Shown here: positions 1 through 36,461 of the stretch, in pieces
Numbering within the stretch: position 1 is the first letter of the stretch
How the letters are laid out: every line of letters starts with the position of its first letter
NCBI GenBank assembly: GCA_012735195.1
Contig: JAAYIC010000037.1
Location: 1 to 36,461 of the forward strand
DNA: 36,461 nt
Reading direction: 5' to 3'
From: Bacillota bacterium
GTDB taxonomy: Bacteria; Bacillota; UBA4882; UBA10575
The notes under the pieces: generated by a model
The model's input: the letters and a program-made list of their open reading frames with translations, nothing else
What the model was told of the DNA's origin: nothing
Databases searched by the model: none
Made by a program: the position numbers and the translations under genes

Positions 1-2
1 CG

Positions 3-407
3 TATATGCACACCCATACGTTCTGCGAGCGGATGGTTGAGAACTGGAAGGTTGAGGATTCGCCCAACCTGATCCTGGTCGCTACCGGCTTCGCCGCCAG
101 CGAGGAAGAGATGGCCGAATGCCTCGAACTGGCCAAACAGGTAGATCTGGTTGTCATGACCAACTACTACGCGCGGATCGTCAAGGCCGGGGACAACGCG
201 AAGCTCGTCAAGAAGCTGAAAGAAGCCGGGCACGACGTTGTTGTTGTGACCAACCATCCGTACGAAATTGGCGCCACTGCCGAGGCCGATGCGGTGGTCT
301 GCAACTTCAGCGGTACCCCGGACTCGATCCGCGCCGCCGCAGACCTGCTCTTCGGCAAGATCCAGCCGGCAAGCACAACCAAAGTCCCGGTGAAACTGGA
401 CTTCTAA
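3..407 (+). CDS. Glycoside hydrolase family 3 protein, C-terminal part (partial)
   Basis: The frame is already open at the left edge (a Tyr codon precedes the first Met), so this is the 3' end of a longer gene. The roughly 134 visible residues look like the alpha/beta C-terminal domain of GH3 enzymes of the NagZ/beta-N-acetylhexosaminidase type: a buried strand ILVATG, a strand DLVVMTNYY, a strand DVVVVTNHPY, then a closing KVPVKLDF like the usual GK-LPV ending. The catalytic (alpha/beta)8 barrel lies outside the window, so the substrate cannot be decided; beta-hexosaminidase or beta-glucosidase are both possible. A strong intrinsic terminator follows 17 bases after the stop, so this gene ends its transcript here. 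Confidence 0.75.
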   Translation, partial: YMHTHTFCERMVENWKVEDSPNLILVATGFAASEEEMAECLELAKQVDLVVMTNYYARIVKAGDNAKLVKKLKEAGHDVVVVTNHPYEIGATAEADAVVCNFSGTPDSIRAAADLLFGKIQPASTTKVPVKLDF

Positions 408-423
408 AGTAAACAGGATTTTT

Positions 424-455
424 AAGAAAGGAGGGCATTTGCCCTCCTTTCTTTT
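424..455 (+). terminator. Intrinsic terminator after the GH3 gene
   Basis: A perfect 13-bp stem (424-436 pairs with 441-453) with a 4-base loop ATTT is followed by a pyrimidine-rich, T-rich tract. It sits directly downstream of the stop codon at 405-407. The A-rich 5' arm may also let it act weakly in the other direction. Confidence 0.9.
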
Positions 456-726
456 CTCCCTTTTTCCCTTCTCTTTTTCCAGTTTTTCCCCAATCTTCTT
501 CCCCTTTTTTCTTACAATTCCGCCTTGACCTTTCCTTATCCAGAGAAGATGAGCATTGTCCTTCTCACTGCCGGCTTGTGGCGGTTTTCCTCCGGAAGCC
601 CACCTCCGCCTGCAAAGCGCCCTCACTTTTTTTAGAAAAAAAGGGGTTTTCAGCCCGGCCGGCGAATTTTAGCCTAAAGAAACCCAGAGGTCGCACCTGC
701 ACAGGAAGGGAAGGAAGGGATGAGCC
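456..726. other. Intergenic region upstream of addB
   Basis: No credible gene. The first 60 bases are strongly pyrimidine-rich. A TTGACC hexamer lies at 525-530 but has no good -10 box at 16-18 bases. An A/T inverted repeat (CTTTTTTT-AG-AAAAAAAG) lies around 625-645. The region ends in a purine-rich stretch that contains the addB ribosome-binding site. I cannot place the addB promoter with confidence. Confidence 0.4.
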
Positions 727-3423
727 GTGCAAATAGAGTACCTGAGCTACCGTGAGGATCTATTTTCCAGGGTGTTCACGCTGGCGGCCGGAGGCCCCAG
801 GGTCTTTATCTTTGCCGGACAGGTGAATATGGTCGAGGCCGCCCGTTCCCATGAGCCGCCTTTTCTCCAGCCGGCCTCTCTCTTCCTTACCCTCAGGGAT
901 TTCAAAGAGCGGTTTTTCCCCCCGCAGCGGTTGATTTTACGCGAAGAAAAACTGGCGGTTTTCTTCTATGAACTCCTTACCGCAGCCGAACGGGAAGAAC
1001 TGGGGATTGACGACTACTTTGACGCCATTGAACCGGCGGGCGGTTTCTTTAAACTCTACGATGAGATGAGCGAGTATGAAATCCCGGTTTTAACAGGGCT
1101 CGAGCCGTGGCAGGAGAAAAAATACGAAATTTTGCAGGCGGTTCGCCGCCGCTATCTGGCCCGTCTGGATGAATTGGGATATACCGACGCCACGCTGGCC
1201 TTTGATTTTTCCAACTTCTATGAAGAACCCCTCCGGGAATTTTCCGAGATTGTTCTGGTTAATATCATCGCCTTTACGCCTAAAGAAAAAAGGCTTCTCC
1301 GCTTCCTGGCGGACCGGGGGTTCCGGCTCCGGCTCCTTTTGCAACTCTCTCCAGAGGATTTTGATGAAGAACTGCTCTGTTTGACCGGCGTCTCCTTCCC
1401 GGCTAACCCGGGAACCGAGATCATCCTTTACCAAACCGGGGACGACCTTCTCCAATTGACAAATATCATCGCGTTATTGGAAGAAGAGGAAGAAGCCGTG
1501 GTCCTGGATGCCGCTTCCAGTAGTTCCTATCACCGGTTACTGACCGGTGGTAAAATCATGGTTGATGGGGAAACCGGTTTTCGCGAGACCAAAATCTACC
1601 GTTTTCTGACAGCCCTCTATAACCTGCTGCAGGGGGCCGTTGATCGCGCGGGTGTGCTGCAAGTGGAACTGAACAGCCTTATGCAAGCGGTCCGTCTTCC
1701 GGAGTTCCGGACCTACTACGGCCTGGATGAAACCTCCGGCGCACGCCTGCAGGAGATGGCCGGGGAAGGATATGCCTACTTTTTTGCCCCCGGAGAGTTC
1801 CGGAGCGTAATGAATGACTTGGCCCGGCTCAGGCAGGTGCAAAGCATGAAGGATCTATGTGCTTTTCTGGCCGGCCTCGACCTGAGTTTACTTAATGACA
1901 GGCATCTGGCAAAGAATATCATCAGGTATTTTGATGCCCTCCTGGAGCTCGAATCCCTGGAGGAGCTGGGGATCGTCAGCGACTGGAAAAACTACTTTTC
2001 CCGGACGGCTTTGGGCCTCCTCCGCCTGGCCCTTAACTATCTGGGTTATAAAAAAGTTAAGCCCATCCGCGACCCGGAGCTGGAGGCCACCGCCGTCAGA
2101 ATGACCGGCCTGCGGGAAGCCCCGGACCGCCCCTGGGAGACCCTGGTGATCATCAATGCCTCCCACGGCGTAATCCCCGCCGTGAGCGGAGAGAACTTCC
2201 TCCTCACCGACGGGCAGCGGGCCCGGCTCGGGTTGCCCGCGGCGCAAGAACGGAAACTCGCCGAAAAGTACGCTTTTTTCCGTCCCGTCTTCAGCAGCAA
2301 AAAGGCGGTTATTTTCAGTCTGAAAAACCTGGAAGAGAATTTAACCCCCAGTTCCTTTGTGGAGGAACTCCGCCTCCATTATGGGCTTTCCCCGGTGGAG
2401 GCTCCGGTCAAAGCCCGGCAGCTTCCGGAGGTCACCGCCGGGATCTTTGCCGTCCCGGACCGGGCGGCGGCTGCGGCCGCCCTTGAACTGGAAGATACAG
2501 CTGCCGGTCACGCGCCAGTAAACGGGCGGCCCGGCGACCAACCCGGTAGCCGGAGCCCGGCCGCGGCGGTCTCCGGCGGCGCCATGAACGGGGATACGGC
2601 CCTGGCCAATGACTGGCCGCCGGTGGAAACGGCGGATTTTCCCGGGAAACGTTTCTCTTTAAGTTATTACAAATACAAAGCCCTGAGCGAATGTCATTTT
2701 AAATTTTATCTTCAATATATCAGCGGCGTGGAAGAGATGATCACACCGGTAACAGGCTTGCACACGCGGATCCTCAGCCCTCCGCTCTTCGGCAGCCTGG
2801 TACATGAGCTTTTTGCCGAGGTCCTTAACCGCGCCGGTCCCGCCCTTGGCCTTTCACCGGAAGCGATTGACGAGATTATCAGGGACAAGCTTATTTATAG
2901 CTGGGGCCCGAAGATCAACGATTATTTCTTCAAATACTACCAGGAACTGTTCTTAAGAAAGATCAAGGAGTCGCTCCTGAACTTCCTGGCAATCCTGGGC
3001 AGACGGGGCAAGAAAAAGCCGGTCCGGGATCTGAAGAGCGAATGGCGCCCGCGGAAGACAGGAGCCCCCTTTTACCGTCATGAAATAACCGACGTCTATT
3101 TGAGCGGCCGGATTGATCTTCTTCTTGATACGGGCGACACCCTCCGGGTGGTTGATTTCAAGACCGGCGCCGGCCACTCCAGCCAGTTGGATTTCTATGC
3201 CTTACTGCTCAAAGAAGCAACCGGCACGGAAGCCCGGATCGAGAGGGAGATCTATGACGTACTGAAGGAAAAACTCCAGCCGGGGACGGTCGACGGAGAA
3301 AAAGAACTGGCGGCAATCATCCGTGAGGAACTTACGGAGCTTTTTGCCAGCCGGACCTACCAGGGAGTGGAAAAGCCCTCCCTCTGCCGTAATTGTCCTT
3401 GGCTGGATCTCTGCCGGGGGTGA
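727..3423 (+). CDS. addB: AddB-like subunit: PD-(D/E)XK exonuclease with Fe-S cluster cysteines
   Basis: 898 residues from a GTG start; the purine-rich AAGGAAGGGA ends 6 bases upstream. It is probably the nuclease/scaffold subunit of the AddAB helicase-nuclease that processes double-strand breaks for RecA. The C-terminal nuclease is clear: His693 in GSLVHELF, Asp797 in GRIDLLL, and Asp810 and Lys812 in VDFKTG. Cys656 (SECHFKFYL) plus Cys887, Cys890 and Cys896 at the extreme C-terminus reproduce the C-x2-C-x5-C spacing of the AddB 4Fe-4S cluster. It is shorter than Bacillus AddB (about 1,166 aa), and no Walker A motif is visible at the N-terminus, as in streptococcal RexB. An Ala/Gly/Pro-rich linker (about 590-635) separates the helicase-like and nuclease parts. 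Its stop codon lies within the addA ribosome-binding site. Confidence 0.88.
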   Translation: MQIEYLSYREDLFSRVFTLAAGGPRVFIFAGQVNMVEAARSHEPPFLQPASLFLTLRDFKERFFPPQRLILREEKLAVFFYELLTAAEREELGIDDYFDAIEPAGGFFKLYDEMSEYEIPVLTGLEPWQEKKYEILQAVRRRYLARLDELGYTDATLAFDFSNFYEEPLREFSEIVLVNIIAFTPKEKRLLRFLADRGFRLRLLLQLSPEDFDEELLCLTGVSFPANPGTEIILYQTGDDLLQLTNIIALLEEEEEAVVLDAASSSSYHRLLTGGKIMVDGETGFRETKIYRFLTALYNLLQGAVDRAGVLQVELNSLMQAVRLPEFRTYYGLDETSGARLQEMAGEGYAYFFAPGEFRSVMNDLARLRQVQSMKDLCAFLAGLDLSLLNDRHLAKNIIRYFDALLELESLEELGIVSDWKNYFSRTALGLLRLALNYLGYKKVKPIRDPELEATAVRMTGLREAPDRPWETLVIINASHGVIPAVSGENFLLTDGQRARLGLPAAQERKLAEKYAFFRPVFSSKKAVIFSLKNLEENLTPSSFVEELRLHYGLSPVEAPVKARQLPEVTAGIFAVPDRAAAAAALELEDTAAGHAPVNGRPGDQPGSRSPAAAVSGGAMNGDTALANDWPPVETADFPGKRFSLSYYKYKALSECHFKFYLQYISGVEEMITPVTGLHTRILSPPLFGSLVHELFAEVLNRAGPALGLSPEAIDEIIRDKLIYSWGPKINDYFFKYYQELFLRKIKESLLNFLAILGRRGKKKPVRDLKSEWRPRKTGAPFYRHEITDVYLSGRIDLLLDTGDTLRVVDFKTGAGHSSQLDFYALLLKEATGTEARIEREIYDVLKEKLQPGTVDGEKELAAIIREELTELFASRTYQGVEKPSLCRNCPWLDLCRG
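3416..3423 (+). promoter_or_regulatory. addA ribosome-binding site overlapping the addB stop
   Basis: GGGGGTGA matches the anti-Shine-Dalgarno complement GGAGGTGA at 7 of 8 positions and ends 6 bases before the addA ATG. Its last three bases are the addB stop codon, so terminating ribosomes cover the initiation site. This implies translational coupling. The closer GAGG abuts the ATG and is too near to serve. Confidence 0.7.
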
Positions 3424-3429
3424 AAGAGG

Positions 3430-6400
3430 ATGCGGAAAATTTTAAAGGCCAGCGCCGGTACGGGCAAAACCTACCGGCTTTCCCTGGAGTACGTAAACGC
3501 ACTCCTTACCGGGGAATCATTTGCGGAGATCGTGGTTATGACTTTTACCCGCAAAGCCACTGCTGAAATCAGGGAGCGGATCTTTGAACACCTGGAAGAT
3601 CTGCTCCTCCGGGGAGAAAAAAGCCCGGTCTGGCAAAACCTGCAAAAAATCCGGTCCGGTTCAGAAGCGCGTACGCCTCTGAACCGGCCGCTCTTGGAGA
3701 AAATTTACGGTACGATGCTGGAGAATAAAGACCGGCTCCATATCCATACGATCGACAGTTTTATTAATCATATCTTTAAACAGGCCGTCGCCCCCTATTT
3801 GGGAATTTACCGTTATACTATTATCGAAGAGTATAAGAATAAGGAGACGGCCGCAGAGGTCTTCAAAATGATGCTGGATAACCCGGAGGACTTTGCCCTG
3901 ATGGAGAAGTTCCTCGCCGATAACCCCGAACGGGATATCGAGCATTACCTGGGCCTCATCGATGAGATTCTCAAAAACCGGTGGAAGTTTTTATTGATTC
4001 AGCGCCGGCCCCGGGCATGCCTCCCCTCTTCCGGGCCGGCCTCCGCTCTGGATGAAACGATCCGCCTTGCCAGAAAGGCGGCCGCAGCAAAAGGCTGCCC
4101 GTGGGACGACTTTTTATGCAAGGAATTTCAAGGGCTCCTCCAGCAATACCTGGAGGATTTACCGGCCATGGACAGCCAAGCAAAAGAGGAGTTTATCCTG
4201 AAAAACCGTAACGCCTTTTTCTCCAGGCCGTTTTGGAACGGGAATAAACTCCGGGGCAAGGAATGGGAACCGGTCAAAACCGAACTGCTGGACCGGTATG
4301 AAGAATTCCGGCGGAAACTGGCCGCCTGCATCTATAACCGGGAAATGATCCCCTATGAAGAGGAGATCTTCCGGTTTTCCGACCGTATTTTCGCCCTCTA
4401 CGACCGGATTAAGCTCAAGACCAAAGAGTTCAGTCATACCGATATAAGTAATTATACTTATCTGTACCTTAACGAAGAAAAGCTGGGGTTGCTAAAAGAC
4501 GGGGAGGTAAGCTCCTACTTCTTTGAGCTGCTGGGCACCGAAGTGAAGACCCTTTTCATCGATGAGTTTCAAGATACCAGTATCCTCCAGTGGAAGATCC
4601 TCAAACCGTTACTGGAGAAGATGGTCCGTGTGATTGCCGTTGGCGATGAAAAGCAATCCATCTACGGCTGGCGCGGGGGCGAGAAGAAGCTCTTCGCCGG
4701 TCTCGACCGGATCCTTGGCGGCACAAGCGAACGGCTTACAACCTGTTACCGCAGTGAACAGGAGATCACCGGGTTTGTCAACCGCTTCTGCAGCCGCCTG
4801 GCCACTGCCGGCTGGGATTATGAGGACGTGGAACACCTGCCGGCCAAAACCGGGGGTTATGTCGAGATCCTGCTGGGCGGTACGGCCTTGAAAACCGCCA
4901 CCAATACAAAGGCCTTTCAAAGGCTTAGCCCTGAAGAGCAGGAGGCGATCGCAGAGATCAACCGGTTGGTCGTGGAGAACCTGCCGCAGGAGATCGCCAA
5001 AAAACTAAAACAGTTGCCTGTGGATTACGGCAACACCGTGATCCTTGCCCGTACCGGCGCCGACCTGGCGGAGATCGCCGCCGAACTGGATAAAGAAGGC
5101 CTGCCGTATCTCCTGGAAAGCAGGGAAAGCCTGATCGACCACCCTGCTGTAAAGCCCCTCTATTTTCTCCTCTCCTATCTGGATTCCGGTGACTACCTCG
5201 CGCTGTTGAAATTCCTCCGCAGTGACCTGGTGGGGATTAGCCGCCGGGAGCTGAAACGGTTTCTCACCGGAAAAACAGCGGTGGAAGATTTCCTGGCGGA
5301 CGCAACCCCGCAACCGGAGACGGAGGAAAAACCGGGGGCCGGTAGAGAAAATGCCGGACTGAAAAGCCTGAACCTCGGGAGGTTCTTGCCGGTTTTAACG
5401 GAGATCAAACATCTGCAGGGGTTGGCTTGGGACCGGTTGACCACCGCTGTGATCGAGCGTTTCGGCCTCATCCCTCTTTACCGGGAAAACAGCGGCGCCC
5501 TCAAGAACATCTACCAGTTTTTTAAGTTGATGCGTTCCTTCCCTTGCCTCCAGGAGTTCCTGGTCTATCTGGAAGAAAACCGGGAGAGCGAAGAGTTAAA
5601 GCAGGTGGGCGTAGAGGAGGAGAGAGCCGTTAAGCTGATGACGGTCCATAAAGCCAAAGGGCTCTCCTTTGGCACCGTCTTTTTCTACTGGAAACCCTCC
5701 GCCCGCAGCGGCAGGGACGGGGGACATGTGGAGCTCTTTGTCACTTTTGACCGAGATTTTTCTGTGGTCGAAGATTACTTGCTAACGCATGGCCGTTACC
5801 GGCAACTCTTTGACCTTTTGGGTTTGGAATATGCCGCAGAGCAAAAATACCGGGAGATGATGGAAGAGATTAATAATGTCTACGTCGCCTTAACCAGGCC
5901 GGAAAAGAACCTTTTCCTTTATATCGAAGGCCCGCGGCGCTTGTCCCCGGCGGCGCCGGGCGCCAACTGGGCCGATAGTGAGAGCTATGGCTTTTATGAG
6001 CCTGCGCTCTTGGCCGGAGCCCGGGCCGGTTCCCTCTGCGACTTAATCTCCGGCAAGAAACTGGGAAGTTTTAAGCCGGAGAAGACCGCGCCCCAGGAGA
6101 AGGAGATGGACCATCCAAAGCTACAGCCCTATTTTGCCCCGGCTGTGATCCCCGCCGCCGAAGTGGAAAGGATTAACCGGAACAAAGAGTTTGGGACGGA
6201 CCTTACCCGGCAGAAGAAAAGGAGCGACGGTTTGGCCGCCCATTTATACCTGGAGCAGATAAAAAAGAACACAGCGGCGGAAAAAGAGTACGGGCGCCGG
6301 TTGGTCTTAGCCCATTTCGGCAATATCCTGGGGCCGGAAAGAGTCGCCGCTATCACCGCCAGAGTGGAAGAGCTGCTTTCCGCCCGTCCGGAGCTTTTTG

Positions 6401-6627
6401 TCACCTCTCCCCACCGGCGGGTTTTTACCGAATACGAGATCCGGGAGGACGGCAAGGTTTACCGGGTTGACCGGCTGATCGTGGATGAAGAAAAAAAAGA
6501 GATTCTCATCCTTGATTTCAAAACCGGCGAAACCAAGGAGGAATCACAGTTGGAAGAGTACCGCCGGGTGATCCAGGCGAAAACCGGCGGCCGGTATCAG
6601 GTGAAAACCGAATTCATTGAGCTATAG
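3430..6627 (+). CDS. addA: AddA-like UvrD-family helicase/exonuclease
   Basis: 1,065 residues. This is a superfamily 1A 3'-5' helicase with a C-terminal RecB-family nuclease, forming AddAB with the upstream product. Motifs in order: Walker A ASAGTGKT with Lys13 almost at the N-terminus, Ia VMTFTRKA, II DEFQDT (378-383), III GDEKQSIYGWRGG, IV CYRSEQE, V VKLMTVHKAKGLSF, VI YVALTRPEKNL (from 818). The nuclease motif has Asp1014 (YRVDRLIV), Asp1029 and Lys1031 (DFKTG), then QLEEYRR. Because Walker A begins at residue 7 and the nearest upstream in-frame codon is a stop, the ATG start is secure. It is somewhat shorter than B. subtilis AddA (about 1,232 aa). A diverged copy of its tail occurs near 11,915. 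Confidence 0.93.
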   Translation: MRKILKASAGTGKTYRLSLEYVNALLTGESFAEIVVMTFTRKATAEIRERIFEHLEDLLLRGEKSPVWQNLQKIRSGSEARTPLNRPLLEKIYGTMLENKDRLHIHTIDSFINHIFKQAVAPYLGIYRYTIIEEYKNKETAAEVFKMMLDNPEDFALMEKFLADNPERDIEHYLGLIDEILKNRWKFLLIQRRPRACLPSSGPASALDETIRLARKAAAAKGCPWDDFLCKEFQGLLQQYLEDLPAMDSQAKEEFILKNRNAFFSRPFWNGNKLRGKEWEPVKTELLDRYEEFRRKLAACIYNREMIPYEEEIFRFSDRIFALYDRIKLKTKEFSHTDISNYTYLYLNEEKLGLLKDGEVSSYFFELLGTEVKTLFIDEFQDTSILQWKILKPLLEKMVRVIAVGDEKQSIYGWRGGEKKLFAGLDRILGGTSERLTTCYRSEQEITGFVNRFCSRLATAGWDYEDVEHLPAKTGGYVEILLGGTALKTATNTKAFQRLSPEEQEAIAEINRLVVENLPQEIAKKLKQLPVDYGNTVILARTGADLAEIAAELDKEGLPYLLESRESLIDHPAVKPLYFLLSYLDSGDYLALLKFLRSDLVGISRRELKRFLTGKTAVEDFLADATPQPETEEKPGAGRENAGLKSLNLGRFLPVLTEIKHLQGLAWDRLTTAVIERFGLIPLYRENSGALKNIYQFFKLMRSFPCLQEFLVYLEENRESEELKQVGVEEERAVKLMTVHKAKGLSFGTVFFYWKPSARSGRDGGHVELFVTFDRDFSVVEDYLLTHGRYRQLFDLLGLEYAAEQKYREMMEEINNVYVALTRPEKNLFLYIEGPRRLSPAAPGANWADSESYGFYEPALLAGARAGSLCDLISGKKLGSFKPEKTAPQEKEMDHPKLQPYFAPAVIPAAEVERINRNKEFGTDLTRQKKRSDGLAAHLYLEQIKKNTAAEKEYGRRLVLAHFGNILGPERVAAITARVEELLSARPELFVTSPHRRVFTEYEIREDGKVYRVDRLIVDEEKKEILILDFKTGETKEESQLEEYRRVIQAKTGGRYQVKTEFIEL

Positions 6628-6631
6628 TGTA

Positions 6632-6657
6632 ATGAGCTCATGTTCTCATGAGCTCAT
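6632..6657. terminator. Hairpin between convergent addA and chemoreceptor genes
   Basis: An inverted repeat ATGAGCTCATG - TTCT - CATGAGCTCAT (11-bp stem, 4-base loop) begins 5 bases after the addA stop and lies between convergent genes. It has no strong T-run on either side, so its strength as a bidirectional terminator is uncertain. Confidence 0.5.
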
Positions 6658-6684
6658 CATTTCTCATTTCCCCATCTCCTCATC

Positions 6685-8820
6685 TCATCCAGGGCGCCGC
6701 TGCTGCCTGTCACCCCGCATGGTCATGCTCAACCGGCGTTTCTCCTTGCGGCTACTGGAAATAGGAACCGGTGTTTCGTCCTCTCTCTCCCCCCGGGTCT
6801 GGAAGGTATTGATGACACTGACCAGATCACCCGCTATTTTGTGCAGGGTGTCAGCCATTCCTTTAACATGTTCCGCTCCGGCCTTTTGTTCTTCAGCCAC
6901 CGCCGTAACTTCCTCACTGGCGGCTGCGGTCTCTTCACAGATCGCATTAACACTCACGATCGAGGCGATTGCCTTGTCTTTACATTCGTCAATTCTTTTG
7001 ATGATCTCATTCATTTTCATGATGATTCTGCCGGTTTCATCCATGGCCGAGATTACATTATCGAAAGCCTCACGGGTGGAGAAAACCGCGGCCGTTTGTT
7101 CTGTCGCCATCTGTGATGCCTCCTCCGAGGTCCGGACCGACTCGCGAATCCCTTCCTGGACCCTTTTTAAGATCTCTTCGATACCCTCGGCCGCTTCCCG
7201 CGACTGCCGGCCCAATTTCCCAATCTCACTGGCCACCACCCCAAAGCCACGGCCGGCTTCTCCGGCGCGGGCCGCCTCAATCGCGGCATTTACCGCCAGG
7301 AGATGGGTCTTTTCCGTAATTTTCGTAATCGTATCCGTGATGCTCCGGATGGCCTGGATGCTCTCATTAAGCTCCTGGCCGCTCTTTTCAAATTCTTTGA
7401 TGATCCTGTCTGTTTCCTTTGTTTTTTCGACCAGAAAATCCAGGGCCTCTTTCGACTGATAACTTGCCGCCCTGGTGGTCCCGGCAATCCCCTCTACTTC
7501 TTTCGCTTCCGCAACGATAATATCAATCTCCTTGGCCAAAGCGTCGATCTGCAGGGAAGCCCTTTCCGCCTGTTTAGTCTGTTCTATAGTTCCCATGCTG
7601 ATCTCTTCCATGGTGACTGCCACCGTTTCTGCACTCTCCACTGATTGCTCCGAACTCTCTTTAAGAAAATAACTCTGCTCGGAAACCATCTTCACTATAT
7701 CTCTGGCCTTAGTAATCAGCAGGCTTAAGGCACCAATGGTTTTGTTGAGATAAGCGGCCAGTTCTCCGAATTCATCCTTTCTTGCAACGGTAATCTTTGT
7801 CCTCAAGTTGCCTTTCCCAAGTTCCCGCAGGGCATTCCCAAGATCGGCCACTGGTTTAGTGATTCTCTTAACCAAAACCACTCCGGCAATTATTGCTATC
7901 CCCAGACTGATAAGCATAAAGAAAAGTGAAGTTCTGGCCATTACCTGCACCGGCCGGTACGCTTCGGCAAGCGGTAATTCCGCCACCACCGCCCAATCGG
8001 GTTTACCCAGCGGGACCAGACTGGCAATGACCCTGGTCCCCATTATTCCAGAGCCTATATCTGTCCGGCCGGCAAAGGCCATTTTTTTGCTGACGAAGGC
8101 CGCGACATTCTCCAGGTGGCGCAGGTTCTCCCCTTTCAGCACACGGGTTATATCCCGTGAGGCCACCAGGTTGCCTATTTCATCCACTACATAGACCTGG
8201 CCTTTCTCCCCAATTTTCAGCGCGCCGATAAGGTCCCACATGAATTTCAAATTTACTTCAGCAACCAATACGCCCAAGCTGTCACCGAAGATATCGGTTA
8301 ACGGTACGGCCATGATTACCATCGGTTCAAAAGACGTCTCATCAATAATGATCGGACTGATATATTCTTCACCTGGGAACGCCCGGGTAAAAGCCTCCTG
8401 CAGGTTTTTTGTGTTCAGAACCCCGGCCACCAGTGAGGAATACCTGGATATTTTGGAGACTTCCTTTCCCTGGTTGTCTAATAAGACCAACTGGCGGAAG
8501 GAGGGTTCCTGCCCCATTAAACTGCTTAAAACAGAGCGTTGCCTTTCCTCGGGGGCTGCCAATAGATCATCGAAACCGGCGGTTACCGCCATCATGTTGA
8601 GTTTTTCCTGAATAAAGCTTTTTACTGTATTCGCCGGTTCCTTGGCCATCAATTCCTGCCGGCCAATGATAATCTCCCGGTTGTTCCGGAAAAAATTATA
8701 GATATTGAGGCCGTTGAATAGTACCAATACCACCGCCAAGAGAATTATAAAAGTCACCGTCAGGGTAGCCGCCAGGCCACGGTATCTTTTTCTCCCGGGT
8801 AAAGCGATAAGCCGGCTCAA
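6685..8820 (-). CDS. Methyl-accepting chemotaxis protein
   Basis: 711 residues from a TTG start. I prefer this TTG because AAAGGAG ends 8 bases before it; the longer frame's GTG at 8850 has no such site, and another GTG lies inside the Shine-Dalgarno. The order is a TM helix (about 16-36), an extracytoplasmic sensor of about 250 residues resembling dCache ([15 protein letters not shown]), a second TM helix (about 294-316), HAMP, then a methyl-accepting coiled-coil. The conserved hairpin tip is recognisable ([16 protein letters not shown] near residue 510). The protein would signal to CheA/CheW encoded elsewhere. It follows the ABC_sub_bind lipoprotein gene on the same strand, which suggests that the lipoprotein could present a ligand. 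The ligand is unknown. Confidence 0.93.
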
Positions 8821-8929
8821 AATCCTCACTCCTTTATGGCCTGCACACACCTGCAGGCTTTAGCCTGCTTTTTGCAGCCGTCTCTTATTATCAACTGGTA
8901 CCCCGGATTGCAACACCCCGGATTATTCA
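8821..8929 (-). other. Intercistronic leader of the chemoreceptor gene
   Basis: Between the lipoprotein stop and the chemoreceptor start there is a 6-bp hairpin (GCAGGC-TAAA-GCCTGC, 8853-8868) and a 9-bp direct repeat (CCCCGGATT on the plus strand at 8901-8909 and 8916-8924). On the minus strand the hairpin is preceded, not followed, by a homopolymer, so it is not a minus-strand terminator. It may instead affect mRNA stability or translation. Confidence 0.4.
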
Positions 8930-9952
8930 TCAATGAATGACCACCTGGGCCATGCGCAAGAGTTCCGGACTGATTTCTAACCCAAATTCCCGGGCGGCCT
9001 TATAATTAAATTCCAGAGTAATTTCGGAGGAGATCACAGGGATGCTGCCGGCCGGTGTCCCATTGAGGACCTTGTCGGCTAAAAACGCCGCCTCCTCGCC
9101 AGTGGCAATCAAATCAGCGTTGGCGCCAAAAATCGACGAGTACTCGCCTACTGTCATCAACGCTCCGCCAATCGGGATCTTGTGCTTTACCGCAAATTTG
9201 GTCAGCGCCACAAAGGGCTCGGGGGTTACGGTAAGCGGTTCGGCCACAAACATGATGGCGTCGAAAGGAGGAGCACCATTTTGCTCGTAGGCGGCAAGGA
9301 GCGTCTCGATTTCTGCAGCGTTGGCCGCCGGGGCTTCAAGTAAGGTAATTCCGGCTTTTTCAGCCACTGGAGCGAGCATCTCCATCTGATGAACGACAAT
9401 CGGGTAATCCCGTTGGTAAGGAATGAGGATACTTTTGACTTCTGGAACCAGCTCCCTCAAGACCTCCAGGCGTTTGACGGCAATATCGGGACCGGGGTAC
9501 CGCACACCGGTAATATTTCCGCCCGGTTCCCGTACGCTTTCGACCAAACCAGTCCCTTCAATATTGGAGAAGGCAAACACCACAGGGATGCCGGTCCCCT
9601 CTGTGATCTGCTTTGCCTCCATCGATGCCTCGGTGGGAAAGACAAGGATCAAATCGACTTTATCCTCAATAAACTCCCTTAGGATCCTGCGGTACTCTTC
9701 CATGTCAAAATCTATCCTTCTCAAGTCATAGAGGATATTCTCCCCTTCGATATAGCCCAATTCCGCCATTTTCTCCTGAAAACCATCGGCTATAGAGGCG
9801 ATATACTCCAAACCGCACAAAATGCCGACCTTATGTACTTTGGTTTTACTGCAACCACTGACAAGAAATGGGACCAGCAACAGAAGAAAGATGTACATGA
9901 GGACATGCATGCAATGCCTACGGCGAAAAGGATTTTTCCTGTTTAAACCCAT
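8930..9952 (-). CDS. ABC_sub_bind-family (PF04392) substrate-binding lipoprotein
   Basis: 340 residues. The N-terminus is basic, then a hydrophobic segment ends in the lipobox LVSGC with Cys34 as the lipidated residue, so the protein is anchored outside the inner membrane. The mature part matches the TrpX-like ABC_sub_bind family: KVGILCGLEYIASIADGF, MAELGYIEGENI, VDLILVFPTEAS, GIPVVFAFSN, NITGV. Members usually sit beside permease and ATPase genes, but none is nearby. The next gene downstream is a chemoreceptor, so a sensory role is plausible (inference). The start is supported by AGGAAGAGGGGG just upstream. Ligands of this family vary (aromatic amino acids in TrpX), so no substrate is assigned. 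Confidence 0.85.
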   Translation of the reverse strand: MGLNRKNPFRRRHCMHVLMYIFLLLLVPFLVSGCSKTKVHKVGILCGLEYIASIADGFQEKMAELGYIEGENILYDLRRIDFDMEEYRRILREFIEDKVDLILVFPTEASMEAKQITEGTGIPVVFAFSNIEGTGLVESVREPGGNITGVRYPGPDIAVKRLEVLRELVPEVKSILIPYQRDYPIVVHQMEMLAPVAEKAGITLLEAPAANAAEIETLLAAYEQNGAPPFDAIMFVAEPLTVTPEPFVALTKFAVKHKIPIGGALMTVGEYSSIFGANADLIATGEEAAFLADKVLNGTPAGSIPVISSEITLEFNYKAAREFGLEISPELLRMAQVVIH

Positions 9953-9991
9953 TTTACCCCCTCTTCCTTTCTTTTTGTTATTTTTTTACAA

Positions 9992-10020
9992 CTATTATTT
10001 ATATCGTCAGAAACTGACAA
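9992..10020 (-). promoter_or_regulatory. Putative promoter and inverted repeat upstream of the lipoprotein gene
   Basis: On the minus strand TTGTCA (10020-10015) and TAATAG (9997-9992) are separated by 17 bases. The -35 is good and the -10 is poor. The -35 overlaps a small inverted repeat GTCAG-TTT-CTGAC (10018-10006), which could be an operator. The call rests on hexamer similarity only. Confidence 0.3.
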
Positions 10021-10072
10021 AACTTGAGAATTCCAGTAAAAAACCGGAGCTTCATGCCTGAAAAGCGCAACA

Positions 10073-10190
10073 AAAAAACCCCTGTCTTTACCTGCCAGCC
10101 GGTAAGCGGCGGGATTACAGCAGGGTGTGTGGGAGCAAATCCGTGCTCCTGCGCCTTGCACCGGAAAAGTTGTTTTTTAGAAACGGGATC
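10073..10190 (-). other. Structured GC-rich intergenic segment ending in a T-run
   Basis: On the minus strand this segment between the first GH5 gene and the lipoprotein gene can form several pairings: GGAGCA with TGCTCC, CCTGC with GCAGG, and GTAA with TTAC around a GC loop. It ends in CAGGGG followed by seven T residues (10079-10073). It could be the GH5 terminator or a leader RNA with a terminator for the lipoprotein-chemoreceptor genes. It matches no riboswitch consensus that I can recognise. Confidence 0.35.
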
Positions 10191-10208
10191 CTCCTGCATC
10201 AGATAAAC

Positions 10209-11741
10209 CTATTCCATAACCCTTTTCAAGCTGACATTATCCAGATAAACACGGCCGGTTTCTTTGCCGAAGCTAAATACGACCCGTCCGGTCGTCAATG
10301 CTTTCCCGGCCGTACCCAATACGTAATATTCGCGTTTTTCAGGGGTCACAAAAATCGAGGCTTCTCCATATATCGGGTAGTCATTGCCAATCACCGCACC
10401 GATCCCCGCGGAGAAACTGCGCGGACGGTCACTCCATGCCTCGAAGCTGAGGAGATAGCTGCATCCCTTCTGCAAAGGGATCCCGTCTTGAATCAGCTGA
10501 ATGGGCCACTCCTCAGCACCGGCGGTTTGCACATCAACAATAAATTCCTTGCCAACCGTCGTAAAAACAGCCTGGTATGGACTGCGCCAGGCCCCGTAAT
10601 TCCAACCCATGCCGCCGGCGGAAAAATCCCCGTTGGTCACCATTTCCTCGCCGGTCACCGCCGGCGGGTCGCCCGGATCCAGGACGCTTTTATCATCAGA
10701 GATGAGGGCATCCACCAGTTCCATATGGAATGCCTTGTTTCTCGGGTCATAGATCCCGAACCCGCTGCAAAACTCCCAGTAATGCCAGGAGAATCCCAGC
10801 TCTTCAAAGAGCCGGGCACAAAACGCTGTCCAACGGGCCCGCGAAGCCATATCGGCTTTGCTGTAGGCCCCGAATTCACCGATATTGACCGGGACATTAT
10901 GTTCCCGGGAATACCAGAGAACCGGCTCGAGTTCATTCCGGATCATCTGCTTCTCGACATAACTCCCGCCCCAGGTTCTTCCCAGCCAGGCCCTGGAGCC
11001 CGCCGACCATTCCGCCCCCTGGTGGGTGAATTGGAAGGGGTTGTAAAAATGGACAGTCAGGATCAGGCGGTCGTCATTGGGGAGAACCAGTTTGGAGACG
11101 GATCCGGCCCCGCCCCACTCGGCGGTCCCGATCATCACCGTCCGGCCGGGGTTCGTCTTCCTAATCACCGTCAGGGCTTCCGCCAGCAGTTCATTCCAGA
11201 GTTCGGCGGTTAGCTTATCGTGCGGCTCGTTCAAGATCTCAAAGACCAGAGCGTCCGGATGGTCTTTGTAACGCTCCGCCACCTGGGCCCACATGGCCAG
11301 GAACCGCTCCCACTCCCTATGGGGATATTTAAAGAGCTCCTCATAATGGTGGAAATTGATGATCGCGTATAAACCGTTCTTCAGGGCTTCCCCGATCGCC
11401 CAGTCCACCTTCGCAAAAAATTTCTCTTCAATTGTGTACGGTTCTTTGGTCAGGGCATAATCGGACCACCGAATCGGGATCCGCACCGACGAAAAGCCCT
11501 TTTCTTTTATGAGTTTGAAGTATTCTTCCTTAAGCTGGACTCCCCAGCTTATGCCTTTCGGGGCTTCCAATGCATTCCCCAGGTTGATACCACGACCGAG
11601 GCTCCTGTTGATCTCCGCGGCCGGCCTTGACGGCCCGTCCTGCCGCGGCGGGTGGGGTGAAAACGAATTTACCGGTAGATAAGTATAGGCCGGCAAGACA
11701 AACAAGACAAGCAAAGGAAAGAATAAAAACCTTTTCTTCAT
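10209..11741 (-). CDS. Secreted GH5 endoglucanase-type enzyme with C-terminal carbohydrate-binding module
   Basis: 510 residues from an internal ATG preceded by GGGGGG; the frame continues 12 codons upstream without a ribosome-binding site. The signal segment KKRFLFFPLLVLFVLPAY is followed by a Pro-rich linker and a GH5 (clan GH-A) barrel: GRGINLGNALEAP, VRIPIRWSDY, FHHYEE, acid/base Glu172 in ILNEPH, nucleophile Glu289 in NIGEFGAY, and WHYWEFCSGFGIYD. The last 140 residues, starting TNGDFSAGG and ending VYLDNVSL, resemble a CBM4/9-type beta-sandwich. The likely role is cleavage of cellulose or mixed-linkage beta-glucan; mannan cannot be excluded. It is a tandem paralogue of the gene upstream. 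At the aligned lipobox it has LPAY instead of LPAC, so it is probably released or membrane-tethered rather than lipidated. Confidence 0.9.
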   Translation of the reverse strand: MKKRFLFFPLLVLFVLPAYTYLPVNSFSPHPPRQDGPSRPAAEINRSLGRGINLGNALEAPKGISWGVQLKEEYFKLIKEKGFSSVRIPIRWSDYALTKEPYTIEEKFFAKVDWAIGEALKNGLYAIINFHHYEELFKYPHREWERFLAMWAQVAERYKDHPDALVFEILNEPHDKLTAELWNELLAEALTVIRKTNPGRTVMIGTAEWGGAGSVSKLVLPNDDRLILTVHFYNPFQFTHQGAEWSAGSRAWLGRTWGGSYVEKQMIRNELEPVLWYSREHNVPVNIGEFGAYSKADMASRARWTAFCARLFEELGFSWHYWEFCSGFGIYDPRNKAFHMELVDALISDDKSVLDPGDPPAVTGEEMVTNGDFSAGGMGWNYGAWRSPYQAVFTTVGKEFIVDVQTAGAEEWPIQLIQDGIPLQKGCSYLLSFEAWSDRPRSFSAGIGAVIGNDYPIYGEASIFVTPEKREYYVLGTAGKALTTGRVVFSFGKETGRVYLDNVSLKRVME

Positions 11742-11914
11742 AAAATCAACCCCCCAGGTGCTGGCAGGTTTCCCCAACCCGTTGTAATTGTCGCTGTTGC
11801 CAATTGGTCTTCCTTTTAATCAATGTAAATATTCGCCGTTTTCCTTCCCCTTCCTTTAAATCTTAGGATATTCTTTAAAAAAATCCCCAAAAAACGCCAT
11901 GGCGTACCACGGAA

Positions 11915-12019
11915 AAGACCGGCGAAACCAAGGAAGAATCAGAGTTGGAAGAATACCGCCGGCTGCAGATGATATCGGATCCGGGATACCGCTGCTACCG
12001 GGCGCCCGGCGTGGCCTGA
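11915..12019 (+). pseudogene. Remnant resembling the addA C-terminus
   Basis: Read on the plus strand, codons from 11915 give KTGETKEESELEEYRRLQ. This matches AddA residues starting at Lys1031 (KTGETKEESQLEEYRRVIQ). At DNA level I count about five mismatches in the first 54 aligned bases against 6521-6574. The similarity fades after that, and the frame stops at 12017-12019. Upstream there is no helicase sequence. It therefore looks like a short duplicated or recombined scrap of addA (or of a lost paralogue) rather than a gene. Confidence 0.7.
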
Positions 12020-12049
12020 GCAAAAAGCAACGGAGAGTGTTTTGACTAA

Positions 12050-12060
12050 CGCGCGCGCGC
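12050..12060. repeat. (CG)n tract next to the second GH5 gene
   Basis: Eleven alternating C and G bases lie immediately outside the 3' end of the second GH5 gene. Such alternating tracts can adopt Z-DNA. A twin tract lies at 14021-14032. Confidence 0.8.
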
Positions 12061-12066
12061 ATAAAC

Positions 12067-13698
12067 CTAGTCCGCTACTCTTTTCAGGCTGACATTATCC
12101 AGATAAACACGGCCGGTTTCATTGCCGAAGCTAAACACGACCCGCCCGGTCGGCAATGTTTCCTCCGCGGTGCCCAAAACATAAAACTCACGCTTTTCCT
12201 GGGTGACAAAGATCGAGGCGTTGCCGTATGACGGATAGTCTTTATATCCTCCCTTGTCTATCTCCGCCCCGAGTCCCGCAGAGAAATTGCGTGTGACGCC
12301 GGGGTCGGTCCATGCTTCAAAGCTGAGGAGATACTCGCGGCCTTTTTCCAATCGAATATTGCTTTGCAGCAGTTGAATATTCCAGCCCTCGGGGCCGGCA
12401 GTTATTACATTGACAACAAAAGCAAAATCGTTGTCAATTTTAGCTACATCCCACTCAGCCTGGTAGCGGTCTTTATCCCAAACCCCGAAAGTCCATCCTC
12501 CGGGGGCGGAGGGGCCGGCGCCGCCGGAGAAACCCCCGTTGGTCAATATCTCCTTGCCGGTTGCCGGCGGTTCCCCCAGTCTCAAGACGTCGGTGTTATC
12601 AGAGATAAGGGCGTTGACCAGTTCATCGTGGAATTTTTTCTCCTCCGGCTTATAGACCCCGAAGCCACTGCAAAACTCCCAGTAATGCCAAGAAAAACCC
12701 ATCTCTTCAAAGAGCCGGGCGCAAAACTCGGTCCAGTGCGCCCGGGAGTCCATATCGGCTTTTTTATAGGCGCCAAACTCACCGATATTGACCGGGATAT
12801 TATTGGTACAGGAGTAGTAGTAGACCGGGTAAAGCTCATCGATTAGTATCCGCTTATCAAAGAAACTCCCGTTCCAGCGGGTTCCCAACCAGGCATAGGG
12901 GTCGGAACCGCTGACCCAGTCAGCGCCCTGGTGGGTAAATTGAAAAGGACTGTAGAAATGGACGGTCAGGATCAAGTTCTCGTCGCCGGGGAATTCCAGT
13001 TTGGAAAGGCCTCCAACCCCGCCCCACTCGGCGGTCCCGATCATCACCATCCGGTTGGGGTTCGTCTCTCTAATCACCGCCAGGGCTTCCTTAAGCAGTT
13101 GATTCCAGAGTTCAGCAGTCAGCCCATTGTGGGGTTCATTTAAGATCTCAAATACCAGATCTTCCGGGTAACCTTGGTAACGCGCCGCCACCTGTTCCCA
13201 CATGGCCAAGAACCTGTCCCACTCCCCAAGGGGATTTGTGAAGATCTCGTCATAATGGTGGAAATTGATGATCGCGCATAAATCATTCTCCAGTGCTTGC
13301 CGGATCGCCCAGTCTACATGATCTTCAAAAAACTTCTGGTCAATTGTGTAAGGAGCGCCGGTTTGGGCGTAAGCCGACCATCTGATGGGAATCCGTACCG
13401 AAGAGAAGCCTTTTTCTTTGATCATGCTGAAATATTCCTCTTTAAGAACAACTTCCCACTCGCCAATGGCCGGCGCCTCCAAAGCGTTACCCAGGTTAAT
13501 ACCGCGACCCAATTTTTTGTTGAACTCCGCCGCCGGGCCCGACGGCTTGTCTAGCAGGGGTGCGCTCCAAGGGGGAGTCGTTGGGTAGGTCCTCTCATTC
13601 TTTGGCCGGTAACGGCAGGCCGGCAGAAAGAGCAGGACCAGTAAGAGTAAAAAAACGGCTGCATGCGCCCGTACGTATGTCTTCTTTCTCTTCATCAT
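12067..13698 (-). CDS. GH5 endoglucanase-type lipoprotein with C-terminal carbohydrate-binding module
   Basis: 543 residues; GGAGGT lies 7 bases before the first of two adjacent ATG codons. The signal peptide ends in lipobox FLPAC (Cys28), so the enzyme is probably lipid-anchored. A Pro/Ser linker follows, then a GH5 barrel: GRGINLGNALEAP, VRIPIRWSAY, FHHYDE, acid/base Glu188 in ILNEPH, and nucleophile Glu307 in NIGEFGAY. The C-terminal beta-sandwich (TNGGFSGG to VYLDNVSLKRV) resembles CBM4/9. It is closely similar along its full length to the neighbouring GH5 gene, with small insertions around SGSDPYAWLG and in the CBM, so the pair arose by tandem duplication. Substrate specificity cannot be read from the sequence; beta-1,4-glucan is most likely. 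Confidence 0.92.
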   Translation of the reverse strand: MMKRKKTYVRAHAAVFLLLLVLLFLPACRYRPKNERTYPTTPPWSAPLLDKPSGPAAEFNKKLGRGINLGNALEAPAIGEWEVVLKEEYFSMIKEKGFSSVRIPIRWSAYAQTGAPYTIDQKFFEDHVDWAIRQALENDLCAIINFHHYDEIFTNPLGEWDRFLAMWEQVAARYQGYPEDLVFEILNEPHNGLTAELWNQLLKEALAVIRETNPNRMVMIGTAEWGGVGGLSKLEFPGDENLILTVHFYSPFQFTHQGADWVSGSDPYAWLGTRWNGSFFDKRILIDELYPVYYYSCTNNIPVNIGEFGAYKKADMDSRAHWTEFCARLFEEMGFSWHYWEFCSGFGVYKPEEKKFHDELVNALISDNTDVLRLGEPPATGKEILTNGGFSGGAGPSAPGGWTFGVWDKDRYQAEWDVAKIDNDFAFVVNVITAGPEGWNIQLLQSNIRLEKGREYLLSFEAWTDPGVTRNFSAGLGAEIDKGGYKDYPSYGNASIFVTQEKREFYVLGTAEETLPTGRVVFSFGNETGRVYLDNVSLKRVAD

Positions 13699-13765
13699 GG
13701 TGATACCTCCAAGCTACGGCGTGTATGGATGATTTACTATTGCATTCTGCGGAAACTATATTCGC

Positions 13766-14041
13766 TTGCCAATCCAGTCACGCAGCGAGTTGCGCCGTGC
13801 AGATGCGTCGCACAACTTGTGTCGCGCAATTGCGCGCTATGACTTTAGCCCGTCTCTTGTAAATCGCTGTCCGGTAAGTGGATACCGTGTCCTGCGGGAT
13901 GACTTTGTCCCAGCGACGTACGCAATTCACCCCCCTGTTCATGGTCTTATCTCTATTCTCGGCATTGAACCGCTCTTTCCTTACGCTTTTTTAGTGGCAA
14001 CCTTTGATTCTGTCGGGGTTCGCGCGCGCGCGATGCGCTAA
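13766..14041 (+). CDS. Uncertain small ORF of unknown function
   Basis: A 91-codon frame from a TTG with no convincing Shine-Dalgarno. The product is basic at both ends with a hydrophobic middle (VHGLISILGIEPLFPYAFLVATF). I recognise no family. Codon choice (many CTT, TCT, GTA and CGC codons) differs from the neighbouring genes, and its 5' part runs through palindromic GC-rich DNA while its 3' end lies in a (CG)n tract. It could be a foreign gene fragment or a chance frame. Confidence 0.25.
   Translation: MPIQSRSELRRADASHNLCRAIARYDFSPSLVNRCPVSGYRVLRDDFVPATYAIHPPVHGLISILGIEPLFPYAFLVATFDSVGVRARAMR
14021..14032. repeat. (CG)6 tract
   Basis: Six CG dinucleotides in a row just before the promoter at 14042. 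With the tract at 12050-12060 it brackets the second GH5 gene and the uncertain ORF. Confidence 0.8.
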
Positions 14042-14070
14042 TTGACACTGATGGTAATCTTTGTTATACT
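14042..14070 (+). promoter_or_regulatory. Sigma-A type promoter for the barrel-protein gene
   Basis: TTGACA at 14042-14047 and TATACT at 14065-14070 are separated by exactly 17 bases. The -35 is a perfect consensus and the -10 has one mismatch. Transcription would start near 14077, about 55 bases before the coding start. Confidence 0.85.
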
Positions 14071-14130
14071 TGGCAATAAAGAAACCGGCGCCATGATTTT
14101 GCCCGCAAAAAACCCGGGGAGGTGCCTTAT

Positions 14131-14619
14131 TTGTCCATGAAAAAAAGAGCTCTCTTCAGGCGTGTGCCCGCATTTTTCATTTTATCCGCCGTCTTTCTCT
14201 TTGGCGCCGCCGGAGCGGCCCAGGGGTTCTCATTCAACGGCGGGGTTTCTTACTGGGATGACCTTTGTTGGGTTGGATTCACTGCCGCCGCCGAATTGAC
14301 AGAAGATCTGACGGTGCGGGGCTCTTTTTACTACACCACAAACGGGGTTAGCCGTTACCGTGCGGCCGCCGACTTTCTTTATAACATAAACCTTTTTCCC
14401 GACCCCGGTTTATCCGGCGTCTTTGCCCCCTACACCGGCGGCGGGGTCTCGCTTTCTTCACAAAAGGCAACCAATATGCATATTTTGGCGGGTATAAAGA
14501 TAAAAACCATCGACGGTTATTTCCGGGCCGAGGTGGTCTATACCGTCTTCCCAAAAGGCAAAAACCCCGTCGGTGTCAACCTGGACTTTTCCTGGCATGT
14601 AATAAACATGATATTATAA
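14131..14619 (+). CDS. Small exported, outer-membrane-barrel-like protein
   Basis: 162 residues. The TTG start lies 8 bases after GGGGAGG; the GTG at 14122 overlaps that site, and the ATG at 14137 (two codons later) is also possible. A signal peptide (MKKRALFRR followed by a hydrophobic core to about AAQG) precedes a mature part of alternating hydrophobic/polar stretches rich in Gly, Tyr and Phe: FNGGVSYWDD, LTVRGSFYYTTN, YTGGGVSLSS, YFRAEVVYTVF, GVNLDFSW. This pattern fits a small beta-barrel such as an 8-stranded outer-membrane protein. No specific family is recognised. It has its own promoter and no operon partner. Confidence 0.7.
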   Translation: MSMKKRALFRRVPAFFILSAVFLFGAAGAAQGFSFNGGVSYWDDLCWVGFTAAAELTEDLTVRGSFYYTTNGVSRYRAAADFLYNINLFPDPGLSGVFAPYTGGGVSLSSQKATNMHILAGIKIKTIDGYFRAEVVYTVFPKGKNPVGVNLDFSWHVINMIL

Positions 14620-15007
14620 CGGTGATCAGAGGCACCCCCGGCTCTCCCCCGGTCCTAATCTACGCCTGTTGTCACGCCTCTCCCGGGCCCATTGCCTGTT
14701 TTTTCCTGTTACCGCAAGCAACCTTCTTGTGTTCCACCCGTGGAAACTCATGTCCCCGGCAAAGAAATGGAATCATTTTCTTTTTTTAGGCAGAATTTAT
14801 AATTCACCACGCCCAATTCTATTACTTAAAGACAAGGTAAATCCCTTTTTCACAAAAAAATGGCTGGTTCGGCATTGGACGTTTCACTTTTTCCAACGTA
14901 AGCTATAACAGGAGAAGAACCAGGTATTTTCCCCTGCGCTTCTGCGTTAATGCTCTATCCTCAAACCCCTGTCCGGCTAAGAAAATTCTTCCTGAGGAGG
15001 GAATGTT
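14620..15007. other. Intergenic region upstream of prkA
   Basis: No credible gene. It holds a weak terminator-like hairpin (14761-14787), a weak hexamer pair TTTCAC-16-TATAAC (14882-14909) that could be a promoter, and the prkA ribosome-binding site GAGGAGG ending near 15000. I could not match a sporulation sigma-E or sigma-F promoter by eye. Confidence 0.4.
14761..14787 (+). terminator. Weak intrinsic terminator candidate
   Basis: AAAGAAATG pairs with CATTTTCTTT (one bulged T) across a GAAT loop and runs into a seven-T tract at 14781-14787. The stem is A/T-rich and imperfect, and lies about 140 bases after the barrel-protein stop. Confidence 0.35.
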
Positions 15008-16933
15008 GTGGATAGAAAGGTCTTTGAAGATTTAATCAGGAAAGACCGGGAAAAAAAGGCGTACCCCGATTTTTCCGGGACTTTCCTCGACTACCTGGAA
15101 CTCGTGAAGAAGGACCCCGGCCGCGTCAAACTGGCCCACCAGCGTATGTACGACATCATTATGGAACAAGGCGCCGAAGCGATCAGGACGGAAGAATACC
15201 CCCGCTTAAAGAGGATCTATGGTAACCAGATCATCAAAAAATACAAGTTTTTCGAAGATTTCTATGGGATTGACGAGACCATCATGAAGATCGTCCGCTA
15301 TTTTCATTCCGCAGCCATGATGGGCGAAGAGTCCCGCCAAGTGTTGTACCTGGTCGGGCCGGTCGGCGCCGGAAAATCCTCCATCATGGAGGCATTGAAG
15401 CGCGGTTTGGAAATGAGCCCCCCCATTTTTGCCTTGCAGGGTTGTCCGATGCATGAGGAGCCCCTGCATTTGATCCCCAAACACCTGCGGGAGAAATTTG
15501 CCAAATTACTGGGTGTGCATATTGAGGGCGACCTCTGCCCCGTCTGCCGTTACCGCTTGAAAGTCGAGTACGGAGGGGAATATGAACGTTTTCCCGTGGA
15601 AATTCTCGATTTTTCCGTCCGGAACCGGGTAGGGGTCGGGGTGGTGCCACCGGTTGACCCAAACAATCAGGATACTTCGGTCCTCATCGGTTCGGTGGAT
15701 ATCTCCAAAATGGATCTTTACCCTGAAGACGACCCGCGGGTCTTCTCCTTAAATGGCGCATTTAACGTGGGGAACCGGGGGCTTGTCGAGTTTATTGAGG
15801 TCTTTAAGAACGAAACCGAGTACCTGCACGCCATGATCACAGCCACGCAGGAAAAAGCCATTCCTTCCCCGGGCAAGGGACCGATGATCTATTTTGACGG
15901 CATCATTCTTGCCCACTCCAATGAGGCAGAATGGAACAAGTTCAAATCCGACCATACCAACGAAGCAATTTTGGACCGCATCGTCAAGGTTGAAGTTCCC
16001 TATTGCTTGGAGTTAAACGAGGAAGTCAAGATCTACAAAAAAATCCTCCGCCAGAGCCGGTTTTCCATGCATATCGCCCCGCACACCCTGGAGATCGCCG
16101 CGATGTTCGCCATCTTGACTAGACTTACGCCTTCCAGCAAAGTCGACCCGGTGACCAAATTAAGGATCTACAACGGTGAAGAGATTATCGAAAAAGGGAT
16201 GGTGAAAAAGGTTGATATCTTTGAGTTGCGGGAGGAAGCGCCCAGGGAAGGGATGACCGGCATCTCCACCCGCTTCATTGTCAAAGCGATTGACCGTGCC
16301 TTGTCGGAATCGGAGAACAGTTGTATCAACCCCATCAGCATCCTGGAAAGCCTGATCAAGGAGACTAAAGACCTTTCCATCGGTGAGGATGAACGCCGCC
16401 GGTATCTGGGTTTTCTCCAAAACACTTTGAAAAAGGAATACCACCGGATCCTGGAAAAAGAGGTCACCAAAGCCTTCATCCACGGCTTTACTGAACAGGC
16501 CGAGGACCTCTTCAACAACTACCTGGACCATGCCGAGGCCTTTGTCAACAAGACAAGGATTAAAGACCGGAACACCGGCGAAGAGCTGGAACCGGATGAA
16601 AAATTCCTGGCTTCCATTGAGGAACAGATCGGGATTACCGGCTCTGCGGCCAAAGGTTTCCGCCAGGATGTCACCGCCTACATGTTTTATGTCCTGCGCA
16701 GCGGCGGCAGATTGAACTACCGGAGCTACGAGCCGTTGAAAGAGGCGATCGAAGAAAAACTCACCAGTTCGGTTAAGGAGTTGTCGCGGGTAATCACCAG
16801 AGCCAAAGTGCGGGATAAAGAACAAAGTGAAAAGCTCAACGCCATGGTGGCGGAGATGAAGAAGAACGGTTACTGTGACCACTGTTGCAACGTGGTCCTG
16901 AAATACGCCGCCAACAACCTCTGGAAGGATTAG
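15008..16933 (+). CDS. prkA: PrkA family serine protein kinase / AAA+ protein
   Basis: 641 residues from GTG, with GAGGAGG 8-9 bases upstream; close to the usual 630-640 aa. An N-terminal AAA+ domain carries Walker A GPVGAGKSS (Lys123). The family is described as a serine kinase and, in B. subtilis, as an ATP-dependent protease-like protein needed for efficient sporulation. Features include CPVCRYRL near 177-180 and a Cys-rich tail CDHCC near 624, suggesting bound metal (inference). It is followed after 8 bases by yhbH and then spoVR, the conserved cluster (yeaG-yeaH-ycgB in Escherichia coli) linked to sporulation and starvation survival. Confidence 0.95.
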   Translation: MDRKVFEDLIRKDREKKAYPDFSGTFLDYLELVKKDPGRVKLAHQRMYDIIMEQGAEAIRTEEYPRLKRIYGNQIIKKYKFFEDFYGIDETIMKIVRYFHSAAMMGEESRQVLYLVGPVGAGKSSIMEALKRGLEMSPPIFALQGCPMHEEPLHLIPKHLREKFAKLLGVHIEGDLCPVCRYRLKVEYGGEYERFPVEILDFSVRNRVGVGVVPPVDPNNQDTSVLIGSVDISKMDLYPEDDPRVFSLNGAFNVGNRGLVEFIEVFKNETEYLHAMITATQEKAIPSPGKGPMIYFDGIILAHSNEAEWNKFKSDHTNEAILDRIVKVEVPYCLELNEEVKIYKKILRQSRFSMHIAPHTLEIAAMFAILTRLTPSSKVDPVTKLRIYNGEEIIEKGMVKKVDIFELREEAPREGMTGISTRFIVKAIDRALSESENSCINPISILESLIKETKDLSIGEDERRRYLGFLQNTLKKEYHRILEKEVTKAFIHGFTEQAEDLFNNYLDHAEAFVNKTRIKDRNTGEELEPDEKFLASIEEQIGITGSAAKGFRQDVTAYMFYVLRSGGRLNYRSYEPLKEAIEEKLTSSVKELSRVITRAKVRDKEQSEKLNAMVAEMKKNGYCDHCCNVVLKYAANNLWKD

Positions 16934-16941
16934 GTGATAAG

Positions 16942-18108
16942 ATGGCAGTTTTCCGCGAATGCAACAGCGGGGGAAAGGACCGTTCGGCCGAAGACCGGCG
17001 GCGCCACCGCCAGTTGGTGGAGAAGGCGATCAAGAAAAACCTCCATGAAATCGTGGCTGAAGAGAGTATAATCGGGCAAAACAAAGACAAAAAGATCAAA
17101 ATCCCGATCCGGGGTTTAAAAGAATATCAGTTTATTTACGGCAGGAACCATGGGGGTGTCGGCACGGGAACCGGCAAGGAAAAACGGGGCGATATTATCG
17201 CCAGGGATCTGATCAGCCACGGGCCGGGGCAAAGTGGCGCCGGGACGGAGGAAGGCGAGGAGATCTACGAAACGGAGATCACCATTGAAGACCTGATCAA
17301 CTATATCTTTGACGACCTCAACCTCCCCTACTTGGAAAGAAAGAAACTCTCGCAAGCGGCAACGGTGGTCAACCAAAAACGCCTGGGTTACCGGACGAAA
17401 GGCATTCCGCCCCGCCTGGCAAAAAAGCGCTCGGTCATGGAGAAGATCAAACGCCGGCAGAGCCGGCGCCGGACGGATCCGGACTTTGCAAGGGACGAGC
17501 GGTTTCCGTTTCATGAGGAAGACCTCAGATACCGCTTTATCTGTGAAGAAAAACGGCACCAGACCAATGCCGTTGTCTTCTGTATCATGGACACTTCGGG
17601 TTCCATGGACCATACCAAAAAATATCTGGCCCGCAGTTTCTATTTCCTGCTCTACCAGTACCTACGTTTAAAATATACCGAAGTGGAAGTGGTATTTGTC
17701 GCCCATACCACCACCGCCCGGGAAGTCAGGGAAGAAGAGTTTTTCCACCGGGTTGAATCGGGCGGCACTTTCATCAGCAGCGGCTACCGGAAGGCCTTGG
17801 AGATCATTGAAGAACGGTACAACCCGGCGGTCTGGAATATCTACGCCTTTCACACCAGTGACGGGGATAACTGGAGCGAAGACAATGAGCAGGCCCTGGC
17901 CGCCGCCAAAGAACTCTGCCGGGTTTGTAACCTCTTTGGCTACGGCGAGATCGACCCGGACGATTTTCGCATAACGAGCCCGATCAGCCGGTTCTTCCAG
18001 GAATCCCCGGCGGAAAAGAACTTTGCCATGGTCAGAATCACCGATAAAGAAGACCTCTTTCCCGCCATGAAGAAACTGCTCACTCTGGAAGAAAGGCTGG
18101 AGGAGTGA
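16942..18108 (+). CDS. yhbH: YhbH/YeaH family protein (DUF444), VWA-like
   Basis: 388 residues from the ATG after TAGGTGATAAG; an in-frame extension overlapping prkA exists but lacks a ribosome-binding site, and B. subtilis YhbH is of similar length. The family hallmark is the long basic N-terminus (DRRRHRQLVEKAI), the Gly-rich GGVGTGTGKEKRGD stretch, and a von Willebrand A-like domain with a MIDAS-type DTSGSMD (Asp217, Ser219, Ser221). Other family features are ESGGTFISSGYRKALEII and HTSDGDNW. The partner genes are prkA (8 bases upstream) and spoVR. It is needed for normal sporulation in Bacillus; its biochemical role is not known. Confidence 0.94.
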   Translation: MAVFRECNSGGKDRSAEDRRRHRQLVEKAIKKNLHEIVAEESIIGQNKDKKIKIPIRGLKEYQFIYGRNHGGVGTGTGKEKRGDIIARDLISHGPGQSGAGTEEGEEIYETEITIEDLINYIFDDLNLPYLERKKLSQAATVVNQKRLGYRTKGIPPRLAKKRSVMEKIKRRQSRRRTDPDFARDERFPFHEEDLRYRFICEEKRHQTNAVVFCIMDTSGSMDHTKKYLARSFYFLLYQYLRLKYTEVEVVFVAHTTTAREVREEEFFHRVESGGTFISSGYRKALEIIEERYNPAVWNIYAFHTSDGDNWSEDNEQALAAAKELCRVCNLFGYGEIDPDDFRITSPISRFFQESPAEKNFAMVRITDKEDLFPAMKKLLTLEERLEE

Positions 18109-18118
18109 ACTGCGCACC

Positions 18119-18171
18119 CGTGTGCACGCGTAAGCATGCACGCGGTACGTGTACACACGTAAGCGTGCACC
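18119..18171. repeat. Direct-repeat dimer with palindromic cores between yhbH and spoVR
   Basis: Two 24-base units (18119-18142 and 18148-18171) differ at four positions and are separated by CGGTA. Each contains CGTAAGC, and together they form inverted repeats such as TACGTGT-AC-ACACGTA and GTGCACGC...GCGTGCAC. The element lies inside the operon, upstream of the spoVR ribosome-binding site. Confidence 0.7.
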
Positions 18172-18205
18172 TTGCTGTCTTCCACCGGGAAAAGGAGTTG
18201 GTAAA

Positions 18206-19594
18206 ATGGCCGATTATACCTTGGCGGAACTGGCCGCCTGGGGTGAGAGAATCGAAGAGTTGGCCAGGGAGGAAGGGCTGAACTTCTACCCGCAAGAATT
18301 CGAACTCTGTAATTATGAGGATATGCTCTGTTATCAAGCATATACCGGCATGCCTTCCCACTACCCCCATTGGAGCTTTGGCAAGGCCTACGAGAAGCTG
18401 AAAACCCTGTACAAGTATAATATAAGTGGATTACCTTATGAGATGGTGATCAACGCCAATCCCTGTATAGCCTATCTCATGAAGGAAAACAGCCTGCTCT
18501 TGCAGATCCTGACCATGGCCCATGTCTACGGGCATAATGATTTTTTCCGCAACAACCGCCTTTTTACCGCCGGGACCCGGGCGGAATTGACGGTCGAGAC
18601 CTTCAAAAACCACGCCCGCCGGGTTCGCGAGTACGCCGGCGACCCCTCAATCGGTTATGAACGGGTGGAACAACTCCTCAACGCCGCCCACGCCCTGCGT
18701 TTCCAGACCAACCGCGTGGTGGGAGAAGACCGTCTTTCTTATGAAGAATACTACCGGAGAAAGTACCGGTCCGAACAGGAAAGAACCCCGGACCATCCCC
18801 TGCTGGAGGAAGCGCGCGCACCGGGAGATACCAACGGGACAGCCGGGCGGAAACGCCGGATCCCCCCGCAGCCGGAAGAAGACATCCTCTGGTTCATCAC
18901 AGAATACGGCGACCTTGAAGAGTGGGAAAAAGATGTTATTAACATTGTCCGGGAAGAGACCGCCTATTTTCTACCCCAGATCGAAACCAAGATTATGAAT
19001 GAAGGCTGGGCCAGCTTCTGGCATTATTTACTCCTCTGTCGCCTTGACCTCCCGGAGAAGTTGCGCTGGGAGTTTTATAGATACCATAACCAGGTAATCC
19101 GCCCCACCCCCGGCGGTCTCAACCCTTACCATATAGGATACGTTATCTTCAAATACCTCTATGAACAGCAGGGCAAAGAAAAGATCTTTGAAGCCCGGGA
19201 GGTTGAAAAAGACCAGTCCTTTCTCCGCCGCTATCTGAACTTGGAAATATGTAAGGAGCTGGAGCTCTTCGAGTACATGAAAAAAAGAGACGAATACATC
19301 GTCAAAGAGATCGCCGATGAAGAAGGCTGGAAATCCATTCGCAGCCAGTTGGTGAAGACCACCGGTCTTGGCGCCATCCCCGTCATCCGGATCGTGGAGT
19401 ACCGCCCCCTTGACCACCACCTTCTGCTGGAACACGAATACGACGGCCGCGACCTGGAGATGAACTACACCACTGAGACCCTGCGTTATTGCGCCGAGCT
19501 CTGGAAGGGGAAAGTAACCCTGAAAACCAGGATCAATAAGGAGGAACGGATCATCCACTGCGATGAAAAATCCAACCTCTCGATCCTTTTATAA
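18206..19594 (+). CDS. spoVR: SpoVR family protein
   Basis: 462 residues from ATG with AAAGGAG 8 bases upstream; an in-frame extension to 18149 reads through repeats and is rejected. Length matches B. subtilis SpoVR (468 aa), which is involved in spore cortex formation. Recognisable features are the N-terminal ELAAWGERIEELAREEGLNFYPQEFE, the strongly conserved MPSHYPHWSFGKAYE, HVYGHNDFF, and the central TKIMNEGWASFWHY. His- and Glu-rich conserved motifs suggest a metal site (inference). It is the third gene of prkA-yhbH-spoVR, separated from yhbH by 97 bases that hold a palindromic repeat. Confidence 0.96.
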   Translation: MADYTLAELAAWGERIEELAREEGLNFYPQEFELCNYEDMLCYQAYTGMPSHYPHWSFGKAYEKLKTLYKYNISGLPYEMVINANPCIAYLMKENSLLLQILTMAHVYGHNDFFRNNRLFTAGTRAELTVETFKNHARRVREYAGDPSIGYERVEQLLNAAHALRFQTNRVVGEDRLSYEEYYRRKYRSEQERTPDHPLLEEARAPGDTNGTAGRKRRIPPQPEEDILWFITEYGDLEEWEKDVINIVREETAYFLPQIETKIMNEGWASFWHYLLLCRLDLPEKLRWEFYRYHNQVIRPTPGGLNPYHIGYVIFKYLYEQQGKEKIFEAREVEKDQSFLRRYLNLEICKELELFEYMKKRDEYIVKEIADEEGWKSIRSQLVKTTGLGAIPVIRIVEYRPLDHHLLLEHEYDGRDLEMNYTTETLRYCAELWKGKVTLKTRINKEERIIHCDEKSNLSILL

Positions 19595-19670
19595 AAAACC
19601 CGGCTTTTTAACCGGTTCATCCTGCTGTTCTTTGCTACAAGCCAGACAACCGGCAGGCCGGACAGGGGTG

Positions 19671-19781
19671 ATGGGTGAATTGGAACAAATCCACTTCTCC
19701 ATCCTTAACGAGTTAAAAATGGAACAAAAAGAAGCCGCTGCAAAGGAGGAAAAGGATCTAAAGGCGATTGCAATTGAATGA
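19671..19781 (+). CDS. Possible 36-residue protein downstream of spoVR
   Basis: A short frame from ATG gives an acidic, helical product (MGELEQIHFSILNELKMEQKE and on, rich in Glu, Lys and Ala). GGGGTG directly abuts the ATG, so the best-spaced start may be the TTG at 19680. The composition looks like a soluble amphipathic helix rather than noise, but there is no family support. A longer frame from 19563 overlaps the spoVR end and is less likely. Confidence 0.3.
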   Translation: MGELEQIHFSILNELKMEQKEAAAKEEKDLKAIAIE

Positions 19782-19833
19782 AAATTTTAAAAACGCAAAT
19801 GGCCGGACGGGATGAAACTTTTCATAGTTTAAA

Positions 19834-20448
19834 TCAGTCTTTTTCTTCGATCACTTCCACCATTTCAATGATCCCGTCCAGCAGGCGGTTTATTTTCATC
19901 TTCAAACCGTCAAGCTCATATATCTCATCTTCACTAAGGCTTTTCTTGCTTTTCCTGGCGGCGTATACAACCAACCCGCCGAGGGTTTCGGCTACATCCG
20001 GAATATCCAACCCCATAATCTTGCGAACTTCTTTAACCGGCGTGGCGGCGCTGAGGATTATCCCCTCACTCGGCGCAATTCTGGAAACAAAAAGAAATTT
20101 CCTGGTTATGAAGAGGACTGCAATGGCGATTATCCCCAACAATAAACCCAGGGTGTTCTCTTTGGTAATAATCAATTTCCGGGCCATGGCAAAAAGCAAT
20201 ACTTCGATAATACTGCCCGGGGTATGGCGTAAAAGCATCTTAATGAACTCAATTGCGATAACTAGAGTCATAGCATAGCCGAGAAAATCCTGGAAAAACT
20301 CCATATTCCGCGCGTTCAAATAGACATCATACAAACCCCGGATCAATCCGATGGAGCCGATAACAACGGCGATCATGATAATCAAGGAAATATAGATCTC
20401 GGCATGACTTGGAAAACGTGAAATAAGATAGCGTAAGCGAATCCTCAT
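19834..20448 (-). CDS. PsiE-like integral membrane protein
   Basis: 204 residues. At least three hydrophobic segments are visible: ISLIIMIAVVIGSIGLI, FLGYAMTLVIAIEFIKML, and LGLLLGIIAIAVLFITRKFLF. The arrangement (HAEIYISLIIMI... RHTPGSIIEVLLFAMARKLII) resembles the phosphate-starvation-inducible PsiE family. A soluble C-terminal part of about 85 residues ends in a charged helix. Function is unknown. The start is supported by AAGGGTGATT and by a putative promoter (20491-20519). It is monocistronic between spoVR (convergent) and the GH3 terminator. Confidence 0.65.
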   Translation of the reverse strand: MRIRLRYLISRFPSHAEIYISLIIMIAVVIGSIGLIRGLYDVYLNARNMEFFQDFLGYAMTLVIAIEFIKMLLRHTPGSIIEVLLFAMARKLIITKENTLGLLLGIIAIAVLFITRKFLFVSRIAPSEGIILSAATPVKEVRKIMGLDIPDVAETLGGLVVYAARKSKKSLSEDEIYELDGLKMKINRLLDGIIEMVEVIEEKD

Positions 20449-20490
20449 TTCTCAATCACCCTTAGTAGCAGTAGATCATCGTTTAACTTG

Positions 20491-20519
20491 ACTTTATCAC
20501 AGACTGCAAAATTATGCAA
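20491..20519 (-). promoter_or_regulatory. Putative promoter for the PsiE-like gene
   Basis: On the minus strand TTGCAT (20519-20514) and TAAAGT (20496-20491) are 17 bases apart, about 45 bases before the coding start. Both hexamers have two mismatches to consensus. Confidence 0.5.
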
Positions 20520-20578
20520 TAAAACAAATAGAAAAATTTCTCCCTGATAAAAGCGGTATCTGGAGAATTTCCGGGCAT

Positions 20579-20600
20579 AAAAAACCGGCTTTTCAGCCGG
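20579..20600 (-). terminator. Intrinsic terminator after the GH3 glycosidase gene
   Basis: On the minus strand CCGGCT-GAAA-AGCCGG forms a 6-bp GC-rich stem with a GNRA-type tetraloop and is followed by six T residues. It lies about 55 bases after the stop codon and closes the sugar-utilisation gene set. Confidence 0.85.
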
Positions 20601-20654
20601 AAAGGTTATTGCGGCAATACCGTGCTACATTCTGGACTACCCTGGACTGCCGTT

Positions 20655-22850
20655 CTAATACGGCAGTTTAATGGCTTCTCCTTCGATTGTTACCTCAACG
20701 GTCAGAACCTCGGTGCCGGCCAGTTGGCGGCTGCGGTCGTCGGGTTGACGGCCGCCCACATATATTCTGTACCCGCCCGGTTCCAGAAGGCAATCGCCCT
20801 CTTGATCAATCGATGCCAACTGCCTTCTGCTTAAGGAGAATTCTACTCTTTTTGCTTCTCCGGGTTGCAACGCAACCCGCTCGAAACCCTTCAATTCCCA
20901 TTTGGGGACGGTAACACCGGCGCCCGGAGCCGATAAATAAAGTTGGACCACTTCCTCCCCCGCCCGTTTCCCAGTGTTTGTCACGGTAACACTTACCCCA
21001 AGTTCCTTCTGGTCAGTAGTGGCCAGTTTCCTGTGGCTGACCGTGAGATCGCTGTAGGCAAAGGTTGTGTAACTCAACCCGTAGCCAAAGGGATAAAGCG
21101 GCTCTTCTTCCATATACCGGTAAGTCCGGCCCTTCATGCTATAGTCGGTAAAAGGCGGTAATTGATCCAAGGATTTGACGAAGGTCACCGGCAGCCGGCC
21201 GGCGGGATTGTAATCGCCAAATAAGACCCCGGCCAGGGCGGTCCCGCCTTCCTCCCCGGGGTACCAGGCCTCAATAATCGCGGGGATGTTTTCCTGTGCC
21301 CAATTCACCGTTACGGGACTGCCGTTAAAGAGGACCAGAATCACAGGTTTTCCCACGGCCGCCACAGCCTTCAAAAGTTCCTCCTGCATCCCCGGGAGGT
21401 CAAGGCGCAAGCGGTCCCCACCGGCTTCGGAAGCCGGGGCGTCACCCTCTTCCCCTTCCAGTTCAGGAGAGATCCCCAGGCAGAGTACGATCGCATCGGC
21501 GCGTTCGGCAGCGGCGACCGCCTCGGTGAACCCGGCTGTAGCTTTTCTCCCCCAAAAGCTCATCCAGGTAACATTAAGTTCGCACCCTTCAGCGTAAATC
21601 ACATTGATGCCGGGCCCGGCGGCTTCCCGGATCCCTGCCAATGCCGTCACGTACCTGGAGGGTGTGCCGTGGTAATTCCCCAGGAGAACCCGTTTGTTGT
21701 CGGCATTGGGGCCGATCACCGCAATGGTGCGGATTTTCGACCTGTCCAGCGGCAGGAGGCTGTTCTCGTTTTTCAGCAGGACTATGGATTTCACGGCCGC
21801 CTCCAAGGCCAGCCGGCGGTGGTCTTCAGCATCATTTACCTCGTATGGGGTACCGGCCAGGGGAACTATGGACGGCGGATCAAACATCCCCAGTTTAAAC
21901 CGGGTTGTAAGAACCCTGACCACTGCCGACGTAATTGTTTCTTCGGAAACCAGGCCTTCTTTTACCGCCTCTTTCAGGGCACTGTAGGTCCAGCCGCAAT
22001 TTAAATCACAGCCGTTGTTTACAGCCAGGGCCGCCGATTCCGCCGGCGAGGCCGTCACCCTGTGGTGTTTATGGATATCATGGATGGCACCGCAATCGGA
22101 GACAACGTGACCGGCAAAACCCCATTCCTTTCTCAAGATATCTACCAGAAGACTCTTGCTGGCGCAAGCCGGGTCGCCGTTCACCCGGTTGTAGGCGCCC
22201 ATCACCGCTTCCACCTTTCCTTCGCGGACAGCAGCGCAAAAGGCCGGGAGGTAAGTTTCACGCAGATCCTTCTTGCTGACCACGGCGTTAAACCGGTGAC
22301 GTAAAGGTTCGGGACCGCTGTGGACCGCATAATGCTTGGCACAGGCGGCCGCCTTCAAGTATTTCGGGCGGTCGCCCTGTAACCCACGGATAAACGCCAC
22401 CCCCAGCCGGCTGGTGAGGTAGGGGTCTTCGCCGTAGGTTTCTTGTCCCCGCCCCCAGCGGGGATCCCGGAAAATATTGATGTTCGGCGTCCAGAAAGTA
22501 AGGCCTTTATTCATTCCCCGGTCGCCCCGGCGTGAAAACTCGTGGTGTTTTGCCCGCGCCTCCAAAGCAATTACCGAAGCCACACGGTAAACCAGATCCC
22601 GGTCAAACGAGGCGGCCATCCCGATGGCCTGCGGAAACACGGTGGCAATGCCGGCTCTTGCCACCCCGTGCAGACATTCGTTTTGCCATACATATCCGGG
22701 AATCCCCAACCTCGGCACGGCGGGAGAAAAATGCAGCAACTGGCCGATCTTCTCTTCCAATGTCAACCGGCCGGCCAGATCTTCCGCCCTTTCCTCCGCT
22801 GTCCGCTCCGGATCCAGGTAGACCGCGTTTGTTTCCTGTTTTTCCTGCAT
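20655..22850 (-). CDS. GH3 beta-glucosidase/beta-xylosidase, cytoplasmic
   Basis: 731 residues from ATG with GAGGAGGTC upstream; the longer frame to 22886 would overlap that site. There is no signal peptide, so it acts in the cytoplasm. N-terminal GH3 barrel: WTPNINIFRDPRWGRGQETYGEDP, KHYAVHSGPE, MGAYNRVNGDP, and nucleophile Asp252 in VVSDCGAI. The C-terminal alpha/beta domain contains SPELEGEEGD, then an Fn3-like domain (VTVTNTGKRAGEEVVQLYL). The SDCGA context is common in beta-xylosidases of the family, so xylo-oligosaccharides are as likely as cello-oligosaccharides. It lies downstream of the importer genes, separated by a terminator-like hairpin. Confidence 0.93.
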   Translation of the reverse strand: MQEKQETNAVYLDPERTAEERAEDLAGRLTLEEKIGQLLHFSPAVPRLGIPGYVWQNECLHGVARAGIATVFPQAIGMAASFDRDLVYRVASVIALEARAKHHEFSRRGDRGMNKGLTFWTPNINIFRDPRWGRGQETYGEDPYLTSRLGVAFIRGLQGDRPKYLKAAACAKHYAVHSGPEPLRHRFNAVVSKKDLRETYLPAFCAAVREGKVEAVMGAYNRVNGDPACASKSLLVDILRKEWGFAGHVVSDCGAIHDIHKHHRVTASPAESAALAVNNGCDLNCGWTYSALKEAVKEGLVSEETITSAVVRVLTTRFKLGMFDPPSIVPLAGTPYEVNDAEDHRRLALEAAVKSIVLLKNENSLLPLDRSKIRTIAVIGPNADNKRVLLGNYHGTPSRYVTALAGIREAAGPGINVIYAEGCELNVTWMSFWGRKATAGFTEAVAAAERADAIVLCLGISPELEGEEGDAPASEAGGDRLRLDLPGMQEELLKAVAAVGKPVILVLFNGSPVTVNWAQENIPAIIEAWYPGEEGGTALAGVLFGDYNPAGRLPVTFVKSLDQLPPFTDYSMKGRTYRYMEEEPLYPFGYGLSYTTFAYSDLTVSHRKLATTDQKELGVSVTVTNTGKRAGEEVVQLYLSAPGAGVTVPKWELKGFERVALQPGEAKRVEFSLSRRQLASIDQEGDCLLEPGGYRIYVGGRQPDDRSRQLAGTEVLTVEVTIEGEAIKLPY

Positions 22851-22895
22851 TAAAACGACCTCCTCGTATAACCCTGGTCTTTCCATAATTAAACA

Positions 22896-22915
22896 ACCGG
22901 CGGAGATCCGCCGGT
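22896..22915 (-). terminator. Terminator between the importer genes and the GH3 gene
   Basis: ACCGGCGG pairs with CCGCCGGT over a 4-base loop; on the minus strand a T-rich stretch (TTGTTTAATTAT) follows. The GH3 start codon is only 45 bases further on with no clear promoter between, so partial read-through may set GH3 expression. Confidence 0.65.
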
Positions 22916-22947
22916 AGCAGGTTTCTGTTAATGGCGGCAGTCCGCTA

Positions 22948-23019
22948 TGCGGATCGCAGTGCGGCTCGCATTACGGATCGCGATGCGAACCGCTTTGCGG
23001 TCAGCAAAGCGGACACCGG
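22948..23019. repeat. Degenerate 12-bp tandem repeat
   Basis: Six consecutive 12-base units (TGCGGATCGCAG, TGCGGCTCGCAT, TACGGATCGCGA, TGCGAACCGCTT, TGCGGTCAGCAA, AGCGGACACCGG) share a consensus near TGCGGATCGCAT, decaying to the right. A perfect 9-bp hairpin CCGCTTTGC-GGTCA-GCAAAGCGG (22990-23012) is embedded in it. It lies just after the stop of the permease gene. Confidence 0.7.
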
Positions 23020-23042
23020 CAGGACGGTAGCTCCCCCCGTTC

Positions 23043-23924
23043 CTATCCTTTTAAGGCACCGGCCAGAGTCCCGCGGATGATCCAACGGTGGCCAAAGATA
23101 TACAATAAGAGGGTGGGAGCGGAGGCAATAACCGCCGCCGCCGCGTACCGCGGCATATGGTCTGTGCCGTACTGGTTAAGGAATTGCGCGATCCGCAACT
23201 GCATGGTGAAGAGTTTTGGATCGTTAATCAAAATCAAACTCAATAAGTAATCGCTCCAAGCGCCAATGAAGACCAGCAACACAGCGAGGATTGTTGCCGG
23301 ATTGGCCAGCGGCAGCATAATCCGGAAGAAGGTGCCGGTATGTCCCGCGCCGTCGATCCGGGCGGCTTCCGCCAATTCCCCGGGAAGCCCGCGGAAGAAT
23401 GACCGGTAGATGATGGTCCAAAACGGGATGCCAAAAGCCGCCATTGGCAGGAAAAGCCCAGGCAAGGTGTCGACTATCCCTATTCTGCTGGTGAATTGAT
23501 AAAGCGGGATCAGTACCATATGGACAGGGATAAAATAACCCACCAGGACGGCGTAGAACAGGACCTCCGTTACCTTGCTCTGGTAACGGGCGAAGATATA
23601 ACCGGCCATGGCCGCCGCCGGTACCGTACCGGCGATTGCGCCCATGCAAACCCATAAGGTGTTGAGCAGACCCTGCCCGATTTTAATTGCCACCCAGGCC
23701 TCCTGAAAATTGTTCCAGCGGATTTGTGTCGGCAAGCTCCATGGGCTGTAGGAGAACTCCAGCCGGGTTTTGAAAACAAAAAACCAAGGGAGAAGGATCG
23801 GTAAAATAACCGCTAAGGCCAGGATAATCAGGATAATAACATTGATTATCTTGATCGCCAGCGTTCGCCGGCGGGCAATCCTCAGTTTGCGGATGTAGAT
23901 TTCGGATACTGTGTAATCTGTCAA
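23043..23924 (-). CDS. Carbohydrate ABC transporter permease, MalG/AraQ type
   Basis: 293 residues from a TTG that overlaps the stop codon of the preceding gene (TTGA), with GGTGA upstream; this implies translational coupling. About six membrane segments: one after the basic N-terminus, then several from about residue 85 onward. The EAA loop that docks the ATPase is present: GELAEAARIDGAGHTGTFFRIMLPL. It forms the inner-membrane channel with the MalF-type partner. No ATPase gene is in the locus; such importers commonly share a multipurpose MsmX-type ATPase encoded elsewhere. Confidence 0.94.
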   Translation of the reverse strand: MTDYTVSEIYIRKLRIARRRTLAIKIINVIILIILALAVILPILLPWFFVFKTRLEFSYSPWSLPTQIRWNNFQEAWVAIKIGQGLLNTLWVCMGAIAGTVPAAAMAGYIFARYQSKVTEVLFYAVLVGYFIPVHMVLIPLYQFTSRIGIVDTLPGLFLPMAAFGIPFWTIIYRSFFRGLPGELAEAARIDGAGHTGTFFRIMLPLANPATILAVLLVFIGAWSDYLLSLILINDPKLFTMQLRIAQFLNQYGTDHMPRYAAAAVIASAPTLLLYIFGHRWIIRGTLAGALKG

Positions 23925-24871
23925 TCGAGTTCACCACTCTTTCTTTGGAACGAGAACTGGGCTACGGTGAAGATCAATGAGAGTAAAAAGATGATTACCC
24001 CTACCGCGGCAGCCCTTCCGTACTGCCAATTGACAAAACCTTGTTTGTAAAGGATAATGGCCAGGGTCGTTGTGGCGTATACCGGCCCGCCGCCGGTAAT
24101 CAACCACGGCAGGTCAAAAAGTTTTAAACTGCCGACCGTACTGATAATGGCGATAATCCGGATAGGGTAGGAAACCATCGGGATCGCAATATACCGGGCG
24201 TATTGCCAGAGGTTGGCCCCGTCCAGTTGGGCGCTTTCCCGGATCTCCATTGGGATCTGTTCAATGTTGGCCATAAAGTAAACGATACTAAAACCGGTAT
24301 ATGCCCAAGTTGCCATGGCAAACAACGACCAGAAGGCGATATCCGGGTTGCCCAAAAAGTCGATGCTCCCCAGCCACTTCCAGTTAAGTCTAGTGGCCAG
24401 GCTGGAAATAACGCCGAAGGTCGGGGCAAAAATAAACCGGCCAAGCATGGCTGTGATTGCCGAAGGCATAACGCTGGCCAGGTAATAAACAGCCCGCAAA
24501 AAACCGGTGATCTTGGTTTTATAAACAACCAAGGTAAAAGCGATATAAAACGCCAGGGGGATCTGGATGACAACGCTCCAAAAAGCCCAAGCTAAAACAT
24601 TAACGAATCCGGTGCGGAACTCCTCGTTCGCAAACAATCTGGCGTAGTTTTGCAACCCTATAAACCTGGCCGGTCCAAACCCGGTGGTCTGGTAGAGCGA
24701 GGTGCGAAAGGTCTCGACAATAGGATAATACATAAAGATGATCAGAAAGGCCAGGGCAGGCAAGAGGAAAAGCGCCTGAAAGGTGATACTGTGCCAATCC
24801 CGTGCTTTCTTCTTTGGTTTCTCTTTTCTCATGCGAATTTGGGAGACTTTGCCTACAGCGGCTTTTTCCAT
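23921..24871 (-). CDS. Carbohydrate ABC transporter permease, MalF/UgpA type
   Basis: 316 residues from ATG, preceded by TAGGAGGTAG. A basic N-terminus (RMRKEKPKKKARDW) precedes six predicted membrane segments, starting with ALFLLPALAFLIIFMYYPIV. The family motifs GLQNYARLF and the EAA loop EIRESAQLDGANLWQYARYIAIPM are present. It partners with the MalG-type permease and the binding protein. A 12-bp stem-loop lies between the binding-protein gene and this one, which probably lowers permease expression relative to the binding protein. Confidence 0.94.
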   Translation of the reverse strand: MEKAAVGKVSQIRMRKEKPKKKARDWHSITFQALFLLPALAFLIIFMYYPIVETFRTSLYQTTGFGPARFIGLQNYARLFANEEFRTGFVNVLAWAFWSVVIQIPLAFYIAFTLVVYKTKITGFLRAVYYLASVMPSAITAMLGRFIFAPTFGVISSLATRLNWKWLGSIDFLGNPDIAFWSLFAMATWAYTGFSIVYFMANIEQIPMEIRESAQLDGANLWQYARYIAIPMVSYPIRIIAIISTVGSLKLFDLPWLITGGGPVYATTTLAIILYKQGFVNWQYGRAAAVGVIIFLLSLIFTVAQFSFQRKSGELD

Positions 24872-24939
24872 CCCCGACTACCTCCTAAATTAGATTCCCG
24901 GCTGCCAGGAAATGCCGACGTACTCTTGGTTATTGGCAA

Positions 24940-24974
24940 ACCGGTGGGGGCGTAAGTATTGTGCCCCCACCGGT
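24940..24974 (-). promoter_or_regulatory. Intercistronic stem-loop between binding-protein and permease genes
   Basis: A perfect 12-bp GC-rich stem (24940-24951 with 24963-24974) with an 11-base loop lies 27 bases after the binding-protein stop. On the minus strand only TTT follows, so it is a weak terminator at most. In comparable operons (malE-malF) such hairpins protect the upstream message from 3' decay and give more binding protein than permease. Confidence 0.75.
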
Positions 24975-25001
24975 AATTGCAGAGTAAATTACGGCTTTTC
25001 C

Positions 25002-26261
25002 TTACTTGACAGGGCCGACGTTGTCTTCTACCAGCTGTTCGTACTGGGTCAAGGCTTTCTTGACGTCAGCATCAGGCAGGAAGAAGTTCTGCATGGTGTC
25101 GTTCAAGGGCCCGGTCACCATCGGCGGCAGGTCCTGGTCCCACCAGAATTGCACTGTTTCCGCGGTGGCGAAGACAGCGGAGGCCATTGCGTTCAACCGT
25201 GAAGGCGATTTGACTCCCGGTACGGAGCAGATCCGGCCGGGCTCGGCGGAACAGGGTTCCGGATCCATCGCGTATTTCATGAACCGGACAACGGCATCCT
25301 TCTTTTTCCTTGCCACACGGGTGGCGGCAAAACCGATATCGGTCTGGCCCATAATGTCGGTGGCTTTACCCTTGCCGCCTTCGAGGATGGGGAAGGCATA
25401 GAAGCCGATGCTCTGGTCGGTGAATCCCGGGTCGGAATACTGAGCGCACATCCAGGAGCCGGTAATGTGCATGGCGGCTTTCCCGGTAGCCATCAATTGT
25501 TGGGCGTCACCATAGGCTTCGCTCAGCGGTTTCTCGCCAAAATACCCTCTTTTTGCCCACTCCTGATATTTGAGGGCGGCCTTGACAAACGGCTCGCTGT
25601 CAAAACGAGCTTTTCTGGCTTGAGCATTCGCAAAGGCCTCAGATCCGCCGTAGCGGTTGGTCAGGTACATGTAGAGCGCCAGTACCGGCCATTTATCCCG
25701 CGCACCGCAGGCAATCGGCTGAATTCCTTTGGCCAAGAAGGCGTCGCAGACCTTTTCCAGTTCGGCTACGGTCTTGGGTATTTCGAGACCATGGGCCTTG
25801 AAAAGGTCTTCGTTGGCAAAAATACCGGCAATGGCGAAGAACGGCGCCACACCGTAAATCTTACCCTTCCAGGTCATAGCCTGACGTGCGGCGGCGCTGC
25901 CCGGGATGTCTTTCAACTCTTTTGTCAAGTCCAGCAGCCGCCCGGCATCGGCATAACCGCCCATGACCGAACCGCCCCAGCTCTGGAAGATGTCAGGCAA
26001 CCCCGTATTGCTGGCCATAACAACCTTGGTTTTGTCCGTAAGTCCCGGATCACCAAGGGCCACGTATTCCAGTTCAATATCGGGGTTCTTCGCCTGGAAA
26101 CCTTCGACCAACGCCTTTATGTAGGCATGGGCCGGATCGTCGTCGGGAAGGTCCCGTCCCCAAACGGTCAGCTTAACCTTTTTCGCGGAGACCGGCACCA
26201 AAACCCAGGACAATAAAGCAACCACCAGGAAGAGCGTAACCCAAATCCTTCTTCTCAACAC
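25002..26261 (-). CDS. Carbohydrate ABC transporter solute-binding protein
   Basis: 419 residues from GTG, 6 bases after a good AAGGAGGT. The signal peptide is RRRIWVTLFLVVALLSWVLVPVSA with no lipobox cysteine, so the protein would be soluble in the periplasm of a diderm. The mature part is family 1 SBP-like (COG1653): VKLTVWGRDL, VEGFQAKNPDIELEYV, NTGLPDIFQSWGG, GKIYGVAPFFAIAGIFANEDLFK, GKAAMHITGSW. Lack of a lipobox is unusual for Gram-positive binding proteins and supports an outer membrane. Context suggests oligosaccharides matching the GH3 and GH5 enzymes. Confidence 0.92.
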   Translation of the reverse strand: MLRRRIWVTLFLVVALLSWVLVPVSAKKVKLTVWGRDLPDDDPAHAYIKALVEGFQAKNPDIELEYVALGDPGLTDKTKVVMASNTGLPDIFQSWGGSVMGGYADAGRLLDLTKELKDIPGSAAARQAMTWKGKIYGVAPFFAIAGIFANEDLFKAHGLEIPKTVAELEKVCDAFLAKGIQPIACGARDKWPVLALYMYLTNRYGGSEAFANAQARKARFDSEPFVKAALKYQEWAKRGYFGEKPLSEAYGDAQQLMATGKAAMHITGSWMCAQYSDPGFTDQSIGFYAFPILEGGKGKATDIMGQTDIGFAATRVARKKKDAVVRFMKYAMDPEPCSAEPGRICSVPGVKSPSRLNAMASAVFATAETVQFWWDQDLPPMVTGPLNDTMQNFFLPDADVKKALTQYEQLVEDNVGPVK

Positions 26262-26476
26262 CAGATACCTCCTTTTTTTTCGGGAAGTTATAAATGATTG
26301 ATATGGGAGACTAAGAATTCTTGCCGGGCTCTTCACCTCCTTTCCGAAGCGACTATTCTACGAAGAAGTCGGGCTTGCCGGGCAAGCCTTTCCAATGTAT
26401 ACCAGGCGAAAATCTGTGGGAATATCAGCGCGTATATGGGCTTCTGTAGCTGTTTTATAATTACAATACGAAAATA
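26262..26476 (-). promoter_or_regulatory. Leader/promoter region of the sugar importer genes
   Basis: On the minus strand an extended -10-like TGGTATACA (26404-26396) is followed 7 bases later by a 17-base palindrome with 8-bp arms (26372-26388, GGCTTGCC...GGCAAGCC), a position fitting an operator. A second, perfect Shine-Dalgarno (AAAGGAGGTGA, 26343-26333) has no start codon at usable distance. No good -35 is visible, so transcription may also enter from the lacI-type gene. Confidence 0.4.
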
Positions 26477-27472
26477 CTAAGCGGAACGCCGGACGATAAT
26501 CTTCGGCCGGTAACAGAGTTTGACCCCTTTTTCTGAAGCCCCTTGTTGCAACAGAGAGGTGACAATTCTTACCGCTTCTTTGCCCATTTCGTAGCGTGGT
26601 TGGTGTACAGTGGTTAGTGGGGGATTTGTCAAGGATGAAAACTCCAGATCATCAAAACCGATAACTGCTATATCCTCTGGTACCGACAGGCCGCTTTCTG
26701 TTATGGCCTGCAGTGCGCCGAAAGCCGTGGTGTCGTTGGCGGTAAAAACCGCAGTGCACCGTGGCCGGGACCGCAGGAGTTGTTTCATCGCCGCATATCC
26801 ATCCTGCCAGACAAAATTTCCTGTAATAACCAGTTTTTCGTCAAAAGGCAGACCCGCTTCACGGAGCGCCCTTTTATATCCCTCCAGCCGGTCCAGGGCC
26901 ACCTGAAAACCGATCTTACCGGATATATGTGCAATCCTGGTATGCCCTTTGTTCAGCAAGTAATTTGTGGCCAGATAGCCGCCGTATAGATTATCCACGT
27001 ATACGCAGTTAATACGGGGGTCGGCAAAATCCCGCTCCAGGAGAACAAAGGGAACCTTCCTTTCCACCAGTTTCAAAATGTACTCTTGCTCTTCAATATT
27101 GCTCCCGACGATAACTACGCCGTCCACCCGCTCGGCATAAACCATTTTCTCCAGTACCTTACTCTTTTCCAAACTCTCATAGGAATTGGAGAACAGAAGG
27201 GTATATCCGGTTTTACTGGCTGAAAACTCCATCCCTTTTATGATCTGCGTATAATATGGTTCGGAAAGATCGGCCATCATCACCCCGATCGTTGCCGTTC
27301 TTCGTGTCACCAGACTCCGGGCCACGGCATTGGGGTAATAACCCATCTCTTTGGCTACCCGGACAATTTTCTCCCGCGTACTTTCTTTTACGCCATAGCG
27401 GTTGTTTAAAGCCCGGGAGACCACGCTCGGTGAAACCCCAACTCGTTTGGCCACGTCCTTTATTGTTATCAA
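26477..27472 (-). CDS. LacI family transcriptional regulator
   Basis: 331 residues from a TTG start; AGGGGT lies 4 bases upstream and the helix-turn-helix begins at residue 3 (TIKDVAKRVGVSPSVVSRALNN), as is standard. The core is a periplasmic-binding-protein-like sensor: TATIGVMMADLSEPYYTQIIKGME, RVDGVVIVGSN, YVDNLYGGYLATNYLLNKGHTRIAHI, FTANDTTAFGALQAI, DIAVIGFDDLEFSSLTNPPLTTV. It lies just upstream of the sugar importer on the same strand, so it is the likely local regulator, responding to an imported oligosaccharide. A palindrome in front of it suggests autoregulation. Confidence 0.95.
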   Translation of the reverse strand: MITIKDVAKRVGVSPSVVSRALNNRYGVKESTREKIVRVAKEMGYYPNAVARSLVTRRTATIGVMMADLSEPYYTQIIKGMEFSASKTGYTLLFSNSYESLEKSKVLEKMVYAERVDGVVIVGSNIEEQEYILKLVERKVPFVLLERDFADPRINCVYVDNLYGGYLATNYLLNKGHTRIAHISGKIGFQVALDRLEGYKRALREAGLPFDEKLVITGNFVWQDGYAAMKQLLRSRPRCTAVFTANDTTAFGALQAITESGLSVPEDIAVIGFDDLEFSSLTNPPLTTVHQPRYEMGKEAVRIVTSLLQQGASEKGVKLCYRPKIIVRRSA

Positions 27473-27501
27473 TGGTACCCCTCGCAAGTTACAGTCGTCG
27501 T

Positions 27502-27519
27502 ATTGCAAACGTTTGTAAT
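27502..27519 (-). promoter_or_regulatory. LacI-type operator upstream of the regulator gene
   Basis: ATTGCAAACGTTTGTAAT is an 18-base palindrome with one mismatched pair and the central CG typical of LacI-family operators. It lies 30 bases upstream of the TTG start, next to an AT-rich tract that could hold the promoter. It deviates from the CcpA cre consensus at three positions, so the local LacI protein is the better candidate. Confidence 0.75.
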
Positions 27520-27669
27520 TTTATTAATATTATTCAACAAAAAGTTTTCATTTCCTCTTTTAAAAAACTTTTTTTGTCTTTTCTTTGCGATGCTTAAATC
27601 ACCCAAAGGCAAAGGATTTGTGCGGATTTTACCGTCTCTGCCACGTCTTCCCCATATGTACCGGCACAA

Positions 27670-27763
27670 CCGCCCGGGCGCTTGCACGCGACTAAGCCTC
27701 TTTGAGTACAACCGGCTGGACTCGGCCGTTACCGCCGCCCGTACGCTTGCGAGCGACTAGTCC
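27670..27763. repeat. Direct repeats with palindromic core at the end of the exporter gene
   Basis: Two copies of a roughly 27-base element (about 27670-27697 and 27735-27762) share CGCCCG-x2-CGCTTGC-x2-GCGACTA. The core CGCTTGCGAGCG is nearly self-complementary. The second copy runs into the stop codon of the exporter gene. No T-run follows, so they are not simple terminators. Confidence 0.65.
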
Positions 27764-29562
27764 TCCCGGAACTGGCTTTCATAGAGCCGCCGGTAAAGCC
27801 CGTCTTTATTCGCCAGCAATTCATCGTGCTTTCCCTCTTCAACAATGCGCCCGCCGTCAATAACAACGATCCTGTCCGCCCGTTTAATGGTGGAAAGGCG
27901 GTGGGCGATGACAAAAGCGGTTCGACCCGCCAAAATCCGCTTTAGGGCGATCTGTATCGCCAACTCGGTCTGCGTATCAATACTGGAGGTCGCCTCGTCC
28001 AGGATGAGAATTTTCGGATCGCGGATCAACGCCCGGGCAAAGGCAAGCAACTGCCGTTGCCCCATGGAAAGACGACTGCCGCGCTCGTGTACTTGCGTGG
28101 CGTAACCGGCCGGCAGAGAAGTAATAAAATCATGGATCCCTACGGCTTTGGCGACGGCGATCACCTCGTCCCTGGTGGCATCCGCCTTACCGTACTTGAT
28201 ATTCTCCTCAATACTCCCGGAGAAGACGAAGTTGTCCTGTAGAACAATGGCAATCTGTTGCCTGTAATCTTTCAGGGCGATTTTTCGCAGATCGATCCCG
28301 TCGATCAGGACCTTGCCCCCGGTTATATCGTAAAAACGGCATAAAACATTGATCACCGTTGTTTTTCCCGCCCCGGTCGGCCCGACAAGGGCCACAGTTT
28401 CCCCGGGCCGTACATGCAGGTTGAAATCCTGAAGAACTTCATCGGAACCGCCATACTTAAAACTGACATTCCTGAATTCAACCTCTCCCCTGATTTCGCC
28501 GATGGCCACGGGATTGACCACCTCTTTTACTTGCGGCGCTATATCCATCAATTCAAAGATCCGTTCGCAGGAAGCCATGGCCGTGGCGATCATGTTAAAG
28601 AGGGTGCTCAGGTTCATAATGGGCTGAAAGAGGCGGTTGACATAGTTCATGAAGGCCGCCAACACCCCCAACGTCACCCAGTCGTAACGGAGCAAAAGAC
28701 CACCGATGGCCAAGATCAATACTGTGCCAAGGTAATTCAGGAAATTCACCGAGGACCAGAAAAAACCGGATAACGGCACCACTCTCTGGGCGGCTTGGAA
28801 GTGCTCATTATTAATCCCCGCGAACATCCGGTAATTTTCTTTCTCACGGCTAAAGGCCTTCGTGACCCGGATCCCGGAGATCGACTCATTCAAAGTGGCA
28901 TTGACATTCGCCAATTTCTTCCGGATCCGCCGCCACCCCATGAGCAGCCGGCGGCGGACATAAAATACCAGCCAGATGATGATTGGCAGGGTAATAAGGG
29001 TGACAAGGGTCAACCGCCAATCCATCCAGATCATAAAGGCAAAGACCCCAAAAAATGAGAGCGTGTCGGTGACGAGGGTGGTAATACCGGAGGAAAGCAG
29101 TTGCTGCAAAGAGTCGACATCATTGGTTACCCGGGTAATAAGGCGCCCGGCCTTTTGCTTGTCAAAAAAGCCCAAAGAGAGGCTTTGCAGATGATTGAAA
29201 AGCTCTTGACGCAAGTCAAAGATGGCGCTCTGGCCGGCCTTTGCCGCCAGGACGCCTTGCAGCAGCAGGGAAAGATACTGGCCGGCGATGGTCAAGGCCA
29301 AAAGGAGAATGACCCGCTGGAAACCGGCCATTTGCCGCGGGACGATATATTCATCAATACCAATCTTGATCAGATAAGGTCCCAACAGCGAAAAGAGGAT
29401 TCCTGCTATGGAGGAGAGGCAGACGACAACCACCGCTTTCCGGTAAGGCCGGAGGTACCTGGCCAGACGGGAAAGGTACTCCCGGTTAAAAGGCCTTCTG
29501 TAGTCTTCCTCTTCTTCCTGCAGGACCAGGCGGCGGTAGGTATTTATCTTCAGCGTTTCCAC
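27757..29562 (-). CDS. ABC exporter half-transporter, catalytically competent subunit
   Basis: 601 residues from GTG; the start overlaps the previous stop by one base (TAGTG). It has an N-terminal six-helix type IV exporter domain and a C-terminal ATPase. Walker A is VGPTGAGKTT (Lys400), Walker B ends LILDEATSSID with catalytic Glu523, and the switch His is in VIAHRLSTI. Its signature is LSMGQ instead of LSGGQ. The upstream partner has the complementary defect, so the pair fits heterodimeric exporters such as BmrCD and TM287/288 with one consensus and one degenerate ATP site. The substrate is unknown; drugs, lipids or peptides are possible. In a Bacillota this would sit in the inner membrane. 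Confidence 0.93.
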   Translation of the reverse strand: METLKINTYRRLVLQEEEEDYRRPFNREYLSRLARYLRPYRKAVVVVCLSSIAGILFSLLGPYLIKIGIDEYIVPRQMAGFQRVILLLALTIAGQYLSLLLQGVLAAKAGQSAIFDLRQELFNHLQSLSLGFFDKQKAGRLITRVTNDVDSLQQLLSSGITTLVTDTLSFFGVFAFMIWMDWRLTLVTLITLPIIIWLVFYVRRRLLMGWRRIRKKLANVNATLNESISGIRVTKAFSREKENYRMFAGINNEHFQAAQRVVPLSGFFWSSVNFLNYLGTVLILAIGGLLLRYDWVTLGVLAAFMNYVNRLFQPIMNLSTLFNMIATAMASCERIFELMDIAPQVKEVVNPVAIGEIRGEVEFRNVSFKYGGSDEVLQDFNLHVRPGETVALVGPTGAGKTTVINVLCRFYDITGGKVLIDGIDLRKIALKDYRQQIAIVLQDNFVFSGSIEENIKYGKADATRDEVIAVAKAVGIHDFITSLPAGYATQVHERGSRLSMGQRQLLAFARALIRDPKILILDEATSSIDTQTELAIQIALKRILAGRTAFVIAHRLSTIKRADRIVVIDGGRIVEEGKHDELLANKDGLYRRLYESQFRED

Positions 29563-31361
29563 TACAGACCCTCCAGTCCGCGCAGGAGTTCTTCTTCCGG
29601 TCTTTCCACCTGTTTTAACTGGATATCATGGAGAAGACGGTAATACTGGTTGGAATCATAAAGAAAACCATGTTCCCCTTCGGCCTTAATCTCCCCGCTG
29701 GAAAGAAGGATAATCCGGTCGGCCAGACGGGCCATGGACATCCGTTGGGTGACGATAATCGTGGTCCGGCCGGCCATCAATTCTTTCAACGACTCCTGGA
29801 TCTCTTTTTCGGTCTCCGGGTCCACGCTGGAGGTGGAATCGTCCAGGATCAAGATCTTTGGGTTGGTGAAAAGCGCCCGGGCAATTGCCACCCGTTGTTT
29901 TTGCCCGCCGGACAACCCCACCCCCCTTTCCCCAACAATGGTGTTATAATGTTCCGGCAGGCTGACGATGAAATCATGAATACGGGCTTTTTGTGCGGAG
30001 TTGATGATTGCCCGCGCACGTTCCGCCTCCGGGCCGGTCTCCACCGCGCCGAAGGCAATATTCTCCCCGATGGTGGTGGAGAAGAGAAAAGTCTCCTGGT
30101 CCACCAGGCCAATCTGGCGTCTTAATGAATCCAGGTCCCAATCGTTTAGATCGATGCCGTCCAGATAGATCTTGCCGGAGGTGGGCCGGAACAAACGGGG
30201 GATCAGATTAACCAGAGTGCTTTTTCCAGAACCGGTCAACCCGATTACCGCCACCTTTTCCCCGGGGTCGATCCGGAGGTTAATTTTCTCCAAAACAGCA
30301 ACGGTTCCCTCAGGATTGGTGTATTCAAAGGAAACATCTTTAAAACGGATCTCCCCCCGGATTACCCGGCGTACAGGTTTTACCGGGCGGGCCTCCTCCG
30401 GCGCCTGAAAAATCTCCAACAGACGCCGGGCCGAACCTTCCGCCTGTTTAACATGGCTTAAGGTTGGCGCCAGCATCCACATGGGCCAGCCCAAGAGTCC
30501 CAGATAGCTATTGAAAGCCATAAAAGAACCGATGGTAATCTCCCCGGCAGAGACCAACCACCCGCCCACGCCCAAAACGACTAGGGTGCCGGCGCCACTG
30601 AAAAGGATTAATAAAGGAAGCATGCGGGCGTTCAGGAGCGTTACCCGTAAATTGGCCCCGCGCAGCTTCCAGTTTTCTTCTCTAAACTTCTCAATCTCCT
30701 GTTCCTCAGTTGCAAAGGATTTCACCACCCGGATCCCGGTGATATTCTCCTGTAAAACCGCGGTCAAGCTCCCTGCCTGTTCCTGGCGGTCCTTGACCCC
30801 CTTTGCCGTTCTCCTGCTGAATCTGACCAAGGCCACGATGATTACGGGGAGAAAAGCCAAGACAATCAGGGCCATCTTCCAACTGGCCAGAAACATGAGG
30901 AGGATAACCGCCCCGATTGTTAAAGCGCAACTGAGGGCGTGGCTGAAAACAAAAGAAAAAAACATCTGCACCATTTGGACATCAAGGGTTAACCGGGACA
31001 TCAGATCACCCGTACGCATAGTCCCGTAATAGGAAAGCGGGGCTTTATGCAACTTCTCATACAGCGCATTCCGCAGATCGGCGGCGATCCGGTTGGCCGT
31101 CCCCTCATAATTGATGATCCCAAAACGTAGCACCGCCGCGCGGAGCAAACCCAGGAGCAGGATCCCGGCACACCAGGCCAGTAAGATAAGGAGGCCTTTT
31201 TCCTCTTTGATCCCGGGAAAGACTCGGTCAAAAATACCCTTAATAAACTGGGGAAACAGATAATTGAGGCCGTTTTGGACCAGGGTGAGAGTCACAGCCA
31301 GACCAAATGCTTTTTTATAAGGCGCCAGATAAGAAGATAAATGCCTGAAAATATAAAGCAT
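29562..31361 (-). CDS. ABC exporter half-transporter, degenerate-site subunit
   Basis: 599 residues from ATG with GGGGTTGA 6 bases upstream. It has a six-helix membrane domain, then an ATPase with Walker A IGLTGSGKST (Lys380) and a canonical signature LSGGQKQRVAIARAL. Walker B reads LILDDSTSSVD, so Asp508 replaces the catalytic Glu, and the switch region reads VTQRMS with Gln for His. These changes define the non-hydrolysing site of heterodimeric exporters. It is co-translated with the downstream partner and transcribed divergently from the TetR gene, which makes control by that regulator possible. Confidence 0.93.
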   Translation of the reverse strand: MLYIFRHLSSYLAPYKKAFGLAVTLTLVQNGLNYLFPQFIKGIFDRVFPGIKEEKGLLILLAWCAGILLLGLLRAAVLRFGIINYEGTANRIAADLRNALYEKLHKAPLSYYGTMRTGDLMSRLTLDVQMVQMFFSFVFSHALSCALTIGAVILLMFLASWKMALIVLAFLPVIIVALVRFSRRTAKGVKDRQEQAGSLTAVLQENITGIRVVKSFATEEQEIEKFREENWKLRGANLRVTLLNARMLPLLILFSGAGTLVVLGVGGWLVSAGEITIGSFMAFNSYLGLLGWPMWMLAPTLSHVKQAEGSARRLLEIFQAPEEARPVKPVRRVIRGEIRFKDVSFEYTNPEGTVAVLEKINLRIDPGEKVAVIGLTGSGKSTLVNLIPRLFRPTSGKIYLDGIDLNDWDLDSLRRQIGLVDQETFLFSTTIGENIAFGAVETGPEAERARAIINSAQKARIHDFIVSLPEHYNTIVGERGVGLSGGQKQRVAIARALFTNPKILILDDSTSSVDPETEKEIQESLKELMAGRTTIIVTQRMSMARLADRIILLSSGEIKAEGEHGFLYDSNQYYRLLHDIQLKQVERPEEELLRGLEGL

Positions 31362-31492
31362 CCGCCGTCAACCCCATTTTTTTCATTTTCCCTGCGCTTG
31401 ATATCCCCGCAGAAAAAAGAGGAACGACCATATTTCATATTTCGGCTGAAACCGGCATATTCCTTTCTAAAGAAATTTAAATTTCGCCATCC

Positions 31493-31521
31493 TTGACAAG
31501 ATTACCCGGGTGTGTTATTTT
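31493..31521 (+). promoter_or_regulatory. Sigma-A type promoter of the tetR gene
   Basis: TTGACA (31493-31498) and TATTTT (31516-31521) are separated by exactly 17 bases. The predicted start near 31528 lies just before the operator-like palindrome at 31541. Confidence 0.8.
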
Positions 31522-31540
31522 GGACTAAAGAACTATTTTG

Positions 31541-31554
31541 TTCGATTGGTCGAA
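31541..31554 (+). promoter_or_regulatory. TetR operator candidate, site 1
   Basis: TTCGATTGGTCGAA is an inverted repeat of TTCGA arms around TTGG, centred about 20 bases downstream of the predicted transcription start. The sequence CGATTGGTC recurs in the gap before the MMPL gene, which supports a shared regulator. Confidence 0.7.
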
Positions 31555-31605
31555 GCCAGTGTCTCTCCACATTAGCCTTGAGACCGCTGAAGGGGGTCAA
31601 AAACA

Positions 31606-32199
31606 ATGGACCACTCCAACCCGGCAGAGATAAATACCCGGCAAAACATTATCGAAGCCGCCAGGGAAATTTTTGCCCGTTATGGCTTCCGCAAAGCGAC
31701 AATGGATGAGATTGCCCAGGCGGCGCGAAAAGCCAAAAGCTCTCTTTATCATTACTTCAAAAGCAAAGAAGAGGTCTTCCGGGAAGTTGTCGAACAGGAA
31801 GCGGCAGAGGTCAAAGGCGAAATCTCCCGGGCGGTGGCTGCGGAAAAAACCCCCCAGGAAAAATTCCGTGCTTATGTGATCACGAGGATGGCGGCGTTCA
31901 AACGGGTGGCCAACCTTTTCCACGCCTTTAAAGACGAATACTTGGAGAGCTACGGTTTTATTGAACGCTTGCGCGAGAATTATAACCGCTACGAGATTGA
32001 GACCATTACCGGTATTCTCAAAGAAGGGCTGGAAAAAGGGGTCTTCGCCGTGAAGAACCTGGAACTGACGGCTTACGCCATTTTTACCGCGGCCAAAGGG
32101 TTGGAGTACTCCTGGGCGCTGGAACCGGACATAAAAAAAGTTGAGACCAATATCGACAGCCTGCTGGATATCCTTTTTCACGGCCTGGTCAGGAAGTAA
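31606..32199 (+). CDS. TetR/AcrR family transcriptional regulator
   Basis: 197 residues from ATG, with AGGGGGT upstream. The N-terminal TetR DNA-binding domain is clear: TRQNIIEAAREIFARYGFRKATMDEIAQAARKAKSSLYHYFKSKEEVF. The C-terminal ligand domain is diverse, as usual. It lies between divergent exporter genes and the downstream MMPL-LolA-DUF1302 genes. Operator-like repeats occur before itself and before the MMPL gene, so it probably represses both, sensing a hydrophobic compound or fatty-acyl ligand (inference). Confidence 0.94.
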   Translation: MDHSNPAEINTRQNIIEAAREIFARYGFRKATMDEIAQAARKAKSSLYHYFKSKEEVFREVVEQEAAEVKGEISRAVAAEKTPQEKFRAYVITRMAAFKRVANLFHAFKDEYLESYGFIERLRENYNRYEIETITGILKEGLEKGVFAVKNLELTAYAIFTAAKGLEYSWALEPDIKKVETNIDSLLDILFHGLVRK

Positions 32200-32210
32200 A
32201 TTTTTTTACC

Positions 32211-32239
32211 GACCATTCGAACAAAAGACTCGATTGGTC
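32211..32239 (+). promoter_or_regulatory. TetR operator candidate, site 2
   Basis: GACCATTCGA (32211-32220) and TCGATTGGTC (32230-32239) form an inverted repeat with one mismatch and a 9-base spacer. The right arm shares CGATTGGTC with site 1. It lies between the tetR stop and the MMPL start. No T-run follows, so it is not a tetR terminator. No clear promoter hexamers were found around it. Confidence 0.65.
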
Positions 32240-32244
32240 AGTTG

Positions 32245-32310
32245 TTCTGCCCCGCGCATTCTGCGCCGCATCTTTGCGCGCCTGCGCCTTGTCCCCATGA
32301 ACTGCGCGCC
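32245..32310. repeat. Degenerate GC-rich repeats upstream of the MMPL gene
   Basis: Short CGCGCATTCTG, CGCCGCATCTTTG and CGCGCCTGCGCCTTG segments follow one another, then CTGCGCGCC. They resemble in flavour the GC-rich palindromic repeats in other gaps of this window. Unit boundaries are not sharp. Confidence 0.4.
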
Positions 32311-32381
32311 ATCGCTAAGATCTATCCATACCGGATGACGCCGGTTCATGCAGAACCAATATTTTTGAAAGGAAGACCGTC

Positions 32382-34670
32382 ATGAAGAAACTGGCAAAAC
32401 TAATCATTGAAAAAAACCGGCTAGTTATTGTTGTATTTGCCCTTATCACCTTGTTTCTTGGCTTCTTCCTCCGGAACCTGAGGATCAACCCGGATATTCT
32501 CAGTTACTTCCCAAAAAATGACCCGGATGTCCAACTCCTCAACTACTTGGGCGAGGAATACGGTGGCAATTCGTTGGCCATGATCGTCCTGGAAACCGGG
32601 GAGATCTTCACCCCCGAAACCATTGCCGTTATCCATGAACTGACCACCCGCTTACAGTTGGAGCCGGGGGTTGCTTATGTGACCAGTCTCACCAATACGC
32701 TGGACATTAAAACCGACGAATACGGGTTTGAAATCGGACGGTTGGTCGATACGGCCAATTTGCCCCGCGATCCGGAGGCGTTGACCGCATTAAAGGAGTA
32801 CACCCTCTCCAAGGAGATGTTCCGTAACAACCTGGTCACAGAGGACGCCACCGCCACGCTCATCATCTGCCGGCTCCAAACCAACTCCGACCAGGTGGCA
32901 ACCTGCCGCCGTTTGCAAGAGATCGTTGCCGAAACAGCTCCGGCCATGAAAATCTATTACGGCGGGATCCCCTTCATGATCCTGGATTTGAATAATATGA
33001 TCACCGACGACCTGAAAGTTCTCATCCCCATGGTCAGCTTGGTGATCATCATCTTTTTATACCTCGGCTTCCGTAAATGGGAAGGAGTCTTTTTACCCCT
33101 GCTTGCGGTGGCGATAAGTCTCATCTGGACCCTTGGGGTCATGAGTCTCCTCAAAATTCCACTGTCGATTATCTCCAATGTCATCCCTGTGGTCCTGTTC
33201 GCAGTGGGAAATGCCTACACCATCCACGTGCTCAGTAGATTCAACGAGACCCGTGTTACCAGTACCAACGACGGCCTGGCCACTGCCTTGTATGAAGTCG
33301 GAACCCCGGTCTCCCTGGCCGGTTTAACCACGATCGCCGGTTTTATCTCCTTCATTTTCGGATCATACCTGGTAATGATCCAGGAATTCGGTGTTTTCGC
33401 CGCTCTGGGTGTCCTTTTCACCCTCTTCATCTCTCTCACCTTTATCCCGGCCCTCCTTGCCCTGAAAAGGAAGAAACCGGACCGGGAGTACAAAGAACAA
33501 GAGGAAACAAAAAACAGGGGTGTTACCGGGCGGATAACCCCGGGGATTGAAAAACTGGTCACAAAAAAGCCGAAAACCATTGTTTGGGTGGGTGTCCTCC
33601 TGACCATCCTTGCCCTCACGGGTATCCCCCGGATCAGCCGGCGGGTCAATCTGGTCGAATATTTCCAGCCGCAGACCGCGATTAGGCAGGCGGAAGCAAT
33701 TCTGGATGAAAAATTTGGCGGTTCCGGTATTATCCAAATTTTGGCCGAAGGAGATATTCAAGATCCCGCGGTTTTGCGGGAGATGGAAAAGATGGAGGAG
33801 TTCCTGCTTGCCCAGGACGGTATCCACAGCACCCAATCCGTTGTTAACCTGCTGAAAGAGCTTAACAACGCAATGGGCGAAGGAAAAGTGCTCCCGGATA
33901 CGAAAGGCAAGGTAATGAACCTCTGGTTCCTCCTGGAGGGCGAAGAGGTCATGACGCAGCTGGTCAATGCCGGGCGGACAGAAGCGGTTATTCAAGCGCG
34001 AATAGCCGGGAGTTTGGAGGGTTCACTCGCCCATCAGCTGGTCACCGCGATCAATGAATATACCGCCGGAATCAACCCGGAACTGGTCAAGTTCAGCCAG
34101 ACCGGGATGCCGGTCATCTACCGGAACCTGGATCTCTCCATCCTCAAGAGTCAATTCCAGAGTTTAATCTTTGCCGTGCTCCTGGTCTTCATCATCATGC
34201 TCTTCCTCCTTGGTTCACTGGCCGGCGGTTTACTCGGCCTGATCCCGATCCTTTTCACCCTGGCGCTGGTTTTTGGTTTCATGGGTTATGCCAAGATCCC
34301 CCTGGATATTGCCACCGTCCTCGTGGCCAGTGTCACCATTGGGATTGGCATTGATTATTCCATCCACTTTTTAAGCCGCTACCGCCAGGAACTGGCCGAT
34401 ACGCGCACGCAAAATCTGCCGGTAGAGACTGCGGTGCGAATCACCTTAAACACCACCGGCCGGGCAATCCTGATCAATGTCTTCACCGTGGCCTTCGGTT
34501 TCCTGAGCCTCGTCTTTAGCCAGCTTGTCCCCATCCAGCGTTTTGGGGTCCTGGTCTTCGTTACCATGCTGGGTTCCGGGTTTGGCGCCATCATTCTCCT
34601 CCCCGCGGTCTTGCTTTTCTCCGGCGCCCGGTCGCCAGCGGGAAAAATGGGAATAAAAAAACTGAGATGA
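32382..34670 (+). CDS. RND/MMPL superfamily transporter (HAE3 type)
   Basis: 762 residues from ATG with AAAGGAAG upstream. It has the duplicated architecture of MMPL/HAE3 proteins: TM1 (LVIVVFALITLFLGFFL), an extracytoplasmic domain with INPDILSYFPKNDP, a bundle of five helices, then the same pattern in the second half. The first bundle includes NVIPVVLFAVGNAYTIHVLSRF and the second has GIGIDYSIHFLSRYRQEL near residue 655. At about 760 aa it is shorter than tripartite RND pumps (about 1,030). Relatives move lipids or hydrophobic molecules. The LolA-like and DUF1302-like genes that follow suggest transfer across the periplasm to the outer membrane. Confidence 0.93.
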   Translation: MKKLAKLIIEKNRLVIVVFALITLFLGFFLRNLRINPDILSYFPKNDPDVQLLNYLGEEYGGNSLAMIVLETGEIFTPETIAVIHELTTRLQLEPGVAYVTSLTNTLDIKTDEYGFEIGRLVDTANLPRDPEALTALKEYTLSKEMFRNNLVTEDATATLIICRLQTNSDQVATCRRLQEIVAETAPAMKIYYGGIPFMILDLNNMITDDLKVLIPMVSLVIIIFLYLGFRKWEGVFLPLLAVAISLIWTLGVMSLLKIPLSIISNVIPVVLFAVGNAYTIHVLSRFNETRVTSTNDGLATALYEVGTPVSLAGLTTIAGFISFIFGSYLVMIQEFGVFAALGVLFTLFISLTFIPALLALKRKKPDREYKEQEETKNRGVTGRITPGIEKLVTKKPKTIVWVGVLLTILALTGIPRISRRVNLVEYFQPQTAIRQAEAILDEKFGGSGIIQILAEGDIQDPAVLREMEKMEEFLLAQDGIHSTQSVVNLLKELNNAMGEGKVLPDTKGKVMNLWFLLEGEEVMTQLVNAGRTEAVIQARIAGSLEGSLAHQLVTAINEYTAGINPELVKFSQTGMPVIYRNLDLSILKSQFQSLIFAVLLVFIIMLFLLGSLAGGLLGLIPILFTLALVFGFMGYAKIPLDIATVLVASVTIGIGIDYSIHFLSRYRQELADTRTQNLPVETAVRITLNTTGRAILINVFTVAFGFLSLVFSQLVPIQRFGVLVFVTMLGSGFGAIILLPAVLLFSGARSPAGKMGIKKLR

Positions 34671-34692
34671 ACAAATGAAAGGAGAGAGAAGA

Positions 34693-35442
34693 ATGAAAAA
34701 ATCCCTTTTCTACTTCGGGTTATTGCTCATCCTTCCCGGGTTGCTGTTTCCGGCGGCCGCTGCCGGGAAACTTACCGCCGGCCAAATCATGGAACGGCTG
34801 GACCAGACGGTCAGCGCCCCCCGGGACCAGGAAATTCACGTAAAACTGGTGATTACCGATGCCAAAGGGAATGAAAGCCATCGTGAGATGGTGATGATGC
34901 AGAAAGGAAGCGACCGGCGGATGGTAAAATTCACGGCCCCGCCGGAGCAAAGAGGGATCGCCTTTCTTTCCCTGCCCGGCGGCATGACCTATTTATACCT
35001 GCCGGCCTACCGGCAAACCCGGCGCATCGCCTCGCATGTCCGCAACCAGAAATTTGCCGGGACCGACTTTACCTATGAAGATATGGAAGCCCGGAAATAC
35101 AGTACTGACTGGGATGCGAAACTACTGGCGGAAGAAGGCGGTCTCTACCGCTTGGAGTTGACACCGAAGGAAGAGACGGTAACCGACTACGGGCGGTTAA
35201 TCGTAGAGGTCAGGGCCGATATCTTCTTCCCGGTCAAGATTGAATTCTTTGACAAGGCCAACCGGCCGCGCAAAGTAATGGTCCAGGAGAAACTGGAACA
35301 GATTAACGGTTACTGGATAGCGCGGGAATCTGAGATGAAGGATTTACAGGCCGGTACTTCGTCAAAGATGTTCTTTACCGAAGTGAAATTCGACAGCGGC
35401 CTTGCGGATGATATCTTTACCGAACGTTACCTGACCCGATGA
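34693..35442 (+). CDS. LolA-like outer membrane lipoprotein-sorting protein (PF17131 type)
   Basis: 249 residues from the second in-frame ATG, which has AAAGGAGAGAG upstream; the ATG at 34675 precedes that site. The signal peptide is KKSLFYFGLLLILPGLLFPAAAAG. The mature protein resembles LolA/VioE-fold proteins linked to MMPL genes: LTAGQIMERLDQTV, MVKFTAPPEQRGIAFLSLP, MTYLYLPAYRQTRRIA, FAGTDFTYEDME, YRLELTPK, IEFFDKANRPRKVM. It probably binds a lipid or acyl chain in the periplasm and hands it between the MMPL pump and the outer membrane (inference). Its start lies 22 bases after the pump stop, and 14 bases separate its own stop from the next gene. Confidence 0.88.
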   Translation: MKKSLFYFGLLLILPGLLFPAAAAGKLTAGQIMERLDQTVSAPRDQEIHVKLVITDAKGNESHREMVMMQKGSDRRMVKFTAPPEQRGIAFLSLPGGMTYLYLPAYRQTRRIASHVRNQKFAGTDFTYEDMEARKYSTDWDAKLLAEEGGLYRLELTPKEETVTDYGRLIVEVRADIFFPVKIEFFDKANRPRKVMVQEKLEQINGYWIARESEMKDLQAGTSSKMFFTEVKFDSGLADDIFTERYLTR

Positions 35443-35456
35443 AAGGAGAGGAGAAA

Positions 35457-36461
35457 ATGAGACGGTTAACAGTTGCGTTGCTGCTGGTTCCGTTTTTGGC
35501 GGTCATGGCCGCCGGAACCTACAGTACGTGCGCACACGCGCAATTGGCTTGGCAGGGCAGTTTTGCCGGCGACTACCGTTTGCGTTTACAAGACGGGCAA
35601 GAATTCTCCCATGCCGCCCAACGTCTTACTCTTCAGCCCGAGGCCCGGCTGGGAGCGGCCAAATTTACCGGCGAATTCTGGCTCAATCTCCAGGGACGAC
35701 CGGCAGTGGCTGGTCCTTCCGGGCTCGGTGCTTACGAGAGCATTTTCCCCTGGAACCTCGAAGTTCGCGAGGCCTATGTGGAGATCTACGATTTTCCCCT
35801 GGACCGGATGGATTTCCGGGCCGGCCGCCAATTGATCCCCTGGGGCACAGGGGATCTGGTCAGCCCCACCGACAATATAAACCCCCAGGACCTCGCGGAT
35901 TTTAAGGATTTCGGCCGGCGCCTGGGTTCCGACGCTTTCCAGTTCACCTGGTACCCGGGGTCTTTGACGGTGAGTGCCGTCCTTGTTCCAGTCTTCACCC
36001 CGGCCCGCCTCCCCACCGGTTGGACTGGGCTGTTTTTACCGGCGGAATTTGCCGGCCTGAGTGAAGATAAGATCAAACTCAACCTCCCGGCCGCCGCTTT
36101 GCAGGAATCCTCCTTCGGCGTAAAACTGGCCGGGCGGATCGGCGCGTACGATCTCTCCATAAGCTATCTGGACGGCCGGTACGACCTGCCGGCAGCCAAA
36201 GAGGTCCAGGGAAAAATTGAGCAGATCACCAATCCCGCGAACCCCTTGGAAAATCTAATCCTGGAGGAGATTTCGCGTTTCTTCCCCCGCCGTCGCGTCC
36301 TGGGGTTTGATCTCGCCGGCGAATTGGGCAATGGTGGGATTTGGGCTGAGGCGGCGGTCTTTTTCCCGGAAAAAGTGACCACAGTGGCAAAGATCGCCCT
36401 GCCTGACCCATTCCCCGACCAAACCCAGGAAACCGTAGTTTTGGATAAAGCCTACACCAAA
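35457..36461 (+). CDS. DUF1302-like outer-membrane beta-barrel protein (partial)
   Basis: At least 335 codons, open to the right edge, from ATG with AAAGGAGAGGAG upstream. The signal peptide is RRLTVALLLVPFLAVMAAG, with probable cleavage after AHA. The mature sequence is made of amphipathic strands (FAGDYRLRLQD, LTLQPEARLGAAKFTGEFWLNLQG). The block VREAYVEIYDFPLDRMDFRAG, followed by RQLIPWGTGDLVSPTDNINPQDL, is characteristic of DUF1302 and related outer-membrane channel proteins. It forms an operon with the MMPL and LolA-like genes, so it is a candidate outer-membrane partner. The C-terminal strands are outside the window. Confidence 0.85.
   Translation, partial: MRRLTVALLLVPFLAVMAAGTYSTCAHAQLAWQGSFAGDYRLRLQDGQEFSHAAQRLTLQPEARLGAAKFTGEFWLNLQGRPAVAGPSGLGAYESIFPWNLEVREAYVEIYDFPLDRMDFRAGRQLIPWGTGDLVSPTDNINPQDLADFKDFGRRLGSDAFQFTWYPGSLTVSAVLVPVFTPARLPTGWTGLFLPAEFAGLSEDKIKLNLPAAALQESSFGVKLAGRIGAYDLSISYLDGRYDLPAAKEVQGKIEQITNPANPLENLILEEISRFFPRRRVLGFDLAGELGNGGIWAEAAVFFPEKVTTVAKIALPDPFPDQTQETVVLDKAYTK

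What the first reader, a model, noticed from the sequence alone, without database searches (positions are those of the whole stretch)
11915..12019. Duplicated scrap of the addA 3' end between two cellulase genes
The bases from 11915 encode KTGETKEESELEEYRRLQ, about 90% identical at DNA level over 54 bases to addA at 6521-6574, 5.4 kb away and on the same strand. It has no upstream helicase sequence. Such a scrap next to a tandem duplication suggests a past recombination that joined DNA following an addA copy to the cellulase locus.
Basis: seen in the sequence. Interest (0 to 1): 0.55.

Follow-up and report, generated by a model that had tools for sequence, protein, structure and literature searches.

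The report
Tiny decayed copy of helicase gene
A 51-base leftover copy of the end of a DNA-repair helicase gene sits between two cellulase genes, in a stretch that the two held relatives lack; it looks like ordinary genomic debris rather than a working part.

Summary
Bases 11915-11965 match addA 6520-6570 at 46 of 51 positions, same strand, E 2.3e-13 in the own genome; no third place matches at E <= 0.001. No upstream helicase sequence is seen.

The copy lies in about 200 bases, 11862-12066, between two GH5 cellulase genes. Both other held genomes of the genus have the same gene order and cellulase pair but lack this stretch. So the pair looks older than the genus split, and the scrap's divergence looks younger than the pair's. 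That the scrap marks the junction of the tandem duplication is not supported, though not excluded.

The DNA after the scrap (11974-12023) may continue into the sequence that follows addA; this was found after the fact and has a competing match.

Best explanation: a non-functional remnant of a short ectopic copy of the addA 3' region, made in or near this species' lineage and since eroded. It is ordinary; interest is low. Misassembly cannot be excluded without reads.

The parts
11915..11965 (+). 51-nt copy of the 3' part of addA (codes KTGETKEESELEEYRRL in the addA frame)
6520..6570 (+). source segment inside addA, 18 codons before its stop, at and beyond the edge of a weak PD-(D/E)XK match (residues 927-1049)
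11862..12066 (.). stretch of about 200 nt present here and absent from both held genus relatives (edges uncertain by a few bases)
11974..12023 (+). possible continuation: weak collinear similarity to 6682-6732, just after addA (3' end of the convergent MCP gene); not proven
   Evidence: competing match to 9483-9503
11897..11912 (-). terminator-like hairpin with T tract downstream of cellulase B; number of such sites in the region not clearly above shuffles
3430..6627 (+). addA-like (RecB-like) helicase gene
6685..8850 (-). methyl-accepting chemotaxis protein gene, convergent with addA
10209..11741 (-). GH5 cellulase gene A with CBM_4_9 domain
12067..13698 (-). GH5 cellulase gene B with CBM_4_9 domain

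Best explanation
A non-functional remnant of a short ectopic duplication. DNA from the 3' end of addA, perhaps with some of what follows it, was copied or joined into the intergenic space between the two cellulase genes, 5.4 kb away on the same strand, in or near the lineage of this species. It has since eroded to a recognisable 51 bases. The copy, its place and its absence from the two relatives are shown; the direction (insertion here rather than loss in both relatives) and the joining process (for example repair of a break with capture of nearby DNA; Ku is encoded) are inferred.
For: 46-of-51 match, E 2.3e-13, no third place in the genome at E <= 0.001. Both genus relatives keep synteny and the cellulase pair but lack the stretch; in G001 the sequence matching up to 11860 abuts the sequence matching from 12064. 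Scrap divergence 5 of 51 is of the order expected after the species split (fourfold differences 0.22-0.25 between addA orthologues, two branches) and below that of the cellulase paralogues (0.37-0.44). The addA frame is open for only 46 codons; no Pfam hit for its 34 codons, no Rfam match, no fold above shuffles (z 0.26). Ku gene in 3 of 3 genus genomes.
Against: With only two relatives, loss in both cannot be excluded. The scrap shares one codon form only with G002's addA (AAG) and one only with the window's (TCA), so its branch point is unclear. The candidate MCP-end continuation, if true, is more diverged (35 of 50) and would suggest an older event. Short ORFs of 48 aa (+) and 68 aa (-) span the scrap; they were not tested beyond the absence of the stretch in the relatives. 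Misassembly is untested.
Confidence: 0.7

Rival explanations
1. Relic of the tandem duplication itself: a unit of addA 3' end, MCP gene, binding-protein gene and cellulase gene was duplicated head to tail; the extra MCP and binding-protein genes were then lost, leaving the addA 3' end (and perhaps a trace of the lost genes) between the two cellulases. Order and orientation fit.
For: Same strand, and convergent orientation to cellulase B as predicted. Weak collinear similarity of 11974-12023 to the sequence after addA (0 of 1000 controls with two scorings). In 37 aligned columns, at the 7 sites where window and G002 differ the scrap has one of the two bases at 7 of 7 (4 window, 3 G002; counted by hand). 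The competing flank match, 9483-9503 in the binding-protein gene (2 of 1000 controls over 6500-9952), would also lie in the unit this model needs, so it speaks for the model too. Upstream of the cellulases, window A vs G001 B and G001 A vs G001 B are reached by 7 and 12 of 200 shuffles.
Against: Both relatives have the pair without the scrap. Paralogue fourfold divergence 0.37-0.44; halved for one branch (my arithmetic) about 0.22-0.27; at 0.25, 5 or fewer differences of 51 have probability 0.006. Upstream regions of cellulases A and B of the window itself show no similarity (128 of 200 shuffles as good). The two flank matches overlap, so at least one is chance; the flank does not match the corresponding place of G001.
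Confidence: 0.2
2. Assembly artefact: the assembler joined a short stray piece into the intergenic space of this contig.
For: The genome is a fragmented assembly of 131 contigs; the stretch is absent from both relatives.
Against: The scrap differs from the own addA by 5 of 51 and from the addA of each relative by 6 of 51, so it is not a copy of any addA seen here; the stretch lies inside a 36-kb contig with conserved order on both sides.
Confidence: 0.07
3. A working element: transcribed from cellulase B on the minus strand, the 3' untranslated RNA would carry a 51-nt sequence complementary to addA mRNA and could repress it.
For: Minus-strand terminator-like hairpin at 11912-11897 directly after the antisense stretch; predicted duplex -88.8 kcal/mol against a mean of -26.9 in 200 shuffles.
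Against: The duplex follows from the duplication itself; the stretch is absent from the relatives; fold z 0.26; terminator-like sites in 11600-12200: 3 found against 1.3 (sd 1.1) in shuffles.
Confidence: 0.02

Closest known systems
Intergenic gene remnants (pseudogene fragments) of bacterial genomes
   Same: Short, decayed piece of a gene in an intergenic space (broken genes in prokaryotes are the subject of PMC9336565 and PMC2374718, of which only the search listing and the start of the abstract were seen)
   Different: The intact parent gene is 5.4 kb away, so it is a duplicate scrap, not the ruin of the only copy
Ectopic capture of nearby DNA at a repaired break (end joining with Ku)
   Same: Short piece of nearby DNA inside a stretch the relatives lack; Ku gene present
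   Different: No junction signature was found; LigD was not searched; the process is inferred, and its existence in bacteria rests here on recall
Remnants of a partial (segmental) tandem duplication
   Same: Same strand, next to a tandem paralogue pair, order as such a model predicts
   Different: Relatives have the pair without the remnant, and the scrap is less diverged than the pair

Membership tests
Gene remnant / pseudogene fragment | Significant similarity to an intact gene over part of its length | tested here: met
   46 of 51, E 2.3e-13
Gene remnant / pseudogene fragment | Lacks the rest of the gene and cannot code for its product | tested here: met
   No upstream addA similarity; addA frame open for 46 codons, no Pfam hit for its 34 codons from 11915 to the stop
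Gene remnant / pseudogene fragment | Not conserved between related genomes | tested here: met
   Absent in 2 of 2 other genus genomes held
Junction relic of the cellulase tandem duplication | As old as the pair | tested here: inconclusive
   5 of 51 against paralogue fourfold 0.37-0.44; absent where the pair is present; small sample
Junction relic of the cellulase tandem duplication | Continues into the DNA that follows addA | tested here: inconclusive
   0 of 1000 controls with two scorings, 47 of 1000 with a third; overlapping competing match in the binding-protein gene
Functional addA paralogue | Helicase motifs and full nuclease domain | tested here: not met
   Only 51 nt match
Regulatory antisense RNA | Transcribed and affects addA | not testable with these tools
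   No expression data

The most novel reading that the evidence does not exclude
The cellulase B transcript ends at the hairpin 11912-11897 and carries, in its 3' untranslated part, a 51-nt antisense stretch to addA made from a captured piece of addA itself; a new trans-acting antisense RNA would thus have arisen from a gene scrap and would tie a repair nuclease to cellulase expression.
Probability: 0.02. Interest if true: 0.55.

Novelty: new member of a known kind. Interest (0 to 1): 0.12.

Why it matters
As debris it matters little: it records one short duplication in a Bacillota species whose two held relatives are metagenome-assembled genomes. If more species of the genus became available, it would help to date rearrangements at this locus. 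In a sample of 352,542 bases of this genome (window included, about 17%) compared with itself, it was the only repeat of up to 400 bases that joins an intergenic piece to a predicted gene; scraps whose parent lies outside the sample would have been missed, so this is only a hint that they are uncommon.

Tried and rejected
Donor from a more distant addA: the AddA C-terminus was sought in 29 genomes of the class (3 of 29, all in this genus) and 398 of the phylum (12 of 398). By eye the tail of the scrap resembles none of the seven C-termini read correctly (window, G002 and five distant ones). In that script the longest frame of L031, L037, L039, L041 and L042 was not addA, so these five were not compared there; L031 (G001) was read correctly, the other four were not compared. 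The scrap peptide was sought in 61 genomes (8 of 61 with a match at E <= 1: itself and addA in this genus, otherwise E 0.07 or worse), in plasmids and in phages (no match at E <= 1).

Mobile element: one search shows no repeat or inverted repeat of 30 nt or more at the edges of the stretch; shorter target duplications were not searched for. RNA element: no Rfam match at E <= 1 in 11600-12300, fold z 0.26. Small ORFs 11899-12045 (+, 48 aa) and 11856-12062 (-, 68 aa) exist; the relatives lack the stretch.

Extension of homology to the right: it looked clear (only its own place among 718 windows reaches the score with +5/-4 and +1/-1, but 25 of 718 with +2/-3; G001's corresponding place does not match, G002's does in part). 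A profile test with both relatives then ranked a 21-base match in the binding-protein gene (9483-9503) higher (30.5 vs 26.5; best reverse-strand score 26.4; reversed sequence 20.4; six shuffles up to 22.8). Both overlap in the flank, so at least one is chance. It was one of four flank comparisons made together (2 of 200 shuffles there), so its significance is overstated by selection.

Upstream regions of the two cellulases: 9 pairwise comparisons, best 7 and 12 of 200 shuffles, both with G001's B, none convincing. No cellulase tree was built; the age of the pair rests on identities and synteny.

Outgroup order: G005 has one related cellulase (60%); of 12 window proteins tested on the 18 kb fetched around it only the two cellulases match, at the same place. 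A search for the MCP gene in the family hit 16 of 16 genomes, outside the genus at 47% or less, and was not taken further. The older order at this place stays unknown.

Full report
Setting. The window is contig C71 of an assembly of 2.13 Mb in 131 contigs. Two other genomes of the genus are held (3 genomes in all). Their contigs have the lengths (46762 and 29679) of DUNX01000050.1 and JAAYGG010000021.1, both titled MAG, Bacillota bacterium, and I take G001 and G002 to be these. That the window is Bacillota too follows from the shared genus; that it is a MAG is not shown.

Observation. 11915-11965 repeats 6520-6570 with 46 of 51 identical bases. In the own genome these are the only two places at E <= 0.001. 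The five differences give three synonymous codons and two conservative changes; the chance of at least 3 of 5 synonymous is about 0.10. No addA sequence is seen upstream of 11915.

Genes. 727-3423 holds a PD-(D/E)XK nuclease domain and stands where an AddB would (the AddB name is from position and size, not from a family match). 3430-6627 is an AddA- or RecB-like helicase (Pfam UvrD domains; NCBIfam hits all below the curated cut-offs, best NF010485 with 280 of 650 bits, TIGR02784 addA_alphas 130 of 861). Then come a chemotaxis receptor and an ABC substrate-binding protein, both on the minus strand, and two GH5 cellulases with CBM_4_9 domains, also minus.

Relatives. Both keep this order. In G001 the sequence matching up to 11860 is directly followed by that matching from 12064; in G002 104 bases stand between the matches ending at 11754 and starting at 12067, and most of these match neither of the other genomes. 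Neither relative has the scrap; the best match to it in each is addA itself, 88%. Cellulase A orthologues are 84-85% and B orthologues 73-75% identical as proteins; A against B is 62-72% over nine pairs. With the shared place this makes the pair older than the genus split (inference; no tree was built). One irregularity: B of G001 is nearly as close to the A proteins (70-72%) as to the B proteins (73-75%), which may reflect gene conversion.

Age. Fourfold-site differences are 0.22-0.25 between addA orthologues and 0.37-0.44 between the cellulase paralogues within a genome. The scrap shows 5 of 51. If it has evolved without constraint it fits an origin around or after the species split better than one with the cellulase duplication, but the sample is small. 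Within the 51 bases the scrap shares a TCA codon only with the window's addA and an AAG codon only with G002's, so its branch point is not fixed.

Continuation to the right. 11974-12023 aligns to 6682-6732, just downstream of addA, with 35 of 50 matches and one gap. With +5/-4 scoring 0 of 1000 GC-matched 101-mers of this genome do as well, with a three-species profile over 6551-6800 0 of 1000, with +2/-3 47 of 1000. Against 4448 windows of the genome sample, 2, 9 and 2 reach the score under three gap settings. At 7 of 7 sites where window and G002 differ the scrap carries one of the two bases (by hand); G001's corresponding place does not match. Against this, the profile ranks a 21-base match at 9483-9503, in the binding-protein gene, higher; it is reached by 6 of 1000 controls over 0.7-20.4 kb and 2 of 1000 over 6500-9952. 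The best reverse-strand score (26.4) equals that of the MCP end (26.5). Either match, if true, would lie in the unit that the tandem-duplication rival needs, so this part of the evidence leans towards the rival. I treat the continuation as possible, not shown.

Function. No sign: absent from the relatives, no Rfam match, no fold above shuffles, no Pfam match. The minus strand has a terminator-like site at 11912-11897; 3 such sites were found in 11600-12200 against a shuffle mean of 1.3. A cellulase B transcript ending there would be antisense to addA; the predicted duplex is strong, but this follows from the duplication.

Background. In 352,542 bases of this genome (window and 20 stretches, about 17% of it) compared with itself, 4 repeat pairs of up to 400 bases involve intergenic DNA, two of them from one tandem array; only this one joins an intergenic piece to a predicted gene. 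Ku is encoded in 3 of 3 genus genomes, so end joining with capture of nearby DNA is possible; that is inference, and LigD was not searched.

Literature. Searches gave listings and starts of abstracts only; no paper was opened. They were used only to name ordinary kinds (broken genes in prokaryotes; bacterial end joining). No claim is made that such scraps are or are not in print.

Verdict. A true but ordinary gene scrap.

Noticed in passing
window 3430-6627: The AddA-like helicase (C-terminal 300 aa) was found in 3 of 29 class genomes, all in this genus, and in 12 of 398 phylum genomes, the nine outside the genus at 34-46% identity, which hints at lateral gain of this addAB pair by the genus.
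   Followed up: partly
window about 6627-6677: Right after the addA stop the window has an ATGAGCTCAT inverted repeat within about 50 bases that the alignment shows as absent at the same place in both relatives.
   Followed up: no
L011 (G001), cellulase B: The G001 B cellulase is nearly as close to A proteins (70-72%) as to B proteins (73-75%), a hint of gene conversion between the tandem copies.
   Followed up: partly
L012:11278-11383 (G002): The space between the cellulases in G002 holds about 100 bases that mostly match neither the window's genome nor G001, so this space seems to turn over fast in the genus.
   Followed up: partly
L055 (own genome C52) 4240-4503: Tandem repeat outside predicted genes with a 79-base offset, copies 92-95% identical.
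   Followed up: no

Follow-up and report, generated by a model that had tools for sequence, protein, structure and literature searches.

Background

To our knowledge, few bacterial machines are known to carry lipids from the inner to the outer membrane, and MMPL proteins with an established function are exporters. MmpL3, MmpL4, MmpL5 and HpnN, which export lipids or siderophores, share with the locus described here the MMPL/RND fold and the Asp-Tyr pair of TM10. The AcrAB-TolC-type RND pumps resemble it in having inner-membrane, periplasmic and outer-membrane partners in one operon with a TetR regulator, and the Lol pathway (LolCDE-LolA-LolB) resembles it in the carrier fold. The route of non-LPS lipids to the outer membrane is largely open, and for bacterial sphingolipids it is stated that no flippase or transporter has been identified (PMC11087976). 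The present operon is a direct, testable candidate for such a route.

The Porphyromonas gingivalis genes PG1175-1181 include a TetR, an MMPL protein, a lipoprotein-sorting protein and a hypothetical protein, and are 13- to 136-fold upregulated in iron limitation (PMC10434189). The matching four adjacent genes come first among those that excess hemin represses (PMC10470040), and PG1181-PG1177 has been termed a putative transport system (PMC13227078). PG1181-PG1178 differs from the unit described here in being induced by iron or heme limitation and in being followed by ABC genes, and PG1178 is only a candidate for its barrel. The iron and heme response counts against lipid export, since it is not an obvious lipid signal.

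In Thalassolituus oleivorans, TOL_3187 is an MMPL-LolA-like fusion and the next gene, TOL_3188, is porin-like (PMC6304351). These genes differ from the present unit in that long-chain alkane induces them and that they were interpreted as belonging to alkane uptake, and the accessible part of that report describes no TetR. AupA and AupB were considered as the same system and rejected, since AupA is FadL-like and neither LolA nor RND is mentioned (PMC5989066). A literature search outside subscription journals and most preprints found no paper in which an MMPL protein, a LolA-like protein and a barrel are characterized together, and none linking sphingolipids to MMPL. The individual pieces are known (PG1178-1181, LolA3 and TOL_3187/3188). 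We favor, as reasonably probable, a reading in which three envelope proteins under TetR repression form one transporter and take a lipid, or a hydrophobic molecule resembling one, from the inner membrane to the outer.

Organization and predicted regulation of the operon

The window, that is the whole stretch of DNA analyzed, is a complete 36,461-base contig of a Bacillota MAG (2.13 Mb, 131 contigs, 94% complete). Its last 5 kb hold four close-packed open genes, all on the plus strand. The first-pass annotation had described a TetR, a 762-aa MMPL protein, a periplasmic LolA-like protein and a predicted barrel in tight spacing, and all four are present, the fourth being incomplete in the window. 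The TetR-family repressor (31606-32199, 197 aa; Pfam TetR_N E 8.5e-17) is followed by the MMPL-family RND inner-membrane pump (32382-34670, 762 aa; Pfam MMPL E 6.9e-58) and, after a spacing of 4 nt, by the LolA-like periplasmic carrier (34675-35442, 255 aa; LolA_like PF17131 E 4.5e-50), whose translation more likely begins at ATG 34693, as it does in the relative L018. The carrier gene shares 4 nt (ATGA overlap) with the gene for a DUF1302-related outer-membrane beta-barrel (35439-36461), which the contig end interrupts after the first 341 of about 460 residues, judging by its orthologues. The carrier and barrel proteins both open with what read as Sec-type signal peptides, and the carrier has no lipobox.

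The tetR gene has a sigma-70-type promoter, TTGACA-N17-TATTTT (31493-31521, plus strand; 10 of 12 matches), whose TTGACA and -10 region are conserved in the aligned relatives; the start given earlier for the unit, 31493, coincides with this TTGACA. Operator 1, the 29-bp imperfect palindrome GACTAAAGAACTATTTTGTTCGATTGGTC (31523-31551, plus strand), begins 2 bp past the -10 box. Operator 2 (32211-32247, plus strand) lies between tetR and the MMPL gene and consists of two overlapping 29-bp sites (32211-32239 and 32219-32247). A 29-bp palindromic matrix built solely from the sites of L022, L024 and L028, which belong to other genera, has its top three matches in the window at 31523 (score 26.3), 32219 (22.7) and 32211 (20.3); elsewhere in the window no site exceeds 7.2, and 100 shuffles reach at most 21.6. 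Genome-wide, no sites other than 31523 and 32219 come as close as two mismatches to the operator consensus. A reversed-pattern control gives about as many weak matches, so the weak sites elsewhere carry no meaning. Repression and autoregulation of the operon by TetR are thus well supported as a prediction from conserved operator-like sites, and the conserved operator lends independent support to the TetR control proposed at first pass.

In L022 a 481-aa NAD-dependent epimerase-like SDR (12138-13583) precedes tetR, with strong operator-like sites upstream of it at 13698 and 13823, and the arrangement in L023 is similar. This SDR may act in synthesis or modification of the substrate.

Two adjacent MsbA-like ABC exporter half-transporters (27757-31361) lie divergent from the operon and are its neighbors only within the genus. 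They were rejected as members of the unit, as they adjoin the operon in L018 and L020 and are absent there in L019 and L021-L024.

Pump, carrier and barrel

The pump belongs to the MMPL family (PF03176, 196.6 bits against a cut-off of 20.5). It falls below the cut-off of the HAE3 transporter subfamily TIGR00921 (295.8 bits against 351.9), with a near full-length match (13-745), and far below those of the equivalogs HpnN (135 against 752) and MmpL3 (30 against 1400). The TM10 Asp-Tyr pair is kept in 73 of 73 readable members (Asp658-Tyr659 in the window), and TM4 has Ala-Tyr in 71 of the 73 (Ala278 in the window), the Ala standing where MmpL4 has Asp in the alignment. The two-site proton relay of MmpL3, with Asp-Tyr in both TM4 and TM10, is therefore not found in this pump. 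It also differs from MmpL3, MmpL4, MmpL5 and HpnN in its length of 762 aa and in its LolA-like and barrel partners.

The closest solved relatives of the pump are the siderophore exporters MmpL4 and MmpL5. Together with a TetR and an operator of QacR size, this is consistent with efflux of a lipophilic small molecule, such as a toxic compound, a pigment or a siderophore- or porphyrin-like substance, that TetR would sense as it does for drug pumps. The induction of the P. gingivalis operon by heme or iron limitation and the location of LolA2/LolB2 in flexirubin pigment clusters (PMC11885536) point the same way. However, neither an HlyD-type adaptor nor a TolC-type channel is found among the operon's proteins, so the arrangement is not that of an AcrAB-TolC-type tripartite RND pump: a soluble LolA-like protein takes the place of the adaptor, and a single-chain barrel that of the TolC trimer channel. 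The lipid-groove fold of the carrier and the recurrent acyl-lipid enzymes among its neighbors (see below) also argue against efflux of this kind, which we regard as doubtful.

The LolA-like carrier scores 170.3 bits with PF17131 (cut-off 30), and its AlphaFold model (pLDDT 88) has P. gingivalis LolA3 as its top PDB match (9tp6, TM 0.79). The model also matches two other LolA-superfamily structures and one DUF1329 protein, and classical LolA scores lower. LolA3 (PGN_0947), the nearest solved structure, is only a candidate for the LolA of the PG1181-PG1178 operon. LolA3 lacks the conserved Arg and interacts weakly with LolB (PMC13103446); the weak interaction suggests that the LolA-like fold is probably used outside lipoprotein sorting. 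The operon gives a likely context both to this orphan structure and to the strongly heme-regulated operon of P. gingivalis.

Elsewhere in the window genome a further LolA-like gene shares its operon with genes for two FtsX/MacB-type permeases, an ATPase, a 346-aa candidate barrel with no Pfam match and a DUF3108 protein (L032, 8107-14191; G000:C113). Judged by its genes, this locus may be an ABC-driven parallel of the MMPL unit.

The LolA fold of the carrier could indicate a specialized branch of lipoprotein sorting, with MMPL in place of LolCDE and a barrel that exposes lipoproteins on the surface, and the second locus, with its LolA-like gene, FtsX/MacB-type permeases and candidate barrel, can be read in the same sense. 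Yet the operon has no recurrent dedicated lipoprotein gene, and neither LolCDE nor LolB is found among its proteins; the pump is of the RND and not the ABC type, and the outer-membrane partner is a barrel and not LolB. The features of LolA3 just described speak against such a branch, as does the F. johnsoniae lolA3 deletion, which leaves gliding and secretion intact (PMC11885536). We consider this branch very improbable.

The barrel protein of the window scores 21.0 bits with DUF1302 (PF06980) and a complete orthologue 22.2, both just under the cut-off of 23.2, and 27 of 30 diverse barrel relatives match DUF1302 at E<=0.01. The window barrel thus appears to represent a family related to DUF1302. 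Complete orthologues in L019-L021 have about 460 aa and a terminal F, and all 65 uncut barrels among the best 80 of several hundred motif matches end in Phe. The model of the L020 orthologue (462 aa, pLDDT 79.5) is a beta-rich barrel with about 20 predicted strands. Its best PDB matches are porins at a TM of 0.36-0.46 only, which therefore support the fold class and no closer family; profile searches found no solved relative. The expectation that the last gene encodes an outer-membrane barrel is borne out through the orthologues, the window copy being cut, by a signal peptide, many strands and a C-terminal aromatic residue.

Host envelope and distribution

The window genome encodes Omp85 and Spo0A, each twice, together with LpxC and SpoIVA, and the host is therefore an LPS diderm bearing sporulation genes. 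A LolA-like match occurs in 72 of 398 genomes of the phylum, of which 71 carry Omp85 as well, and a further 30 genomes have Omp85 and no LolA-like match (p 5e-53, which is overstated since the genomes are not independent). LolA-like proteins in this phylum are essentially confined to outer-membrane bearers; some of the genes in the 72 genomes may belong to ABC-type loci. The first-pass view of a spore-forming diderm agrees with Spo0A, SpoIVA, LpxC and Omp85 in the genome, whereas the genes cited for it in the window are not specific to sporulation. These were probably the PrkA-DUF444-SpoVR cassette (15008-19594). The cassette also occurs in non-sporulating proteobacteria, and the in-window evidence for sporulation is weak for that reason.

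Of 29 genomes of the same class, 11 have the MMPL protein at E<=1e-60. The order TetR-MMPL-LolA-barrel is seen in G011, G012, G015, G016 and G002, and also in G008, where the TetR frame was checked by hand. A TetR orthologue occupies the same position in L018-L020, L022-L024 and L028, and in L021 by hand inspection. In G006 the MMPL and LolA-like parts form a single 1044-aa frame, the same kind of fusion as in TOL_3187 (PMC6304351). The LolA part of the G006 protein would still face the periplasm, given twelve membrane helices followed by a retained signal sequence. In two relatives ExbB, ExbD and TonB genes come right after the barrel gene (L019, 15598-17490; L021, 4068-6006).

Beyond the class, 84,980 species genomes were scanned with one LolA motif, MMPL and barrel playing no part in the search. 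The sample is the best 80 of several hundred motif matches, taken as named loci, and its figures describe near relatives and not LolA-like proteins at large. The hosts belong to Aminicenantes, Spirochaetales, Stahlbacteria/WOR-3, Zixibacteria, Latescibacterota, Bacteroidota, Mcinerneyibacteriota, KSB1, Calditrichota, FCPU426, Eisenbacteria, TA06, Cloacimonadota, Myxococcota/Deltaproteobacteria, Neomarinimicrobiota, Atribacterota and Bacillota. Of these best 80 loci, 77 have a readable LolA frame. An MMPL gene adjoins LolA, lies close to it or is fused with it in 67 of the 77 (5 cut), and the barrel is likewise present in 67 (5 cut); median gaps are 12.5 and 14.5 nt, and TetR stands directly ahead of MMPL in 34 loci and nearby in 4.

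Conservation of the gene order had been set beforehand as one of two tests on which the unit could fail, and the order holds within the class and also across more than 15 phyla represented by named loci, counted among the best 80 of several hundred matches. Similar gene sets had been attributed to Proteobacteria; they do occur elsewhere, in many phyla, and that attribution is too narrow. As a candidate the operon has the merits of being compact, present in more than 15 phyla among the best 80 matches and fused in places, with ties to lipid enzymes and its own operator.

In the MMPL tree the family-level group of the window forms one clade (100), and members of the class branch at several points between those of other phyla. 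This scatter of the class's own MMPL proteins led us to reject a simple vertical history; the pattern fits repeated transfer or loss among diderms.

Neighboring enzymes and the likely cargo

An all-against-all comparison of 420 neighbor genes gives as recurrent families patatin (15 loci), GT2 (10), PlsC (8), radical SAM (8), FabH (6) and GNAT (5). A serine-palmitoyltransferase-like (SPT-like) family adjoins LolA or the barrel in three loci (L035, L036 and L051); the best score of the L035 gene is to serine palmitoyltransferase (545 bits, cut-off 640). Of 45 acyl-lipid enzyme genes among these neighbors, 39 belong to the uninterrupted same-strand run of genes that includes LolA, in 25 loci, compared with 188 of the 375 other neighbors (Fisher p 1e-6, for families picked post hoc and loci of which some are related and not independent). 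The window's own genus has no lipid enzyme within the operon, which weighs against lipid export, as do the scores of the window's proteins below the TIGR00921 and DUF1302 cut-offs. From the recurrent same-strand acyl-lipid neighbors, a lipid is the likeliest cargo, and a sphingolipid-like one is only a possibility.

An SPT-like gene (548-569 bits, cut-off 640) occurs in 11 of 11 MMPL-bearing genomes of the class and in 8 of the 18 others, a comparison confounded by family membership. In the window genome the SPT-like gene (562 bits) and the gene of a ketosphinganine-reductase-like SDR, whose third-best match is KdsR, are arranged tail to tail (L154, 1267-3301; G000:C66), and the pair could possibly serve sphingolipid base synthesis. 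A speculative and rather improbable extension holds that in many diderm phyla this unit is the transporter so far missing, from inner to outer membrane, for a class of bacterial sphingolipid-like lipids or of other acyl lipids distinct from LPS.

The opposite direction has also been weighed. In an uptake route, the barrel would admit external hydrophobics such as alkanes or fatty acids, the LolA-like protein would carry them inward, and MMPL would deliver them to the inner membrane. In Thalassolituus, TOL_3187 and TOL_3188 rise strongly on n-C28 alkane (PMC6304351), and AupAB is a pair of inner- and outer-membrane proteins serving alkane uptake (PMC5989066), though AupA is FadL-like. The neighbor enzymes in relatives are nevertheless biosynthetic (PlsC, FabH and SPT-like), and the sugar ABC transporter, GH5 and GH3 genes of the window suggest a saccharolytic host and not an alkane degrader. 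MMPL proteins of known function are also exporters, and we regard uptake as unlikely.

Export of a lipid or lipid-like molecule remains our preferred reading, and the unit is best seen as a variant of MMPL-type export in which a LolA-like protein acts as soluble shuttle and the barrel is of DUF1302 type, its mechanism being read from anatomy and context. The analysis establishes the gene set, its conservation, the predicted folds, the operator-like sites and the diderm host; the energy coupling, the direction, the carrier hand-off and the substrate class are inferred. Both operators would be freed from TetR by an inducer, which may be the substrate itself or one of its precursors. MMPL, powered by protons that pass through its one Asp-Tyr, in TM10, would pick the substrate from the inner membrane's outer leaflet and load the soluble LolA-like carrier, which would shield the acyl chains through the periplasm. 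The DUF1302-type barrel would then receive the substrate from the carrier and insert it into, or pass it across, the outer membrane. The first-pass annotation had suggested transport of a lipid or hydrophobic compound from inner to outer membrane; the neighbor enzymes favor the lipid part, and the direction and the exact substrate are presumptive.

Other genes of the window

Two tandem, very similar GH5 cellulase-like genes lie on the minus strand (10209-11777 and 12067-13698), the second with a carbohydrate-binding domain by Pfam. A small protein encoded at 19834-20448 combines a PsiE-like membrane part with a CorC/HlyC transporter-associated domain, the latter just below the cut-off.
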